A stretch of 64,000 nt of DNA from Bacteroidota bacterium (GTDB lineage: Bacteria > Bacteroidota > Bacteroidia > B-17B0 > Aurantibacillaceae), in the NCBI GenBank assembly GCA_030684395.1, contig JAUXTT010000014.1:1-64000 (forward strand), written 5' to 3'. The translations under genes were made by a program, and so were the position numbers. The notes beneath the pieces were generated by a model. That model saw only the letters and a list, made by a program, of their open reading frames with translations. It had not been told where the DNA came from and ran no database searches. The number at the start of each line of letters is the position of its first letter. Position 1 is the stretch's first letter. Shown here piece by piece: positions 1 to 64,000 of this stretch.

Positions 1-41
1 AAATATTTTTACAATTAAATAAACCATCTGAATTTCAGTTA

Positions 42-144
42 ACCTAACGACAAGACGAACTACCGGTAACAGCGTGCTTGCGCCAGCGGCCGAAAAAAAC
101 TATATTTGCTAGGCCGCCGAGCGCAAGCACGCAAAACGTTAGGC
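42..144 (+). repeat. attC-like inverted-repeat element 1 with internal promoter
   Basis: A 12-nt arm GCGTGCTTGCGC at 72-83 pairs perfectly with GCGCAAGCACGC at 121-132. A further GC-rich pairing (AGCGGCC with GGCCGCC) extends the stem inward. The right end is a canonical attC R' box GTTAGGC at 138-144. Two left R'' candidates exist: ACCTAAC at 42-48 (a good RYYYAAC match but 23 nt from the arm) and the degenerate CGGTAAC at 64-70, which aligns with the left box of element 2. The loop holds a Bacteroidota -7 box. The element ends 21 nt before the start of the PKD/T9SS gene and points the same way. No integrase is present. Calling it attC-like is an inference from structure. Confidence 0.6.
78..108 (+). 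promoter_or_regulatory. Bacteroidota-type promoter inside attC-like element 1
   Basis: TTG at 78-80 is followed after 20 nt by TATATTTG at 101-108, an exact match to the Bacteroidota -7 consensus TAnnTTTG. It sits in the stem and loop of the inverted repeat, about 58 nt upstream of the downstream start codon, and points into that gene. Confidence 0.5.
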
Positions 145-165
145 ACAATGTATAAATTATGTAAA

Positions 166-2001
166 ATGAGAAGTAAACTATTTTTATCCACACTATTTTT
201 CTTCTTGATTTTTATGCAAGGTAAAGGCCAAGTTGCTTTTCAAAAAACCTTTGGGACTGCCCTTGATGAAGTAACTCAAAAGGTCATTCCGGATTTAAAA
301 AATGGATATTGCATTTTGGGATCAGTGGGTGGTTTCATTTCATTAAATAGAGTCGACTCTTTCGGTAATATGCTTTGGACAAAACAATATTCTATTCATT
401 GCAATATTTCTCCACAATCAGTTCATTTTGCATCATTTGATAAGACTTTAGATAATGGATTTATTATTTGTAGTGCAGACACATCAACTTTTCATGGAAA
501 CTATGGCTACTTATTAAAAACTGACTCACTTGGAAACCCAATATGGTGTAAAACTTATGATTCTATTTCATCTTTTTATTCTGTCAAGCGAACATTTGAC
601 GGAGGTTATATTATTGCAGGAACAAAATACACTGTCGGTGGAAAAATGATGCAGATAATTCAAAAAACTGATTCTATTGGACAAATTATTTGGGCCAAAT
701 CTGTTTCGACTTTACCATATAACGAAAATGGATACGATGTAATCCAACTGAAATCAGACTCTAGTTTTGTTATGATTGGTTTTAGTACTGCAACTTCCGC
801 CATACTCTTTACTAAATATAGCAATAGCGGAATAAATACCGCTGCAAATGCTATTTTTCAACACGTACCCAGCAATGCTTATGGAGTCTGTGACAACGTT
901 ATGCATATTGTAGAAAATTACTCTGGTAATATAAATATATCCGAGAGTTTTGGAAGTACTTTTGCATTTGTTGAAGTTGATACATATGGCAACGTTCAGT
1001 GGGCGAAAAATTTTTATTTAGGACCAAACGGCTCAGACTTTAGTATATGCAGAGATGGCGGCTTTTTGATTACTTGTTATTTCGACTGGAATGGCTCTAC
1101 TCCCAACTCAAATATATTTGTAATAAAAACAGATTCTATTGGTCAGATTAAATGGAAAAAAAGCTTTGGAGGTGTAAGAAACGATTTTTCGAATACAATA
1201 TTTGAAGATAAAGATAGAGGAATTGTAATTGGAGGTACAACTCAAAATTTTAATTCTGGGGGCTTAGATTATTATTTAATTAAAATTGATTCTACAGCTG
1301 GTTCCGCATGTAATGATACCACTTTTAATCTACAATATACATCGTACGCTATGGATCCTCCAAATGGTTTTGGGCAAACTGTCAGTTCAGTGAATAGTAA
1401 TCTTACAATTAGAACAATAAGTTCATCAAACATTACTCTTGGCAGTTACGATGCTTGTAATTGTGTTTCTCCAACGGCTGGCTTTTCTGGGCCAATTCCT
1501 AAGTATGTTTATACTCCTTGGGGATTAATGTTTCAAGGCTATGAGTTTTTGGATTCATCCACCTGGGTAAATAATTGGGTTTGGAATTTTGGAGATGGAA
1601 CTATCGATTCAGTAAATATTAACCCAATTCACAATTTTAGCCCTCCTGGAAATTACAACGTATGTCTTACTGTTAAAAACAATTGTGGTTCTGACACTTT
1701 TTGCCAATTATTTAATAGCCAAACTTTCAATATCTCTGAAGTAAATAATAACAATTTTCTAATTAACTTTTATCCGAATCCATTTTCTAATGTTACTACT
1801 TTGAAAACAAATTTACATTTGTCAAATGCAACCTTAACGATTATTAATTCATTAGGTTTGCAGGTAAAACAAATTCAAAATGTCAATGGTGATACAATAA
1901 TCATTTCTCGTGACAATTTACCTAATGGATTATATGTTGTTCGGGTAACAATGGGTAATAAGAATTTAATCAATAGCAAGATAATAATAGTGGATAATTA
2001 G
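166..2001 (+). CDS. secreted PKD-domain protein with T9SS sorting domain
   Basis: I chose the ATG at 166 (611 aa) because it begins a clean signal peptide (MRSKLFLSTLFFFLIFMQG). The ATG at 148 and an in-frame upstream ATG at 106 lie in or next to the attC-like repeat. The first 400 residues contain repeated segments of the type 'KTDSLGNxxWxKxxxG', the beta-propeller-like repeats common in Bacteroidota cargo. A PKD domain follows (WNFGDGT, HNFSPPGNYNVCLTV, about residues 450-530). The C-terminus is a type A T9SS sorting domain (FYPNPF, then NGLYVVRV). It is probably exported by the Sec and type IX systems and held at the surface or released. No enzymatic domain is seen. It stands alone between two attC-like elements. 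Confidence 0.85.
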   Translation: MRSKLFLSTLFFFLIFMQGKGQVAFQKTFGTALDEVTQKVIPDLKNGYCILGSVGGFISLNRVDSFGNMLWTKQYSIHCNISPQSVHFASFDKTLDNGFIICSADTSTFHGNYGYLLKTDSLGNPIWCKTYDSISSFYSVKRTFDGGYIIAGTKYTVGGKMMQIIQKTDSIGQIIWAKSVSTLPYNENGYDVIQLKSDSSFVMIGFSTATSAILFTKYSNSGINTAANAIFQHVPSNAYGVCDNVMHIVENYSGNINISESFGSTFAFVEVDTYGNVQWAKNFYLGPNGSDFSICRDGGFLITCYFDWNGSTPNSNIFVIKTDSIGQIKWKKSFGGVRNDFSNTIFEDKDRGIVIGGTTQNFNSGGLDYYLIKIDSTAGSACNDTTFNLQYTSYAMDPPNGFGQTVSSVNSNLTIRTISSSNITLGSYDACNCVSPTAGFSGPIPKYVYTPWGLMFQGYEFLDSSTWVNNWVWNFGDGTIDSVNINPIHNFSPPGNYNVCLTVKNNCGSDTFCQLFNSQTFNISEVNNNNFLINFYPNPFSNVTTLKTNLHLSNATLTIINSLGLQVKQIQNVNGDTIIISRDNLPNGLYVVRVTMGNKNLINSKIIIVDN

Positions 2002-2024
2002 GGAATTGAATGCCCTTACACTAT

Positions 2025-2213
2025 GCCTAACAACGGGCAATTGCGCCATGCGGGTTTTAAGGTAGGGCTTTGGCTAAATTAAGGCTTGCGCGAAAGCGCA
2101 TATTTTTAGTTTTGCCGCCGCTTTAGAAAGTGTTATCTTCGTTTAAACATTTGTGGGTTTAAAAACATTGAGGCATCGGTAGCCGCACAGCGCAAGCCCG
2201 TGAAACGTTAAAA
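2025..2213 (+). repeat. attC-like inverted-repeat element 2 with internal promoter
   Basis: The left box GCCTAAC (2025-2031) matches attC R'' (RYYYAAC). The left arm is ACGGGC (2033-2038) plus TTGCGC (2041-2046). The right arm GCGCAAGCCCGT (2190-2201) pairs with it, leaving AA at 2039-2040 unpaired, like the extrahelical bases of attC. The right box GTTAAAA (2207-2213) is a degenerate R'. The loop is long (about 140 nt) and carries a near-consensus promoter. It shares a perfect 21-nt block (2065-2085) and the promoter region with element 3 at 44 kb. It lies between the PKD/T9SS gene and the FMN reductase gene. Confidence 0.6.
2111..2141 (+). promoter_or_regulatory. Bacteroidota-type promoter inside attC-like element 2
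   Basis: TTTG (2111-2114), 19 nt spacer, TATCTTCG (2134-2141). This is the classic -33/-7 arrangement with one mismatch in the -7 box. It points toward the FMN reductase gene, with a leader of about 100 nt that would include the right arm of the element's stem. The same two boxes are conserved in element 3. Confidence 0.6.
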
Positions 2214-2250
2214 GCCTTGCAGTACTATTACATATTTAACAAATTAAATT

Positions 2251-2805
2251 GTGACAAACAAGAAAAACATTTTTGTTATTATCGGAAGTGCCAGTGAAAA
2301 TTCGGCAAACGAAAAACTCATTGACTACATTTTAAAATTAACCTCTGAGGTTTTTAGTTTTACAGTTTTTAAGGATTTAAAAACACTACCCCATTTCGAT
2401 CCGGAACTTTCAACCGACAATCCACCAAAAGAAATTATTGAACTACGCAAAAACATTAACAGTGCCGACGGGGTAATTATTTGCACACCCGAATATATTT
2501 TTAGTATCCCGAGTGGGTTAAAAAATGCCATTGAGTGGTGCGTAGCCACAACTATTTTCACCAACAAGCCAACAGGGCTGATAACAGCTTCTGCAAGCGG
2601 ACAAAAAGGACACGAGGAGTTGAAATTGATAATGAAAACTGTTATGGCAAACTTCGCTGACACAACTACCTTGCTTATACAGGGAGTTAAAGGAAAGGTA
2701 AACCAACAAGGGCAAATTACAGACGTAAAAACTATTGACGACTTGGCAAATTTTATTAACGCATTTAAAACAGTAGTGTTTGAAAAAGAAAACACCAGTC
2801 ACTAA
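2251..2805 (+). CDS. NADPH-dependent FMN reductase family protein
   Basis: A 184-aa flavodoxin-like protein of the NADPH-dependent FMN reductase family (the family of azoreductases and quinone reductases). It would use NAD(P)H and FMN to reduce quinones, azo compounds or chromate; the substrate is not predictable. The N-terminal FMN-phosphate loop is IIGSASENSANEKL. The family flavin-binding motif appears as PEYIFSIPSGLKNAIEW at about residues 75-91. The start is GTG at 2251; no in-frame ATG fits. It lies 37 nt after attC-like element 2, whose internal promoter probably drives it. A second, divergent member of the family lies at 37.6 kb. Confidence 0.85.
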   Translation: MTNKKNIFVIIGSASENSANEKLIDYILKLTSEVFSFTVFKDLKTLPHFDPELSTDNPPKEIIELRKNINSADGVIICTPEYIFSIPSGLKNAIEWCVATTIFTNKPTGLITASASGQKGHEELKLIMKTVMANFADTTTLLIQGVKGKVNQQGQITDVKTIDDLANFINAFKTVVFEKENTSH

Positions 2806-2875
2806 TCCATGTTTTGTAAGCACAGTGCGCTATCGAAGAAATCATTTTACCGGATCATCACTGTTTATTTAATGC

Positions 2876-2909
2876 AAAAAAAAGGACAAACTTTCGTTCA
2901 TCCCTTTTT
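2876..2909. terminator. bidirectional terminator between convergent genes
   Basis: An interrupted stem with an A-run on the left (AAAAAAAAGGA) and CCCTTTTT on the right, around a short AAC...GTT inner helix. It lies between the FMN reductase gene and the convergent Cys-rich gene, so it can serve both strands. Confidence 0.5.
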
Positions 2910-2937
2910 AGATTTTTAGCTTACAATACTACCTGCA

Positions 2938-3360
2938 TTACATTTCATTACAATGTTTTGCTGCTGTACGGCAATCAGTAGCACATTTTTTACAATCAGC
3001 GTTATCAAACTTATCGCACTCGGCTGCACACTTCTCACAGGTCTTTGCACAATCTGAACACTTAGTTTTACAATCTGCACTTTTTGACTTCATTGATTTA
3101 ACACATGCTTTGCAAGCAGTAATGCATTCTTTACAAAGTTTCTGGCACTCTGCCATTGTTGCATTCTTTTCTTTAGAACACATTTTATCCACTTTCTTGC
3201 ATGAAGCAATACAAGCGTTGCAAGCATCTATGCATTCTTTGTTTTTATCTACACCTAATGCATAGCCTTTACTTACTTTCTCATTTGAGAACGACCATTT
3301 TGTTGTTGCCGCAGTAGCAATAAAACCAATTGCTACTAATACTAAAATTAATTTTTTCAT
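2938..3360 (-). CDS. exported Cys-rich four-helix-bundle metal-binding protein (DUF326/Csp-like)
   Basis: 140 aa starting at the ATG at 3360, which begins a signal-peptide-like segment (MKKLILVLVAIGFIATAATT). A longer reading frame adds 14 upstream residues with no export signal. The mature part has about 20 cysteines in a CxxxC / CxxC pattern at helical spacing (ECIDACNACIASC, AECQKLCKECITACKAC, CKTKCSDCAKTCEKC) plus many Lys and a few Met and His. This pattern is that of DUF326 / copper-storage-protein four-helix bundles, in which Cys lining the bundle binds Cu(I). Metal sequestration outside the cytoplasm is inferred. It has its own promoter region and is monocistronic. Confidence 0.75.
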   Translation of the reverse strand: MKKLILVLVAIGFIATAATTKWSFSNEKVSKGYALGVDKNKECIDACNACIASCKKVDKMCSKEKNATMAECQKLCKECITACKACVKSMKSKSADCKTKCSDCAKTCEKCAAECDKFDNADCKKCATDCRTAAKHCNEM

Positions 3361-3402
3361 GTTTTTTGAATTTAAATTGTTTACGATTAATTTCTTGTAC
3401 AA

Positions 3403-3667
3403 ATATTAATTATATAATACTGCTTAAAAATGAGGCAAGTCAAACATAAGCACCATTTTAATCATAATTGTACCAACCAAAAGTAAGTTTCTTTACAAGC
3501 CAGAATGTTATATAATTCATAGCAAAGATTACATCATTCACATATTATTCCCTTTAAAATTACACATTGAATACCATAGAACTTTAATATAGATTGTATC
3601 AGACCGTTGCCAATTGACCGGAAAATTATTACATTTATAAAGCGGTAAGTGCCAAACGATAGGGACA
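3403..3667. other. intergenic region with the duplicated promoter segment
   Basis: Between the divergent Cys-rich gene and the truncated duplicate. Its last 65 nt resemble the sequence upstream of 4881 (shared TTTATAAAG and GGGACAATG). The rest, 3403-3600, shows nothing I recognise. Confidence 0.5.
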
Positions 3668-3934
3668 ATGCAACAACAAACAGCTAAACTATTATTAATC
3701 CTCTTTATTACAACTACCGGGCTTCACTGCCAAAATACAGAAACCAACAGGCTTATTAAAGGAGAGCTTAAGATTACCTTTCCCGGTATTTATTTTAAAA
3801 ACAATTCGCTTGGCTATGCTGCAATGCCCTATACTGTTGACTACAGACAACATTCACATGATCGCTGGTTTCACAGATCACCTTTTTCTCCATCAAGCCA
3901 TCTTTCCATCATTACTCTTTCGGAAGGTGACTGA
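3668..3934 (+). pseudogene. truncated duplicate of the small secreted gene at 4881
   Basis: The first 58 codons align closely with the N-terminus of the gene at 4881 (shared RLIKGEL, TFPGIYFKNNS, MPYTVD). Identity then stops abruptly after VD at about 3842, and the rest (YRQHSHDRWFHRS...) is out-of-family sequence that runs into the 3' end of the opposite-strand gene. The non-coding stretch just upstream is also shared (TTTATAAAG, AAACGA(T/C)AGGGACAATG), so the copy includes its promoter region. It reads as a 5' fragment left by a duplication or by an insertion into the ancestral gene. Confidence 0.7.
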
Positions 3935-4668
3935 TGTGTACCACCGGCCAAAATATCGAGAAATTTATCCCAAAGATTTTTTTCTTGTTTAAATTCTTTT
4001 TTAAAATTTATGAGCGCTTTATAATAATCGTTTTGATACTCCATGGCTTCTTCATAGGTAAAATTCAATGGCACATGGTCGGCAATAATTTGGGTAATTG
4101 CATTCAATTCATCAGGTGTGTATCGTTCAATCATTTGCAACAATATTCTACACGACTCCACATGTGCAATAAGAGATTCCATCAGTGGTGCTTCAAGCTT
4201 AACAAATTCTTTTTCCCACTGCGGGTGAGCCTTTTCGGGTAATAACGTCAATCCTGTATTTGCAGCATTTTTAGAATTATTCTTTAATTCTGTTAAATGA
4301 TCAGTGAGTTGTTTCCAAAACTCATGGTTTCCTGTTTTCTCTTTATGCCCTGATTTTTCTTTTGCCGAAGTAAGGGCGACATTAATGCCTGTTACCGCTT
4401 TATTAATTTCAGGTATAACCACTTTCCAACCAGCTGCTGCTTCGGGCAATATATTGGCTTCAATGATTAATAGGGCATTGAGATTCAGTTCGTGCAGTTC
4501 GCCTTCAATTTGCAGTAATTCGGTATAATCAGTTTCCAACGTGGCAGTAAAATGTTTTACCGAAAGTAAAGCCCTCAAGCCGGGGCTATGCCTTTGGGTG
4601 CTCTTCTTGAATTCCACTGTTTCTTCACCCTTTTTATTTAAGGGGATTTGTTCTTCTAATTCTTCCAT
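3871..4668 (-). CDS. hypothetical protein, predicted all-helical
   Basis: 265 aa with no signal peptide or transmembrane segment and no motif I recognise. The composition (Glu/Lys/Leu-rich, heptad-like runs such as TDYTELLQIEGELHELNLNA) suggests an alpha-helical cytoplasmic protein. It ends with a charged tail (ERVMMERWLDGEKGDL). It is flanked on both sides by the two copies of the small secreted gene's 5' end, lies on the opposite strand to them, and its 3' end overlaps the truncated copy. This suggests it arrived as an insertion or that the flanks duplicated around it. Confidence 0.6.
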   Translation of the reverse strand: MEELEEQIPLNKKGEETVEFKKSTQRHSPGLRALLSVKHFTATLETDYTELLQIEGELHELNLNALLIIEANILPEAAAGWKVVIPEINKAVTGINVALTSAKEKSGHKEKTGNHEFWKQLTDHLTELKNNSKNAANTGLTLLPEKAHPQWEKEFVKLEAPLMESLIAHVESCRILLQMIERYTPDELNAITQIIADHVPLNFTYEEAMEYQNDYYKALINFKKEFKQEKNLWDKFLDILAGGTHQSPSERVMMERWLDGEKGDL

Positions 4669-4880
4669 CGCTATTCGTTTTTATGATGATGTTTAAAACT
4701 AGACAAAGGTTTGTAAATGAACACTAATAAATGTTACACAATCATTTAAATAAATTGTATTATTCACATTGTTCGAATCTCAACGGGCGCGAAGGATGAT
4801 TAAATTCTTCTCGACGGAATTGAAAAGGCGCCGGAAATCTGTTATCTTTATAAAGAGCTAAGCGACAAACGACAGGGACA

Positions 4881-5447
4881 ATGCGACAAAAAAAAGTAAT
4901 ACAAGTATTCATTCTTCTAATTGTGACTACAGGGCTTCGGGCACAGGTTACAGAGATCGACAGGCTTATTAAAGGAGAGCTTAATATGACCTTTCCCGGT
5001 ATTTATTTTAAAAATAATTCGGTTGACTATGCTGTAATGCCTTATACTGTTGACTCGTGTTTTAAGTATATAGCGATCCATATAAGGGACATCAATAGTC
5101 TTGTTATTTGGCGTGATAGCAGTGAAACAGAGCAGTTGACAACTAAACGTATAAAAAAATTAAAGACCGACCTTAATAAATATACCCCGTCGGGAAAAAT
5201 TAATATCCTGTCAATGGGAAAAGCACAAAAAATTTCTCAGCGAACAATTGCTAAAGGTGCCGACTCTGTGCAAATTCACTATTTATTATCTTTAAATAGT
5301 GTGTTCGACGTTAGTGGTGTTATTATTCCAACCAACAAAAAAGGCTGGCTAAAGAAACCTCATACGGAGCGCCCACGCTTATGGTGCCTGAATTGCTGGA
5401 AACGAGGACGTTTTACAAAAGAGTATCGGCGCTTACATGTAAAGTAG
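4881..5447 (+). CDS. small secreted hypothetical protein, probably frameshifted
   Basis: 188 aa as read, with a signal peptide (KVIQVFILLIVTTGLRAQ). No recognised domain; the mature part has a YTVDSCFKYIAIHIRDI segment. The last 30 residues in this frame (KPHTERPRLWCLNCWKRGRF) look non-natural. Shifting the frame at the A6 run at 5337-5342 (one missing A) gives a continuation ending in YGAPTLMVPELLETRTFYKR and ALTCKVAAKHSCL, with a stop at 5486-5488. That looks far more protein-like. The gene is therefore probably 4881-5488 with a one-base deletion (mutation or sequencing error). TATCTTTA about 45 nt upstream of the start resembles a -7 box. Confidence 0.6.
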   Translation: MRQKKVIQVFILLIVTTGLRAQVTEIDRLIKGELNMTFPGIYFKNNSVDYAVMPYTVDSCFKYIAIHIRDINSLVIWRDSSETEQLTTKRIKKLKTDLNKYTPSGKINILSMGKAQKISQRTIAKGADSVQIHYLLSLNSVFDVSGVIIPTNKKGWLKKPHTERPRLWCLNCWKRGRFTKEYRRLHVK

Positions 5448-5624
5448 CTGCAAAACATTCCTGCCTCATGCTTCATAATTTAGCTTAGTAAAAAAATCAC
5501 AAAAAATTGTGTATCCTTTTATTTTTAATCCTGATTATTGTATCTTGGTATTTAAGACCGACAGAGTGAAAAACTGTAACTATTAATCAATAAATAAAAT
5601 TAGTGAAAATAAAAATATAAAAAC

Positions 5625-6203
5625 ATGAATCCTAAAGTTGATTTTTATTTTACCAAAGCCAAAAAGTGGCAGGAAGAAATAAGGAAATTGAGAGAGATTG
5701 TTCTTGATTGCCACCTTACTGAAGAATTGAAGTGGGGTGTTCCCTGTTATATGTTTCAAAACAGTAACATCGTTTTAATACATGTGTTTAAAGATTATTG
5801 TGCGGTTTTGTTTTTTAAAGGTGCCTTATTAAAAGACTCCAAAGGTGTTTTAATTCAACAAACAGAGAATGTACAGGCAGCGCGCCAAATCCGCTTCACT
5901 AATGTTAAGGAAATAGTTAAGATGAAAGCCATCCTAAAAGCTTATATTTTTGAAGCCGTTAAAATAGAAGAAGCAGGATTGAAAGTGCCTTTAAAAAAGA
6001 CAACAGATTTCAAAGTACCTGAGGAGTTTCAAACTAAATTAGATAAACTCCCCACTTTGAAAAAAGCTTTTGCTGCATTGACGCCGGGAAGGCAAAGGGC
6101 ATACATTTTTTATTTTTCTCAAGCCAAACAATCAAAAACCCGGGAGACAAGGGTTGAAAAATATATGCCGCAAATTATGGATGGAAAGGGATTAGATGAT
6201 TAA
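5625..6203 (+). CDS. YdeI/OmpD-associated family protein (DUF1801 type)
   Basis: 192 aa, cytoplasmic. The N-terminal two thirds match the YdhG/DUF1801 fold (WQEEIRKLREIVLDCHLTEELKWGVPCY, then CAVLFFKGALLKD). The C-terminal part is the 'bacteriocin-protection / YdeI' segment (VPEEFQTKLDKLPTLKKAFAALTPGRQRAYIFYFSQAKQSKTRETRV). The biochemical role is unknown; family members are linked to resistance to peptides. Its only neighbour on the strand is the DUF4256 gene 69 nt downstream, possibly co-transcribed. Confidence 0.85.
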   Translation: MNPKVDFYFTKAKKWQEEIRKLREIVLDCHLTEELKWGVPCYMFQNSNIVLIHVFKDYCAVLFFKGALLKDSKGVLIQQTENVQAARQIRFTNVKEIVKMKAILKAYIFEAVKIEEAGLKVPLKKTTDFKVPEEFQTKLDKLPTLKKAFAALTPGRQRAYIFYFSQAKQSKTRETRVEKYMPQIMDGKGLDD

Positions 6204-6272
6204 TGGATTTGACTTAAATTAGATAACATACGCCCGGCATCTATTAACTTATAACTTAAAAGAATAAAAAAG

Positions 6273-6839
6273 ATGAAAACCAATAAAAAAGGCCTGCCGC
6301 CAAAACAAAAGGAAGAATTATTTAAAGTAGTAAAATCCCGTTTTGAGAAAAACATGAACCGACATAAAGGTATTGAATGGACTAAAGTACAGGAAAAGCT
6401 GGAAGCCAATGCAGAAAAACTATGGTCACTTAATGAAATGGAAGAAACCGGTGGTGAACCGGATGTAGTTGCTTATGATAAAAAAACGGGCGAATACATT
6501 TTTTATGATTGCTCGGCAGAAAGCCCTAAAGAACGCAGAAGTTTTTGTTACGATGAGGAAGCGCTGGAATCGAGAAAAGAACACAAACCAAAAAACAGTG
6601 CTATGGATATGGCCACTGAAATGGGCATTGAAATTTTAAGCGAAGAACAATACCGCGACTTGCAGCAACTTGGAAGTTTCGATACCAAAACATCGAGTTG
6701 GATAAAAACACCTGCTGCTATCAGAGAACTTGGTGGTGCCATCTTTTGTGACCGCCGCTACAACCATGTTTTTGTGTATCATAATGGTGCTGAATCATAT
6801 TATGCAGCCAGGGGCTTCCGTGGCTCGCTAAGGGTTTAA
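6273..6839 (+). CDS. DUF4256 domain-containing protein
   Basis: 188 aa, full length for the family. Conserved features seen: EETGGEPDVVAYDKKTGEYIFYDCSAESPKERRSFCYD near the centre, then NSAMDMATEMGIEILSEEQYRDLQ, then a C-terminal GGAIFCDRRYNHVFVYHNGAESYYAARGFRG. Several invariant acidic and Cys/Arg residues hint at a ligand-binding or enzymatic pocket, but no function is established for the family. Soluble, no signal peptide. Confidence 0.85.
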   Translation: MKTNKKGLPPKQKEELFKVVKSRFEKNMNRHKGIEWTKVQEKLEANAEKLWSLNEMEETGGEPDVVAYDKKTGEYIFYDCSAESPKERRSFCYDEEALESRKEHKPKNSAMDMATEMGIEILSEEQYRDLQQLGSFDTKTSSWIKTPAAIRELGGAIFCDRRYNHVFVYHNGAESYYAARGFRGSLRV

Positions 6840-6913
6840 TTTTTTTGACTAAAGCTAAAAAATCCGAATTGCACTAAGTCGGTACCTTTGAAATTATAAA
6901 ATCATATCTACTA

Positions 6914-7080
6914 TTATTTTGTTACAATAACTTTTTGCCATGCGCCAATATCAATACCAAAAATAAGATACACACCTGTATTCAGGTTAGTGATTGAAAT
7001 CGAATAAATAATTTTGAGTATTGTTTTAAACGACTGAATTATTTGCCCGGGTTCATTCACAATTTTGTATGTGCCTGCAC
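6914..7080 (-). pseudogene. relic C-terminus of a T9SS cargo gene
   Basis: Translating the minus strand of this otherwise empty gap gives GTYKIVNEPGQIIQSFKTIL in one frame. After a shift of frame near 6995 it gives SISITNLNTGVYLIFGIDIG, then AWQKVIVTK and a stop at 6914-6916. Joined, this is a recognisable T9SS sorting-domain tail (LNTGVY.., ..KVIVTK). No start or upstream body remains, so it is a decayed 3' fragment. The rest of the 378-nt gap (6840-7217) shows nothing else convincing. Confidence 0.55.
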
Positions 7081-7217
7081 CATCTCAGGCCTCCCTCCTT
7101 CCAATCCACCCACATTTAACCCAAACAAAAGTCATACCGCCCGCTGATCTTTATCAGGACTTTAAAATCATCCTATAAGCAACTTTGTGCTGCAAACGAT
7201 TTTAAATAAAAGGCGGT

Positions 7218-7706
7218 ATGAAGTTCAAAAAAATTGTAGTTAGTGTTATTCTCCTTTCCGGTTTCGGGCTGTGCAAACTGCAAGCGCAGGATGTTGTGCC
7301 TGCCACCGGTTCCACTGCTTCGGGCAGTGGCGGCACGGTGAGCTACTCAGTGGGGCAAGTTGTTTATACAAGTAATAGCGGAAGCAACGGTTCGGTAGCA
7401 CAGGGCGTACAGCAGCCTTATGAAATTTCGGTAGTAATTGGGCTTGCTGATGCTGTTGATATTAGTCTTTCCTTTTCTGTTTATCCCAATCCTACAACTG
7501 ATTTTTTAAAGCTCAACACTGGAAATTACAAAAGTCAAAACCTGTTATACCAACTATCAGACATGAATGGTAAAATACTAGAAAGCAAAAAAACGCAACC
7601 TGTTGAAACAACTATCTCCATGCTAAATAATGCTTCAGGGATCTACTTCCTGAAAGTCATGGATAACAATAACGAATTAAAAACATTCAAGATCATTAAA
7701 AACTAA
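7218..7706 (+). CDS. small secreted protein with T9SS type A sorting domain
   Basis: 162 aa: signal peptide (KIVVSVILLSGFGLCKLQAQ), a Gly/Ser-rich linker (TGSTASGSGGTVSYSVGQVVYTSNSG, VAQGVQQPYEISV), then a T9SS sorting domain (SFSVYPNPTTDFLKL, SGIYFLKVMDNNNELKTFKIIKN). The front part is the short module commonly found ahead of tail-fibre-like proteins in Bacteroidota and has no known enzymatic role. The next gene starts 5 nt downstream, so the two form an operon. Confidence 0.85.
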   Translation: MKFKKIVVSVILLSGFGLCKLQAQDVVPATGSTASGSGGTVSYSVGQVVYTSNSGSNGSVAQGVQQPYEISVVIGLADAVDISLSFSVYPNPTTDFLKLNTGNYKSQNLLYQLSDMNGKILESKKTQPVETTISMLNNASGIYFLKVMDNNNELKTFKIIKN

Positions 7707-7711
7707 AACCA

Positions 7712-9946
7712 ATGAAAAAATCCATTACTCTTATACTCGCTCTATTCCTTACAATAAACCTGTTTGCACAAGCACCACAAAAAATGAGCTATCAGGCTGT
7801 AATCCGAAACTCAAGCAGTTCTTTGGTAACTTCAACAACAGTAGGAATGCAGATCAGCATCTTACAAGGTTCTTCTACCGGAACACCTGTGTATATTGAA
7901 ACGCAAACACCTACTTCAAACGTAAATGGTTTGGTGAGTTTGGAAATTGGTACAGGCTCCATTGTAACTGGAACTTTTTCGGGTATTGATTGGGCAGCGG
8001 GCCCTTATTTTATTAAAACTGAAACTGATCCTTTGGGAGGAACTGCATACACCATTATAGGAACAAGTGAATTATTAAGTGTTCCTTACGCACTGCATGC
8101 TAAAACTGCAGAAAGTATTACAGGTGGTATTACTGAAAACGACCCCATTTTTGTTGCATCTCCCGCCAACGGAATAAACACAAGTGACATTAGTAACTGG
8201 AATAATAAATTAGATACTGAAGTTGACGGATCAGTTACCAACGAATTACAGGCTTTAAGCATAAGCTACGATACTATTTATTTAAGCAATGGCGGTTATG
8301 TAAAACTGCCTGCATCTTTCGACGGACAATATAGCAGCTTAACAGGTGTGCCTATCAACGTAAGTACATTCAGTAATGATGCCGGGTATTTAAGCAGCGA
8401 AGTGGACGGTTCCGTAACCAACGAACTACAGGCACTGAGCATTGGTAACGATACTATTTATTTGAGCAATGGCGGTTTTATAAAATTACCTTCAGCCAAT
8501 GCCTGGTCGTTGAACGGCAATGCGGGAACAGTAGATGGATCAAACTTTATTGGAACAACGGATAATGTTCCTTTAAATTTTAAAGTAAATAATGAACCTT
8601 CTGGAAGAATTGAGCCTAATAAGTACAGTACTTTTTTTGGTTATCAATCAGGTAAATCAAATATTTCCGGAATATTCAATACCGCAGTTGGAGAAGGTTC
8701 TCTATTTAGCAACACAGATGGAAATTATAATACTGCTTTTGGGGCTTATAGCCTTTATAATAACACAACAGGTTCTCACAATACTGCTATTGGAAAGGCT
8801 GTGTTACTAACCAATACAACAGGGCACGAAAACACCTCTATAGGATTACAATCTATGTACAATAATACTACAGGATACCTTAACACAGCCGTAGGATATG
8901 ATGCATTGCTACAAAATTCAACAGGTAATAATAATGTTGCCATAGGTACACAAAGTGGACGGAACAATCTTGGATCGGATAATGTTTTTTTGGGTTACCA
9001 GGCAGGTTATAATGAAACGGGATCGAACAAATTATACATCTCAAATAGCGCTACAAACCCACCTTTAATTTATGGGGATTTTTCAAACGGAAATGTCGGC
9101 ATTGGTAATAATAATCCATCTGCAAGGTTACATATTGGAAATGGAACTCGTTTCGCGGCGGCAGCCGATGCTTCCATTTTTTTACAATCGGGGAATGGTG
9201 TAGGTTCAGCCAGAGATTGGAAAATTTATGTTCCAATGACTAACGGGTACCTTGCTTTTAGAGATATGGGGTTCGATAACTTAAATAATGGCATGGCAAC
9301 TGATGCAATGGCAATTCAATCGGGTACCGGAAATGTTGGTATCGGAACAACCAATCCGGGAGCAAAACTGGAAGTACAAGGAACCGTAAAAATTGTGGAC
9401 GGTACACAAGGCGTAAATAAAGTTCTTACCTCAGATGCAACCGGTATAGCTACATGGGAAGCAAAAGAGTCTAAGGCTTACGGAATGATTTATCGTACTA
9501 CTGCATTTGACATTCCTGCTGTAACTGTATGGACAGATATTCCACTTGATGGAGGCGAGAATAATTTAATTAATGTGGCTCATAGTACCACAACAAACTC
9601 TGAAAGGGTTACAGTAAACGTTAGCGGCACTTATCTGATACAATATATTGTTCATTATAGAAGACGTGTATTCCCTCATCATGGTGTTTCCAGGTTAATT
9701 AAAAACAGTTCTGATGAGATTACGGGTAGTTATACAGTTGCTTCTCCTATTTCAGGGGATGGCAATGAAGAAGATCCATTAAGTACACAGGTAATAACAA
9801 CATTATCAGCCAATGATTATATCAACATTCAGGTTGCAACAAATTATAATGTAACAGATGAAGTTGATTCTTATTACGGGCCCGATCTTCCTGTGCCAAC
9901 TACCAAGATATCTGTTTCTTTAACTATTGTAAAAATCGGAGATTAA
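7712..9946 (+). CDS. secreted adhesin-like protein with YadA-head-type repeats and C1q-like C-terminus
   Basis: 744 aa. Signal peptide (MKKSITLILALFLTINLFAQ), then a Bacteroidota N-terminal module (KMSYQAVIRNSS to SVPYALHAKTA). Next are two near-identical 31-residue modules (VDGSVTNELQALSI...YDTIYLSNGGYVKLP and its copy). About residues 310-430 carry repeated left-handed beta-roll motifs (NTAVG, NTAFGAYSLYNNTTG, NTAIG, NTSIG, NTAVGYDALLQNSTG, NVAIG), the signature of Hep_Hag/YadA heads. After GNVGIGTTNPGAKLEVQG comes a jelly-roll-like C-terminal domain (VNVSGTYLIQYIVHYRRR). It has no T9SS tail of its own. Likely a trimeric surface structure, co-expressed with the T9SS protein just upstream. 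Confidence 0.8.
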   Translation: MKKSITLILALFLTINLFAQAPQKMSYQAVIRNSSSSLVTSTTVGMQISILQGSSTGTPVYIETQTPTSNVNGLVSLEIGTGSIVTGTFSGIDWAAGPYFIKTETDPLGGTAYTIIGTSELLSVPYALHAKTAESITGGITENDPIFVASPANGINTSDISNWNNKLDTEVDGSVTNELQALSISYDTIYLSNGGYVKLPASFDGQYSSLTGVPINVSTFSNDAGYLSSEVDGSVTNELQALSIGNDTIYLSNGGFIKLPSANAWSLNGNAGTVDGSNFIGTTDNVPLNFKVNNEPSGRIEPNKYSTFFGYQSGKSNISGIFNTAVGEGSLFSNTDGNYNTAFGAYSLYNNTTGSHNTAIGKAVLLTNTTGHENTSIGLQSMYNNTTGYLNTAVGYDALLQNSTGNNNVAIGTQSGRNNLGSDNVFLGYQAGYNETGSNKLYISNSATNPPLIYGDFSNGNVGIGNNNPSARLHIGNGTRFAAAADASIFLQSGNGVGSARDWKIYVPMTNGYLAFRDMGFDNLNNGMATDAMAIQSGTGNVGIGTTNPGAKLEVQGTVKIVDGTQGVNKVLTSDATGIATWEAKESKAYGMIYRTTAFDIPAVTVWTDIPLDGGENNLINVAHSTTTNSERVTVNVSGTYLIQYIVHYRRRVFPHHGVSRLIKNSSDEITGSYTVASPISGDGNEEDPLSTQVITTLSANDYINIQVATNYNVTDEVDSYYGPDLPVPTTKISVSLTIVKIGD

Positions 9947-10029
9947 TTGTTTTTGTAAGTGATACTGCATTAGCGTTTTAATACCAACAGCAATGAAACC
10001 ATCTGTTACATTCTGTACGGATAGTATTC

Positions 10030-10980
10030 TCACTTATTAATCACTTTCCTCTTCATATACCCGGCAAGCGTATCATTAAAAATCTTAATACCTTTTAAAT
10101 TGAGGTTAAGCGAAGATATAAAATAATCACGTGATTCGGCCAAAGGAAGATTATCGAACTGTACATATTTTATGTTATAATCTTTTGCTATCAATTTTAT
10201 TTGTTCAATCATCTCTGCCCTGTTTTTTAAATTGTTCAATGATTCTTTTAAAACAGGTGATTCGTATAAAATAACTTTAGTGCCTTTTTGTTGCGCCAAT
10301 TCAATGGTTTTGCCCAGGTATTTTATTCGTAAAGGGTCTACACTAAAAGTATATCCCTTTGGGTACTGATGCTGCATATCTTCCAAATGGTTGTCCCATA
10401 CAATTTTTGCGGGAGGCTCAAAACCGCTTGGGTAATATGCTTCAGCTTTATCACTGTAGTAATGCTTGCAACCCTGAATTGCATTGAACATAGTGTACGA
10501 ATTGTAATAAGCAAAACGCATGTATGGAATGGAAGTCCAGCGTGCATAATCAGGATCGTTTTCAACTACCACTTCTTTCACTAATGAATCGCCGGTGTAG
10601 TTGGAAAAACGGTAAGTATTAAATGTATTGAATTTTTTGTCTAACGACTCCGGTGTTACGTATAGAAAAAGATACTTCGGGGCTTTGTTGTTTTTTAGGT
10701 ACAAATACAAATGCAGGTAATTATCTGCAAAATCGCTGTGACTTAAAGCTAAATTGTATGACTTTAATTTTGTTATCGGATCTATCTGCTCTGGATCGAT
10801 CATCCACAATGGCTCGCAGGGACCGTGAAATAAAATTTCCGCATCGATCTTCTTCGATTGCACATATTCGGCCTTGGTGTTTTTATTATGAGAGATCCCG
10901 AAAGAGAATAATTTGTCTAAACCAATCAATGAAGAAACAATAAGGATTACACAAACAAGTATTTTAAATAGTAGTTTCAT
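10030..10980 (-). CDS. membrane-anchored SGNH-like / DltD-like protein
   Basis: 316 aa with an N-terminal signal anchor (KLLFKILVCVILIVSSLIGL). The body resembles SGNH-fold proteins linked to membrane O-acyltransferases in Bacteroidota: EILFHGPCEPLW where the nucleophile block would be, NLALSHSDFADNYLHLYLYLK, a central KYLFLYVTPESL strand, and YVQFDNLPLAESRDYFISSLNLNLKGIKIF near the end, where the Asp/His dyad would lie. The usual Gly-Asp/Ser-Ser nucleophile block is replaced by HGPCEP, so catalysis is doubtful. Single gene, convergent with the adhesin gene. Function is tentative. Confidence 0.55.
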   Translation of the reverse strand: MKLLFKILVCVILIVSSLIGLDKLFSFGISHNKNTKAEYVQSKKIDAEILFHGPCEPLWMIDPEQIDPITKLKSYNLALSHSDFADNYLHLYLYLKNNKAPKYLFLYVTPESLDKKFNTFNTYRFSNYTGDSLVKEVVVENDPDYARWTSIPYMRFAYYNSYTMFNAIQGCKHYYSDKAEAYYPSGFEPPAKIVWDNHLEDMQHQYPKGYTFSVDPLRIKYLGKTIELAQQKGTKVILYESPVLKESLNNLKNRAEMIEQIKLIAKDYNIKYVQFDNLPLAESRDYFISSLNLNLKGIKIFNDTLAGYMKRKVINK

Positions 10981-11017
10981 GTATCATCATTCCAACATGT
11001 TATGTGGTTAAATCAAA

Positions 11018-11035
11018 TCCCGATAGCTATCGGGA
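11018..11035. repeat. perfect 18-bp palindrome, REP-like
   Basis: TCCCGATAGCTATCGGGA is a perfect palindrome in the 80-nt gap between two minus-strand genes. The core CCCGATAGCTATCGGG resembles short palindromes dispersed in Bacteroidota intergenic regions. It has no adjacent T-run, so it is not a clear terminator. Confidence 0.6.
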
Positions 11036-11060
11036 CAACCATCTCAAATCAAAAATATTC

Positions 11061-11996
11061 CTAGAAGCTGAATACACGGGAAATATTAAATCCGAATTTA
11101 AATTGTCCATCCAACCAGTTTGACTGAGTATTTGGGATAAAGTTGTTTTCGGAAATAGAGCCGTTGTTTGTAAAATTTAAATGGAATACGTGCCCGCCGG
11201 TTTCAATTTCTAAACCAACCGCCAATGGATTATAAAAAGGGTTCGCTTTGTTATTGGTACGGTACTTTGAAAAATTATGGAAGTAATCAACTATAAAAGC
11301 CATACGTTTGGTAAAACGAATTCTTCCACCCACTCCAACACTCACAATACCATTTGTTTCGTGAGCACCATTTTCTGTATTAACATCATCTCTTACAAAA
11401 TTACGGTGGTGGTAAGAAGGCATTACCTGAAAAGAAAACCAATCGTTGAACTTACGTGCAATTATTAACTGAGAAAAATAAGAAAAGCGGTGAGCCTCTT
11501 TTTTCACTACACTTTTATCGGTTCCTGCATAAAGGGATGATTGAACCATCGGTGTAAATCCCATGTTTTCGTACAAACAAAGGGTAATTGGAATTTTGTT
11601 ATTTTTGGTTTGCTCTAAAAAGCGCCATTTCCCATAACCTTCCAGTAATTCACGTTGTTTGCTTCGGGCAAAGCCAATAGTAATATTATCAGTAATACCA
11701 TAATCAAAGGAATAACGAATATCCTCGGAAATATCAAAACCCCATAATGTATGCCCGCTTCCACCCACTGCCATATCACTAAAACGGTGAGTGATCCTAA
11801 AATCAAGCGTACGTTTTTTAACCGTTTCGATAGATTGCGCGTTTACAATTTTGGTTGTTTTAAATGTGGCGTATACTTTTTCGTTTTTCACTTCTGTTGC
11901 AGGTTCTTCAACCAATTTTAGAAGATCATCATCTTGCCCGAAAATTGCACATGAAGAAACGGAAAGTAATACTGATAACGTTATTTTTTTGATCAT
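11061..11996 (-). CDS. DUF5777 family outer-membrane beta-barrel protein
   Basis: 311 aa. Signal peptide (MIKKITLSVLLSVSSCAIFGQ), short linker, then alternating amphipathic strands ending in Phe (IRFTKRMAFIVDYFHNF, FKFGFNISRVFSF). The opening strands (RTLDFRITHRFSD, HTLWGFDISEDIRYSFDYGITDNITIGFARS) match DUF5777, a Bacteroidota family of predicted outer-membrane barrels. It lies 5 nt downstream of the yceI-like gene on the same strand, so the two are one operon. The pairing is known in the phylum but the joint role is unproven. Confidence 0.85.
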   Translation of the reverse strand: MIKKITLSVLLSVSSCAIFGQDDDLLKLVEEPATEVKNEKVYATFKTTKIVNAQSIETVKKRTLDFRITHRFSDMAVGGSGHTLWGFDISEDIRYSFDYGITDNITIGFARSKQRELLEGYGKWRFLEQTKNNKIPITLCLYENMGFTPMVQSSLYAGTDKSVVKKEAHRFSYFSQLIIARKFNDWFSFQVMPSYHHRNFVRDDVNTENGAHETNGIVSVGVGGRIRFTKRMAFIVDYFHNFSKYRTNNKANPFYNPLAVGLEIETGGHVFHLNFTNNGSISENNFIPNTQSNWLDGQFKFGFNISRVFSF

Positions 11997-12001
11997 ATAT
12001 T

Positions 12002-12553
12002 TTATTTCTTGAATGGTTCAAGGGTAGCTTTAACGGTTACATCAACCACTTCAGCAATATTAGCAACTTTTCCGGAAGGAACAACAATTTTATAATCTGC
12101 CAGAGCCATCTTAAATTTAGAATCTATTAAAATTTGAGTTCCTTTTACTGTTAAAGTTCCGTTAGCGGTTATGTTTTTTGTTTCTCCATGCATGCTCATA
12201 GGACCTTCAACTGTTACATTATAAACTCCATCTTTAGTATAATCAATCTTATCATTATCTTTAATTACACCCATAAATTTTGCGTGAGGATATTTATCGC
12301 TTTCTACATAAGTTTCATTAAAATGTTCTTCCATTAAACCACTTTTGAACTTAAATCCTTTCATGGTAACCTGAACCTGCAATTTACCCGATTTACAGTC
12401 TAATACGGGTTTACCGCTTGTGTTTTTAGCGTCAATATTCTCAAAACGTGCCTCGGAAAAGAATTGAATCTCAGAGGTTTTTGCCATATATATTTGTGCC
12501 TTTGTAACAATTGCTAAACAAAGTGATAAGGCAATCAATGTGATTTTTTTCAT
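12002..12553 (-). CDS. YceI family lipid-binding protein
   Basis: 183 aa with a signal peptide (MKKITLIALSLCLAIVTKAQ). The mature part is a lipocalin-like YceI fold: SEIQFFSEARFENIDAKN, the strand LQVQVTMKGFKFKS, the conserved ESDKYPHAKFMG and VTVEGPMSMHGETKNITANGTLTVKG. YceI proteins bind isoprenoid lipids in the periplasm. It is first in an operon with the DUF5777 barrel gene. Confidence 0.9.
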   Translation of the reverse strand: MKKITLIALSLCLAIVTKAQIYMAKTSEIQFFSEARFENIDAKNTSGKPVLDCKSGKLQVQVTMKGFKFKSGLMEEHFNETYVESDKYPHAKFMGVIKDNDKIDYTKDGVYNVTVEGPMSMHGETKNITANGTLTVKGTQILIDSKFKMALADYKIVVPSGKVANIAEVVDVTVKATLEPFKK

Positions 12554-12689
12554 AATGATGTTTTTTTTAATTGTTTAAACTTTGTTAAACAACAACCATT
12601 CCATAAATAGGTTAAACAAATATAAAGGAATAATTGGTTTATGAAACAACGGGAACTCAATAAAATTAACATTAACTAAAAAGCATAAA

Positions 12690-12753
12690 AAAACCCTGCT
12701 CCCTTCGGCTACACTTCGACAAGCTCAGTGCGGCGGCTCAAGGATCAGGGTTC
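12690..12753 (-). terminator. intrinsic terminator with a REP-like insert in its loop
   Basis: AACCCTG at 12692-12698 pairs with CAGGGTT at 12746-12752 (flanks TCC/GGA near-pair). On the minus strand the stem is followed by an eight-T run. The loop holds a CTTCGACAAGCTCAG unit (about 12713-12727), a REP-like sequence seen elsewhere in this window. It lies just downstream of the endonuclease gene. Confidence 0.65.
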
Positions 12754-12774
12754 TTATATAATTTTAGAGTATTA

Positions 12775-15039
12775 TTACTGAACAATCAGCTTTTTCACCG
12801 TTTTTGAAGATGCTGAACTGATTTCAACCGCGTAAGCTCCTGCAGGTAAAACTTTATTAGCAAAACTAATATAGTTGTTTCCTAATTTAGCTTTCACCGC
12901 TTGTGTTTCAATAATTCTTCCTGTTACATCAACAACATTAACCGTGTATTCTCCCGCAAGGTCAGCATTTAATAAAACACTGAAAGTACCTGCACTAGGA
13001 TTAGGGAATACTGAGAAATCTAATTGAGATGCCTTGTTTTCTTTTACACCTACAAAAGAACCACAAGGAATTGTAACACTGGTAATTTTAGTCATGTTAC
13101 TGAAATCAATATAACAAGCATATTGCATACTATCAATGAACGGATTTCTGTTTCCTTGTAAAGAATCTAAAAAGTCGTTACGTGCAATTTCATAAGAATC
13201 CGGTGGATCCATATAATGCCATGCTTTTAACACTTCCTGATCCTGACCATAAGCAATAGTTCCACTGATCGGGTTACGGAATTGCCAGTTGTTACCACTT
13301 ACACCATTATAACAAGCAGCAACATACATAATAGCACGAGCTGAATTACCTTTTTGCTCATCACGTGGTTCGTATACTTTTTGGCCCAAAGCATTTAAAC
13401 CCGATTTACCATCAAGGTAAACATTTTGAACATTAATAACTTCTCCCAAAGGATAATTACTTCTTTCTGCGTTAACGTCAGTTTGTTTACAAGGGAACAA
13501 GTGATGTTGATCGTTGTACTCAGGTAATTCCGGATTATCAGCAGGATTGGTTGGCATCCAGTTATGGCAATAGCTATGTTCTCTGCTAAAATCATTATTA
13601 GTCCAGTCGAATGGAGGTGTGTAAATTACTCTCTCGCCACTGTATTTACAGGTAATTGTTTTTTGCCCATTGATAGTATCAGTTGCCTCAAACAAATTGA
13701 TCATTGTGTTAGCATAATTACTATAGAAAATTGAAGTGTGTGGGTTGATCTTAGCTTGTAATTGAGTTAAGAAAGAAGGACTTGCAGTAGACACTGAACT
13801 GTACTCACCTGCAGGCAACATTGTTGCTAAACTGGTAAATCCATTTAATGCAGGGTTAACTGTATTATAGTTGGTAAATGAACCGCTTCCATTGTAAGCG
13901 AAAACTGCCAATTGGTAGTCTTTGCCTGCCCAAACATTCATCAAAGTGTTATTTAAGTCAGTACTTGTAGAAACTACTTTACTTGTTCCTACCATATCAC
14001 CTCTTTGATACCAGGTTCCATCAGCAGGGACATCAGTAATAGGAGATGAAGAAGTTTTTCTTAAAACTATATAACCATCAGGAGAACCTGAAGCAGCAGT
14101 AAAAGAATATGCAGCCCTGTATGATTTAATGTTTGAAAAAGCTAAAGCTGATGCCTGACCGGTTGGCTCAGTTGCTAAAGTTCCACCAACTGCATTCAAA
14201 TGAATTACATAACTTGCTTCATCTGCGTCATCGTTTGCGATTATCATATCAGCTACACGCGTACCAGGAGCTGAAGCATTAAAAGAAACAACTAAAGCCT
14301 GATTAGAAGTAGCATTTACAGAAAAAGCACCAACAGGTGAAGTAACCGAAAAATCAGCTGCATCAGCTCCGGTAAAAGTAACCGAAGTAACTCCTAATGT
14401 TGCTAAACCCGTATTTTCAACCGAAAAGTTGAGAGGTGTTGGAGTACCAACAGGAGCTCCAAAGATAGGAGTTGTTCCACCTGTTAACACGGAAGTTGTG
14501 TTATACTTAACATTGATATCCTGAACTAAAGCAACACCTGCTGTAATATTAACATCATCAATAGCAACATTATGTCCGCTTACTTTAGCAGTAAACTCCC
14601 AACGAATATAACGGGATGCTGAAGCCGGTGTTACTGTATATTGCGTTAAGGTAGTAGCCATAGGAGATGCCGTTGTGTACGTTGCAAGGTTTGTCCATGT
14701 GCTACCATTAACCGATTCCAGAACATTAAATGTTCCCTGCCAAGCACCACCTGAATTTGAACCTCTTAACCAATAGGTAGTAGTTCCCATTTGCCCACCA
14801 GTAAATACCTCGATGTAATCCATTGTTTCATCTAAGCGGCCCATTGCAGTTCCTGAAACTCCTCCGGTTGCGTATGAATAATTTGGAGTTCCTGCAGGAT
14901 TCTCTACATACGTCCAGCCTGCCTGACCAAACACTCCGGTAAAGGAATTAAAATTCTCAGTACTCGGCAATGTGGCTTGTGCAAATGCCATTGTTCCAAA
15001 CAATGCCAGCACAGAGGTTAAAATTGCTTTCTTTTTCAT
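12775..15039 (-). CDS. secreted endonuclease I (EndA/NucM family) with T9SS sorting domain
   Basis: 754 aa. Signal peptide (ILTSVLALFGTMAFAQ), an N-terminal beta-sandwich (about 25-170), a choice-of-anchor-D-like domain (PLNFSVENTGLATLGVTSVTFTGADAADF, about 200-280), and a nuclease domain (about 420-660). The nuclease has family signatures: FSREHSYCHNWMP, the downstream NDQHHLFP, ARAIMYVAACYNG and NRNPFIDSMQYAC. The His in REHS/HHLF belongs to the metal-dependent active site. The protein ends in a T9SS tail (DFSVFPNPSAGTF, PAGAYAVEISS). It would degrade extracellular DNA for phosphate or nucleotides. Confidence 0.9.
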   Translation of the reverse strand: MKKKAILTSVLALFGTMAFAQATLPSTENFNSFTGVFGQAGWTYVENPAGTPNYSYATGGVSGTAMGRLDETMDYIEVFTGGQMGTTTYWLRGSNSGGAWQGTFNVLESVNGSTWTNLATYTTASPMATTLTQYTVTPASASRYIRWEFTAKVSGHNVAIDDVNITAGVALVQDINVKYNTTSVLTGGTTPIFGAPVGTPTPLNFSVENTGLATLGVTSVTFTGADAADFSVTSPVGAFSVNATSNQALVVSFNASAPGTRVADMIIANDDADEASYVIHLNAVGGTLATEPTGQASALAFSNIKSYRAAYSFTAASGSPDGYIVLRKTSSSPITDVPADGTWYQRGDMVGTSKVVSTSTDLNNTLMNVWAGKDYQLAVFAYNGSGSFTNYNTVNPALNGFTSLATMLPAGEYSSVSTASPSFLTQLQAKINPHTSIFYSNYANTMINLFEATDTINGQKTITCKYSGERVIYTPPFDWTNNDFSREHSYCHNWMPTNPADNPELPEYNDQHHLFPCKQTDVNAERSNYPLGEVINVQNVYLDGKSGLNALGQKVYEPRDEQKGNSARAIMYVAACYNGVSGNNWQFRNPISGTIAYGQDQEVLKAWHYMDPPDSYEIARNDFLDSLQGNRNPFIDSMQYACYIDFSNMTKITSVTIPCGSFVGVKENKASQLDFSVFPNPSAGTFSVLLNADLAGEYTVNVVDVTGRIIETQAVKAKLGNNYISFANKVLPAGAYAVEISSASSKTVKKLIVQ

Positions 15040-15160
15040 ATTTGATTTATTATTGATTATTATTTTGTTTTTTTTGCAAAGGCATCAATGCTGCTTCGCG
15101 GTGATTTATGTTTAATTTTTACTTGCATCAATGCTAATTGCGGTGTTTTTGTTTTAATTT

Positions 15161-18130
15161 TTAAAAAGTCATTCTTATTCCAACTACATATCTTCTCAAT
15201 TGTCCAAAAAATACTGATGCAGAATTAGCATCAAAACCTTGTGAAGTAGCAGCATTGTTTACTGCATCATTAATATAAATAGTATTAAATACATTATTAA
15301 TATTAAAATTTAGGTTCATTTTTAAGCCTTGATAAGTACATTCATACCCCGCAGTTAAATCAGTAACACCGTAATCCGGAATTTGCCAGGAGTTTTTATT
15401 TGAATTTGTCCCAGACAATGAAACCAAATTAAAATCAGAAAAATTTCTTCCGAAAAATGTATAACGTGGCTTGATAAATAATCCTTTGCAGATATAATAT
15501 TTTAATGCCCCTGACAATTGATGCTGGGCTGCATTTCCCAAACGAACTCCTTGAGCATTTAAAGTTATGGTGTCTTTTAAATTACCCGCATCATCATATA
15601 AATAAACCGTTTTATTATCATTATACGCCCAATGTGCAAATGCAATAGCTCCATCAAACTCAAGGTTTTTTATAATTTTCCATGTTCCATCGAACTCAAT
15701 TCCTTTATGTGATGCGTTTAATCCATTAACGTTAGCAAAATCTCCTTCGTTCCCAACCGGCTGTGGAGAAACCGGACGGTTTTTCCAAATGGTATAATAA
15801 ACGTTTACGTTTACAGCGAATTTTTTAAACTTAGCCCCTGCTCCTATTTCCTGAGAAATAATTTTTTGCGGTTGAGCATCATTATACTCAACATTTTGTA
15901 CTGCGTTTTGATTATACACATTATTAAATTTCGGTGCAATTTGTAAAACACCAAAGTTAGCATACACGTTATAATTTGAATTGATCTTGTAGTTTGCCCC
16001 ACCCTTTAGTGTAAATCCGGGATACCATTTTTTCTTTGTTCTTGAATATTGCGCTTCCTTGGAATCAATGGTATATCGCTGTGCTCCAACAATGTATGTA
16101 GTGTCTTTTGGAGTCGTCATTGAAGTATTGGTATAGGTAACAATAAAAGTTGTATCGCCTACATTATATACCTTGTTGAAGTAATTATAAACTTTATAAT
16201 CAGTTCCATTATGAAGGAGTGTATCGCCATAACCAATAATGTGTTCTAAAACATTATCTGCTCTGTTATCTTTAAAATAATCCATGAATTTTTTAAAGCC
16301 CTTTGGCTGCTCACCAATTACCACATCCTTTTTCGAAAAATAATCTAAGCGCTGGTACCCGGTATAAGAGCCTGTAGCTGTAGCAAAAGCAGATATCTTA
16401 TTCTTTTTATATTCAATTTGTGTAAATAAACCACCCCAATCAACAAGACCATCGTAATTGTATAATATTTTATCACCCACACGTTTCATAGCATACTTAT
16501 AATTTGGATCCTTGTAGGTTGGCATACTTGGATAATAATATCCTTTTACCTGATTGTTATCTCCCGTTTTGCCATCAGCAGAAGCGGTTGCTACATAATA
16601 GTCGCCACCTAACAGATCATATACCGATCTATAATGTTCGCCTCGATAAAATCTGCCATCAACTCCAAAGGTCAATCTTATTGCTGTATCCAACTGATAA
16701 GAAGCTGTTGACAGAATACCATACCATTTATGGTCATTCATCGACGCTCTTACAATATTTGTAGATTTATGTTCAGTTGTACTATATAGTGAATTTGACC
16801 CTGTTAGAGAAGAAGTTGTATTTGCGGTATAATAATTATTAAGATTAATATACCCTGTTTTAGGATCAGCATTTGATGAATTAAGTAAACCTGTTCCTCC
16901 CCCTTTTCCGTAAGAAGCATAGGCAACTGTAGAGATGTTTAGTTTATCATTTACATTCCAAAAATGAGAAAGGTTAAACAAGGGTTTATGATATAAATTA
17001 ACAAAAACATTATATTCCTCTCCATTCAAAAGCCCCACATTTCCGTTAAACTGAAATGGGCGCGGACCAATTGCAGTAGTAGTAACACCTCCTGCAAGCA
17101 TATTAGCTGTTATATTTTCTATACCCAAACCAATACCGTATCCATGACTATATGTTCCGATAGTGTACTTATTTTGGCGTTGACCATGTTTTTGAGGAGA
17201 ACCGTTAGCCCCGAAAGACAATAAATGCCGGCTATTAACTTTCCATTGCATTTTTATAAAATAGCTCCAGGCTTCAGTCCAGGCTTGTTGAACCCATCCA
17301 TCACCGGTTTTATAACTTCCGGCTAAAACAATACCAAATTTATTTTTTATCAAGCCTGAATTGTAAGACAATGCGGTGCTTTGATAGTTATTATTTCCAT
17401 ACTCTCGTTTTATAATTGTTTGAGGTTTCTGGTCAACACCAAGGGTAATAATATTCATGGTACCACCCACGGATGACACTGCCAGTTTTGTTGCGCCTAA
17501 ACCTCTTTGAATTTGCATTGTTTTGGTAATATCTTTTAATCCGTCCCAATTACTCCAATAAACCTGACCATTTTCCATGTCATTTACCGGAACACCATCA
17601 ACCAAAACGGCAATATTGGTTTGATCAAATCCTCTTAACGTAACACGGGAATCACCTGAACCACCTCCTGATTCGGAAGCATAAACTCCGGGAGTACTAT
17701 TCATAACCATGGTAATATCTCTACCTGCAATTTCTTCCTGAATTTTTTGCTGAGAAATATTACTGATTGCCACAGGAGTTTCTCTTACTGTTCCTATGTT
17801 CGCAACAACTTCAACTTCATCTAATGTTTGTGATTCCAATTGAATATTTACGATCACGTCTTTATCTACCACCTTAACCTTAATGGATTGAGAAGCGTAT
17901 CCAACATAATTAATTTTCAGATTATAAGTACCCGGTTCAATTTTTAAACTATAATTTCCATCCAAATCGGTAACCGCACCAACTCCTGGCTTCGCAATAA
18001 CACTGGCTCCAATAAGTGTTTCATTAGAAGTAGCATCAGTAATAGTACCTTTTATCAAAAAAGTTTGTGACTGTGCTTTAGCAAATACTCCAACAAAAAC
18101 CAAAACAATTATGCCTAAAAATTTTTTCAT
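15161..18130 (-). CDS. TonB-dependent receptor with carboxypeptidase-like N-terminal domain
   Basis: 989 aa from the ATG at 18130, which begins the signal peptide (KKFLGIIVLVFVGVFAKAQ); five extra upstream codons are open but not needed. Residues about 25-105 are a CarboxypepD_reg-like domain (IKGTITDATSNETLIGASV, VTDLDGNYSLKIEPGTYNLKINYVGY). A TonB plug follows (GRDITMVMNSTPGVYASE, SRVTLRGFDQTNIAVLVDGVPVND), then a 22-strand barrel ending in RRYVVGIRMTF. It imports a substrate across the outer membrane using TonB. No SusD-like partner is adjacent, so it is not a polysaccharide locus; the substrate is unknown. Downstream lies secreted endonuclease I. Confidence 0.9.
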   Translation of the reverse strand: MKKFLGIIVLVFVGVFAKAQSQTFLIKGTITDATSNETLIGASVIAKPGVGAVTDLDGNYSLKIEPGTYNLKINYVGYASQSIKVKVVDKDVIVNIQLESQTLDEVEVVANIGTVRETPVAISNISQQKIQEEIAGRDITMVMNSTPGVYASESGGGSGDSRVTLRGFDQTNIAVLVDGVPVNDMENGQVYWSNWDGLKDITKTMQIQRGLGATKLAVSSVGGTMNIITLGVDQKPQTIIKREYGNNNYQSTALSYNSGLIKNKFGIVLAGSYKTGDGWVQQAWTEAWSYFIKMQWKVNSRHLLSFGANGSPQKHGQRQNKYTIGTYSHGYGIGLGIENITANMLAGGVTTTAIGPRPFQFNGNVGLLNGEEYNVFVNLYHKPLFNLSHFWNVNDKLNISTVAYASYGKGGGTGLLNSSNADPKTGYINLNNYYTANTTSSLTGSNSLYSTTEHKSTNIVRASMNDHKWYGILSTASYQLDTAIRLTFGVDGRFYRGEHYRSVYDLLGGDYYVATASADGKTGDNNQVKGYYYPSMPTYKDPNYKYAMKRVGDKILYNYDGLVDWGGLFTQIEYKKNKISAFATATGSYTGYQRLDYFSKKDVVIGEQPKGFKKFMDYFKDNRADNVLEHIIGYGDTLLHNGTDYKVYNYFNKVYNVGDTTFIVTYTNTSMTTPKDTTYIVGAQRYTIDSKEAQYSRTKKKWYPGFTLKGGANYKINSNYNVYANFGVLQIAPKFNNVYNQNAVQNVEYNDAQPQKIISQEIGAGAKFKKFAVNVNVYYTIWKNRPVSPQPVGNEGDFANVNGLNASHKGIEFDGTWKIIKNLEFDGAIAFAHWAYNDNKTVYLYDDAGNLKDTITLNAQGVRLGNAAQHQLSGALKYYICKGLFIKPRYTFFGRNFSDFNLVSLSGTNSNKNSWQIPDYGVTDLTAGYECTYQGLKMNLNFNINNVFNTIYINDAVNNAATSQGFDANSASVFFGQLRRYVVGIRMTF

Positions 18131-18203
18131 ATAAACAAAAAACAAAGCCCGTCAGTATAATCAATTGCTTATATCCGACAGGCTTTCCTAAATAAAATTA
18201 TTA

Positions 18204-19160
18204 TTATTCAACAATCAATTTCTCAGTAGCGGAAGTACCATCTGCAAAAATAATCTCTGATAGGTATATTCCTTTTGAAATAGTTAATTCCTGAACAACT
18301 TTTAAGCTTGGGTTTTCAATTTCAATAGTTTTAACCTTTTGTCCTAAAGCATTTGTTAATACAATAGATGCGATTTTTTTATCTGCCGACATAAAGGTTA
18401 CAGAAGAACCAGTTAATGGATTAGGGAACAATTTAACTTCTGAGTTTTTCACAACCTCTTTTACACCAACCGGGTTACAATTACAATCGTGAAAGCCTAA
18501 CATATTAAATGTATTATTTGGCAAAGAATCCCAAGTTTGTGTTGCATCGAAAGGAGAAGGGTTTACACTATATCCTGCTTGTACTGTGTTTTTACGAATC
18601 AACGTTTGATCTTTAGTGTAATATGCTCCACAGCTGCCATCAAAAAACGGAGGACAGTCTGACCATGAGTTAACCGGATCAAATCCAATTTCTCCGATTA
18701 TATCGGCATATACCCAGTTACCTCCAACATTTCTTTGCAACGATACAGCGTCATTTCCATTGTGGTATAAAGCAAAACTCACAGCATAATCAGGGCAAAC
18801 AAATGTATCTGCAACAGCTTGCAAGGCAGCGTCAACAGGAATTTCCGCACCAACACCATTAGGGTTTCTTTTATCAATAACCAAAACCCAAACATCATAA
18901 GGTTGAATAGTATGCTGTCCTAAGACTACCATTGCCTGAGAACCTCCTTCAGCCACTCCGGCGCTGGTACCATTATTATAACGTACAATACGGTAATCAC
19001 CGTTAATAGTAATAGCGTTTGGAGTTGGATTGTAAATCTCTAATGCCTTATTGTTGTTTGATCCTTCCACGTACTCGGAGAAGAACAAACCTGAACAATT
19101 TTGTGCATTTGTAGAAATAAACGCACTAAGTAATAAACCAGAAAGTAAAAGTTTTTTCAT
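18204..19160 (-). CDS. secreted lamin-tail-domain protein with T9SS sorting domain
   Basis: 318 aa from the ATG at 19160; 29 additional open codons upstream are excluded because the signal peptide (KKLLLSGLLLSAFISTNAQ) begins here. The N-terminal half is a lamin tail domain (LFFSEYVEGSNNNKALEIYNPTPNAITINGDYRIVRYNNG, ...HNGNDAVSLQRN), a module often found beside secreted nucleases. The C-terminus is a T9SS tail (VKLFPNPLTGSSVTFMS, ISKGIYLSEI). It precedes the TonB receptor and endonuclease I on the same strand, which suggests a shared extracellular role. Confidence 0.85.
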   Translation of the reverse strand: MKKLLLSGLLLSAFISTNAQNCSGLFFSEYVEGSNNNKALEIYNPTPNAITINGDYRIVRYNNGTSAGVAEGGSQAMVVLGQHTIQPYDVWVLVIDKRNPNGVGAEIPVDAALQAVADTFVCPDYAVSFALYHNGNDAVSLQRNVGGNWVYADIIGEIGFDPVNSWSDCPPFFDGSCGAYYTKDQTLIRKNTVQAGYSVNPSPFDATQTWDSLPNNTFNMLGFHDCNCNPVGVKEVVKNSEVKLFPNPLTGSSVTFMSADKKIASIVLTNALGQKVKTIEIENPSLKVVQELTISKGIYLSEIIFADGTSATEKLIVE

Positions 19161-19360
19161 TTTTTTGTTTTTAATGTTTTTTTGGCAGCGATAGTGGTTT
19201 CGGAAATATAGAAATTCCTGTAGGATATTCACTTGCTTTATTAACACAAAAATAAGATAATTCTACCGTAATACAAGCATTATTTAATCGAATTAACAGT
19301 TAAATAATAGGCAGGAAACAAATTTTTTACACCAAGCCCCTCATTTCTCCGAGAATAACT

Positions 19361-19368
19361 TACTTTTG
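19361..19368 (+). promoter_or_regulatory. -7 box upstream of the deoxyhypusine-synthase-like gene
   Basis: TACTTTTG matches TAnnTTTG, 39 nt before the ATG. No good -33 TTG is visible at the right distance, so support is partial. Confidence 0.35.
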
Positions 19369-19406
19369 CAGCTTAGAAAAAAAAATTAACAAGTTAATAA
19401 CACAAA

Positions 19407-20393
19407 ATGAGTACAAGCGTAAATAAAGGACCCATCTCTCAATTTATGGAGAAACACTATTTGCATTTTAATGCTGCCGCTATGGTAGATGCTGCAAAAG
19501 GGTATGAAACACATTTAACAGAAGGCGGAAAAATGTTGATTTCTTTGGCAGGTGCAATGAGTACTGCTGAATTAGGGAAATCATTAGCGGAGATGATCCG
19601 GCAGGGAAAAGTAGACATTATCTCTTGTACAGGTGCAAACCTTGAGGAAGATGTGATGAACCTCGTTGCTCACTCTCATTACAAACGTGTTCCTAACTAC
19701 CGTGACCTTACCCCGCAAGATGAGTGGGATTTGTTGGAAAACGGATTTAACCGTGTTACTGATACATGTATCCCTGAAGAAGAAGCTTTCCGCCGTTTAC
19801 AAAAACATATTTATGAGTTATGGAAAGATGCTGATACTAAAGGTGAACGTTATTTACCACATGAGTATATGTACAAAATGTTAAACTCAGGTGTATTAAA
19901 ACAATATTATGAAATTGATCCTGCTAACAGCTGGATGATAGCAGCCGCTGAGAAAAACTTGCCTATTATTTGTCCGGGTTGGGAAGACAGCACTATGGGT
20001 AATATCTTCGCTTCTTACGTTATTAAAGGCGAGTTAAAAGCTACTACCATGAAGTCTGGAATTGAATACATGGTGTGGTTAACAGAGTGGTATCGTAATA
20101 ACAGCGCCGGAAAAGGTGTAGGTTTCTTCCAAATTGGTGGTGGTATTGCAGGTGATTTCCCTATTTGTGTAGTACCGATGATGTATCAGGATCTGGAATG
20201 GCATGACGTTCCTTTTTGGGCTTATTTCTGTCAGATTTCTGATTCTACAACCAGTTATGGTTCTTATTCGGGGGCTGTTCCTAATGAAAAAATTACCTGG
20301 GGTAAATTGGATAAAACAACTCCTAAATTCATTGTAGAAAGTGATGCTACTATAGTGGCTCCTTTGATTTTTGGATGGATCCTTGGCTGGTAG
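19407..20393 (+). CDS. deoxyhypusine synthase family protein
   Basis: 328 aa. Strong family match: ISLAGAMSTAELGKSLAEMIRQGKVDIISCTGANLEEDVM (NAD-binding N-terminus), GWEDSTMGNIFASY, GVGFFQIGGGIAGDFPICVVP, and near the C-terminus VPNEKITWGKL, whose Lys (about residue 300) corresponds to the catalytic lysine of eukaryotic deoxyhypusine synthase. Bacteria lack eIF5A, and such bacterial enzymes are usually thought to make homospermidine or another spermidine-derived product using NAD+. Cytoplasmic, monocistronic; a terminator follows. Confidence 0.85.
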   Translation: MSTSVNKGPISQFMEKHYLHFNAAAMVDAAKGYETHLTEGGKMLISLAGAMSTAELGKSLAEMIRQGKVDIISCTGANLEEDVMNLVAHSHYKRVPNYRDLTPQDEWDLLENGFNRVTDTCIPEEEAFRRLQKHIYELWKDADTKGERYLPHEYMYKMLNSGVLKQYYEIDPANSWMIAAAEKNLPIICPGWEDSTMGNIFASYVIKGELKATTMKSGIEYMVWLTEWYRNNSAGKGVGFFQIGGGIAGDFPICVVPMMYQDLEWHDVPFWAYFCQISDSTTSYGSYSGAVPNEKITWGKLDKTTPKFIVESDATIVAPLIFGWILGW

Positions 20394-20425
20394 TTTTTAC
20401 CACTAAGTTCACTAAGAAAATACTC

Positions 20426-20466
20426 ACTAAGAGCCACTAAGATTAATTTCTTTGTGGCTTTTTTGT
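20426..20466 (+). terminator. intrinsic terminator after the deoxyhypusine-synthase-like gene
   Basis: AGCCACTAAGA pairs with TCTTTGTGGCT (one mismatch), about a 6-nt loop, followed by TTTTTTGTTTTT. The arm CACTAAG is also repeated just upstream (20401-20407, 20425-20431), part of a dispersed intergenic repeat family. Confidence 0.75.
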
Positions 20467-20556
20467 TTTTGCACTATTCTTAATCCAATTATTCTAAAAT
20501 AAACATAAACTCTGCGTTTCTTTGTGTTCTCTGTGTCTCCGTGGTAAGTATTTCAT

Positions 20557-20564
20557 TACTTTTG
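20557..20564 (+). promoter_or_regulatory. -7 box upstream of the holin-family gene
   Basis: TACTTTTG matches TAnnTTTG, 22 nt before the ATG. It directly follows a repeat of the CTCTGTGTCTCCGTGGT family (about 20530-20546). No clear -33 TTG. Confidence 0.35.
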
Positions 20565-20586
20565 TTTCAATATCCATTATAATATC

Positions 20587-20961
20587 ATGCGTTTTTTAAT
20601 TAAGATCATCATTTCTACCTTGGCAGTTTTAATAACCGCTTATTTGTTGCCCGGAGTTAGCATTGAAAATAACAGTTTTTTTACCGGCTTACTGGTTGCT
20701 TTGGTATTAGCCTTCCTTAATACTATTGTAAAACCAATCTTAGTGTTTTTTACGATACCAATCAGTGTTTTCACCCTTGGATTATTTATACTTGTTATCA
20801 ACGCTATCATTATCATTTGGGCATCTAAGCTGGTAGATGGATTTCACGTTGAAGGATTCTGGAGGGCTTTGCTTTTTAGTTTAATTTTATCAATAGTAAC
20901 CTGGTTATTGGAAAAAGTTGGTGGCGATGATAATAGAAGCCGAAGACAGGAACAACAATAA
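20587..20961 (+). CDS. phage-holin-family / YvlD-like four-helix membrane protein
   Basis: 124 aa with four hydrophobic segments (about 4-22, 31-53, 56-78, 92-110) and a charged C-terminal tail (GGDDNRSRRQEQQ). It matches the chromosomal 'phage holin family IV' (YvlD) proteins, with the typical AYLLPGVSI, NTIVKPIL and KLVDGFHVEGFWRAL segments. Despite the name these are housekeeping inner-membrane proteins of unknown function; no phage genes are nearby. Confidence 0.85.
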   Translation: MRFLIKIIISTLAVLITAYLLPGVSIENNSFFTGLLVALVLAFLNTIVKPILVFFTIPISVFTLGLFILVINAIIIIWASKLVDGFHVEGFWRALLFSLILSIVTWLLEKVGGDDNRSRRQEQQ

Positions 20962-21000
20962 TCTTCCAAAAAATACTAAAAAAAAATCTGCATTAACCCC

Positions 21001-21030
21001 CGCCTGAACGAATGTTCATTCGGGCAGGCG
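21001..21030. repeat. REP-like imperfect palindrome (CGCCTGAACGAATG type)
   Basis: A 30-nt imperfect palindrome with outer arms CGCCTG/CAGGCG and inner GAATG/CATTC. A close relative lies at 40712-40752. It sits between two convergent genes (holin-family and TonB-tailed). Confidence 0.65.
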
Positions 21031-21055
21031 CGAAATCTACGGGAAAAAGTTAATC

Positions 21056-22381
21056 TTATTTCTTAAACGATAACGTTAAAGTTTTTTGGGCTTCAAATGC
21101 TTTTCCATCTGCAGTTCCCGCAAGCCAAGCCGGCATCGCTTTTACAAAACGGATCGCTTCTTTTTCACAATCCTTGCAGTTACCTGTTTTGCTCACGATC
21201 TTAGGTTTAACAACCTTACCAACCGCATCTACTGTAAAACGAACAATCACAATTTCTTCGCTAGTGCATGATGCAGGAATGATCAGATTCTTTTTAATGT
21301 ATTCATCTAAAGCAATTTTTCCGCCTAAAAACTCAGGCTGCACAACTTTAGGGTTCAGTTTTCCTGATTCATCCTCTGATCTTACAGCTATATTATCAGT
21401 AATAACAGCACCACTATTTAGGTTGGTATTTGTATTGTTGCTCGAATTATCATTAGCTTTATTTGCAGCTACATTGGTTGAAGTTAATGAAGTTGTTTCT
21501 TTTTTACTTTCCTGAAAAACAGGTGCGATGCCTTCGTCGGCTTTATAATTTCTGTTTTCTTTTTTCTTTCCTTTTACTTCTGCAGTTTTTGTGCTTACTT
21601 TACTAAGATCAGTGGTGCCATTAACAACTGTACCTGGGCTTTGTGTATTGTAATAATTTGTATTGCCGGTAGATGTAGCTGCTACCGAATTCTCCAAAAC
21701 AGTAACAGGTTTAGTTTCCTCTGCTAAAGCAACTTTATTTTGTTTGTCTTTAGCATCTTTAGCAGTAACAACATTGTCATCTAATATCACATCCCCGTTA
21801 CTTATATTCTTTGCATCAAAATCCATTTCCTTTTCAGCCGGAACAGGAGGATTTACCTGCTCTTCGTTTTGTTTCAACATCCCTGAACCATACCCATAAA
21901 CAGGTCCATTTGTCTGATTAGGCTCCATTAAAGGTTTGTTGGGAACACTTTTCTCTTTTACTTCTTCATCTGTTACCTGAGCATCCGAATTAGTTTCTTC
22001 CAGTTTCTTCTCGAAATTTTCACCACCCGTTGCCGGGGTCATATCTTCTCCTGTAGTTTCTTTTGCAAGAGCCATTTCATTCTTAACCTCTGACTTCTTA
22101 AATACAAAAAACAAACCTATAACCAAAGCAATAGAAGCAGCAATGGATAAAAAATATAAACCTGTTCTACCCTTTCCTTTTTTTTCTTCTGCTATCAATT
22201 CTTCCAACTTCTCATCAATGCTTGTATTAAGCGTGTTCAGTTTTTTATGATCTTTCATCATTTTCAAACCTTCCAGCGCTTCTTTATCAAAATCATCCAA
22301 ATGGCTTAGATCCTGATCCTTGTCAGCATCCAGCAATTTGAAAAATTCTTCAGCATCTATATTTTTTTTATTCTTGTCCAC
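21056..22381 (-). CDS. membrane protein with anti-sigma-like N-terminus and TonB C-terminal domain
   Basis: 441 aa. An acidic, helical cytoplasmic N-terminus (1-70), one transmembrane segment (about 74-94, LYFLSIAASIALVIGLFFVF), a long Thr/Asn/Lys-rich low-complexity periplasmic linker (about 100-340), and a TonB-type C-terminal domain (about 345-441: VVQPEFLGGKIALDEYIKKN, VIVRFTVDAVGKVVKPKIVS, AIRFVKAMPAWLAGTADG). Its start overlaps the ECF sigma gene by 14 nt, so translation is coupled. Topology and coupling suggest it holds the sigma factor and releases it when the TonB end senses an outer-membrane event. A plain energy-transducing TonB is the alternative. Confidence 0.75.
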   Translation of the reverse strand: MDKNKKNIDAEEFFKLLDADKDQDLSHLDDFDKEALEGLKMMKDHKKLNTLNTSIDEKLEELIAEEKKGKGRTGLYFLSIAASIALVIGLFFVFKKSEVKNEMALAKETTGEDMTPATGGENFEKKLEETNSDAQVTDEEVKEKSVPNKPLMEPNQTNGPVYGYGSGMLKQNEEQVNPPVPAEKEMDFDAKNISNGDVILDDNVVTAKDAKDKQNKVALAEETKPVTVLENSVAATSTGNTNYYNTQSPGTVVNGTTDLSKVSTKTAEVKGKKKENRNYKADEGIAPVFQESKKETTSLTSTNVAANKANDNSSNNTNTNLNSGAVITDNIAVRSEDESGKLNPKVVQPEFLGGKIALDEYIKKNLIIPASCTSEEIVIVRFTVDAVGKVVKPKIVSKTGNCKDCEKEAIRFVKAMPAWLAGTADGKAFEAQKTLTLSFKK

Positions 22382-22952
22382 CTTGGGTTTCGAGTTTGAT
22401 CTTTAAATTTCGTTTTCCGTTTTGTATATAACTCTTAACATTGTTTAAACTGTATCCTGTTATTTCTACGATTTCGTTGTAGCTTTTATCTTTCATATAA
22501 AATAACTCTACACAAATTCGTTGTTCTTCGTTTAAACCTGCCATTGCTCTTTCAAGTGCCACATACTCTTGTTCTCTCTTGTTGGCATTTTGATGCATTT
22601 CTTCACTTTTTTCCACAAACAATTTTACATCGTATTCATAATCAAGGTTTTTCCTTAATTTACTTTGCTCCGAACGAAGCTTCATCAAACAATGATTTTT
22701 GGTAAAAGTGTAAAGCCAGCTCTTAAAATACTCTACATTATGCTTCAGCAGGTCATCGAAAAGCTTGGTAAAAATATTGATAACAGCATCTTTGGCATTG
22801 TCCTCATCCTTAAGGTATTTCATGCTCAAACCCATTACGAGATGCGAGTAACGTTTGTATAAAATTCCTACATAGATCTTATCAGTCGATTTTTTATATT
22901 CGGCAATAAGTTCTTTGTCTGTAAAATCTTTATAACGTTCGGGATACAGCAT
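22368..22952 (-). CDS. ECF RNA polymerase sigma-70 factor
   Basis: 194 aa. Region 2 (YKRYSHLVMGLSMKYLKDEDNAKDAVINIFTKL, then WLYTFTKNHCLMKLR) and region 4 with a helix-turn-helix (LNEEQRICVELFYMKDKSYNEIVEITGYSLNNVKSYIQNGKRNL). Full length for an ECF factor. It lies directly upstream of, and overlaps, the TonB-tailed membrane protein gene, its likely regulator. Target genes are not evident. Confidence 0.9.
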   Translation of the reverse strand: MLYPERYKDFTDKELIAEYKKSTDKIYVGILYKRYSHLVMGLSMKYLKDEDNAKDAVINIFTKLFDDLLKHNVEYFKSWLYTFTKNHCLMKLRSEQSKLRKNLDYEYDVKLFVEKSEEMHQNANKREQEYVALERAMAGLNEEQRICVELFYMKDKSYNEIVEITGYSLNNVKSYIQNGKRNLKIKLETQGGQE

Positions 22953-22983
22953 TTTCTATCTCAAAAATACGAAAAAATATGGC

Positions 22984-25683
22984 TTATTGAACTACAAAGC
23001 TCTTAACTCCATAAAGCTTTTCACCTGTGAGTTTTGCATGATAAAGTCCAGGGTTTAATTTAAGTTCGAAGTTCTCTATTTCTTCTGAATTGAAATTTGA
23101 TTGATGCACCACTTTTCCGCAAACATCAATGATCTCAACTTTAATTGGAGTTTTTGATTTATAAGATTTAGGCACTTTTATTTTAAAACTACCGGAATTA
23201 GGTGAAGGGAAAAGTTCAAATTTCGTTACATCTGTTTTATTACTTTTTACTGAAATAAATTCACTTAAATCGGCAGCCCAAATTCCTCTGCCAAAAGTAC
23301 TAATGTATACCTTGTTCAAAGTTTGATTAAATTCAATATCACTAATAATTACGTTTGGTAAGCCATTGCTTGTTAAGTTCCACGTAGTTGTATTAGCAGG
23401 TAAAACATAAACTCCTATATCCGTTGCTAGCATCAGATCATTGGTTCCGGGTATTTGCTTAATACAGTTTGTTGGAATATTCGGCAAATTATAAGAAATG
23501 TTTTGCCATGTAGTTCCTGAATTAATTGTCTTAAAAACCTTAAGCCCGCTTGTAAATCCAGCCATTGTAACATAAAAAGTTGCAGGGTCCGTTTCACTGA
23601 TTTCAACACTTGTATAATAAAGCGAATCGGGTAAACCTAAAGTTACATCATTCCAGGTGGTTCCTCCATTTGAAGTATGGTATAAAGACCCCGGTGTATC
23701 ATATTCATAGCGAACTCTTTTTGCAGCCACAACAACATCAGGGTTCGTATTGGCAACAGCTAAGGCGGAAATTTCAGTTTCATAAAAGGAATTAGGGTCA
23801 GGAGGAAATGCAGATATAGAACTCCAGTTAAAGCCATTATCTGTTGACTTAGAAACGTTTGCGTAGCCAGCATACAATACTCCCGGCGAATTATAATCAG
23901 CAATAATTGGAGTTGTCCACTCCCCGGTTCCTGAGCCTGAAACATCAGGATTTATTCCAAAAAATGAAAAGCCTCCATCTGTTGATACTCCAAAATTTCC
24001 ATATTGTGATCCGGCAAGAACATAATTATTATCTGCAGGATCCAAATAATTATCCATTCCATCTCCACCATAAAGTGTTTTCCACGCTGCCCCGTCATAA
24101 AAAAATGTTGCATTGTCCTGTGCACCTGCAACAACAGTTTCTGTGGCATTCTTTGAACTGGAAATTCTATAAAATGAAGTAGTTTGCATTCCATTACTCA
24201 AATTAGCCCAAACTGTTGGCCACGGTGTTCCATTTTGCGCATCTGTCCATGTGATGGAAGATACACTTGATGTTCTATTAATGCCTCCGTCGCTGCAAAC
24301 AAAAACATTTCCTGTACCGGGTTGTTGAGCTATTTGATGAATATCGGCATGAATGGTTGGACCATAAGATGTTGTCCAATGACTAACCGGCTCAAAATTC
24401 TGGCATCCATCAACGGACATCCACATATTTACTCCACCTGCATAAATTTTATCTCTGTTAGTTGCGTCCACTAAAAATCCAAGATCGTAATTTCCTTGTC
24501 CGCCCGTGCCAAAACCTTCATTATATTCTAAAATATTTAGCGCAGGAGTTATATAATTCCAGTTTACTCCCGCATCAATGGTTTTATAAATACCCTGTAA
24601 CCCTCCGTTTAAGTCAACAGTTAAAGCATACAGGTAATTTGGATCAGATGGTGCAATAGCCAGTTTTACACGCTGAACCACTCCGGTTCCAGGAATTCCG
24701 GTATTTAACAACGACCATGTAGCACCAAAATCAATTGATTTATATATAGCAGCAAAACCATCCTGTGAATTGTTTATCCAACCTGTAGCGGCGTAGAGCA
24801 TATTAGGATTAATGGGATCCTGAACCATATCCCAAAAAAGTGAGTCCATTGTTTTTGTCCAATTGGTTCCTCCGTCATTTGATGTGAACATACCGTTTAC
24901 ACCACAGGCAACCAGTTTGGAGCTATTCTGCTGATTCACAATAATTTTACGAATCAGAGATTCATCTCCTTGAGTCAGTTGAAATGCAAGTCCCGTAGGT
25001 TGCCAATTCGTACCACCATCTGTTGTTTTATAAACGCCAAGACCATAATGCGTATTTCTTTTTCTTCCATTTAAATGCAAACCAACACCAACGTATTCAA
25101 AATCACAAAGAGAAATATACATGGTTGCAGTATTGTTTGGGTCAATGGCTATATCACTTACTCTTGTAACAGGAAGGTTATCTGTTAAGGGTGTCCAGTT
25201 CAATCCATTATTGGATGTTTTCCAAACACCACCCTGCCCTACTCCAATGTAATAAGTGGAAGTATTTCCCGGATCAAAAGCAATGCAATTCATTCTTCCA
25301 ATCCCGTTTTCCATGTAGCCGGTTAAATTATTTGGAACCGAATTCGGACCAAAAGGATACCAACCTACAGCAAAAACTTTATTACCTGATTGATTGGGTT
25401 TATTTTTATTATTCTTCAGTATCTCGGTCAACATTACTTTCGAATCTACCGGATTACCTGAAGCATTGGTATGCATTTGCATCTCATTTTCCCATCGTTT
25501 AAAATATTTCCAGCCCTTCTCTTTTTTCAGGTCATGAGTATTTTTCCAGTCATTAAACTGCCTTTGCATTTCCTTGAACTCAATTGGCTTTTTTGTTGGA
25601 GAAGGCTTAATGAATTTTTGACTAAACACACTTAAATGTGTAGTTGCTACAATAAGAAATAAAATTACAATTTTGATTTTCAT
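22984..25683 (-). CDS. secreted BNR/sortilin-like beta-propeller protein with T9SS sorting domain
   Basis: 899 aa. Signal peptide (KIVILFLIVATTHLSVFSQ). More than ten Asp-box/BNR-type repeats (VWKTSNNGLNWTPL, VYKTTDGGTNWQPTG, MFTSNDGGTNWTK, IYKSIDFGATW, VFKTINSGTTWQNI) fold as beta-propellers of the VPS10/sortilin/photosystem-II-stability-factor type. T9SS tail at the end (FELFPSPNSGSFKI, LNPGLYHAKLTGEKLYGVKSFVVQ). The family includes glycosidases, but I see no catalytic signature, so a binding or structural role is as likely. Single gene. Confidence 0.85.
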   Translation of the reverse strand: MKIKIVILFLIVATTHLSVFSQKFIKPSPTKKPIEFKEMQRQFNDWKNTHDLKKEKGWKYFKRWENEMQMHTNASGNPVDSKVMLTEILKNNKNKPNQSGNKVFAVGWYPFGPNSVPNNLTGYMENGIGRMNCIAFDPGNTSTYYIGVGQGGVWKTSNNGLNWTPLTDNLPVTRVSDIAIDPNNTATMYISLCDFEYVGVGLHLNGRKRNTHYGLGVYKTTDGGTNWQPTGLAFQLTQGDESLIRKIIVNQQNSSKLVACGVNGMFTSNDGGTNWTKTMDSLFWDMVQDPINPNMLYAATGWINNSQDGFAAIYKSIDFGATWSLLNTGIPGTGVVQRVKLAIAPSDPNYLYALTVDLNGGLQGIYKTIDAGVNWNYITPALNILEYNEGFGTGGQGNYDLGFLVDATNRDKIYAGGVNMWMSVDGCQNFEPVSHWTTSYGPTIHADIHQIAQQPGTGNVFVCSDGGINRTSSVSSITWTDAQNGTPWPTVWANLSNGMQTTSFYRISSSKNATETVVAGAQDNATFFYDGAAWKTLYGGDGMDNYLDPADNNYVLAGSQYGNFGVSTDGGFSFFGINPDVSGSGTGEWTTPIIADYNSPGVLYAGYANVSKSTDNGFNWSSISAFPPDPNSFYETEISALAVANTNPDVVVAAKRVRYEYDTPGSLYHTSNGGTTWNDVTLGLPDSLYYTSVEISETDPATFYVTMAGFTSGLKVFKTINSGTTWQNISYNLPNIPTNCIKQIPGTNDLMLATDIGVYVLPANTTTWNLTSNGLPNVIISDIEFNQTLNKVYISTFGRGIWAADLSEFISVKSNKTDVTKFELFPSPNSGSFKIKVPKSYKSKTPIKVEIIDVCGKVVHQSNFNSEEIENFELKLNPGLYHAKLTGEKLYGVKSFVVQ

Positions 25684-25731
25684 AAGTACTTGGAAATTGG
25701 ACGACTAAATGTACGAAATTAATAGTTAAAA

Positions 25732-26424
25732 CTAGTTGTTCAACCATTTATTCAGGAAATCTCTATCATCAGAAATCTTCCCCACCACTCTATACTTCGA
25801 CTTTCCAAGCACCGATGATTTCCCCAATATTTCTTTTATAACCTTAAATGGAAACCAACCGCTTGCATGAATAAAATAATTTCCTTCATTTGAAATAGAA
25901 ACAAAACCGGTATGATTATCCAAACCAATTACGTAAAGGCCATTTCCTTTCTTTTTAATCTTCTTCTCAAAGTCAGCTAAAGACATGGATGAAAAATGGT
26001 AAATGTATTTTTTACCCGTTAAAGAATTGATCATTTCTTCCGAAGCACATTGAGCCATTTTAACACGATTAATTGGAACTCCTATGTCTCTGAGGGTTGT
26101 AGTAACAAAATATCCACACGCTATTTTCCCTTCATTGGGATTCTCGGTTGTACCATTAAAATCCCATTTGGTCCCGTACCAGTATTTAAAGATTCGTTTA
26201 TCCATATTACTCACAAAACTCTGTTGAATCTCAAAAAACGTGGCTTGTTTCTTTTTAAGTCTTTCCTTTATGATTTTTATTGTGTCTAATTCTCTGGGGT
26301 AAACTGAATAGTCAATTACCTTTTCAGTTTGTACCATTGCAGCGTTACGGATAGCAAAATACCAAATGCCCCAAACTACCAATGCAAGCATCAATACCAA
26401 TATGAACCACTTCTTTTTAAACAT
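25732..26424 (-). CDS. membrane-anchored NlpC/P60-like cysteine peptidase (putative)
   Basis: 230 aa with an N-terminal anchor (about 5-25). A papain-like arrangement is visible: C103 in GKIACGYFVTTTLRDIGV, H171 in GLDNHTGFVSIS, H186 in YFIHASG. This matches NlpC/P60-type amidases, which cut cell-wall peptides, but the sequence is divergent and the assignment rests on motif spacing. An intrinsic-terminator-like hairpin lies only a few bases before its start codon, which is odd for an open reading frame of this operon. Confidence 0.55.
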   Translation of the reverse strand: MFKKKWFILVLMLALVVWGIWYFAIRNAAMVQTEKVIDYSVYPRELDTIKIIKERLKKKQATFFEIQQSFVSNMDKRIFKYWYGTKWDFNGTTENPNEGKIACGYFVTTTLRDIGVPINRVKMAQCASEEMINSLTGKKYIYHFSSMSLADFEKKIKKKGNGLYVIGLDNHTGFVSISNEGNYFIHASGWFPFKVIKEILGKSSVLGKSKYRVVGKISDDRDFLNKWLNN

Positions 26425-26428
26425 GATG

Positions 26429-26464
26429 AAAAAAGCCTGATTTCCGAAGACTCTCAGGAATCAG
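26429..26464 (-). terminator. terminator hairpin just upstream of the NlpC/P60-like start codon
   Basis: On the minus strand CTGATTCC pairs with GGAAATCAG (one bulged base), 11-nt loop, followed by GCTTTTTT. It terminates the three-repeat gene upstream, but its T-run ends about 4 nt before the next ATG (26424). Confidence 0.65.
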
Positions 26465-26492
26465 TCCATTAAATAACGTTGACGCTTGTATT

Positions 26493-27035
26493 TTATTTCA
26501 CAGGAACTTCAGGAAGGTTTATTTCCATTGAATTCCATTTTCCATCGCTCCAATAATATTGAATAGATTTACCTTGTGATGTATCGTAAACAACATAATA
26601 AGCACTCTCATATTTTACATCATAGTAAGGCCTGATCATAATATCACCTTTTGCTCCCGGAAGCGGTGAAGCAGGTAAGTTAATTTCCATTTGGGACCAT
26701 TTACCATCACCCCAGTAGTATTGCATGCTTTTACCCGTTTTGGTATCCCAGCAAATATAATAAGCCGATTCATATTTTTGATCGTAATATACTTCAAACA
26801 TAATATTACCTGTAGCTCCGGGTAAGGGTGAAGCGGGTATATTTATTTCCATTTGATTCCATTTTCCATCGCCCCAATAATACTGCATGCTTTTACCCGT
26901 TTTTACATCCCAGGCAAGATAGTACGCACCTTTATATTTATTATCGAAATAAGAAACCATTCGGATGTTATTTTGAGCTTTAAAAGCAGTACTAAAACAA
27001 ACGAAAAACAAGATGAGGAGAAGGCTTTTTTTCAT
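26493..27035 (-). CDS. secreted protein made of three tandem ~52-residue repeats
   Basis: 180 aa: signal peptide (SLLLILFFVCFSTAFKAQ) followed by three nearly identical repeats, each of the form YYDxKYxxAYYxxWDTKTGKSMQYYWGDGKWxQMEINxPASPLPGAxG. The repeats are rich in Tyr/Trp and probably form small beta-sheet modules, perhaps carbohydrate- or surface-binding. No known family recognised. DNA identity between the repeats is high, so copy number may vary among strains. Confidence 0.7.
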   Translation of the reverse strand: MKKSLLLILFFVCFSTAFKAQNNIRMVSYFDNKYKGAYYLAWDVKTGKSMQYYWGDGKWNQMEINIPASPLPGATGNIMFEVYYDQKYESAYYICWDTKTGKSMQYYWGDGKWSQMEINLPASPLPGAKGDIMIRPYYDVKYESAYYVVYDTSQGKSIQYYWSDGKWNSMEINLPEVPVK

Positions 27036-27222
27036 AATTACATAATTTATTGTTGTGTAACGAAGATACTGATTTAAATAGCTAAAGTCAAAATTTTAGT
27101 TAACTGTAGAACTCTCATAAAAATTTCCGACCGATAAAACCCGAAAAATAACCGTTCAATCAACATACATTCCCTCTGGAAATATAATGTCTGCGATACC
27201 TGTTAAATCTGGAAAGTATTGT

Positions 27223-27230
27223 TATTTTTG
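27223..27230 (+). promoter_or_regulatory. -7 box upstream of the DPP7-type peptidase
   Basis: TATTTTTG matches TAnnTTTG, 36 nt before the ATG at 27267. The -33 region has only a weak TG at 27201-27202. Confidence 0.4.
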
Positions 27231-27266
27231 CGTTCCAAAATATTGATTTAATTAAGATTACAAACT

Positions 27267-29411
27267 ATGAAGAAAATCGCTTTAGTTATTTTGATCCTGT
27301 TATCTGTTGTGAAAGTAAAAGCAGATGAAGGAATGTGGTTAGTTACCTTGCTAGGGCAAGAACAGTACAATAAAATGGTTGCCGGAGGTTTAAAACTTAC
27401 CAAAGAGCAATTGTATGATATTAACAACAAGTGTTTAACCAATACAATTGTTCACTTCGGTGGATTTTGTACAGGCGAAGTAGTTTCCGATAAAGGCTTG
27501 GTTTTTACTAATCACCATTGTGGGTATAACAACATAGCTTCCCTGAGTACAGTTGAGCACAACTACCTGAAAGATGGTTTTTGGGCAAAATCTTTTAAGG
27601 AAGAGATTCCGGCTCCGGGGTTGTGGGTTAACTTTTTGGTAAAAGTTGAAGATGTTACTAAAGAGGTTATGGAAGGAACAAAACCAAATTCTCCAACCTA
27701 TTTTAAAGACAGAAACGAAGCGTTTAAGGTGATTGCAAAAAAGTACAGTGAAAATGGCAAATACAAAACGGTTGTGAAAGACATGTTTAAAGGAAATCAA
27801 TATATAGTGTTTGTTTACGAGCAATACAACGACGTTCGTTTTGTTGGAACTCCTACCGAAAGCATTGGAAAATTTGGCGGAGATACCGACAATTGGATGT
27901 GGCCACGTCACACCGGTGATTTCTCTGTATTCAGAATATATGCTAGTAAAGAAAATAAACCTGCAACTTTCTCAACTGAGAATGTTCCTTTCAGTCCTAA
28001 AAATCATTTGAAAGTAAGTATAAAAGGAGTAAAAGAAGGTGATTATACCATGATCCTTGGTTACCCGGGAAGAACAAACCGTTACGAAACTTCTTATGGT
28101 GTTCAATTAGCTCAGGATGTTGTGAATCCTGCGGTGGTTAAGTTAAGAGAACAACGTTTGGCTTATATGCTTAAGGAAATGCAAAAAGATCCTGCAACTA
28201 AAATCAAACTTGCCGGGCAGTATGCAAATATTGCAAACTATTGGAAATATTTTATTGGTCAAACCGAACAATTAAAAAATTTGAAGGTTTACGAGGAGAA
28301 AATGGAAAAAGAAACGGAATTTAAAACCTGGGCGAAAGATAAAACAGAGTATAATAAATTGTTTGACGAATTCAGTACACTTTATAACGACTACAAGCCT
28401 TATGCATTGCAAGGGACATACCTTAGTGAGGGAATCATGGGTTCTTCGGTTGCTAAATTTTCCCTTAACCTTCTTGAACTGGAAACATTACTTGCGGTTG
28501 AAAAACAGGATGCCGATAAAATAAAAGCTGCTAAAGAAGAGATTAAAGCTGATTGGAAAGCTTTTATGAATGGTACCGATATAAATGCTGATAAAAACAT
28601 CATGGCTTTTGTTACACAAGCATATTTTAAAGATATTCCTGCTGATCAGCATCCAAAAGACTTCTTCGGAAAAGTAGTTAAGAACCCAACTGAAGCAGCA
28701 TCTTATACAAAATATGTAGGGAAAATGTTTGAAAAAACAAGTTTATTAGATGAGAAAAAATTCAACGACTTCATTGATAAATTAACGAAAGAATCATTGG
28801 CAAAAGAGCCTGTATTTGTGCATACAAAAGCGTTTTACGATAATTTTAACAACAACTTTTCTGCTAAAATCAATGCATTCAACGAAAAGAATTATTTATT
28901 GGGAATGAGTTACATCAAAGGAATGACGCAAATGAACCCTGCAAGTGTAGCTTATCCTGATGCAAATGGTACTATGCGTATCACTAACGGAAATGTAAAA
29001 ACCTACCAGCCTAAAGACGGAATCATTTACAATTACTACTGTACTTTAGGTGGACAAGTAAACAAATACAAAAAAGGTGATTATGAATTTGATCTTCCTA
29101 CAAATTTGATTGAAAAAGCAAAGGCTAAGGATTTTGGTCAGTACATTGACAAAACGGCTAATGATGTAGTAATGGCATTTATTTGCACAACTGATATTAC
29201 AGGTGGTAACTCAGGCTCACCTGTGTTGGACGCTGACGGTAATTTGATTGGTTTGGCTTATGATGGCAACTGGGAAGCCATGAGTGGTGATATTAAATTT
29301 GATACCCGGTTCAAAAGAACGATCTGTTTAGATGTTCGTTACTTACTATGGTGTATGGATAAATTAGGTGGCGCTACCAATTTGGTTAACGAATTACAGT
29401 TGGTGAAATAA
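27267..29411 (+). CDS. S46 family dipeptidyl-peptidase, DPP7 type
   Basis: 714 aa, full length. Signal peptide (KKIALVILILLSVVKVKA). Catalytic signatures of S46: FTNHHCGY (His, about residue 83-84) near the N-terminus and TGGNSGSPV (Ser649) near the C-terminus, in a chymotrypsin-like double barrel with a helical insert. Eighteen residues after the Ser, the specificity position reads Gly667 (AYDGNWEAMSGD). DPP7 enzymes (hydrophobic P1) have Gly there, whereas DPP11 enzymes (acidic P1) have Arg, so DPP7-like specificity is expected. It releases N-terminal dipeptides from oligopeptides in the periplasm. Monocistronic, with a strong terminator. Confidence 0.9.
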   Translation: MKKIALVILILLSVVKVKADEGMWLVTLLGQEQYNKMVAGGLKLTKEQLYDINNKCLTNTIVHFGGFCTGEVVSDKGLVFTNHHCGYNNIASLSTVEHNYLKDGFWAKSFKEEIPAPGLWVNFLVKVEDVTKEVMEGTKPNSPTYFKDRNEAFKVIAKKYSENGKYKTVVKDMFKGNQYIVFVYEQYNDVRFVGTPTESIGKFGGDTDNWMWPRHTGDFSVFRIYASKENKPATFSTENVPFSPKNHLKVSIKGVKEGDYTMILGYPGRTNRYETSYGVQLAQDVVNPAVVKLREQRLAYMLKEMQKDPATKIKLAGQYANIANYWKYFIGQTEQLKNLKVYEEKMEKETEFKTWAKDKTEYNKLFDEFSTLYNDYKPYALQGTYLSEGIMGSSVAKFSLNLLELETLLAVEKQDADKIKAAKEEIKADWKAFMNGTDINADKNIMAFVTQAYFKDIPADQHPKDFFGKVVKNPTEAASYTKYVGKMFEKTSLLDEKKFNDFIDKLTKESLAKEPVFVHTKAFYDNFNNNFSAKINAFNEKNYLLGMSYIKGMTQMNPASVAYPDANGTMRITNGNVKTYQPKDGIIYNYYCTLGGQVNKYKKGDYEFDLPTNLIEKAKAKDFGQYIDKTANDVVMAFICTTDITGGNSGSPVLDADGNLIGLAYDGNWEAMSGDIKFDTRFKRTICLDVRYLLWCMDKLGGATNLVNELQLVK

Positions 29412-29430
29412 TCTCCCAACGGGATTATTT

Positions 29431-29466
29431 AAAAAGGCTGCTTTCAAATAGGAAGCAGCCTTTTTA
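29431..29466 (+). terminator. strong intrinsic terminator after the DPP7-type gene
   Basis: AAAAAGGCTGCTTTC pairs with GAAGCAGCCTTTTT around a short loop. The symmetry (A-run before, T-run after) makes it bidirectional, which also suits the convergent AAA ATPase gene. Confidence 0.85.
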
Positions 29467-29522
29467 TTTGTGAAAATTATTTAGATAACCTACCGTTATC
29501 ATTTACTAATACGGCCTTTCCA

Positions 29523-30941
29523 TTATACACTTTCAAATAAAACATCCATTTTCAAATCACTTTGAACATTTAATGAATATGTATTTTCCGTTAAGCCGTA
29601 GGTTGTAATCATTGTAAGGAATAGTGCCTTTTTTGTACGGGTTTCTGTTCCAAAGCTCGTTATCTTATTCCTTAATTCAGTATCATATTTTTTATCAATT
29701 GTGAAAGTTCCTGTAGAAAATTTCATTTCACAAAGGTTGATGACTCCATCCCTGCGATCAATGACAAGATCAATTTGCGCTCCGTCTTTTGATTGAGTGC
29801 TTTTCCAGGCAGATTCTTCCGTGCCAACACCACTTATTCCTAATGCTTTTTTTATTTGTTCCGTATGGGCAAGACATACCTGTTCATACGCATACCCACT
29901 CCAGGCTTTTTGCTTCGGATTATCAACCATTTTTTTCCAATGGTTTTTATCGAATTTCTTTTGTCCTTTTATGAATTTTGTATGAAACAAAGAAAAAAAG
30001 TCGCTCAATTGGTAAAGACTGTTCCTTTCCAGCTTTCCAAATGGTGTGTACCTACGGATAAAGCCGCTTTCCTCCAGTTCTTGCAATAAGTGAGTAAAAC
30101 TACCTCCTGTAGGTAATTTTGTTTCAATACTTATTTCCTCTCTTGTTAATCCTTTTCCCTTTTTTGCCAATGCCGCCACAACAGTTTCGTGCCGTTCAGC
30201 TTTTGCAAACAGAGACTTAAATAGATTATTAAACTCACCTACAAGAAACCCGTTTGGCTGGAAACAAAGTTGATCTATGTTTTGTGTAGCGCTGAGTCCT
30301 TTTTTTATTTCATTCCAATAAAAGGGGATGCCTCCTAAAACCATATACAACTGTATCACCTGGTATTTATCCAAAGCAATTTTTTTACTAATTAGAAACT
30401 CTTCGCATTCCCTCAAAGTAAATGGCTCTATAATCAATTTCTGAGTGATCCGGTTGTGTAAGCCGCCTCTGTTATTTATAAGTGAGTTAATCATCCATGA
30501 AGCCGCTGACCCGCAAACGATTAACAGTATATCATTCCTTGATGAAGCCCAACTGTTCCAGAAATGTTCTAAAGCCTGTATAAATCTTGAACGGGCAGTA
30601 TCGAACCAAGGCAACTCATCAATAAAAATGACTTTTTTCTTTTGTTTTGATTTTTCAGCGACCTGACTAATTTGCCAAAAAGCCTCCATCCAGCTATTTG
30701 CATTAGTTTCAATTTCATTTGGATATTGCTTTCGCATTGCCATATTAAAATTTGCAAGCTGATCTTTAAATGTTGCCTGAGCTACTCCGGTAAGCTGAAA
30801 TGTAAATTTCTCTTTAAACAAACTTTTTATAAGGAATGTTTTACCAACTCTGCGTCTTCCATATACGATCACAAATTCAGAGCTGGAAGAATTTAATCTT
30901 TGATTCAGTAGTGCAATTTCATTTTGCCTGCCAACTATCAT
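29523..30941 (-). CDS. AAA ATPase of the DUF234 (archaeal-type / SWACOS) family
   Basis: 472 aa, cytoplasmic. Walker A GRRRVGKT (28-35), Walker B KKVIFIDELPWFD (about 103-115), sensor-like LLIVCGSAASWM. A winged-helix segment (KGKGLTREEISIETKLPTGGSFTHLLQELEESGFIRR) lies in the middle, and a C-terminal DUF234 domain with a nuclease-fold-like core (DGAQIDLVIDRRDGVINLCEMKF) follows. The D...E.K pattern in that core resembles PD-(D/E)XK nucleases. The physiological role is unknown; the family often sits alone in accessory regions. Its promoter region holds a striking 3 x 52 bp dyad repeat. Confidence 0.85.
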   Translation of the reverse strand: MIVGRQNEIALLNQRLNSSSSEFVIVYGRRRVGKTFLIKSLFKEKFTFQLTGVAQATFKDQLANFNMAMRKQYPNEIETNANSWMEAFWQISQVAEKSKQKKKVIFIDELPWFDTARSRFIQALEHFWNSWASSRNDILLIVCGSAASWMINSLINNRGGLHNRITQKLIIEPFTLRECEEFLISKKIALDKYQVIQLYMVLGGIPFYWNEIKKGLSATQNIDQLCFQPNGFLVGEFNNLFKSLFAKAERHETVVAALAKKGKGLTREEISIETKLPTGGSFTHLLQELEESGFIRRYTPFGKLERNSLYQLSDFFSLFHTKFIKGQKKFDKNHWKKMVDNPKQKAWSGYAYEQVCLAHTEQIKKALGISGVGTEESAWKSTQSKDGAQIDLVIDRRDGVINLCEMKFSTGTFTIDKKYDTELRNKITSFGTETRTKKALFLTMITTYGLTENTYSLNVQSDLKMDVLFESV

Positions 30942-30952
30942 AGTTATTATAT

Positions 30953-31096
30953 TTAGCCGTAAATGTACAAAAAAATATAGATATGGCTAAATATGATTAT
31001 TATAGTTAGCCGTAAGTATTAAATAAAACACAGATATGGCTAAGTATAATTTTATAATTAGCCGTAAGTATTAAAATTAATATAGTTATGGCTAAT
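30953..31096 (-). repeat. three tandem 52-53 bp dyad repeats upstream of the AAA ATPase gene
   Basis: TTAGCC begins at 30953, 31006 and 31058 (periods 53 and 52). Each unit is TTAGCCGTAA, about 20 nt of A/T, then TATGGCTAA, so every unit is itself an inverted repeat TTAGCC...GGCTAA. The period equals five helical turns, so all copies face one side of the DNA. The array starts 12 nt from the AAA ATPase start. It looks like a multi-site operator or iteron-type binding array. Confidence 0.75.
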
Positions 31097-31285
31097 TATA
31101 AATTACTATTACAACTAATTTAGGTCGCTGTTAAACAAATTATAAAAGGCGAGTAAAATAAATCATGTATCAAAGCACACCTCCCAACCGCGCAAAACAA
31201 GCTCACAAACAAAAACTTCCAAATAGAAATCTTCATTTATTGAGATATTTTAACAGCTAAACTATTATATCTAAGATATTGGCTG

Positions 31286-31293
31286 TATTTTTG
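31286..31293 (+). promoter_or_regulatory. -7 box upstream of the OstA-like gene
   Basis: TATTTTTG matches TAnnTTTG and ends only 13 nt before the GTG start. The transcript would therefore have a very short leader. Confidence 0.4.
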
Positions 31294-31306
31294 TCCATCA
31301 GCAGCT

Positions 31307-32827
31307 GTGAACAAAAAACTCTACATATTCATTTTTCTTGTAAGCTTATCCTTTACATTTTTTTGCCAATCTACTGTTTCAGAACAGGGAAAACAAATTG
31401 AATTCTCTGCAAATCGTGTTAAATATGTTCAAAGCAAACACGCTCAAATGCTTATTGGTAATGTAATGTTTAAACATGAGGGAGTGGTTATTACCTGCGA
31501 CAGTGCTTACCGTTTTGAGAACAACACCTTGGAAGCTTATGACCACATCTTAATAAGAAAAGGAGATTCGCTTACCATTACCGGAGATAAGCTCAACTAT
31601 GATGGAAACAAAAAGTTAGCCACCATTGAGGGTAATGTTACCTGTATTGAAAAAGACATGATCCTTACAACACCTACTATGACCTATGATGTAAAAAATT
31701 CGGTAGCCAGTTATTTTGGCGGTGGAACTATTGTAAACAAGGATAATACATTAACAAGCAGAAGTGGCTACTACTACTCTACTTCTAAAATGCTTGCCTT
31801 TAAACACAATGTAAAGCTAAAAAATTCTGATATCAACATGTTTGGTGATACACTGCTCTATAATACCGTAAGTAAAACAGCTTTTTTTGTGGGGCCAACC
31901 AATATTATCAGCAAAGAGAATAAATTATATTGCGAATATGGTTGGTATAATACTGAAACTGAGAAAAGCCATTTGAATACACGTGCAGTAATTCAGTCTA
32001 AAACCAATGAACTTAGGGCAGATAGTATCTTTTATGATCGTAAAGCTGGTTACGGGAAGGCGTACAGTTGTGTGCAGATTATTGATACCACCAATAAAAT
32101 GATTATTCACGGGCAGTTGGCAGAGCATTATGAAAATAAAAATATTTCACTGGTTACCGGCAACCCGCTTTTGATCAGGCAGTTTGAAACAGACTCTTTA
32201 TTAATTACAGCCGATACACTTTATACTGAAAGAACTATCAGTAAAATAAAAGATCAAAAAGATTCTATCTATGTGCGTGCATATCATCATATTAAGATCT
32301 TCAAAAAAGACTTGCAAGGCGTGGCAGATTCAATGACCTATACTACTTACGACTCAATCATGATATTGTACAATAACCCCATCATGTGGAGCGATTCAAC
32401 TCAATTAAACGCCCGTGAGATAAGGGTTCACACAGCCAACAACAGTGTAAGTTCGTTTGAGTTATTAGGAAATGCTTTTGTTATTGCTCAGGAAGACAGC
32501 CTGAAATTTAACCAGATAAAAGGAAAAGAGATCATTGGAAGTTTTTATAATGATACTTTAAACCGCATTCACGTTAACGGAAATGCTCAGGTTGCTTATT
32601 ATATGAAGAATGAACAAAAAAAATTCATAGCGTTTAACCGAACAGATTGTGCTTCGATTCAGGTGTTTTTTGCAGCAGGAGAAATGGAAAAGATCACCTT
32701 TGTAAACAAACCAGTGGCAAGACTTATTCCTATAAAAGACGTAAAGCCGGAAGAAGAACGATTTAAAGGCTTTAACTGGAATCCACTGCGCAAACCAAAG
32801 GATAAACAGTCGTTCCTTAATTTCTAA
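31307..32827 (+). CDS. OstA-like (LptA/LptD N-terminal type) lipopolysaccharide transport protein
   Basis: 506 aa. Signal peptide (LYIFIFLVSLSFTFFCQ). The body is a repetitive beta-jellyroll of the OstA/LptA type: GNVMFKHEGVVITCDSAYRFENNTLEAYDHILIRKGDSLTITGDKLNYDG and several further 'D(S)xxY' repeats (LRADSIFYDRKAGYG, LITADTLYTER, GVADSMTYTTYDSIMIL). In the phylum such proteins are taken to bridge the periplasm for LPS export to LptD. The start is GTG at 31307; no later Met would keep the signal peptide. Followed 72 nt later by another secreted protein gene on the same strand. Confidence 0.85.
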   Translation: MNKKLYIFIFLVSLSFTFFCQSTVSEQGKQIEFSANRVKYVQSKHAQMLIGNVMFKHEGVVITCDSAYRFENNTLEAYDHILIRKGDSLTITGDKLNYDGNKKLATIEGNVTCIEKDMILTTPTMTYDVKNSVASYFGGGTIVNKDNTLTSRSGYYYSTSKMLAFKHNVKLKNSDINMFGDTLLYNTVSKTAFFVGPTNIISKENKLYCEYGWYNTETEKSHLNTRAVIQSKTNELRADSIFYDRKAGYGKAYSCVQIIDTTNKMIIHGQLAEHYENKNISLVTGNPLLIRQFETDSLLITADTLYTERTISKIKDQKDSIYVRAYHHIKIFKKDLQGVADSMTYTTYDSIMILYNNPIMWSDSTQLNAREIRVHTANNSVSSFELLGNAFVIAQEDSLKFNQIKGKEIIGSFYNDTLNRIHVNGNAQVAYYMKNEQKKFIAFNRTDCASIQVFFAAGEMEKITFVNKPVARLIPIKDVKPEEERFKGFNWNPLRKPKDKQSFLNF

Positions 32828-32899
32828 AAAAACATTCTCATTTTTTGTGTTTCTGTTTTTAAGCAAAATCACTAACTTGTGCATGCTAAAACAGCTTAT

Positions 32900-33469
32900 A
32901 TGAAACATATTTTATTTTGTTATTCATTTCTCTTCTGCCTTACTTTAAATGCTCAGGAAAAATCCATTGTACCTTCCGTTGCACATGTACAAACTACCTA
33001 TCACAATGAGTTGTTTTACTCTATGAAAGAATCAGCAACTATTATCTATGATGAAACCACGCAAGCATTTCTTGTAAAAATAGATTTCGGAAAATTAAAA
33101 ACCGGAGTCGATTCTCTGGATGAGTGGCTATTGGATCTGGAAGAATCTCAATTGGTGTACAAAGCAGCATTAACCCCAGAGGCCTTTCCTACACCTGGAA
33201 ATCTTGTATCAAAAAGCATAAAACTTCCGGGCACAATCAGTTTTAATAATCAAAGCCACAATGTAGACCTGAACCTTTTAATATTTGAAGTGAACGAACA
33301 AGGAATAATGTATAGAGATTATGGAAACAATCAGTACGATAAATTCAGGTTTCGTTTCTCTATTAATATTGCGCCTAAAGACTACAAACTTGACAAGAAA
33401 AAACATCACCTCAAAAAAACCATTACTGTTATGGTTAGTAACGGGGTGATCAATTTAATTAAGCATTAA
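32900..33469 (+). CDS. secreted hypothetical protein, YceI-like fold possible
   Basis: 189 aa from the ATG at 32900, which begins the signal peptide (KHILFCYSFLFCLTLNAQ); seven extra upstream codons are open but not needed. The mature part has alternating strands and YceI-like spacing (ATIIYDETTQAFLVKIDFGKLKTGVDSLDEWLL, PEAFPTPGNLVSKSIKLPGTISFNNQSHNVDLNLLIFEV), but key YceI signatures are weak. It may be co-transcribed with the OstA-like gene. Its stop overlaps the convergent dapB stop by 4 nt. Confidence 0.5.
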   Translation: MKHILFCYSFLFCLTLNAQEKSIVPSVAHVQTTYHNELFYSMKESATIIYDETTQAFLVKIDFGKLKTGVDSLDEWLLDLEESQLVYKAALTPEAFPTPGNLVSKSIKLPGTISFNNQSHNVDLNLLIFEVNEQGIMYRDYGNNQYDKFRFRFSINIAPKDYKLDKKKHHLKKTITVMVSNGVINLIKH

Positions 33470-34179
33470 AACTTCAATAAATCATCCATAGTTAATACAC
33501 CTTTTTTATTGTGAGCGTATTCTGCAGCTAAAACTGCGCCTAATGCAAATCCTTTACGGTTGTGGGCTCTGTGCATGATTTCAATGTCATCTACAGCAGA
33601 ATTATATTTTATAATATGTGTTCCGGGGACTTCACCTTCTCGCACATCTTTAATAAACACTGTTTCAGGAGAATGTTTGTCAATACTCCAGTTTGTTTTA
33701 CGGTCTACTTTTTCAATGATCTGGTTCGCTAAAGAAATGGCTGTCCCGCTTGGTTTATCGAGTTTATGGATATGATGAATCTCTTCCATACTGATCTCGT
33801 AATCGGGATATTGATTCATCATATTCGCCAAAAAAGTATTTACCTTAAAAAAAATATTTACTCCTAAGCTGAAATTACTGGCATAAAAAAGAGTCGCGTC
33901 AGTTTGCAAACAGTTTTCTTTAACCGCTTCCAAATGATCATACCAACCTGTGGTTCCAACAACAACAGGCAGCTGAATACTAAAGCACCTTTCCATGTTT
34001 GTCATTACGGTGTGTGGAGTACTGAACTCAATAGCTACATTCGCTTTTTTTAAATCAGCATCGGTAATTGTTTTCGCGTTGGTTTCATCAACCTTTAGAA
34101 CAATGTTATGTCCTCTGTTAAGGGCAATAGCTTCTATCTCTTTGCCCATTTTACCGTAACCTAATAATGCGATGTTCAT
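33466..34179 (-). CDS. dapB: 4-hydroxy-tetrahydrodipicolinate reductase
   Basis: 237 aa, the short form usual in Bacteroidota. N-terminal NAD(P)-binding motif MNIALLGYGKMGKEIE; VVGTTGWYD; catalytic and substrate motif EEIHHIHKLDKPSGTA; C-terminal AHNRKGFALGAVLAAEYA. It reduces 4-hydroxy-tetrahydrodipicolinate in lysine and meso-diaminopimelate synthesis. It is the last gene of the UPF0173-parA-parB-DUF5683-dapB cluster, an arrangement conserved in the phylum. Confidence 0.95.
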   Translation of the reverse strand: MNIALLGYGKMGKEIEAIALNRGHNIVLKVDETNAKTITDADLKKANVAIEFSTPHTVMTNMERCFSIQLPVVVGTTGWYDHLEAVKENCLQTDATLFYASNFSLGVNIFFKVNTFLANMMNQYPDYEISMEEIHHIHKLDKPSGTAISLANQIIEKVDRKTNWSIDKHSPETVFIKDVREGEVPGTHIIKYNSAVDDIEIMHRAHNRKGFALGAVLAAEYAHNKKGVLTMDDLLKF

Positions 34180-34197
34180 AGTTTTTGTTTTATTTTC

Positions 34198-34230
34198 ACC
34201 ACTGAGGCACGGAGGACACAGAGGTTCACT
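34198..34230. repeat. dispersed repeat (CCACTGAGGCACGGAGGACACAGAGG type)
   Basis: A unit of the CTCTGTG(T/C)CTCCGTG(G) family on the minus strand, between dapB and the DUF5683 gene. Relatives occur at 20530, 38103, 38205, 40754 and 47296. Confidence 0.6.
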
Positions 34231-34237
34231 AAGAATA

Positions 34238-34828
34238 TTAAAATTTCAATTTGATCTTTAATCCTGAATAATAAACCGGTTGCTGAAAAGTGGTCAGTAC
34301 ATTTGCACAAGGTCGGATTGATAAACTTAGCTTCTCATTTATCTTTTCATCAAATCCTCTTAAATGTGCGTCTACATTTGCGTCAATGATATTGAGGAGG
34401 TACACTGCTCCTACTCCAATTCCACAAAGATCTCTTCGCTTTTTGTATTTCTTTTTTAATGTAACCAAATTTGCATCATCGTATTGCGGATAAGCATCCT
34501 CTGTACTTGTATCATCATCAAAACGATAAGTAAGTGCTTGCTGGTAGTCCTTGTATTGCTTATTATTCTGTATAAGCAAATAACCCAAACCGCCTGCAGC
34601 GGCGTATATTACCGGAACTTTCCAGTATTTACGATTATATACCTGACCTAATCCGGGAAGTACAGCCGACATCAAAGTAGCTTTTCTTGCCTCTCTGTTT
34701 ATATCGTTAGTAAGTTTAGAAGTAGAATCTTTTATAAGTATATACGAATCCTTTAGTTCAAAAGGATTACCCGCAACTGAACGAAAGCTTGTTATTACGC
34801 ACAAACACAATAAAACAGCTCTCCACAT
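34238..34828 (-). CDS. DUF5683 domain-containing membrane protein
   Basis: 196 aa. Signal-like N-terminus (WRAVLLCLCVITSFRSVAG), then the DUF5683 core: ATLMSAVLPGLGQVYNRKYWKVPVIYAAAGGLGYLLIQNNKQYKDYQQAL, a loop with paired acidic residues, and a second hydrophobic segment (DLCGIGVGAVYLLNIIDANVDAHLRGFD). The family is conserved between parB and dapB in Bacteroidota; its function is unknown, likely envelope or division related. Starts 10 nt after the parB stop. Confidence 0.9.
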   Translation of the reverse strand: MWRAVLLCLCVITSFRSVAGNPFELKDSYILIKDSTSKLTNDINREARKATLMSAVLPGLGQVYNRKYWKVPVIYAAAGGLGYLLIQNNKQYKDYQQALTYRFDDDTSTEDAYPQYDDANLVTLKKKYKKRRDLCGIGVGAVYLLNIIDANVDAHLRGFDEKINEKLSLSIRPCANVLTTFQQPVYYSGLKIKLKF

Positions 34829-34838
34829 AAAAGATTAA

Positions 34839-35738
34839 TTAGTGAATATCAAAAAATGAAAGAATGTGTTCCAACTCATTATCGTTACTGAAAGTCAATG
34901 TAACGTTTCCTGTACCTGAACTGTTTCTTTTGAATTTTACGCTTTGATTGAAGATAGCAACCAGTTTTTCATTGATCTTTTTATCGCTCAAAGAAAGTGG
35001 CGCTTGTTGTTGTTTGGTTTTCACCTTCACTTTAGTGTGAACTTTACCATATTTAGCAAGGTCTTCGATCTCACGAACAGAAAGATCTTCTTCAATAGTT
35101 TTAGCGAACAAAGCTAACTGTAGGTCTTTATCTTCAATATTAATAAGGGCGCGGGCATGACCCATGGTAATATTTCTTTCTTTTAATCCGATCTGGATTT
35201 CAGCAGGCAATTTCAATAAACGTAAAAAGTTGGTTACAGTAGAACGCTGTTTTGCAACTTTAGCTGCTAATTGCTCCTGTGTAAGATTACATTCATCAAT
35301 CAATCGCTGATAACTTACAGCAACCTCAATAGGGTTTAATTCCTGACGTTGAATATTTTCCACCAATGCCATTTCCAACATTTCCTGATCGTTAGCAATA
35401 CGCACATAAGCGGGAACTTCTTTTAATCCTGCCAACTGAGACGCTCTGAAACGACGCTCACCTGAGATCAGCTGAAATTTATCAAAACCTAATTTACGAA
35501 CCGTTACCGGTTGAATAATACCGTGCTCCTTTATTGAATCAACTAACTCTTGTAAAGCTACTTCTTCAAAATCAGTACGGGGCTGAAAAGGGTTTGCTTC
35601 AATATGTTTAACAGGAATCAATGCAATAGAACCAACCACTGCAGCTTTTTCGCCGGTTTCTTTTGTGGTGATATCTGTTTTGGCATTTTCCAACAATGCA
35701 CCTAGTCCTCTTCCTAAAGCCGATTTATTTTTACTCAT
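34839..35738 (-). CDS. parB: chromosome-partitioning protein ParB
   Basis: 299 aa. N-terminal ALGRGLGALLENA, the ParB/Spo0J box (IEANPFQPRTDFEEVALQELVDSIKEHGIIQPVTVRK, ISGERRFRASQLAGLKEVPAY, ALVENIQRQELNPIEVA), a helix-turn-helix (LTQEQLAAKVAKQRSTVTNFLRLLKLP) that reads parS, and a C-terminal dimerisation domain. The CTP-binding GERRFRA and ENIQR motifs are intact. It binds parS and spreads as a clamp to segregate the origin with ParA. I found no perfect parS palindrome nearby. Confidence 0.95.
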   Translation of the reverse strand: MSKNKSALGRGLGALLENAKTDITTKETGEKAAVVGSIALIPVKHIEANPFQPRTDFEEVALQELVDSIKEHGIIQPVTVRKLGFDKFQLISGERRFRASQLAGLKEVPAYVRIANDQEMLEMALVENIQRQELNPIEVAVSYQRLIDECNLTQEQLAAKVAKQRSTVTNFLRLLKLPAEIQIGLKERNITMGHARALINIEDKDLQLALFAKTIEEDLSVREIEDLAKYGKVHTKVKVKTKQQQAPLSLSDKKINEKLVAIFNQSVKFKRNSSGTGNVTLTFSNDNELEHILSFFDIH

Positions 35739-35763
35739 GTTGTGTTATTTATTTTTCATCCGT

Positions 35764-35889
35764 GACTTCGACTACGCTCAGTCACCTTTAATTTCGTTTT
35801 CTATTATCAACTCGTTCGACTACGCTCAGTCACCTTAGTTTCATTCATCATTTACTACCCGGCGGTGGTTGAGCGAAGCCGAAACCACC
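35764..35889. repeat. three REP-like units between parA and parB
   Basis: Units GACTTCGACTACGCTCAGTC (from 35764), GTTCGACTACGCTCAGTC (from 35814) and the hairpin GTGGTTGAGCGAAGCCGAAACCAC (35865-35888). The last one abuts the parA stop codon. The whole 150-nt gap between the two genes is built of them. Confidence 0.7.
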
Positions 35890-36731
35890 TACCCCTTGAA
35901 CTCGTCTGCGTCTTCTTCCTCTTCTTCACCTACATCAATCATACGGTCTTCGTTACTGATCTTTGTTAATCCGTTCTTTTGCAGGATCTCACGCGCTAAG
36001 TTTAAATAATTGGTTGAACCTTTTCCTGCCACATCGTACATGATAATAGTTTTACCAAAACTTGGCGCTTCACTCAATTTTGTATTACGGTGAATCACAG
36101 TATCAAACACCATTTGCTGAAAATGCGTTTTCACTTCTTCCACTACCTGATTGCTCAAACGTAAACGAATATCGTACATTGTTAACAAAATACCCTCGAT
36201 ATCTAAATTCGGATTCAAATTAGATTGAACAATTTTAATAGTGTTCAATAATTTACCCATTCCTTCCAAAGCGAAGTACTCACATTGTACCGGAACGATA
36301 ACTGAATCAGCAGCTGTTAAGGAGTTGATAGTGATCAAACCCAAAGAAGGGTTACAATCTAAAATAATGAAATCGAAATCGTCTTTGATCTTAGCCAAAG
36401 CGTTTTTCATCATGTATTCTCTGTTTGGAAGCTTTACCAATTCGATCTCTGCACCCACTAAGTCAATATGTGCGGGAAGCAAATACAGGTTAGGGGTTTC
36501 AGTAGTAAGAATAATATCTTTCGGATTAGCCTCATCCATCAAACATTCGTAAATACTTGTTTTGATGTTCTTGGGGTCGAATCCAACTCCTGATGTAGAG
36601 TTTGCCTGAGGATCCGCATCGATCAACAATGTTTTGTATTCCAGTACAGCCAAACTTGCTGCAAGGTTAATAGCCGTTGTTGTTTTTCCAACTCCACCTT
36701 TCTGATTTGCTATTGCAATTATTTTTCCCAT
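35889..36731 (-). CDS. parA: chromosome-partitioning ATPase ParA (Soj)
   Basis: 280 aa. Deviant Walker A IIAIANQKGGVGKTTTAINLAASL, the switch DADPQANSTSGVG, Walker B FIILDCNPSLGLITIN. It ends with an acidic tail (GEEEEEDADEFKG). It drives origin segregation with ParB. The start lies 1 nt after the stop of the UPF0173 gene, so the two are co-transcribed. A 150-nt repeat-filled gap separates it from parB. Confidence 0.95.
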   Translation of the reverse strand: MGKIIAIANQKGGVGKTTTAINLAASLAVLEYKTLLIDADPQANSTSGVGFDPKNIKTSIYECLMDEANPKDIILTTETPNLYLLPAHIDLVGAEIELVKLPNREYMMKNALAKIKDDFDFIILDCNPSLGLITINSLTAADSVIVPVQCEYFALEGMGKLLNTIKIVQSNLNPNLDIEGILLTMYDIRLRLSNQVVEEVKTHFQQMVFDTVIHRNTKLSEAPSFGKTIIMYDVAGKGSTNYLNLAREILQKNGLTKISNEDRMIDVGEEEEEDADEFKG

Positions 36732-36732
36732 G

Positions 36733-37413
36733 CTATTTTGTGATTGTCTGTCCGATTTCTAATAAGGTTAATTTTTTTCCTGACAACTCAAATTTCCGTT
36801 GAGCTTCAGCTTTGTCTATTTGTATGTATCCGAAAGTATCATAATGCATCCCGATGATATCTTTACAATGAATGAAATCAGATGCAATCATTGCATTTTC
36901 AGGTCCCATGGTAAAATTATCTCCTATTGGTAAGAACGCGAATTTTATAGTTCTGTACTCACCAATCAATTTCATATCGTATGTAAGTGCCGTGTCACCC
37001 GCATAGTAAAAATTTCCTTCAACACTTTCAACAATAAATCCCATTGGGTTTCCTCCGTTAGATCCGTCGGGAAGCATGCTTGAATGCTCAGCTTTAACAC
37101 ATTTTACATTACCAAAATCCAATTTCACTTTTCCACCTGTATTCATAGGGTGAATATTTTCTAAACCTTGCTTTTGCAGCCATACATTAATTTCCCAGTT
37201 ACAAATCACTTTTGCTCCTGTACGTTTTGCTATTGAAACAGCATCCGCAATATGATCTTCATGTCCGTGAGATATTAAAATATAATCAGCCTTAACTATG
37301 TTAGCGTCAATATTTTTTGCCAGTTCGTTTGGTGTTATAAATGGGTCGAACAATAAGTTCTTTCCGTTAACCTCTACTCCAAAACAAGAATGTCCGTAAT
37401 AAGTAATCTGCAT
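36733..37413 (-). CDS. UPF0173 metal-dependent hydrolase (metallo-beta-lactamase fold)
   Basis: 226 aa from the ATG at 37413 (MQITYYGHSCFGVEV); the frame is open for 67 more codons upstream, but that stretch is not conserved-looking. Zinc ligands in SHGHEDH (49-54), ...NCKVKAEHSS region (AEH) and the AGDTALTYDM segment. Family members hydrolyse small substrates of unknown identity. It is the first gene of the par cluster. Confidence 0.85.
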   Translation of the reverse strand: MQITYYGHSCFGVEVNGKNLLFDPFITPNELAKNIDANIVKADYILISHGHEDHIADAVSIAKRTGAKVICNWEINVWLQKQGLENIHPMNTGGKVKLDFGNVKCVKAEHSSMLPDGSNGGNPMGFIVESVEGNFYYAGDTALTYDMKLIGEYRTIKFAFLPIGDNFTMGPENAMIASDFIHCKDIIGMHYDTFGYIQIDKAEAQRKFELSGKKLTLLEIGQTITK

Positions 37414-37567
37414 ATTCAATCTATCGTTTTTGGAACTGAAAAAATTCACTCTTTTTTTTAACAGTTTCCAAGTATAAAGGGTAAATTTACAGCATTTAGA
37501 ACGAATCTTCGGGATAGAAAGGGATTTAATTTCAGTAATTTTAAACAATAATTTTGTTAATACTATA

Positions 37568-38095
37568 ATGAGCGCAATTACAATAATTTCGGGGACGAAC
37601 AGGCCGGGAAGCAATACATTAAAAGTGGCAAAATTATGTCAGAAAATGCTGAAAGAGCAAGGTGTTGATACAGAGCTTTTTTCGCTGGAAAATGTACCTC
37701 AAACAATCGCTTTTACGGAATTGTTTGGGAAAAGAACTCCTGAATTTGACACTCTTATTACCAAATATATTGATAATGGAAGCAAATTTTTGTTCATAAC
37801 TCCGGAATATAACGGAAGTTACCCGGGCATTTTAAAGACTTTTTTGGAAGCTGTTCACCCAAAATTTTTCAACTTCAAAAAAGCCGGATTAATTGGTGTT
37901 TCAGATGGCAGAGCGGGGAACTTACGCGGAATTGAACAATTGACATTGGTTCTTAACTACCTCAAAATGACCGTTTTTTATAATAAACTTCCCATCTCAT
38001 CTGTTACAAAACACATTGATGCAAACGGTGAAATAATTACTGAAGAAACGAAAGTTGCATTGGAGAATTATTTGAATGATTTTATGGAGTTTTAA
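37568..38095 (+). CDS. NADPH-dependent FMN reductase family protein
   Basis: 175 aa flavodoxin-fold oxidoreductase. FMN phosphate loop IISGTNRPGSNTLKVAKLC; FITPEYNGSYPGILKTFLEAV, the family flavin motif; GLIGVSDGRAGNLRGIEQL. The likely activity is NAD(P)H-dependent quinone or azo reduction. Divergent from the UPF0173/par operon. Related only distantly to the cassette-borne FMN reductase at 2.3 kb. Confidence 0.85.
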   Translation: MSAITIISGTNRPGSNTLKVAKLCQKMLKEQGVDTELFSLENVPQTIAFTELFGKRTPEFDTLITKYIDNGSKFLFITPEYNGSYPGILKTFLEAVHPKFFNFKKAGLIGVSDGRAGNLRGIEQLTLVLNYLKMTVFYNKLPISSVTKHIDANGEIITEETKVALENYLNDFMEF

Positions 38096-38102
38096 TTTCT
38101 CA

Positions 38103-38255
38103 ACAAAATTTCTCAACACAGAGCACACAAAGTTAACAGAGATACACTGAGTTTTTTTAATATTACCTCTTAAACTATTTTGAGTTTTCTCCATGCAGAA
38201 CTCATCTCTAAGATCTCTGTGAAACTCAATCTACTCTGTGATCTCTGTGTTAAAA
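38103..38255. repeat. dispersed CTCTGTGT-type repeat, two inverted halves
   Basis: ACACAGAGCACACAAAG (about 38113) and CTGTGATCTCTGTGTTAAAAAG (about 38238) are inverted copies of one motif. They are separated by CAGAGATACACTGAG and CTCTAAGATCTCTGTG elements. They fill the gap between the FMN reductase gene and a convergent T9SS gene and could form a long hairpin. Confidence 0.55.
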
Positions 38256-38264
38256 AGACGCTCT

Positions 38265-40493
38265 CTACTTATTCACCTGCACCTTCGTGCAATATTGCTT
38301 TCCGTTATTGACCAGCATTACATAATACAAACCGGAACCCTGTTGAGAAAGATCTATCTGTACTTCTGTTCCTGTAATTAAATTGGTAAGAATCTCTTTT
38401 CCTAACACGTCGATAACACGTATTGTTGTTTCTCCGCTAAACTGCTTTGTACTGATGGTAAATTGTCCGCTTGTTGGATTGGGATAAACTCTTATTTCAG
38501 AATTCCCTGAAACCAGTGACTCTATTCCAACTGCATTATTAAAATAAATTTGCCCATCGGATGTAATAACAGAAGAATTCATCAAAGCCCCATTTTCAGC
38601 TTGTACACTCACATAATAAGTTTGTAAATGAACCAAACTTAATCCTGCTTCTGTTACAGAAGTGTTGCTTCCATTATTTGTCCAGGGAACTATATTGCTT
38701 CCTCCAGGCGTTGTTCCTATTGCATAATAATATCCTACTAAACCTGAGTTTACATCCGCGCTATTCGCCCAATTAGCTTTTAGTTGTGTACCATTGAATG
38801 TTGTATCAATATCTGTTGTGGAACCATCATTAATGGATGAAACAGTTGAAGGAGAAGTAAAATCCACATTAATATTTTCCATAGCAGCAGTGCTGATGTT
38901 CCCATTCATATCGGTAACAACAGAACTGATCTTACCCGCAGGTGTAAATTGGTCCTGATTCTGATAACGGATATCATTTGTATTGCCACTTCCAACACTT
39001 ATATTTTCTGAAGAGGTGCGTGAACGAAATACTTTAAAATTATCTACCTTATAAGTACAATTCGCACTTCTGAATGAAACATGCGAACCTGTGGTAAGAG
39101 GCGTTGTATCTGTCCATGAAAGTACTTTTGTATTGTTTACATAAACTGTAACAAGACCATTAATTCTGTTATACAACACTTTAAAATCGTAAGCCTGATT
39201 GGCATTAAAATCGTAATCGCTTTCCGCCACAAAAGTAGAGCCCCATGAATTGTTTACGACCTCATAAATCTGAACTTTATCATTATCCAAACGGAAATAA
39301 ACAAAATAGGAATTACCTCTTTCACTTAAAGCCGGTTGATCGGCAAAGAAATGGAAGCCTGCCCTGCGATTGGTTCCTGCGCCTCCTAAAGTTCCTGTCC
39401 AGTTATACAAATACTCATCGGACAGATCTTGAGTGAGAGGCGCATAAATATTGGTATTACTTAATACTTCATCCGTTTGCTCCAGATAATTACCTGCGTT
39501 AAGAATCCATGTTCCGGTAGATGTAGTCCAATCTGCATTAATAGCAGGCGCAACAAAATCATCATTAAAAAATCCATGAGTATTATTTGCTCTCCACTCA
39601 TTGTTTGCATCATAATCCGCTACCTGATAAAAACGTTTTGCTACAGTTCCACCACAACCACCATTATCAGCGTCAGCAAAAGAAGCTATGAAGTTTGTAG
39701 TATCCCACATTGGCGGAACAGATACCACACTTGTTGGAGCTGTTTGATCAAACACAGAGCCAATACAAGAAACAATACATGCACCACCAACAACTGCCCT
39801 GTTCAAATACAAATTTCCAATACTATCAATTTCATGAATGGTAGGAATATAACCCTGACCAAACCCTGAATTAGGGAAAACCACGTAATCAATAATTCCA
39901 GAAGAAGTACCTCCTGTTCGTACATCGGGGTCCACTCCTATCTGACTTGCGAGGTAAATAGAACCTTCTCCAATGCTTGTGTTATTACCTGCGTCGGCGT
40001 ATATAGCAAAACAGGATTGACCTGTAACTGTATTGTAAACGTAAGCAACATCACCTCTTATAATTCCACCGTCTGCAAGCACATTGGTTGGCATTGCAAT
40101 GTATGGAACCGTTTCTGAATTTACATATCGTAGTGGATTAGTCAAACCATAATTAGCATCTGCCAAAGAAGTAGCACACACATACATTCCCGGATAAGGA
40201 TCTGTTGGACCCTGAAGTATTGGATCTCCGTTTGTATCCGTGATCAATGCCCACCAATTGCCGGGATAACCTGCATTAGCTGTCCAATCTAAACCACTGT
40301 TGTTTGGGCCATAAGCACGCGGACTACCATCTGCATCAATGTAAAACTTTGCGCGGTACATTGTTGCTCCGGAAGGATTGTGTATGTATACATCGAAACC
40401 GGAAAGTGTTCTGGTATAAGTAAGGTCACAATTCACTTGCGAGAAAAGAAGGTTTGTAAATGCAACAAAAAGAAGGGTAATTATTTTTTTCAT
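38265..40493 (-). CDS. secreted LamG-like protein with T9SS sorting domain
   Basis: 742 aa. Signal peptide (IITLLFVAFTNLLFSQ), an N-terminal beta domain (VNCDLTYTRTLSGFDVYIHN), a concanavalin/LamG-like domain (about 310-500: DDFVAPAINADWTTSTGTWILNAGNYLEQ, YFVYFRLDNDKVQIYEV, VTVYVNNTKVLSW, YKVDNFKVFR), a fibronectin-III-like segment (SIVSSINDGSTTDIDTT...LVGYYYAIGTTPGGSN) and a T9SS tail (VYPNPTSGQFTIS, GSGLYYVMLVNN). Carbohydrate binding is plausible from the LamG fold. Monocistronic. Confidence 0.8.
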   Translation of the reverse strand: MKKIITLLFVAFTNLLFSQVNCDLTYTRTLSGFDVYIHNPSGATMYRAKFYIDADGSPRAYGPNNSGLDWTANAGYPGNWWALITDTNGDPILQGPTDPYPGMYVCATSLADANYGLTNPLRYVNSETVPYIAMPTNVLADGGIIRGDVAYVYNTVTGQSCFAIYADAGNNTSIGEGSIYLASQIGVDPDVRTGGTSSGIIDYVVFPNSGFGQGYIPTIHEIDSIGNLYLNRAVVGGACIVSCIGSVFDQTAPTSVVSVPPMWDTTNFIASFADADNGGCGGTVAKRFYQVADYDANNEWRANNTHGFFNDDFVAPAINADWTTSTGTWILNAGNYLEQTDEVLSNTNIYAPLTQDLSDEYLYNWTGTLGGAGTNRRAGFHFFADQPALSERGNSYFVYFRLDNDKVQIYEVVNNSWGSTFVAESDYDFNANQAYDFKVLYNRINGLVTVYVNNTKVLSWTDTTPLTTGSHVSFRSANCTYKVDNFKVFRSRTSSENISVGSGNTNDIRYQNQDQFTPAGKISSVVTDMNGNISTAAMENINVDFTSPSTVSSINDGSTTDIDTTFNGTQLKANWANSADVNSGLVGYYYAIGTTPGGSNIVPWTNNGSNTSVTEAGLSLVHLQTYYVSVQAENGALMNSSVITSDGQIYFNNAVGIESLVSGNSEIRVYPNPTSGQFTISTKQFSGETTIRVIDVLGKEILTNLITGTEVQIDLSQQGSGLYYVMLVNNGKQYCTKVQVNK

Positions 40494-40648
40494 GAAAAGA
40501 AATTAATTTACTCGAATAGTAAAAATAAACAATCAATACTCCGTGAGCAAGTTTAAATACGAAATTAACTATTGAAACGGTTTAGTATTAGATTCTCTGA
40601 TTCTTTTGAAATACAACCACAAATAATGTTGCTCCGATAACAAAAAAG

Positions 40649-40686
40649 TACCCCTTTCTTCGTCAAGCTCAGAATGACGAGGGGTG
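40649..40686 (-). terminator. terminator hairpin formed by a REP-like unit
   Basis: ACCCC pairs with GGGGT, and CGTCA with TGACG, around AGCTCAGAA. On the minus strand an ACTTTTTTG tract follows. The sequence CGTCAAGCTCAGAATGACG is shared with the terminator at 47213. It is downstream of the universal stress protein gene. Confidence 0.55.
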
Positions 40687-40711
40687 TTTTCAACTAATAT
40701 AATAACTCCGT

Positions 40712-40752
40712 ACACCTGCCCGCCTGAACGAATGGTTCATTCGGGCAGGTGT
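40712..40752. repeat. REP-like palindrome (CACCTGCCCGCCTGAACG type)
   Basis: ACACCTGCCCG (40712-40722) pairs perfectly with CGGGCAGGTGT (40742-40752). The interior CCTGAACGAATGGTTCATTCG is the same palindrome type as at 21001-21030. A CTCTCTGTGTCTCCGTGGT repeat follows directly. Confidence 0.7.
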
Positions 40753-40785
40753 GCTCTCTGTGTCTCCGTGGTAGAACCTCCGAAA

Positions 40786-41598
40786 CTAATGTATCCCGCT
40801 TCTCACACTTTCTCTCTTCACAGGATTAATAGACATTACCGGAACCTTACTCATTTCAACAATTTTATGAGAATCAGATGTACCGAACAATCCGTCTTTC
40901 TTATTCATTTGAACAATAAGATCGATCTCATTATTACTGGCGTAGTCAACAACAGCCTGTGCAGTGTTATTACTTGGGATAGATTTGTTGGTACACGCTA
41001 TTCCACTTTCTTTTATGAATCGTTTAACCTGATTTATATATGGTAATAATTCATTTTCATATTTTTCATCATTAGGCGGAAAAACGGAAACAATTTTTAC
41101 GGCTGAATTATAATACTTTGCCAACTGAACAACCGGACCAACCTTTTCCCGGCTCTCAGGGCTCAGGTCTATCGGGATCAAAATATTTTTACACTCATTT
41201 CTATTATCGCTCGAACGGATGGTAATAATAGGGCAAGGTGCGTGATCAATAAATTTAGCAACAGGATTACTTCCCAAAAAACTTCTAAACCTAACCTGTG
41301 TATCTATACCAACAACAATTAATCCGCTTCCTAACTCTGCAGCTTTTTTATCGGTTGCTTCATACACATCGCCTTTTAAATTAATAAAATCAACTTCCAG
41401 TCCCGACTCTGCTTTAGTTGTTGCCGCGAGTTGTTCCAATTCAATCTGATGATCGGTACTACTGTTTGGATCAGCATGCATTAAAATAATTCGGGAATGT
41501 GTGTACTTAGCTAAGTTGTAGGTTTGTTGGATCGCAACTAAGGATTGTTTCGAAAAATCGACAGGAATCAGGATGGAACTATTTTCGTTTATTAGCAT
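40786..41598 (-). CDS. universal stress protein, tandem UspA domains
   Basis: 270 aa with two UspA-type domains in tandem (about 7-130 and 137-265). The first starts with ILIPVDFSKQSLVAIQQTYNLAKY and ends ...GLIVVGIDT..RSFLGSNPVAKFIDHAPCPIITI. The second starts KNILIPIDLSPESREKVGPVVQLAKYY. The nucleotide-binding GS-type loop is recognisable in domain 1 (GSNPVAKF) and degenerate in domain 2 (GTSDSHKIV). Cytoplasmic, single gene. Confidence 0.9.
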   Translation of the reverse strand: MLINENSSILIPVDFSKQSLVAIQQTYNLAKYTHSRIILMHADPNSSTDHQIELEQLAATTKAESGLEVDFINLKGDVYEATDKKAAELGSGLIVVGIDTQVRFRSFLGSNPVAKFIDHAPCPIITIRSSDNRNECKNILIPIDLSPESREKVGPVVQLAKYYNSAVKIVSVFPPNDEKYENELLPYINQVKRFIKESGIACTNKSIPSNNTAQAVVDYASNNEIDLIVQMNKKDGLFGTSDSHKIVEMSKVPVMSINPVKRESVRSGIH

Positions 41599-41785
41599 AA
41601 AGTCGTTTTAATAAAGATAATAAAAAGTCACTGAAATAGGAATTAATTAAAAGAAACCTTTTTATCTTACGTTTGAAGTAAAAATAATCAATCCATTGCT
41701 GGTGGGCAATTCATTAAACGAAAAATTATTCTCATTAAGATGTTGATAACTGATCTTGTTAATAGAAACAATATACACTTGGCTG

Positions 41786-43078
41786 CTAATGAAAATCGCA
41801 CTCTTTGCAGGGATACATGTCTTTTATATAGAATATACCGTCAAAAACACTTAGCCACTCTCCTTTTATTTCGTGATGCAATAATGCCTTCATTTTGAAA
41901 CTACTTTTTCTTTCAATAGAAGTATCCTTAATATCTTTAAAATTGATAAATGCAAAATCATGTTTTTTTTGGAAAACATAATGCTCAAAGCTATTGACAG
42001 AAGGTTTATCTACTTTGTGTTTTCCTTTTGATCCAATTTGTCCGAAAGTTCCCTGGTAAGAGTCAAAGCCTAAAACATATACTTGATCTTTTAGTTCTTT
42101 ATACACTTCAGCTCCCATCGTTACAATTTCATTACTTTTCTTAGCCTCGGTATGGCTTATATTTTTTGAGATATGAAAGTTATGTGCCCAAACAATTATT
42201 TTTTTACCTGCATATTTTTTTTGTGAGAGCCAAATAAGATTATCACTCATTTGAGAGTCGCGAATATTTGTGGAATAATCATTTCCCTGGTCTTCCGGCA
42301 GCCATGAATTTAAAACATATCCTTTTAAGTTCTTTACTTCCTGATTCCAAAAATCATCCTCAGTAGTTGCAGGCTTCAGTTGAGCAGTTAGTGTATCTAA
42401 AACCCGCAGAAATTCCTGTTGCTTAATTGGGCTAACCTTGCTATTGTACTCTTTACTTATTACACTATTCAGGGTCAGCATAAAGTCGGGATAAGAAACC
42501 GTTTGAACAACAGGTAAATTAAACTCTTTCATTACACTATCAAATTGCCTTATATAATTTTCCTTTGCATAAGCACCCGCGTGCCTGCTGTCGAACCCTG
42601 TAATAATTAATGGATCGGTAGTTTTAAAGCAATTATCTAAATAACAAAATAGCTCCCGGTTCTGCTCACACTTCGTCCAGAGTGAATAAACATTTCTATT
42701 GTTACATACGGTTTTTATATCTATTTCTCTTTTTTGTGCTTTTTCCCAGCTCATGTTCAAACTATAAAAATCACTTTCAAATGCGAGTACATCAAACCCG
42801 CATTTCTCATGCAAATATTTTATTAGCCTCGTTTTTGCCTGGAAAGTAGCTGCATCGCCATGATCTTGTTCACCCAGCATTACTATTTTCGCATCGCCTA
42901 TGGCATCTTTTATTGACTCCAGATCTGAAAAAACAGTATCATTCGGATCAATTGAATTTATAGCACCAAGTTTAGTATCGATTATATTTTGAATAAGCGT
43001 ACTCTCTCCCTGACCTTGAGTAAAATAAAAGGAGAAAATAAATAGAAGAGATAATCGAATATGTTTTTTTACACGCAT
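41786..43078 (-). CDS. erythromycin esterase family protein (secreted)
   Basis: 430 aa with a signal peptide (IRLSLLFIFSFYFTQGQ). EreA/EreB-type active-site pieces: VMLGEQDHGDA (E70, H73), VLAFESDFYSLNM (E101), and IIVWAHNFHISKN in the C-terminal half. In EreB the equivalent Glu/His set activates water to open the macrolide ring. Most family members in environmental genomes have other, unknown esterase substrates, and the export signal here argues against cytoplasmic macrolide resistance. Resistance should not be assumed from sequence. Lies in the accessory stretch ahead of the cassette-like gene. Confidence 0.8.
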   Translation of the reverse strand: MRVKKHIRLSLLFIFSFYFTQGQGESTLIQNIIDTKLGAINSIDPNDTVFSDLESIKDAIGDAKIVMLGEQDHGDAATFQAKTRLIKYLHEKCGFDVLAFESDFYSLNMSWEKAQKREIDIKTVCNNRNVYSLWTKCEQNRELFCYLDNCFKTTDPLIITGFDSRHAGAYAKENYIRQFDSVMKEFNLPVVQTVSYPDFMLTLNSVISKEYNSKVSPIKQQEFLRVLDTLTAQLKPATTEDDFWNQEVKNLKGYVLNSWLPEDQGNDYSTNIRDSQMSDNLIWLSQKKYAGKKIIVWAHNFHISKNISHTEAKKSNEIVTMGAEVYKELKDQVYVLGFDSYQGTFGQIGSKGKHKVDKPSVNSFEHYVFQKKHDFAFINFKDIKDTSIERKSSFKMKALLHHEIKGEWLSVFDGIFYIKDMYPCKECDFH

Positions 43079-43156
43079 AGGAGAATTTTAATGGTGCGTA
43101 GTGATTTGTGTTTTAAGGGTTTGGCCTTTTACCGCTCCCTAAAGATAACGCTTTTG

Positions 43157-43184
43157 ATGCCTGAATACTAAGCTGACTTCAGGC
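43157..43184. other. hairpin in the gap between the esterase and YwqK-like genes
   Basis: GCCTGAA (43159-43165) pairs perfectly with TTCAGGC (43178-43184) across a 12-nt loop. No T-run follows on either strand, so termination is uncertain. Confidence 0.4.
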
Positions 43185-43231
43185 AGCATTTCTATTCTTG
43201 TTCGCTGATCCTTTGCTGTTCATTGATGGTT

Positions 43232-43954
43232 TTATTTTTCACCTTTTAATTTGTCCTTGTTGTAAAATTGTGTTTTTTTCAAGTTACCTGTATCATCATA
43301 TTCTTTCCATCGTCCATCTTTTAATCCGTCTTTCCATTGTTGTTCAGATTTTGTTTTCCCATTTTCATAGTATTCTTTTCTTGTCACCACACCTTTATCA
43401 TTTTCATAGTCTGTAAAATCAAATTCTCCTTTTAAATTTCCAGTTGGATAATAATATTTCCAAAAACCGGTTGGAGGACAGTGATCAATATTATCACTTG
43501 TTGTTCGGGGTAAGTCACTCTCTAATTGTCCGGATGGATAATATCCTTTTACTTTATAAAAGACCATTGGGTAAAATTCCAATGCAAAACTATCAATGAC
43601 CGATTGCGATTTCGTAGAATCCTTGCAAGTCATTGCCAACATTCTGTCATTGTCTGTGAAAGGGAAATTATAAATTAATTGCAATGTATCATTAATGATT
43701 TGATAAAGAACAAGTCGCCTTGCAGAATCTGTTGTTGTCCAGCGACCATTGACAGTTTTAGAAACGACGGGCTTTTCTGATTTTAATTCATAGTTTGTCA
43801 TTGCAAAAGTAGAATCAGCCTTAAGAAATAATTCTAAGCCACTACCCCAGGAAAATTTGTGAATGGTACTGTATTCACCTATAATATTTCGTTGCCCGTA
43901 TGTTAACTGCATCAATAATAAGATAACAGTTAAGAAAGTAGTTCTGTGTTTCAT
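43232..43954 (-). CDS. secreted YwqK/MORN-repeat protein
   Basis: 240 aa. Signal peptide (TTFLTVILLLMQLTYGQ), an N-terminal lipocalin-like domain (GEYSTIHKFSWGSGLELFLKADSTFAM...NGRWTTTD) and four to five C-terminal MORN-type repeats (GYYPSGQLES, GFWKYYYPTGNLKGEF, KEYYENGKTKSEQQWKDGLKDGRWKEYDDTGNLKKTQFY). The YwqK label comes from a supposed antitoxin, but in Bacteroidota these repeats mostly occur in surface or envelope proteins. Attc-like element 3, with its promoter, lies directly upstream and co-oriented, so this is a lone cassette-like gene. Confidence 0.8.
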   Translation of the reverse strand: MKHRTTFLTVILLLMQLTYGQRNIIGEYSTIHKFSWGSGLELFLKADSTFAMTNYELKSEKPVVSKTVNGRWTTTDSARRLVLYQIINDTLQLIYNFPFTDNDRMLAMTCKDSTKSQSVIDSFALEFYPMVFYKVKGYYPSGQLESDLPRTTSDNIDHCPPTGFWKYYYPTGNLKGEFDFTDYENDKGVVTRKEYYENGKTKSEQQWKDGLKDGRWKEYDDTGNLKKTQFYNKDKLKGEK

Positions 43955-43973
43955 CTGTCTTTTTTGAAATTGT

Positions 43974-44159
43974 CACTAATGGTTTGCACACTGGCGCTTG
44001 CGGAAAATGAAACAATCAATTTCTATACGCAACCAAAGTAAAACGAAGATAATAATTTATTAGCGGAGGCAAAACAAAAAAACGTTGTGCAAACACAGCG
44101 CCTTAATTTAGCCAAAGCCCTTGTTTGTCCACCCGCATTACGCTATGTGTGCTGTTATG
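43974..44159 (-). repeat. attC-like inverted-repeat element 3 with internal promoter
   Basis: Read on the minus strand. It shares with element 2 a perfect 21-nt block (44100-44120 here), a GTTTTGCC(T/G)CCGCT segment and TTATCTTCGTTT. Its arms differ from those of element 2 but still pair: GCACAC (44147-44152, minus) with GTGTGC (43986-43991, minus), plus GCG/CGC beyond a bulge. Boundary boxes are degenerate (ATAAC on the left, CCATTAGTG on the right). It lies between the methyltransferase gene and the YwqK-like gene. Confidence 0.6.
44044..44073 (-). promoter_or_regulatory. Bacteroidota-type promoter inside attC-like element 3
   Basis: Minus strand: TTTG (44070-44073), 18-nt spacer, TATCTTCG (44044-44051). 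Same boxes as in element 2, pointing into the YwqK-like gene about 90 nt downstream. Confidence 0.55.
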
Positions 44160-44178
44160 TTTTGTGCGCGCTGCAAAG

Positions 44179-45126
44179 TTATTTTCTTTTCGAAACTAAC
44201 TCTTCACTCGAAAGTTGATATGCTAATTGTCTGGTTTTAGCTAATTTTTCAACAACATGATTGTGAAGGGCAAAATGGTCAGTATTAAAATTACATACTA
44301 AAGCCTCTACAACAGTCCTTCTGTTTTCGATATTGCCACCATTATGATAAAAATGATCTTTAGTTACAATATTAAACTTATTCCAAAATTTATTTACCAT
44401 CTCATTCTCTCTCCAATCATTATGATGCCAGGTGGAAAGAATGAATTTAGCTTTTGTTTTGCTTAATAAATTAAATAGGAGTTCTTCATCCGCTTCTGTC
44501 CACCCATTATAGTAGTCTACATGGCGCCCATAATAAGGAGGATCACAGTATATAATATCATTTGCTGTAGCAAGAGGAATGATGTCTGCAAATGATTTAT
44601 TATGAAAAGTCCAATTTGGTTCGGGTTGAATAATTTTTGAAACGGCAGAAACTTGATTTGTAATTTTGGTTACATAAGCCTGTGCGAATCTTTCCGGTTT
44701 TTTGCAAAATGGAATATTCCAATGACCCTTTTTATTAAATCGCATCATTCCATTAAATCCTGCGCGAGATAAAAAGATAAAGTCGTAAGGTGAAAATTCA
44801 CCATCATTAAAACGAGAACGGACTTTTAAATAGTGTTCGTAACCATCATTGTCAGCTTTACTTAAAATATCACCTTCATGTTCAAGGTATTGTTTCATCA
44901 GAGGAGCTGTGATTTTGTTCTCTTGAATACCTTTATAGAAATTTATAATGTGTGGATTGGCATCATTCAAAATGGCATTTTTATAGCCAGAATTAAAAGC
45001 GACCACGCCAGTGCCAAGAAACGGTTCTATCCATTTTCCTTTAACTTTCGGAGCAAGTTCATTTATCCATGGAACTAATTTGGTCTTTATGCCTTGACTT
45101 TTTATAGGAGGAACAATTATTTTCAT
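44179..45126 (-). CDS. DNA adenine-N6 methyltransferase, D12 (alpha) class, EcoRV-type
   Basis: 315 aa. SAM-binding motif I WIEPFLGTGVVAFNS (33-40 core), catalytic DPPY in DIIYCDPPYYGRH (195-198); the order motif I then DPPY defines the alpha class that includes Dam and M.EcoRV. Substrate segments FIFLSRAGFNGMMRFNKKGHWNIPF are typical. It methylates adenine in the recognition site of the paired endonuclease, expected to be GATATC. The start overlaps the endonuclease stop by 4 nt (ATGA), so the R gene comes first and translation is coupled. Confidence 0.9.
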   Translation of the reverse strand: MKIIVPPIKSQGIKTKLVPWINELAPKVKGKWIEPFLGTGVVAFNSGYKNAILNDANPHIINFYKGIQENKITAPLMKQYLEHEGDILSKADNDGYEHYLKVRSRFNDGEFSPYDFIFLSRAGFNGMMRFNKKGHWNIPFCKKPERFAQAYVTKITNQVSAVSKIIQPEPNWTFHNKSFADIIPLATANDIIYCDPPYYGRHVDYYNGWTEADEELLFNLLSKTKAKFILSTWHHNDWRENEMVNKFWNKFNIVTKDHFYHNGGNIENRRTVVEALVCNFNTDHFALHNHVVEKLAKTRQLAYQLSSEELVSKRK

Positions 45127-46127
45127 TTTCTTTTCCCTCCTTTCTTTGCTGCAGTTTTTTTGACAATAGCCTTCTTAACAGTTTTTTTAGCTGTTGTTTT
45201 TTTGTCAATTTCTTTACTGTTTTTTACTTTCGCGACAATTTTTTCTATAAGGTCTTTTCTTCCTTTAAATTCTAAGTAGTCTTTTAGTGTAGTTATTTTT
45301 ACAGGTTTACCATCTTTCATCATTGTTGCTGAACCGTGATTAATCCAATATTCATCAAACCATTCTTCGCCTAATTGACTAAAAATTCCGCTTCCATTTC
45401 GCAAATCTGCAATATCAACAATCGAACCTATGTTTGCGGTGTTTCCTGAGCCTTGTTTATCACTTGCTATTTTCCATTTTTCAGAAGCGAAAAAATCAAA
45501 ATCTTTGATAACGGAAGTAATAGATTTTAGGTTGTCAACTGTTGTAACATCACGTTGGCCAACCTTTTTATTTGGGGTTTCGTATTTTTCTTCAAGTTCC
45601 TTAACTTGAAAAATTTCTGTTTCGGAAAGATCATCAGTTACATCAGTTCGGGTATAAATAACCCCTAAGCAATAATGTCCAGTGTATTGATTGTAGGGGA
45701 ACTGTATGTTTTTATCTTTATCTCTTTCTTTAAAATAACCACCGTGGCTGCCTAAAGTGAATCCAGCCGTTTTATCATTGCGCCTAAATGTTGTTTTGAT
45801 GTCAAGTGCGAATTTCACTTCGTCATTTTGTTTATGAACGAAAGTTAAGTCGGGATACCAGTTTTGCTTTTCAGCAAGTATGATTTTATAACCAATACTT
45901 TCGGCAAATTGTAAAATTTGAGGGAAAATGTGAATTTCCAAAATTTTTGATACGATTTTTGTATCTGATGAAATGGTGTAAATATTCTTATAAACATCTA
46001 TAAAACCTTTAATTGTCCAGTCACCATCATCGGAAGAAACATATTTTTCAAGTTTGTCCGAAAAGGCATCAAGCTCCTTTTTAAAGTCAGATTTATACTT
46101 GTTTTTCTCTGCTAAAGTCATGTTCAA
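45123..46127 (-). CDS. type II restriction endonuclease, EcoRV family
   Basis: 334 aa. Clear resemblance to EcoRV: SDTKIVSKILEIHIFPQI, then NWYPDLTF (D93) and FALDIKTTF (D109, K111), the PD...D-x-K catalytic triad, FTLGSHGGYF, FPYNQYTGHYCLGVIYTR, and the DNA-binding loop SGSGNTANIGSI (226-235 core; EcoRV has GSGNTTNIGS). It should cut GATATC to blunt ends using Mg2+. Compared with EcoRV (about 245 aa) it has about 40 extra N-terminal residues and a Lys/Ala-rich tail (KKTTAKKTVKKAIVKK, GKRK) like histone H1. First gene of the R-M pair, preceding its methyltransferase. Confidence 0.9.
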   Translation of the reverse strand: MNMTLAEKNKYKSDFKKELDAFSDKLEKYVSSDDGDWTIKGFIDVYKNIYTISSDTKIVSKILEIHIFPQILQFAESIGYKIILAEKQNWYPDLTFVHKQNDEVKFALDIKTTFRRNDKTAGFTLGSHGGYFKERDKDKNIQFPYNQYTGHYCLGVIYTRTDVTDDLSETEIFQVKELEEKYETPNKKVGQRDVTTVDNLKSITSVIKDFDFFASEKWKIASDKQGSGNTANIGSIVDIADLRNGSGIFSQLGEEWFDEYWINHGSATMMKDGKPVKITTLKDYLEFKGRKDLIEKIVAKVKNSKEIDKKTTAKKTVKKAIVKKTAAKKGGKRK

Positions 46128-46456
46128 ATATAATAAAAAGAGTGACTTTTTTCTGGGGAATTATTGAAAGTTATTCAATTGGTAATTAAGCCTTTTAGGC
46201 TTAATTAGTTGTAGGTAGAAAGGGTTGTCGGAATGTTTTTGTTTAACCAAAATCTTGTCTTGAAAACGGTCTGCGCGCATTGAACAACTTCTCGCTAAGT
46301 GTAGTTTTTATTAATTGTAATCGTTTATAATTACTTGTAATTGAATAACGGAATTTCTCATCCAAATATAACAAAAAAACACCCCTTTCTCAAGAGGTGT
46401 TTCTCGTGTTTTCCACAATTCCTAATTGAATTAAATTGTTTAAAACAATCTAAACA
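46128..46456. other. intergenic region with hairpins and a terminator
   Basis: 329 nt between the TA-like pair and the R-M operon. It contains the perfect palindrome AATTAAGCC...GGCTTAATT (46182-46204, 5-nt loop), which has no T-run, and a terminator for the TA-like pair at 46372-46402. The rest shows nothing I recognise; the R-M promoter should be in this stretch. Confidence 0.55.
46372..46402 (-). terminator. intrinsic terminator after the TA-like gene pair
   Basis: On the minus strand AAACACC...GGTGTTT pairs over a short loop and is followed by TTTTTTTGTT. It lies about 55 nt downstream of the 49-aa gene. Confidence 0.7.
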
Positions 46457-46606
46457 CTAAGCTGCTTTCTTGGTACGCTTAGGTTCAGGATGGAGCTTTA
46501 ATTTCCGTTTTTTTAAATATTCAGAAATTGCTTTTTCCTCTTCTTTAGTTAACTCACCTAAACCGCCAATAAAGTCAACATCCAATTCTTTCCTTGTCTT
46601 TTTCAT
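46457..46606 (-). CDS. small 49-residue protein, antitoxin-like partner
   Basis: ATG at 46606, stop at 46457-46459. The protein is highly basic at the C-terminus and acidic in the middle: KELDVDFIGGLGELTKEEEKAISEYLKKRKLKL, then HPEPKRTKKAA. It begins 2 nt after the stop of the 176-aa gene, so the two are one operon. The LTKEEEKAISEYLKKRK helix resembles small DNA-binding or antidote proteins. No family assigned. It is a real gene by reading frame, spacing and composition. Confidence 0.6.
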   Translation of the reverse strand: MKKTRKELDVDFIGGLGELTKEEEKAISEYLKKRKLKLHPEPKRTKKAA

Positions 46607-46608
46607 GA

Positions 46609-47139
46609 TCAAATATTTTTGAAGTATTTATTAATTAATTTTAAAGCTGAGTTAGTTTCAATAATCATTACTCTTCCTCCAAAATGAAAAGCTCCTAAAG
46701 TTTCCTCGTAATGACCAACCAATTGTGATTTTGACAAAAAAGAAACATTACCCTCAAACCCTCTTTGAAAAGATAACCTACAAGCAAAAGCTACCAAATT
46801 TCCCGGAACTCCTAAATACACTTTGCCTTTCCCTCTATTGAATAAAGCACTTTCAAGTAAATGCATGTAAATATGGTTATCTTTTATTTCCAAACTCACA
46901 AGACCTTGAACAATTGATAAATTGTTAGTGATCGTTAGTTTATAAACCTCTCGCTGCGGGTCTTTCAGTTCCTTTTTCCAATCAAAGTTCCAACCGTTTT
47001 TCTTCGTTATCGTCTTTAAATCGTTGCTATTAATCAATGAGACTTCTGTTGAAAAACTATCACCTGTTAAGGCATTTTCAACTGAATTTGTAAGTTTATC
47101 TATCAAAAAATCTAAACCTCTGTCTTTCCTTGTTTTCAC
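46609..47139 (-). CDS. 176-aa protein, GNAT-like toxin candidate of a small operon
   Basis: 176 aa, cytoplasmic. The second half contains GKGKVYLGVPGNLVAFACRLSFQRGFEGNVSFLSKSQLVGHYEETLGAFHFGGRVMIIETNSALKLINKYF, where GNLVAFACRLSFQRGFEGNVS resembles the acetyl-CoA-binding turn of N-acetyltransferases and the tail the final strand-helix. It is followed 2 nt later by a 49-aa basic gene, a toxin-antitoxin-like layout, although the reversed order (large first) also fits other small operons. Function unproven. Confidence 0.5.
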   Translation of the reverse strand: MKTRKDRGLDFLIDKLTNSVENALTGDSFSTEVSLINSNDLKTITKKNGWNFDWKKELKDPQREVYKLTITNNLSIVQGLVSLEIKDNHIYMHLLESALFNRGKGKVYLGVPGNLVAFACRLSFQRGFEGNVSFLSKSQLVGHYEETLGAFHFGGRVMIIETNSALKLINKYFKNI

Positions 47140-47212
47140 ACATCTAATTTAAGACAAATTTAGGGAAACTCAAAACCATCAAGAAGGGTTTGAAACTCAT
47201 AAAACCTATTAA

Positions 47213-47284
47213 ACAAAAAACACCCCTTCTTCACTTCGACAAGCTCTGTATAAACTTAAGCTCAGAATGACGAGGGGTGTTTTA
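47213..47284 (-). terminator. terminator with a REP-like unit in the stem-loop
   Basis: ACACCCCTTC pairs with GAGGGGTGT around a loop that contains CTTCGACAAGCTC and AGCTCAGAATGACG. On the minus strand the stem is followed by TTTTTTG. Related to the terminators at 12690 and 40649. It serves the 3-hydroxyacyl-CoA dehydrogenase gene upstream (minus strand). Confidence 0.6.
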
Positions 47285-47295
47285 ATTAACCTTTA

Positions 47296-47342
47296 AAATA
47301 AACTCAGTGTACCTCAGTGCTCTCTGTGCCTACGTGGTGAAA
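47296..47342. repeat. dispersed repeat (CAGTGCTCTCTGTGCCTACGTGGTG type)
   Basis: A unit of the CTCTGTG(T/C)CT(C/A)CGTGGT family between the terminator and the 3-hydroxyacyl-CoA dehydrogenase stop. Confidence 0.6.
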
Positions 47343-47359
47343 AAAGTCGGAGGAAAAAA

Positions 47360-48262
47360 CTAAGCCATTTCCTTCTTTCTAAATCTTTCAGCTAATACTA
47401 ACTCTTTACTTCCTGCAGTGTATTCGTAAAATCCTTTTCCTGATTTAACACCAAGGTGGCCTGCAGTTACCATGTTTACCAATAAAGGACATGGAGCATA
47501 TTTAGGATTTCCGAAACCATCTTGCAATACACGCATAATATTTAAACAAACATCTAATCCTATAAAGTCAGCTAACTGCAATGGTCCCATTGGGTGTGCC
47601 ATTCCGAGTTTCATAACGGTATCAATTTCATTAACACCGGCAACACCTTCGTATAATGTAATGATTGCTTCGTTGATCATCGGCATTAAAATTTTGTTTG
47701 CAACAAAGCCGGGATAGTCGTTTACTTCAACAGGAATTTTACCTAATGATCTAGACATTTCCATTATTGCATTGGTAATTTCATCGCTTGTAGAATATCC
47801 ACGAATAACTTCTACCAACTTCATTACTGGAACCGGATTCATAAAATGCATTCCGATTACTTTGTCGGCACGTTTGGTTACAGAAGCAATTTTAGTAATA
47901 CTGATAGAAGAAGTGTTGGATGCAAGAATGGTTTGTGCAGGACAAACTTCGTCCAGTTGTTTAAATATTTTTAATTTAAGATCTACATTTTCAGTAGCAG
48001 CTTCCACTACCAGGTCAGCAGCAATAACAGCTTCTTCCACCTTTGTAAAGGTTTTAATGTTGGCCAATGTTTTTGTTTTATCAGCTTCGGTTAAAGTACC
48101 TTTTGCAACCTGACGATCGATGTTTTTTGCAATGGTTGCTAATGCCTTATCCAATGCAGGTTGAGAGATGTCAACCAAATTTACATTAAATCCGCACTGT
48201 GCAAATACGTGAGCAATACCATTGCCCATTGTTCCTGATCCTATTACTGTTATATTTTTCAT
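47360..48262 (-). CDS. 3-hydroxybutyryl-CoA / 3-hydroxyacyl-CoA dehydrogenase
   Basis: 300 aa, the single-domain type. NAD-binding ITVIGSGTMGNGIAHVFAQCG at the N-terminus, LASNTSSISITKIAS, catalytic-region GMHFMNPVPVMKLVEVI (His), NDYPGFVANKILMPMINEAI, C-terminal GPLQLADFIGLDVCLNIM and GVKSGKGFYEY. It oxidises (S)-3-hydroxyacyl-CoA with NAD+ in fatty-acid breakdown or butyrate metabolism. Monocistronic. Confidence 0.9.
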   Translation of the reverse strand: MKNITVIGSGTMGNGIAHVFAQCGFNVNLVDISQPALDKALATIAKNIDRQVAKGTLTEADKTKTLANIKTFTKVEEAVIAADLVVEAATENVDLKLKIFKQLDEVCPAQTILASNTSSISITKIASVTKRADKVIGMHFMNPVPVMKLVEVIRGYSTSDEITNAIMEMSRSLGKIPVEVNDYPGFVANKILMPMINEAIITLYEGVAGVNEIDTVMKLGMAHPMGPLQLADFIGLDVCLNIMRVLQDGFGNPKYAPCPLLVNMVTAGHLGVKSGKGFYEYTAGSKELVLAERFRKKEMA

Positions 48263-48343
48263 TAGATTGATGTTTTTTGTGTCCCGCAGATCACGCAGAT
48301 TTGCGCAGATTTTTTTGTTACTTTAATTTACTTATAACTATAG

Positions 48344-48367
48344 GTGGTTGAGCGTAGCCGAAACCAC
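48344..48367. repeat. REP-like hairpin GTGGTTGAGCGTAGCC...AAACCAC
   Basis: GTGGTT pairs with AACCAC around GAGCGTAGCCGA. It is the same unit as at 35865-35888 (one base different) and again abuts a stop codon, that of the TerC gene. Confidence 0.7.
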
Positions 48368-48370
48368 ATG

Positions 48371-49237
48371 TTAATCCTCCAATCCTTTTTCTTTTCGTTC
48401 CTGTTCTTGTTGCAATCTGTGCCTGTTACGTCTTACACGCTTTTCAACAATATTCAATGTTTCTACTAATATCGAGAAGCCTAAAGCCGCATACATATAT
48501 GGTTTTGGAATTTCCATGTGGAAACAATCCAGTACCAATGAAACTCCTATTATTAATAAGAACGCTAGTGCCAGCATTTTGATACTTGGGTACTGTGCAA
48601 TGAACCTGCTCACACTTTCGGAGAATGCAAGCATAATGACCATAGAGATCAAAACACCGCCAACCATAATAACAACGTTTGATTCACCTGCATGAACTGA
48701 AGCAGCATGAGCTTTTTCAATTACTTCGCAAGGGCAATTGGGTACTTCCACAGCTGATTTCTGAGCAACCTTAATGGCAGCCAATATAGAGTCGAAAGAA
48801 AAAACGAAATCAATAATAATGATCTGCATAATTGCAGAACCAAGACTGATGCTCTCTCCATCCTTTACTTCTTCATCTTCTTCGTGATAGATCTTTTCAC
48901 GGATCTCAGAAACTGTTTTCCATAATAAGAAACCTCCACCGGCAAGCATTACCAAATTACCCAATGATATACCTATTGAACCTAAATAGAATAAAGGAGT
49001 TTGAGCGCTTGTTAACCAGGAGATAGAGAATAACATACCGGCGCGAATCACCAAAGCAAGCATTAAACCTATAATTCGGGCCTTGTTACGTTTCCTTTTA
49101 TCAAGGATCTTAGCAGCGGTTAAGGAAATAAATATCAAATTATCTATACCCAATACCACTTCCAAAAGCGATAGAACCAAAAGCTGTACAAAGCCGTTTG
49201 CGGTAAGTAATTCGTGAAACTGGGAACCGATATCCAT
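48371..49237 (-). CDS. TerC family integral membrane protein
   Basis: 288 aa with about seven transmembrane segments. Family signature LLEVVLGIDNLIFISLTAAKI near the start and IIIDFVFSFDSILAAIKVAQ in the middle, both bearing the conserved acidic residues inside helices. TerC proteins are linked to tellurite resistance and, more generally, to Mn2+ export or metal loading of exported proteins. Cytoplasmic C-terminal tail is basic and Gln/Glu-rich (RRNRHRLQQEQERKEKG). Confidence 0.9.
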   Translation of the reverse strand: MDIGSQFHELLTANGFVQLLVLSLLEVVLGIDNLIFISLTAAKILDKRKRNKARIIGLMLALVIRAGMLFSISWLTSAQTPLFYLGSIGISLGNLVMLAGGGFLLWKTVSEIREKIYHEEDEEVKDGESISLGSAIMQIIIIDFVFSFDSILAAIKVAQKSAVEVPNCPCEVIEKAHAASVHAGESNVVIMVGGVLISMVIMLAFSESVSRFIAQYPSIKMLALAFLLIIGVSLVLDCFHMEIPKPYMYAALGFSILVETLNIVEKRVRRNRHRLQQEQERKEKGLED

Positions 49238-49395
49238 ACATTTTAATTAGCGGGCAAATATACCTTTTGTATGTAATCTGAATCGATTTTAGGCTTTTGG
49301 GTTATTTTTATCTTATCAACAAAAAGCGAATTAAGGTAAAATTTAAAATTGAGACAAAAATAATTAAACTGAAAATCAGTTACTTGCGATTTATT

Positions 49396-49422
49396 TTAGT
49401 ACTATGTGTTGCATAGTACTAA
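49396..49422 (+). promoter_or_regulatory. perfect palindromic operator (likely PadR site)
   Basis: TTAGTACTATG at 49396-49406 and CATAGTACTAA at 49412-49422 are perfect 11-bp inverted repeats separated by TGTTG. The -33 TTG lies inside the 5-nt spacer (49409-49411). A regulator bound here would block the promoter. The operon downstream encodes a PadR regulator, the obvious candidate. Confidence 0.75.
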
Positions 49423-49440
49423 AAAATGAACTTATCTTTG
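49409..49440 (+). promoter_or_regulatory. Bacteroidota-type promoter of the PadR-PspC operon
   Basis: TTG (49409-49411), 21-nt spacer, TATCTTTG (49433-49440), an exact TAnnTTTG. The start codon of the first gene is 53 nt further. Confidence 0.65.
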
Positions 49441-49492
49441 CAATACCAAATAACAGACATAACCCATTACTATAAAAATAAAAACACTCAAA

Positions 49493-49804
49493 ATGAAAAC
49501 AACATCCCAAACTCAAAAAAGTATAAACAACAGATTCAACCGGGTTGCATCTTCGTTTATCAAAGTTACAGGAATTGTAGCTTTAACTTTCGGTTCTTTT
49601 CTTGCAAAAGCAAGTGACGGGACTTCAGAAAGCAATACACCTGAAAAAACCATCGAAAGTCACATTAAGTTTCCAAAACTAATTGTTCCTATGCACAAAA
49701 GTGCAAAAGTTGAAGTAGTGTTTACAACTGATGTAAACGGAAAGGTGAATAATGTGGTTGCTAAAACTGCTAACGAAGAATTAAAAAAAGCAATTGAAAA
49801 ATAA
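49493..49804 (+). CDS. small membrane protein with TonB-like C-terminus
   Basis: 103 aa: a hydrophobic segment (about 24-42, IKVTGIVALTFGSFLAKAS), a short linker, then FPKLIVPMHKSAKVEVVFTTDVNGKVNNVVAKT, which resembles the second half of a TonB C-terminal domain but lacks the rest. It precedes padR by 77 nt in the same operon. Function unknown; possibly an envelope-stress co-factor. Confidence 0.6.
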   Translation: MKTTSQTQKSINNRFNRVASSFIKVTGIVALTFGSFLAKASDGTSESNTPEKTIESHIKFPKLIVPMHKSAKVEVVFTTDVNGKVNNVVAKTANEELKKAIEK

Positions 49805-49881
49805 TTTTCTTCATTGGTGGTTCCAAACACTAAATCAAACATTGCATACACCATAGTATTAAATTTTAAAACTCTATAAAC

Positions 49882-50214
49882 ATGTCAGCTAGCTCAGAAA
49901 ATACAAAAGCGCAAATGAGGAAGGGAGTGTTGGAGCTTTGTATTCTCTCCATACTATCCAAAGGCGATGCGTATCCTACAGAAATAATAGAAAAACTGAA
50001 AGATACCAAGCTTGTAATAGTGGAGGGTACATTGTATCCACTCTTAACCCGACTAAAAAACACAGGTTTACTTGCCTATCGTTGGGAAGAATCAAATTCG
50101 GGTCCGCCAAGAAAATATTACAGATTAACAGAAGTAGGTCAGCAATTTTACAAAGACCTTCAACTAAGCTGGATAGAACTGGTAGACGCAGTAAACAAAA
50201 CCATTCAACAATAA
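49882..50214 (+). CDS. PadR family transcriptional regulator
   Basis: 110 aa. Winged-helix PadR signature: MRKGVLELCILSILSKGDAYPTEIIEKLKDTKLVIVEGTLYPLLTRLKNTGLLAYRWEESNSGPPRKYYRLTEVGQQF. Short form without the C-terminal PadR_C. It likely represses its own operon through the palindrome at 49396. A partial copy of the operator half (CATAGTATT, 49852-49860) lies just upstream of this gene. Co-transcribed with the PspC gene 44 nt downstream. Confidence 0.9.
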   Translation: MSASSENTKAQMRKGVLELCILSILSKGDAYPTEIIEKLKDTKLVIVEGTLYPLLTRLKNTGLLAYRWEESNSGPPRKYYRLTEVGQQFYKDLQLSWIELVDAVNKTIQQ

Positions 50215-50258
50215 TATTTATATCATCAAATAAAGATAAAAATTAAAAAACATTCAAA

Positions 50259-52049
50259 ATGAACAAGACAGTAACCATAAACATAAGCGGCATCATCTTT
50301 CACATAGAAGAAGATGCTTACGAAACCCTGAGTAAATACCTCTCAACCATTCGCGGTTATTTTCACAATGCGCAAGACAAAGAAGAGATCATGTCGGATA
50401 TTGAAGCGCGTATTGCAGAATTACTGAAAGAAAAAGTAAGTGATTTTAAGCAGGTGGTTTTAATGACCGACGTTGATTATGTAATGAACATCATGGGTAA
50501 ACCTGAAGATTTTGCAGGTGATGAAGACCAATCATCGAACAATAACCAGGAAACCTATTACACTAACCCTAACAGAAAAAGAAGATTCTTCAGGGACCCT
50601 GATGACAAGTTGATAGGTGGTGTGTGCTCGGGTGTAGCTAATTATTTCGACTGGGATCCTACTATCATTCGTATAGTGTATGCCATTCTTGCACTTACAA
50701 CTTTCGGATTCTTATTTGCAGTCTATATCTTACTTTGGATCATTCTTCCCGAAGCAAAAACTACTGCAGAAAAGCTGGAGATGCGAGGTGAATCAATAGA
50801 CATCAATAACATCAGCAAAACAGTTAAAGAAGAAGCGGAGCAATTAAAAGAGCGTGTGAAAAAGTTTGGAGAATCGGGAAGAGTAAACAGAACCGGCGAA
50901 CGTTTAGGAGAAGCCTTTAAACAATTCTTTACTATTGTATTTATGGTGCTGGGAAAATTTGTAGGAGCACTCTTCATGGTATTTGGAATTGGTTTGATGA
51001 TTGGTGTTATAGCCATATTCATGAACAAGGCAAGCATCGACGGAACCAACGCGCAATTGTATGTAGACGATTTTCTGATAACAAACAAATTCTTTACATT
51101 CATCGGAATCATACTTTTAATGGGAGTACCGGCAATCATGCTTCTTTACAAAGGATTTAAAATGGTATTCGGAATAAAATATCACAACAAGTGGTTAAAC
51201 ATTGGAAGCGGTATTTTATGGACCATTGGAATCATTATGTTAACGGTTACAGGAATTAACGCTGCAAAAGAGTTTAGCGAAGAAGGAAAAATCAAAACCC
51301 CTTATCAATTACAAAATGCAAAAATGGATACATTATATGTTTCTGTTGATTTGAATAACAAACTACTGGAAATGTATGACTCTTACGAAGAAGTAAAACA
51401 GTACGATAAGATGAGAACCGGTGGTATTAATGACCATGGATTTCAACTGATAGATGCAAACGGTGAAAAAAGAATATATGGCGCTACACAGGTAAACATT
51501 GTAGAATCAGCTACCGATTCTTTTGAAGTGAATATCATAAAAAGAGCAAGAGGTTCTGAGAAGAAACCAGCAATGGAAAGAGCAAAAAAGATCGCTTATT
51601 CTATCAAACAAAATGATTCGCTTTTAATTATTGATCCTTTGTTCAGCATAGATAAAGACGAAAAATTAAGAGAACAGGAAGTTATTATCCAGATAAGAGT
51701 ACCAAAAGGGAAAGTGGTAAAATTAGATAAATCATTATACAGTTTCCTACACGATGTGGACAATGTAAGCAACACATGGGACGGTGATATGGTCGACAGA
51801 AGATGGATTATGACTTTAAGAGGATTAGAATGCATTGATTGCAATGGTTTAAATTTAGAAAATGTTCTGCCTTTGCCTTCGGCTCCACCAATGCCTCCAA
51901 TGCCGGGTGAGATCAACATCAATGATAACGACGCTAAGGTGAAGATGAATGAAAAAGGCATCGATATAAAATCAAAAGATGCTACCATCAAAATTGATGA
52001 GAACGGAATCAAAATAGAAACCAAGAATACTAAAAAGAAAGAGGATTAA
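50259..52049 (+). CDS. PspC-domain envelope-stress membrane protein
   Basis: 596 aa. The N-terminus (1-90, KTVTINISGIIFHIEEDAYETLSKYLSTIRGYF) is the Bacteroidota leader domain, followed by a PspC domain (about 110-165: RFFRDPDDKLIGGVCSGVANYFDWDPTIIRIVYAIL), four or more transmembrane helices (about 125-345), and a long periplasmic beta-rich region of the LiaF/toast-rack type. The C-terminal part has a repeated INIDNDNAKVKMNEKGIDIKSKDATIKIDENGIKIETK. It pairs with PadR just upstream, as is common in the phylum. Confidence 0.85.
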   Translation: MNKTVTINISGIIFHIEEDAYETLSKYLSTIRGYFHNAQDKEEIMSDIEARIAELLKEKVSDFKQVVLMTDVDYVMNIMGKPEDFAGDEDQSSNNNQETYYTNPNRKRRFFRDPDDKLIGGVCSGVANYFDWDPTIIRIVYAILALTTFGFLFAVYILLWIILPEAKTTAEKLEMRGESIDINNISKTVKEEAEQLKERVKKFGESGRVNRTGERLGEAFKQFFTIVFMVLGKFVGALFMVFGIGLMIGVIAIFMNKASIDGTNAQLYVDDFLITNKFFTFIGIILLMGVPAIMLLYKGFKMVFGIKYHNKWLNIGSGILWTIGIIMLTVTGINAAKEFSEEGKIKTPYQLQNAKMDTLYVSVDLNNKLLEMYDSYEEVKQYDKMRTGGINDHGFQLIDANGEKRIYGATQVNIVESATDSFEVNIIKRARGSEKKPAMERAKKIAYSIKQNDSLLIIDPLFSIDKDEKLREQEVIIQIRVPKGKVVKLDKSLYSFLHDVDNVSNTWDGDMVDRRWIMTLRGLECIDCNGLNLENVLPLPSAPPMPPMPGEININDNDAKVKMNEKGIDIKSKDATIKIDENGIKIETKNTKKKED

Positions 52050-52052
52050 TTT

Positions 52053-52082
52053 ATTTGGGACAAGTTAAGACTTGTCCCAAAT
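52053..52082 (+). other. perfect 13-bp hairpin after the PspC gene
   Basis: ATTTGGGACAAGT (52053-52065) pairs perfectly with ACTTGTCCCAAAT (52070-52082), 4-nt loop. There is no T-run after it, so it may be an mRNA-stabilising or REP-like hairpin rather than a terminator. CCCAAATAAATTAAAAATTAA on its right is repeated at about 52143-52165. Confidence 0.65.
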
Positions 52083-52193
52083 AAATTAAAAATTAAACCA
52101 TACGTTTTCACAAAAAAGAACTAATGGAAAGGCCGAAGCCTTCCCAAAATAAATTAAAAATTAAATATCAAACTTTCATTAAAAAAATAACTC

Positions 52194-53543
52194 ATGAAAA
52201 AAACGATTGTTTTATTCACAGCACTTGTATTGTCTGCACTGAACATAAATGCACAGTCGGATGAAATGAAAATAAAAAAACTGGATTCGATACTTACAGC
52301 GTTTACCAACAAACACATGTTTAACGGATCGGTACTCGTAGGAAAAAAGGGAAAGGTGCTCCTTGGAAAGGGCTACGGGAATGCGAATTTTAGCTATAAC
52401 ATTCCTAATACCGGAGAAACAAAATTCAAACTGGCGTCTGTATCAAAACAATTTACAGCAACAGCTATTATGATTTTGGCTGAGCAGGGGAAATTAAGTA
52501 TTGAAGATAAATTAACCAAGTACATTACTGATTATCCAAATGGAGACAAAATTACCATACATCATTTATTATCACATACTTCAGGCATCACGAACTTCAC
52601 TGCTTTACCTGTGTATGATTCGATAAGAACCAAACCTCATACCCTGGATCAGTTGATTGCATACTTCAAAAATAAGCCATTGGACTTTGAACCCGGAGCC
52701 AAATTCAATTATAGTAATTCCGGGTATTTGTTGTTATCTTATATTATTGAAAAAGTGTCGGGGCAAACAATTGCAGGGTACATGACCAATAATATTTTCG
52801 AACCACTGGGGATGAAAAACACAGGGGTATTTGAAGGAAACAATCCTGTTATAAAAAACCTGGCACTGGGTTACACCGAAAATGAAGCAGGTATTGAAAA
52901 TGCGCCTCATATTGACATGAGTATTCCATCAGGAGCGGGTGCCTTGTATTCAACTGTTGAAGACCTGTTTATCTGGGATCAGGCCTTATACACTGATAAA
53001 CTTCTGAAAAAAGAAACGCTTCAGAAAATGTTTACTGTAAACAAAGATAATTATGGCTATGGATGGATGCATGAAAAATACAGAAACCATGATTGGATCT
53101 TCCATTCAGGGGGCATTGAAGGTTTTGCTACAAATATCAGTCGTTTCCCGGATGACTCTCTTGTGATCATTATCCTTAAGAATATTGACAATCAAATGTT
53201 TCTTCCTGTAACTCAGATCACTCGTAATGAAATGCTTGGATTTCCTTATGAATTACCTGTAGAGCGAAAAGTGGCAACAGTTGACCCGAAAATTTACGAC
53301 AAGCTTTGCGGTGATTATGAACTGGAACCGGGCTTTGTATTAAGTATAACCAAAGAGAACAACCGTATATTTTCTCAGGCAACCGATCAGCCAAAACTGG
53401 AGATTTTTCCTGAGTCGGAATACTTTTACTTTCTTAAAAAAATAAACGCGCAATTAGAATTTACGAAAGATAAAAAAGGGGCAATTACTTCTTTAACACT
53501 ATTACAAGGTGGAAGAAAAATGCCCGCAAAAAAAATAAAATAA
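52194..53543 (+). CDS. serine hydrolase, beta-lactamase / class C family (secreted)
   Basis: 449 aa with a signal peptide (IVLFTALVLSALNINAQ). Active-site motifs of the serine beta-lactamase-like fold: S82-V-S-K85 (SxxK) in FKLASVSKQF, Y173-S-N175 in FNYSNSGY, HSGG near residue 310. A C-terminal DUF3471-like domain (about 360-449) follows. Family members include D-aminopeptidases and esterases; the substrate is unknown and it need not be a resistance enzyme. The C-terminal domain is typical of periplasmic peptide or lactam hydrolases. Monocistronic. Confidence 0.85.
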   Translation: MKKTIVLFTALVLSALNINAQSDEMKIKKLDSILTAFTNKHMFNGSVLVGKKGKVLLGKGYGNANFSYNIPNTGETKFKLASVSKQFTATAIMILAEQGKLSIEDKLTKYITDYPNGDKITIHHLLSHTSGITNFTALPVYDSIRTKPHTLDQLIAYFKNKPLDFEPGAKFNYSNSGYLLLSYIIEKVSGQTIAGYMTNNIFEPLGMKNTGVFEGNNPVIKNLALGYTENEAGIENAPHIDMSIPSGAGALYSTVEDLFIWDQALYTDKLLKKETLQKMFTVNKDNYGYGWMHEKYRNHDWIFHSGGIEGFATNISRFPDDSLVIIILKNIDNQMFLPVTQITRNEMLGFPYELPVERKVATVDPKIYDKLCGDYELEPGFVLSITKENNRIFSQATDQPKLEIFPESEYFYFLKKINAQLEFTKDKKGAITSLTLLQGGRKMPAKKIK

Positions 53544-53610
53544 GCATTTAAGATACTAGGGCAATGTTGGTTACAATTGTTCTAATTCAGAGGCAAGCCC
53601 TACTGGTCAC

Positions 53611-53670
53611 TGAGCAGCCACCCTGAGCTTGTCGATGGGGCAGTCGAAGTGCCGGTGGGGTTTTGTTTTA
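53611..53670 (+). terminator. terminator with a REP-like unit, after the serine hydrolase
   Basis: CCACC (53618-53622) pairs with GGTGG (53654-53658), followed by GGTTTTGTTTT. The loop contains CTGAGCTTGTCGA and TCGAAGTGCC, the same REP-like family as at 12690 and 47213. Confidence 0.5.
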
Positions 53671-53690
53671 ATAATCAATTCTAGTTTTTT

Positions 53691-54011
53691 ATGAAAATCT
53701 ATATAACACTATGCGGTTTCATTTTATGCTTGTGCTCATGCAACAACATCGACTCCGACATCAGCTATATCAATAAAAACAACTGGGAATATCGTAAGGG
53801 CTTCAGAGCTGCTGATACGAATTTCATAACCTTAAGTCATGACACCAAAAAGTGGGAGCTGCATCACGATACGGTATTTTTCAAAGCCAAACCCATTGCT
53901 ATAATAACACGATATGAGAAAAAACAAAATTTTCTGGAGATAAGATCGGTGGCAACGGGAAGAAGTGGAGAATATTCTAAAGCAAGAGGTTCAAACAAGG
54001 AAGCTTCATAA
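53691..54011 (+). CDS. small lipoprotein, hypothetical
   Basis: 106 aa. Lipobox-like N-terminus (IYITLCGFILCLCSCNN), so lipid attachment at Cys16-17 is likely. The mature part is DISYINKNNWEYRKGFRAADTNFITLS...WELHHDTVFFKAKPIAIITRYEKKQNFLEIRSVATG. No domain recognised. Probably faces the periplasm or surface. It has no neighbour in operon; the phosphatase array is convergent. Confidence 0.65.
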   Translation: MKIYITLCGFILCLCSCNNIDSDISYINKNNWEYRKGFRAADTNFITLSHDTKKWELHHDTVFFKAKPIAIITRYEKKQNFLEIRSVATGRSGEYSKARGSNKEAS

Positions 54012-54049
54012 AAAACCTTCTTCCTTTTGGGTTTCGCTGGAATGTTCTG

Positions 54050-55126
54050 TTAAACAATCCTCACAGCAACAATAGTTACATCATCTACCTGCTCGAGGTT
54101 TCCAACCCATTCGGTAAAGGTTCTATCCAACAGGTCTTTCTGATCTTTTAATGAAAGATGTATGTTTGCAATAAGTAATTCCCTAAGGTTCTTACTCATG
54201 AATTTTTTTCCTTTTTCTCCACCGAACTGATCAGGGAAACCATCTGTTAAAGCATAGACCATATCACCGCTTTGGAGATCAACATCATGTTGTGTAAATG
54301 GAGTATCTTGTCGGTCGTGCTTACCCACCGGCATTTTATCCGATTTGTAATCCAGCACTTCAGTTCCTCGAATGATCCAAACAGGGTTATTTGCAGCGGA
54401 GAATGAAAGTTTTTTATTTTTCATGTCATACACCAAACAACAACAATCCATGCCATCTTTTCCTCCATCCTTACTTCCATCATTAGCTAAAGTCTCAATA
54501 ATAACCTTACGGGTATAATTTAAAATATCAGCAGGTCGCGAACAATCTTCTTTCACTGCTTCCTTTAAACTATTCATATTAAGCATACTCATAATAGCTC
54601 CGGGAACACCATGTCCGGTACTATCTGCAGTAACCATTACAAAATTCCCATCAGCCACATCACTTGCCCAATAAAAATCACCGGAAACCACATCCTTGGG
54701 TTTAAAAAAGATAAAGTAATTATCTTCTCCAATCAAACGTTCATCCAATAGTTGTTTACTCGCAAGCATAGAACATTGAATACGTTCAGCGTAATTTATA
54801 CTATCAGTTATCTCTTTATGTTTTTCTTCGATTTCATTTTTCAGTTTTTCGATAACTTCAACTTGTTTCTTAGTGAATTTATTCCAGAAAAATTGCCCCT
54901 CAAGAACTGTATATATAAGTTGCAGCATTACAACAATATTGAAATTGCGGAAAATAACCACAAAAAAATTTGAAAACCCAGAATATGTAGATGGTTTAAA
55001 TGGGCTTATGGTAAAGTATATTGCTAACCCAATATTTAGCAGAAAATAAAAAAGAAAAAGAAAAAGAAATTTTTTCTTGTTTATTCTAAAACCATAATAT
55101 TTTATTTTTATTTCGTCTGATGTCAT
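54050..55126 (-). CDS. membrane-bound SpoIIE/PP2C protein phosphatase (no TPRs)
   Basis: 358 aa. Two or three N-terminal membrane segments (about 18-38, 50-75), a coiled coil that includes KHKEITDSINYAERIQ, then a PP2C/SpoIIE domain (about 148-358): VSGDFYWA, ADSTGHGVPGAIMSMLN, DGMDCCCLVYD, YALTDGFPDQFGG and QVDDVTIVAVR. All metal-binding Asp/Gly positions are present. Its catalytic half is nearly the same as that of the next gene, so it is a recent duplicate whose TPR sensor was replaced by membrane helices. Last gene in the array. Expected role: dephosphorylating a Ser/Thr-phosphorylated partner such as an anti-sigma antagonist. Confidence 0.85.
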   Translation of the reverse strand: MTSDEIKIKYYGFRINKKKFLFLFLFYFLLNIGLAIYFTISPFKPSTYSGFSNFFVVIFRNFNIVVMLQLIYTVLEGQFFWNKFTKKQVEVIEKLKNEIEEKHKEITDSINYAERIQCSMLASKQLLDERLIGEDNYFIFFKPKDVVSGDFYWASDVADGNFVMVTADSTGHGVPGAIMSMLNMNSLKEAVKEDCSRPADILNYTRKVIIETLANDGSKDGGKDGMDCCCLVYDMKNKKLSFSAANNPVWIIRGTEVLDYKSDKMPVGKHDRQDTPFTQHDVDLQSGDMVYALTDGFPDQFGGEKGKKFMSKNLRELLIANIHLSLKDQKDLLDRTFTEWVGNLEQVDDVTIVAVRIV

Positions 55127-55228
55127 TTTATTGAATGATGAATCTTAAAAGTTAGTCAGAAAACACATTTATTGTAATTTTTTCCGGCTTACATACAATA
55201 ATAGCAGTAAACCAATCCATTCCGAATC

Positions 55229-57316
55229 TTATGAAATCCTAACCCCCATAATGGTAACATCATCAACCTGCTCCAAATTTCCAACCCAACCAGTGAAAAT
55301 TTTATCCAATAAATCTTTTTGTTCTTTCAACGACAAATGTGCGTTTGCTATTAATAATTCACGAAGGTTTTTACTCATGAATTTTTTTCCTTTCTCACCA
55401 CCAAATTGATCAGGGTATCCATCGGTGAGTGCGTACACCATATCACCGGTTTGTAAATCTACATCATGCTGCGTAAATGGGGTATCCTGTCTATCGTGTT
55501 TACCCACCGGCATTTTATCCGATTTATATTCCAATACTTCTGTTCCTCTGATAATCCATACCGGATTATGTGCAGCCGCGAATGAAAGTTTTTTGTTTTT
55601 CATATCATACACCAAACAGCAGCAATCCATTCCATCCTTTCCTCCTTCTTTACTGCCGTCATTTGCCAATGTATCAATAATAACCTTACGGGTATAATTC
55701 AAAATATCAGCAGGTTGCGAAAGGTCCATTTTTACCGCTTCCTTTAAACTATTCATGTTAAGCATACTCATAATGGAGCCCGGAACACCATGCCCGGTGC
55801 TATCCGCTGTAACCATTGCAAAGTTTCCGTTTGCCAATTTACTTGCCCAATAAAAATCTCCGGAAACAACATCCTTGGGTTTAAATAAAATAAAATAAGA
55901 ATCTTCACCCATCAGTTGTTCGTCCAATAGTTTTTTACTTGCCAGCATGGACCGCTGAATTCTTTCGGCGTAATTGATACTATCAGTGATCTCTTTATGC
56001 TTTTCTTCAATAATATCGCGCTGGTGTTCTATTTCCTTATTGATAGCGGCAAGTTTTTGATTTGCTTTTTGTTTCAGTTTATTCCTGTTATAAAGAATAT
56101 AAGAAATTGTGATCATTACCAGTAACAATCCAATACCGGAGAATATGATCACTTTTTTGGTAAAAGCCTGTACCTTCCTTTCTGACTCCACTTCCGCTTC
56201 TCTTTTTTGTGCAGCAAGCGACGCCTCCAGTTCCGCCAGTTTTTTCGAAGCATCTTCACTTAGCAATTCCTCACTGATAGTATGATTTACTTTTAAATAA
56301 TAGTATGCACTATCATATAATTTAATAAAATTAAAAGAATTAGATAATCCAAGAGACGCGTTTTTTTGCTCTTCTTTAATTCCCTTGTCGGCAGCCACCA
56401 AATAAGCCTTTCTATAGTATTCGATAGCTTTATCAATGTTCTTATTATTCAGATTGAGCATTCCCAGATAATTACAATCCTGTGTAATGCCCTGAAAGTT
56501 TTCGAGTTCTTCCTGGATTTTAAGCGAAGCCAAAAATTTTTCTTCCGCCGACTTCAAATCACCATAGAAAAAATCAATCCTGCCCAGGAGGTATAAACAA
56601 TCGGACAGAATATAATTATCCTGAGTTTTTATCCCTATTTTATTGGCTACTTCAACGTGCTTTTTTGCTTCAGAATAATTATTTTGATCTACGTATACAA
56701 AACCTAAAAATACCGAAGCGCCACCAATTCTAACTTCGTCGCCTGATTGCAATGCCTGATTAAAGTATTTTATAGCCTCGTTATAATTTTTTTGGTAATA
56801 ATGAATAGAGCCAATATCAATATCAACCTGGGCCATACCGCTTGTATTCTTGATGCTTTCAAAATACTTCATTGCTTCTGCCAGGGATTTTAAGGCATTT
56901 GAATATTCTCCTTCTAAAATTTGGATTTGTCCCTTACAATTAAAGACAAAACCAAGCCCTTTATTGTTTTTTGTTGTTAGAAAAATTTTCTCCGCTTCAT
57001 CCAGCTTTTTAAGTCCATATTCATAATCATCCTGATAATATCCTACATTCCCAAGATCAAATAATGCAAGTCCTTCTCCATCCTTATAGTTGATCTTTTT
57101 AGCCAATGTCAAAGCCTTATTTGCATATTCAGCCGCTTTGCCCGGGTCTTCATTTATCATAACGAAGGAAAGTTCATGCAGTATATCGCAACGAATTTTA
57201 TCGGAAGAAGCTTTTTGTAAGCTTTGTTCCAATGAATCGATTGTGGTTTGCCCACAAAGTGAATTAAATAAAAAGAGAATAAAAATTAAAATAGGAAAAC
57301 GAAAAACTCTATCCAT
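55229..57316 (-). CDS. TPR-containing SpoIIE/PP2C protein phosphatase
   Basis: 695 aa. Signal peptide (FPILIFILFLFNSLCGQ), about seven TPR repeats (about 40-340, e.g. AKKINYKDGEGLALFDLGNVGYYQDDYEYGLKKL, ALQSGDEVRIGGASVFLGFVYV), one transmembrane helix (about 390-412, VIIFSGIGLLLVMITISYILY), a coiled coil ending in KEITDSINYAERIQ, then a PP2C domain (about 486-695) with GDFYWA, DSTGHGVPG, DGMDCCC, TDGYPDQ, QVDD. Periplasmic TPRs would bind a peptide or protein ligand and relay it through the coiled coil to the cytoplasmic phosphatase. Confidence 0.9.
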   Translation of the reverse strand: MDRVFRFPILIFILFLFNSLCGQTTIDSLEQSLQKASSDKIRCDILHELSFVMINEDPGKAAEYANKALTLAKKINYKDGEGLALFDLGNVGYYQDDYEYGLKKLDEAEKIFLTTKNNKGLGFVFNCKGQIQILEGEYSNALKSLAEAMKYFESIKNTSGMAQVDIDIGSIHYYQKNYNEAIKYFNQALQSGDEVRIGGASVFLGFVYVDQNNYSEAKKHVEVANKIGIKTQDNYILSDCLYLLGRIDFFYGDLKSAEEKFLASLKIQEELENFQGITQDCNYLGMLNLNNKNIDKAIEYYRKAYLVAADKGIKEEQKNASLGLSNSFNFIKLYDSAYYYLKVNHTISEELLSEDASKKLAELEASLAAQKREAEVESERKVQAFTKKVIIFSGIGLLLVMITISYILYNRNKLKQKANQKLAAINKEIEHQRDIIEEKHKEITDSINYAERIQRSMLASKKLLDEQLMGEDSYFILFKPKDVVSGDFYWASKLANGNFAMVTADSTGHGVPGSIMSMLNMNSLKEAVKMDLSQPADILNYTRKVIIDTLANDGSKEGGKDGMDCCCLVYDMKNKKLSFAAAHNPVWIIRGTEVLEYKSDKMPVGKHDRQDTPFTQHDVDLQTGDMVYALTDGYPDQFGGEKGKKFMSKNLRELLIANAHLSLKEQKDLLDKIFTGWVGNLEQVDDVTIMGVRIS

Positions 57317-57373
57317 AAAATTATATGACTGATTAATTCAACCCAAATTTAGCAGAATTATTGGAAAAAAGTA

Positions 57374-59512
57374 CTACAAACGGATTCCAACCAGCAGAAC
57401 ATCATCTACCTGCTCCAAATCCCCCTTCCATTCCAAAAATTTGCTGTTCAGCAATTCTTCCTGTTCCGCCATTTTTACATTGGCTATCATGCGAACCATT
57501 TCATTTAATGGCTTATACTTGAATTTCTTCCCTTTTGGGCCTCCAAATTGATCAGCAAAACCATCGGAATAGAGATAAAGCATATCTCCCCGTTTATATT
57601 GGATCGAATGTAAATCAAAATCACCTACCCTCTCACCTTTTCCCACAGGCATTTTATTGGCAGGCATTTCTTGTATTACATCTCCGGAAACTAAAACAGG
57701 TGCATTATTGGCAGCCGCATAGGTTATTTCCCTTGTGATTGTATTTATACAAAGTAAAATCCCATCAAAACCATCCTTTTGCTCGCCTTTACTTACGGTG
57801 CTGATCAACTTCTCTCTGGTGTAATTAAAGATTTTATCCGGTTGATGGATGTTCTCTTCGTTTATTGCTTCATTCAAAAACGAAATATTCAACAAACTCA
57901 TAAAGGCTCCGGGAACACCATGCCCGGTACTGTCACAAACTGCGAGATAAAAAAATTCGTTCTTTTCGGTTGCCCAGTAAAAATCGCCACTTACAATATC
58001 TTTTGGCCGGAAAAAAATAAAATTCTCCGGTAAATATTCATTTACAAATACTGTACTTGCAAAAACGGTGTCTTGAATTCTCTTCGCATAGTTGATACTA
58101 TCCAGTATCTCTTTTTGTTTTTCTTCTATAATATGATTTTTAACCTGAAGCTCACCATAACTTTCTTTTAACTGATCCTGTTGTTTTCTGATAAGTATGT
58201 TAGCTGCACGTACTTTTCTAAGGGCAATAAAAATAACAAGTAGCAACAAACAAACAACTACTAAGAAAATTATCAGAAAGTTTTTTATTTTCTTTTCCTT
58301 CTTTAATTGTTCGTTTCTGGCTTGAGCCAACTCTGCACTTAATTTGGCTGTCTTCTCGATCTCACTTGTTTTGTATTTAATCGACATTTCAGAGAGTTGA
58401 GACGTTATATCATCATTTGATAATTTCTGCGAAATGCGTTTAAACTCATCAAAATAAACAATAACACTATCATAATTACCTCTATAGGCATGGTAATAAG
58501 TTAGCTCTTCCATAACAAAGAGGCGAACTTCATTATCAATATCCGGTTCCATATATATTTTTGTAGTATCTATATAAGCCTTATGCATGCCCATGTTTTT
58601 TTGATACCTATAGTTAAGTGCTATATTGATGTATGATGAAGCGAGTCCATCCGAATCACTCAATTGCTTTTTTAATTCAATCGACTCCTTTAAATAAACT
58701 ATAGCTTTGGGATAATTTTGTGTATTAGTATAAATATTACCCATATTATTATAAATGCCAGCCTGATTTACAATATCGTTATTTTCTTTAAGTATCTTCA
58801 GGGCTTTTAAATAACCCTCCAGGGCCTTTGGATAATCATTTTTCTCAGAATGAAGTAATGCAAGATTCATAAGAGGGATGGCAGTTTTACTTTGCATTCC
58901 CGACTTTTCATAAATACTCAATGCCGAATCAATGTATGTTTTCGCGGTTTCTAATGAATGCTGTTTTATATAAATAATGGATAAATTATTATACACAGCG
59001 CCTTTTAAACTCCTATCAGGACAAAGATTATAGTAGGTAAGTGATTTTTCATAAAACGAAATGCTTTGTTTGGTATTACCGCTTGCCTGATAACACAAGC
59101 CAATATTGTTATAGCAATTTCCCTGTCCTTTGTAATTTTTAATAGTACTAAAGAGATTAAAAGCTTCCTTAAATAATTTAATTGCTGCATCTCCTTCTTT
59201 TCGGTTATAATTAACGATGCCTTTTTGAACCAATGCATTCGCCTTCCATTTTACCGAATTAATTTTATCTGCAAAATCATAAAGCTGTTGTGAATAAGCC
59301 GCTGCCGAGTCAAGGTCGTTATATAAATAATAAGATATGACACCAAATAGAGCCTGACATTTTAAGGAATCGGGTTTTGAAGGATCTTTAATAACTCTAT
59401 TCAAGCTGTCAACCTGTGTGTATCCGCTTATAGAGATCGCTATAAAACAACAAAAAAACAAAATATGCCTGAACTTTGTAAGCATACTAAAATGGTTAGG
59501 TTCCAATTGCAA
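57374..59512 (-). CDS. TPR-containing SpoIIE/PP2C protein phosphatase
   Basis: 712 aa from the ATG at 59512; the second Met (residue 10, MLTKFRHILFFCCFIAISI) may be the true start, as the signal peptide begins there. About seven TPRs (about 45-340, KGQGNCYNNIGLCYQASGNTKQSISFYEKSL, NYPKALEGYLKALKIL), a transmembrane helix (about 405-425), KEILDSINYAKRIQ linker, and a PP2C domain (about 508-712): GDFYWA, DSTGHGVPGAF, DGFDG, SDGFADQFGG, QVDDVLLVGIRL. The phosphatase is closest to the next gene upstream. Confidence 0.9.
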   Translation of the reverse strand: MQLEPNHFSMLTKFRHILFFCCFIAISISGYTQVDSLNRVIKDPSKPDSLKCQALFGVISYYLYNDLDSAAAYSQQLYDFADKINSVKWKANALVQKGIVNYNRKEGDAAIKLFKEAFNLFSTIKNYKGQGNCYNNIGLCYQASGNTKQSISFYEKSLTYYNLCPDRSLKGAVYNNLSIIYIKQHSLETAKTYIDSALSIYEKSGMQSKTAIPLMNLALLHSEKNDYPKALEGYLKALKILKENNDIVNQAGIYNNMGNIYTNTQNYPKAIVYLKESIELKKQLSDSDGLASSYINIALNYRYQKNMGMHKAYIDTTKIYMEPDIDNEVRLFVMEELTYYHAYRGNYDSVIVYFDEFKRISQKLSNDDITSQLSEMSIKYKTSEIEKTAKLSAELAQARNEQLKKEKKIKNFLIIFLVVVCLLLLVIFIALRKVRAANILIRKQQDQLKESYGELQVKNHIIEEKQKEILDSINYAKRIQDTVFASTVFVNEYLPENFIFFRPKDIVSGDFYWATEKNEFFYLAVCDSTGHGVPGAFMSLLNISFLNEAINEENIHQPDKIFNYTREKLISTVSKGEQKDGFDGILLCINTITREITYAAANNAPVLVSGDVIQEMPANKMPVGKGERVGDFDLHSIQYKRGDMLYLYSDGFADQFGGPKGKKFKYKPLNEMVRMIANVKMAEQEELLNSKFLEWKGDLEQVDDVLLVGIRL

Positions 59513-59570
59513 CTAAGGCTGGCTCAAATATACCAATAAATACTGAGATTTTGTTATGCTGAACCTATTG

Positions 59571-61619
59571 TTACACCTTCAAGCCTATTACCAGCATATC
59601 ATCAACTTGCTCCAATGGCCCTTTCCATTGATTGAATGTATTAAGCAGTATTTCCGATTGTTCATTCAGGGGTTTTAAAGAAACAGAAAGTAACAATTCA
59701 TTCAAAGGTTTATACTTGAATTTCTTCCCTTTTGGCCCGCCAAACTGATCTGCATAACCATCGGTATACAAATACAGCACATCTCCTTCTTTACATTGCA
59801 GGGTGTGTAACTTAAAATCTTCTTTTCGTTCGCCCTGCCCTACCGGCATTCTATCGCCAGAAAGCTCCACAATTGAACCGTTACTAATTAAAACAGGGGA
59901 GTTATTTGCAGCAACGTATTTAATTTCTTTTGTCGCTTTATTAATGCAAAGCAGTATTCCATCAAACCCGTCTTTCTGATTTTCCTTGCTGATAGTAGAA
60001 ATCAATCTTTCTCTTACATACTCAAAAACCTTATTAGGCTCTGAAATATTTTTTTCTTTGATGGCTTCACTTAAAAAACCAATATTCAACAAACTCATAA
60101 AGGAGCCGGGAACTCCATGACCAGTACTATCGCAAACGGCAAGGTATATTAAACCTTCCTGTTCTAAGGAGTTTGAATCTTCAGCCAACCAGTAAAAATC
60201 ACCACTTACAATATCCTTAGGTTTAAGAAGGACAAAGGAGTCGGGCAATAATTTTTTAAAGAATTCGGAATGAGGGAATATGGCCTTTTGAATTCTTTTG
60301 GCATACTTTATACTGTCTGTGATGTCTTTATTGATCTCTGTAAGTTCGTTGTACGCCTTATCGATTATACGTTTTTGGGCCTCAATGGCTTCATTTTTAA
60401 ATTCCAGTTCCTTTGCTATTTTATTCTTTTCTTTAAAGCGTTTAAACAGAAGAAACGAAATAAACAAAAATGATACACCGCTTATAATAAGGATCCAGAT
60501 ATAAAGGTTCTTTTTTTTATGTGCGCTTTCATTTTCACTCTCCCTGAGTTTTTGAACAAGCTTCATTTCAATCAGTTCTTTTTCCTTTTCCTTATTGTTA
60601 TATTTTGCTTCCAGCTCGGCAAGCTTAGAAATGTTATCCTCATTTCGAAGGCTATCCTTTAAGAACATTAATTTGGTTTGAATTTTAAAAGCCGCCTTGT
60701 AATCTCCCTTCAATTCATAAGCATCTTTAAGATTAATATATGCATATTTAAGATCTTCGCGGGCTCTATTTTTAATAGCGAGTTCTATAACCTGATTGGA
60801 AATTTCGATTGCTCTTGCAGGATTTTTTTGTTTGATATAAATTAATCCCAGGTTTTCCATACTAGCCATCATTCCCATGGTATCAGCGCTTGATTTTCTT
60901 ATTTGAAACCCCTGATCATTGCATTTGATCGCATTTATAAAATCTTTCTTCTGCGCATAAATTACCGACATGTTATCGAGGCATGAAGCGATCTGCCGAA
61001 TGTTCTTTTCCTCTTCAAATATTTTCATCGCCTTTTGATAATAAACCAAAGAACTATCTAACTCCCCCTTTTCATCAAAAATAATAGCAAGGTTTCCATA
61101 ACTGGATGCTATCCCATTTTTATCTTTCAAAAGAAAACTGATAGCGATGTTTTTATTGAAGTACTCAATTGCTTTATCATGCAAACCCTGATACCAGTAT
61201 ACAATTCCCATTCCCGTATAGGATTTACTGAGACCGGGGTTGTATTTATTTCTTGAATAAAGATCAGCGGCAGTAAACAAATGATTTAAGGATGCGATAT
61301 AATTTGTTTTGTATTCTTCGCAGAAAGCGAATTGCATGTAAACATCAGCAATTAAAATTTCATCTTTCAATTGCCGGGCCATTTTTAATGCCAGCTCATT
61401 ACATTTTACGGCTGAATCAACATTTGACTGGTGTAATTCATTGCTATATTCAACAAGAGCAATTACTTTCTTTTTAGGATTTTTTTCATCCAGGTATCTT
61501 TTATATAAAGAAACTGAGTTCTGGGAAAGAGTAGTAGTACAAAAAAAAACAAAGAGCAAAATACTAAATACGTGCCTGGCAGCTATTCCCGTATTTATAT
61601 TCTTAATCCTATTATACAT
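59571..61619 (-). CDS. TPR-containing SpoIIE/PP2C protein phosphatase
   Basis: 682 aa. Signal-like N-terminus (HVFSILLFVFFCTTTLSQ), TPRs (about 60-335, GIVYWYQGLHDKAIEYFNKNIAI, AIIFDEKGELDSSLVYYQKAMKIF), transmembrane helix (about 375-395, LYIWILIISGVSFLFISFLLF), KDITDSIKYAKRIQ linker, and a PP2C domain (about 472-682) with GDFYWL, DSTGHGVPGSF, DGFDG, TDGYADQFGG, QVDDMLVIGLKV. Its start overlaps the end of the upstream array gene by 25 nt, so translation is coupled. Confidence 0.9.
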   Translation of the reverse strand: MYNRIKNINTGIAARHVFSILLFVFFCTTTLSQNSVSLYKRYLDEKNPKKKVIALVEYSNELHQSNVDSAVKCNELALKMARQLKDEILIADVYMQFAFCEEYKTNYIASLNHLFTAADLYSRNKYNPGLSKSYTGMGIVYWYQGLHDKAIEYFNKNIAISFLLKDKNGIASSYGNLAIIFDEKGELDSSLVYYQKAMKIFEEEKNIRQIASCLDNMSVIYAQKKDFINAIKCNDQGFQIRKSSADTMGMMASMENLGLIYIKQKNPARAIEISNQVIELAIKNRAREDLKYAYINLKDAYELKGDYKAAFKIQTKLMFLKDSLRNEDNISKLAELEAKYNNKEKEKELIEMKLVQKLRESENESAHKKKNLYIWILIISGVSFLFISFLLFKRFKEKNKIAKELEFKNEAIEAQKRIIDKAYNELTEINKDITDSIKYAKRIQKAIFPHSEFFKKLLPDSFVLLKPKDIVSGDFYWLAEDSNSLEQEGLIYLAVCDSTGHGVPGSFMSLLNIGFLSEAIKEKNISEPNKVFEYVRERLISTISKENQKDGFDGILLCINKATKEIKYVAANNSPVLISNGSIVELSGDRMPVGQGERKEDFKLHTLQCKEGDVLYLYTDGYADQFGGPKGKKFKYKPLNELLLSVSLKPLNEQSEILLNTFNQWKGPLEQVDDMLVIGLKV

Positions 61620-63994
61620 ACATCATCAACTTGTTCCAGTAAGTTTTTCCATTCCTCAAACTTTCTGCTAACCTTTTTTTCTTGTTCCTCTAAAGGTAAT
61701 AAGTTAATAGAAAGAAACAAATCGCTTAACTGTTTGTATTTGAATTTTTTTCCTTTTGGCCCTCCAAACTGATCTGCATATCCATCAGTGAAAAGATAAA
61801 TAACGTCGCCCGATCTGAGATCAATAGTGCTGCTTGTAAAAGAAAGATCTTGCTTTGGTGATCTGCCAACAGGCATTTTATCAGCAGAGAACTCAAGCAG
61901 TTCACTATTTCTTACTATCCACAATGGATTATTGGCCCCGGTATACTCCAAGCTCATATTTTTCAGATCAATTGAAATAAGTGTACAATCCATACCATCA
62001 TTACCACCCTGACCGCTTTCGTCAGGTTTCAAACCTAGTATAAGGATCTTCCGCACAAAATTCAATATCTCTTTGGTTGAAGTAAGTCCCCTGCTCAGGA
62101 GTGACTCATTTAACAATGAAATATTAAGCAAACTCATAAATGCACCCGGAATCCCATGTCCTGTACTATCAGCAACACATAAATAGAATTTACCATCCAC
62201 ATAATTTGCCCAGTAAAAATCCCCACTCACCAAATCTTTTGGCTTGAAGAAAATAAAATGATCATTTAATCTTTCTTTAAACTCAGACCCGGAAGCCAGA
62301 AATGAACTCTGTATGCGTTTTGCATAATTAATAGAATCCGTTATTTCCTTTTGGTGTTCCTCCACGATCCTTTTTTGGTTTTCCACCTCTAGTTTTTGTT
62401 TTTCAATGATCTTATTTTGCTTTTGGCTCACTTTAAATCTGTTGAAAATAAAAACACCAAATACAACCAAAATAATTATCCCTCCGTAAAGCGCATAGTT
62501 TTTGGTTTTTTCCTGGCTTATCTGCAATTGATGTATCCGTATCTGCTCATCCTTTAGTTCCTGCTCATGCAAGTTTTTAAGGCTATCTTCTGAAGCTTTT
62601 TTCTCGTACTCAAATTTTATTTCATTTCGGGTTAAGGCTTTCGACTTTTCGATATTGAATATTGAGTCTTTGTAGATCATATAAGTTCTAAAGTGCTTTA
62701 AAGCCAATAGTGGTTGCCCCTTTTTTTCATAAAGTTGGGATAACAGTTCCTCTGCTAACTCAATGTTTTCAAGTGATTCGATCTGATAAGCAATTTTCAA
62801 AGATCTCTCACAGTTTGAGATTGCTTCATTTACCTTACCAAGGTTAGCTAAACAGTTAGCCATATTATAATACTGAACGGATTGTATTTCGAGCTGCTCA
62901 TTCTTTACATAAATAGTTAATGCTTTTTGATGATAATAAATTGCTGAGTCCAGTTGCTTATTACTTTCAAAGAGTAAACCATAAGAAGCGTAAACATCTG
63001 CAATCCCAATTTCATCTTTTATCTCAACAAAAATCGTCAACGCATTTGCGAACTCCTCTTTTGCATGAGAAAAATCATTCATTCTAAAATAAATGTCGCC
63101 AATATTTGCGAGAGAGATTGCTATTCCCTGCTTGCTATTCATCTCTTTTTCAACTTTAAGAGATTTAACAGAATAATCAAGTGCTTTCTGATATTCTCCT
63201 TGCTTCTTAAATACTAACCCAATATTTGACAAAGCATTTGCAACACCCAATTTATACTTTGCTTCTTCCTGAATCTTTAATGATTCAAAATAATGTTTAA
63301 GTGCCAACGGATAATCACCATGAGAGAAGTGTATATTTCCAATGGCATTTAAGCAGGAAGCCATTCCCTTTTTATTATTTATTTTTTTCTCTTCGTTGAA
63401 AGACCTGTTTTGATATTCAATAGCCTCAATGAATTTCCCCAGCCTTTTGTAAGCAATTCCCATGTTGCCGTAACATGCGGCAAGTGATTTGGGGTTGTTT
63501 TCTTTCAAATAGTAAGAAACTGCCAATTGATTTTTATCAAGCGATTTTTGATATTCACCCAAATAAAGATAAACCGCAGCAATTCGTCCATTTGACAACG
63601 CTTCCTGTTTTTTATTATTTAAGGAAATAAATAGTTTGTTGGCCTTTTCAAAATAAGCCAATGCTTTGTCGTAAGAATCTTCATCTAAAAAATAATTTCC
63701 CAATTCAATGCAAATATCCCCGGTTTCGGAATTAAGCTCATTTTGCTCTGCCAGTTGCTCCAGGTTCAATAACTCCTTCAGAATTGAATCGCCCTTACCT
63801 TCATTAATTAGTTCCTGATATAACCCAAGTTTTATTGGAATCTGTTTTTTAAAACTTGGCTCTTTTTGTAATTCAGCTTTGAGTGAATCTGTTTTAGAGT
63901 TTTTTTGCGAAAAAAGATGCCCTTTACTTAGAAAAAGTAAGCACAGAAAAAACAACATTCTGAAACTAAAATATTTTCTCCTTCTCTTTTTCAC
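61595..63994 (-). CDS. TPR-containing SpoIIE/PP2C protein phosphatase
   Basis: 799 aa, the largest of the array. Basic N-terminus (KKRRRKYFSFR) then a hydrophobic signal (MLFFLCLLFLSKGHLFSQ); the start could be the Met at residue 13. Many TPRs (about 60-460, KALAYFEKANKLFISLNNKKQEALSNGRIAAVYLYLGEYQKSL), transmembrane helix (about 497-517, YALYGGIIILVVFGVFIFN), KEITDSINYAKRIQ linker, PP2C domain (590-799): SGDFYWA, DSTGHGIPGAF, NDGMDCTL, TDGYADQFGG, QVDDVCIIGLRI. It lies at the window edge; only 6 nt upstream are visible, so its promoter and any earlier array members are unknown. Confidence 0.9.
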   Translation of the reverse strand: MKKRRRKYFSFRMLFFLCLLFLSKGHLFSQKNSKTDSLKAELQKEPSFKKQIPIKLGLYQELINEGKGDSILKELLNLEQLAEQNELNSETGDICIELGNYFLDEDSYDKALAYFEKANKLFISLNNKKQEALSNGRIAAVYLYLGEYQKSLDKNQLAVSYYLKENNPKSLAACYGNMGIAYKRLGKFIEAIEYQNRSFNEEKKINNKKGMASCLNAIGNIHFSHGDYPLALKHYFESLKIQEEAKYKLGVANALSNIGLVFKKQGEYQKALDYSVKSLKVEKEMNSKQGIAISLANIGDIYFRMNDFSHAKEEFANALTIFVEIKDEIGIADVYASYGLLFESNKQLDSAIYYHQKALTIYVKNEQLEIQSVQYYNMANCLANLGKVNEAISNCERSLKIAYQIESLENIELAEELLSQLYEKKGQPLLALKHFRTYMIYKDSIFNIEKSKALTRNEIKFEYEKKASEDSLKNLHEQELKDEQIRIHQLQISQEKTKNYALYGGIIILVVFGVFIFNRFKVSQKQNKIIEKQKLEVENQKRIVEEHQKEITDSINYAKRIQSSFLASGSEFKERLNDHFIFFKPKDLVSGDFYWANYVDGKFYLCVADSTGHGIPGAFMSLLNISLLNESLLSRGLTSTKEILNFVRKILILGLKPDESGQGGNDGMDCTLISIDLKNMSLEYTGANNPLWIVRNSELLEFSADKMPVGRSPKQDLSFTSSTIDLRSGDVIYLFTDGYADQFGGPKGKKFKYKQLSDLFLSINLLPLEEQEKKVSRKFEEWKNLLEQVDDVCIIGLRI

Positions 63995-64000
63995 TTTAAC

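Follow-up and report, generated by a model that had tools for sequence, protein, structure and literature searches.

Hairpin cassette arrays beside a tyrosine recombinase without the IntI additional domain: a probable integron type in Bacteroidota

Hairpin elements, a gene cassette and neighbouring genes in the window

The window analysed here is a 64,000-nt stretch of a contig from a Bacteroidota bacterium of the family Aurantibacillaceae, and it contains three copies of an imperfect-hairpin element, which are called attC below in anticipation of the reading argued for in this work. Element 1 is a short attC of 75 nt (67-141, + strand) that runs from TAAC to GTTA and precedes the cassette of the window; the contig starts 66 nt upstream of it. 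The covariance model, among whose training sequences it was not included, matched it at 59-149 with 45.6 bits (E 2e-9), its arms scored 12/13 in an arm scanner with none in shuffles, and TATATTTG in its loop (101-108) matches the Bacteroidota -7 consensus. It belongs to the same family as elements 2 and 3, and is probably the copy that the initial annotation had numbered first. At its strict setting the scanner gave zero shuffle matches, but its sensitivity was poor.

Element 2 is a long attC of 183 nt (2028-2210, + strand), its true bounds being TAAC and GTTA. Its arms ACGGGC (2033-2038) and GCCCGT (2196-2201) both pair, its spacer is GAAAC, and its crossover point is predicted at the G of GTTA, position 2207. 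Element 3 is a solo long attC of 181 nt (43977-44157, - strand), with arms GCACAC and GTGTGC that pair and a degenerate R' box, ATTA instead of GTTA. Read in the same sense for comparison, the two elements have unrelated flanks, differing arms and, as the initial annotation had noticed, a common loop sequence, whose coordinates were confirmed. The identical block that it had given as 21 nt is real, and measures 22 nt (2064-2085, + strand; 44100-44121, - strand). In addition, GTTTTGCCGCCGCT at 2109-2122 (+) has the counterpart GTTTTGCCTCCGCT at 44062-44075 (-), and TTATCTTCGTTT occurs at both 2133-2144 (+) and 44041-44052 (-). BLAST of element 2 against its own genome returned element 3 with an E value of 3.5e-8 and a copy on contig C22 with 1.2e-7 (77% over 80 nt), and a more divergent further copy was found on contig C40. 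The similarity between elements 2 and 3 is not a chance one; the scores of 183 and 168 bits that they respectively received from the covariance model of 15 copies are high by construction, since both were training sequences.

The block itself is non-diagnostic and marks one subclass of long attC loops that bear a promoter motif. Across the phylum, the exact loop pattern had matches in the own genome only, because the loop is subclass-specific; this result nearly suggested a repeat private to that genome. Two further sets of matches were attributed to chance: an exact 17-mer at 8 loci in viral contigs, none of which carried an element by the covariance model, and loop-pattern matches in Oscillospiraceae and Selenomonas (L054, L056), which had no TAAC/GTTA ends.

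A complete gene cassette (138-2210, + strand) stands between element 1 and element 2, starting with GTTAGGCACAATGTA, ending in GTTAGGCATAGTGTA (reverse complement) and carrying element 2 as its own attC. Its start and end agree at 12 of 13 scored positions, the next best end within 20 kb reaching 10. The cassette gene (148-2001, + strand) encodes a secreted protein with a PKD domain and a type IX secretion sorting tail (PF18911, PF18962); its open frame extends over 106-2001, and the cassette has its first ATG at 148, 10 nt past the base at which it starts. Behind element 2 lies a gene for an NADPH-dependent FMN reductase (2251-2805, + strand; PF03358), after which neither an attC nor a cassette end above chance was found.

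Directly downstream of element 3 is a MORN-repeat protein gene (43232-43954, - strand; PF07661), which by its position is the likely target of the promoter motif in the element 3 loop. Directly upstream are genes for an EcoRV-type restriction endonuclease, which is complete (PF09233, E 4e-103), and a D12 adenine methylase (44179-46127, - strand; PF02086). These restriction-modification genes are possibly former cassette cargo, and no matching cassette start was identified near them. A search for a partner cassette of element 3 gave one good match: located 6 kb upstream, GTTTTGTTTACTGCG at 50201 (-) agrees at 12 of 13 scored positions with the start expected for element 3, with GTTT replacing GTTA; it may be a chance match or the trace of an old multi-gene cassette. 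Element 3 may be a relic, or a cassette end that was inserted outside an array. The window also encodes an erythromycin-esterase-like protein two genes downstream of element 3 (41786-43078, - strand; PF05139, E 4e-28) and five large paralogous ORFs on the - strand (54056-63994), with blocks repeating about every 1.2-2.2 kb. It further contains a 225-nt direct repeat, 80% identical, in two copies 1.2 kb apart (3618-3842 and 4831-5055), and three tandem 52-nt copies, 81-83% identical (30947-31103), ahead of an ORF at 31307-32827.

Conserved fold, same-strand arrays and complementary cassette ends

The arms of elements 2 and 3 were originally proposed to have changed in a compensatory manner while preserving the fold, as at sites recognised in the form of single-strand hairpins, and covariation bore out the compensatory change. 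In 15 copies, which were gathered by the loop pattern alone with the arms unused, and whose stem was written by hand from these same sequences, 86.5% of the cells paired, six stem pairs were altered on both sides and the covariation score was 0.307, compared with 0.137 when shuffled (0/500). Sliding the partner strand lowered the score to 0.02-0.14 and the pairing to 22-42%, and a single pair, 17/194, was seen as A-T, G-C, C-G and T-A. Among 192 distinct elements, an ungapped 13-bp stem counted from the TAAC/GTTA ends covaried at nearly every position, with a fixed A.C mismatch at position 14 (9% paired), after which pairing resumed; this larger set was picked with covariance models containing part of the stem, so the result from the 15 copies is the cleaner one. 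Whole-strand fold energies did not distinguish the elements from shuffles. The elements share with attC sites arms that are variable yet complementary and, as unpaired bases that mark the strand, fixed A.C mismatches and an asymmetric spacer; the hairpin is probably recognised in single-stranded form. Since attC sites need a conserved structure, the conservation of the fold fits an integron.

Same-strand arrays of 11, 26 and 79 copies were found, with a uniform orientation within each. In a genome of the same genus as the window, 11 copies lie on one strand within 12 kb (G001:C23), and the covariance model yielded 26 matches in genome G032 and 79 in genome G451. Neighbouring copies are spaced by about one gene (in the second set, a median of 807 bp). 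Each cassette begins with GTTANNNNN, the reverse complement of the NNNNNTAAC at its end, a complementarity that follows if both are joined on circularisation. On average, 4.35 of the 5 variable positions after GTTA matched the reverse complement of the end in 63 cassettes, 45 of which were perfect, whereas shuffling the ends among cassettes gave a mean of 2.07 +/- 0.14 and a largest value of 2.59 in 10,000. A second set of 89 cassettes gave 4.62, compared with 1.95 shuffled. The pairings between cassette ends were absent from the search models. These shuffles leave descent uncorrected; the rule, however, sets the start of every cassette against its own end in many genomes, and would be difficult to attribute to descent alone. 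Across 153 cassettes, complementarity held at positions 1-9, was broken at positions 10-11 and came back at positions 12-15, and position 11 at the cassette start was an A in 152 of the 153. Furthermore, two cassette pairs were identical over 80 nt downstream of CG|TTA and only about half alike upstream, which is as expected of natural products of a crossover at the predicted point.

The end rule bears on the possibility that the element of about 180 nt is itself a mobile or repeated hairpin, REP/MITE-like or of the IS200/IS605 end type, dispersed between genes. The short folded intergenic copies with sharp TAAC and GTTA ends agree with such an origin. Movement as a unit, however, predicts that the two ends of one element match, and start and end matched at only 1.73 of 5 positions within an element, against 4.35 across a cassette; moreover, the orientation is uniform in the arrays, and no single-strand (Y1) transposase was present among the neighbours examined. 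We consider this explanation very unlikely.

A tyrosine recombinase without the IntI insertion beside an attI-like site

On contig C22 of the own genome, a gene for a 373-residue tyrosine recombinase is followed about 90 bp past its stop by the attI-like sequence AATAAGTTAGGCGTAAT. Next comes the first cassette, which ends with ACAACGCCTAAC, and behind it a copy that closely resembles element 3. The first cassette also obeys the end rule, GTTAGGCGT being the exact reverse complement of ACGCCTAAC. Contig C34 of the same genome carries a second, truncated platform. The C22-type arrangement was seen again in at least 15 other genomes, which belong to many Bacteroidota families, and in most platforms the attI-like TATAARYNAGTT is situated about 65-175 bp past the integrase stop. 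Among 15 platforms that could be read automatically, the ends of the first cassette matched in 14 (13 at 5/5, one at 4/5), and in the remaining one (L164) the pattern apparently took the wrong GTT; in L118 and L123, attI and first attC matched by eye. All 94 attC beside an integrase were on the strand of the integrase. A strict pattern search for a cassette promoter (Pc) at the platform picked up TAnnTTTG shortly past the end of the integrase gene in a minority of cases. Many contigs stop 0.2-4 kb past the integrase, as is expected where near-identical attC break the assembly.

Three other loci were recorded separately. L115 (G003:C9:1-9000) has a lower-scoring integrase (363 aa, 373 bits) and, unlike the other platforms, an attC array on the opposite strand. 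The integrase of L122 (G451:C7) looks IS91-associated and was set aside. A Pontibacter plasmid (L129, NZ_CP111080.1:22113-31237) encodes a more distant integrase, 38% identical, with a cassette that starts with GTTGGCACATAT and ends with ACATGTGCCAAC and a much shorter attC.

The integrases contain a tyrosine recombinase catalytic domain (PF00589, E 1e-40) with the HxxRH and tyrosine motifs, conserved as HWLRHS, LGH and YTHV, and they lack the 41-residue insertion around patch III that forms the IntI-specific additional domain. The spacing between boxes I and II is 91-92 residues in nearly all members, compared with 133 in 13 of 13 IntI and 94-98 in Xer proteins, and about 42 residues are missing from the new integrases in an alignment with 2a3v. 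The IntI model TIGR02249 matched them in two pieces, with model positions ~181-238 missing, at 194-210 bits, below the cut-off of 265, whereas IntI1 (class 1, plasmid R751), used as a control, matched in one piece at 507 bits. The top NCBIfam model was NF040815 (205-233 bits, cut-off 220). In a tree, IntI formed one clade with full support, and the placement of the new group was blurred by long branches. The N-terminal region of about 90 residues had at best a weak match to DUF5710 (E 0.0019) and no firm family. Relatives of the integrase in viral contigs were distant (30-61% identity), and most were without the N-terminus.

Many of the genomes analysed are draft assemblies. Within the family, elements were found in 57 of 61 genomes and the integrase in 42 of 61; genome G001 is among the array genomes without such an integrase, possibly owing to assembly gaps. 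In a sample of the phylum, 71 of 395 genomes matched the integrase at E<=1e-95, some of them single-contig genomes that have arrays, although the lower-scoring matches among these 71 may be other recombinases. The plasmid of a Chryseobacterium isolate from trout (L127, NZ_CP041688.1:7035-26048) carries the integrase and five attC matches on one strand, the fifth being cut by the end of the retrieved stretch, with an IS110-family transposase and a group II intron also lying in its array region. Both the IS110 and the group II intron families include members that target attC in classical integrons.

Alternatively, the cassettes could be moved by an ordinary IntI encoded elsewhere, the recombinase beside the arrays being an Xer-type bystander. 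The adjacent recombinase does lack the IntI insertion, and canonical IntI over the cut-off is common in other classes, being present in 105 of the 395 phylum-sample genomes. In the window's own class, however, only 1 of about 97 genomes has a canonical IntI, and the insertion-less integrase is present in its place, yet arrays are near universal in the family; some genomes of the phylum sample carry both enzymes. Neither the own genome nor five other array genomes contained an IntI over the cut-off, and in many genomes the insertion-less recombinase is directly followed by an attI-like site and by a first cassette whose ends match. A bystander role is accordingly improbable, though less so than the mobile-hairpin origin.

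Motifs in the attC loops, the proposed integron and its relation to known systems

The loop sequence common to elements 2 and 3 is largely a promoter-like insert. In element 2 (2110-2141, + strand), TTTTG at 2110-2114 is separated by 19 bp from TATCTTCG at 2134-2141, and in element 3 (44044-44074, - strand), TTTTG at 44074-44070 is separated by 18 bp from TATCTTCG at 44051-44044. The pattern TTTG-N17-21-TAnnTT(T/C) was found in 31 of 37 long attC in the forward direction and in 0 of 37 in reverse, compared with 1.2 in shuffles, a count whose independence is overstated by the relatedness of the copies through descent; the motif was also found in 4 of 14 short and 1 of 34 middle-length attC. It follows the consensus of the Bacteroides primary sigma factor (PMC7366714), and the loops are predicted to act as promoters. 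The element 2 loop additionally contains a putative terminator, the hairpin TGCGC-GAAA-GCGCA with the tail TATTTTTAG (2087-2109, + strand). Terminator-like hairpins ahead of the promoter motif were present in 13 of 37 long attC, compared with 2 in reverse and 2.5 in shuffles, which is a weaker result than that for the promoter.

Because the elements lie ahead of genes and contain promoter- and terminator-like motifs, the conserved fold might instead function at the RNA level, as a leader, attenuator or riboswitch-like element for the downstream gene with the promoter inside it. The 5' arm, however, lies upstream of the promoter, which would leave the long stem outside a transcript starting there; the end rule links bases separated by roughly one gene, a pattern that regulation in RNA leaves unexplained; and an Rfam 15 search of the window gave no match at the gathering score. 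An RNA element is therefore as improbable, in our estimate, as the mobile hairpin.

We conclude, with a probability of about 0.88, that elements 1-3 are attC sites and that they, together with an adjacent tyrosine recombinase lacking the additional domain and its attI-like site, represent an integron. The arrays, the end rule, the covariation, the platform with the attI-like site and the natural junctions were demonstrated at the sequence level, and from them we infer the recombination reaction and its catalysis by the adjacent recombinase. In the proposed mechanism, each cassette would comprise a gene and its own attC, and the free cassette would expose this attC as a single-strand hairpin, with a variable L box of 13 bp and an asymmetric spacer (A versus AAA[AC]C). 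A second stem would form from the two cassette ends, with an R box of 9 bp, the fixed mismatch and 4 further bp. The recombinase encoded beside the attI-like site would then swap strands at about CG|TTA, which would add cassettes behind its gene or remove them and, unlike in known IntI, would proceed without the IntI-specific additional domain. As the long attC loop carries a promoter motif and sometimes a terminator-like hairpin, an inserted cassette probably provides its downstream neighbour with a promoter. We lean towards a broader hypothesis: Bacteroidota would possess a separate, widespread class of integrons, whose integrase would recombine folded single-strand attC without the additional domain, perhaps by means of its N-terminal region, and whose long loops would work as transcription adapters, terminating the transcript from upstream and initiating the next one downstream. 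Its enzyme could be a second solution to the integron integrase or an ancestral state of it.

IntI is reported to require the additional domain for its activity (PMC8138268; PMC9668308, with reference to Messier and Roy 2001), so an insertion-less enzyme might be inactive on attC. IntegronFinder and a study of archaeal integrons accept IntI only with this domain (PMC9668308), and an early survey likewise required it (PMC2426708); integrons whose integrase lacks the defining domain would be missed by such standard surveys. With IntegronFinder 2, a single complete integron was reported in Bacteroidetes proper, in Salinibacter (PMC9024848). No description of attC arrays beside insertion-less integrases was found in the freely available journal papers searched, and the novelty of these platforms is provisional. 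If the platforms work, gene capture by integrons would be common in a class thought to be nearly devoid of it, a plasmid of a cultured Chryseobacterium being one case, and a supposedly essential domain would be dispensable, which bears on the origin of integron integrases from Xer-type recombinases. Long arrays, whose cassettes are mostly regarded as silent, would also have to be seen differently if attC loops hold promoters.

The proposed system shares with integrons, including sedentary chromosomal ones, an integrase gene, an adjacent attI-like site and a same-strand array of mostly one-gene cassettes, as well as imperfect-hairpin attC with RYYYAAC/GTTRRRY-type boxes that are complementary across the cassette and a structure more conserved than its sequence. 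It differs from them in that the integrase has no additional domain and an extra N-terminal region, that its gene points with the array whereas canonical intI is usually divergent, that pairing in the R box extends over 15 positions and includes a fixed mismatch, that the spacer is 1 versus 5 nt, and that the long attC loops bear a promoter motif. Integrons of spirochaetes (Treponema) likewise have the integrase oriented as the cassettes, spirochaete IntI being generally reversed (PMC9668308), but theirs is a canonical IntI with the additional domain. In domain make-up, the closest proteins are XerC/XerD and archaeal XerA, which have no insertion, in keeping with NF040815 as the top NCBIfam model; Xer proteins, however, act at single double-strand dif sites without hairpin arrays, whereas the integrases described here have an N-terminal extension and are encoded beside attI and cassettes. 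Finally, the gene-less promoter cassettes of the Vibrio superintegron (PMC11014356) also provide sense-strand promoters within the array that activate the downstream cassette, but in that system the promoter itself forms the cargo of a cassette that has no gene, whereas here the putative promoter lies in the attC loop of gene-carrying cassettes.
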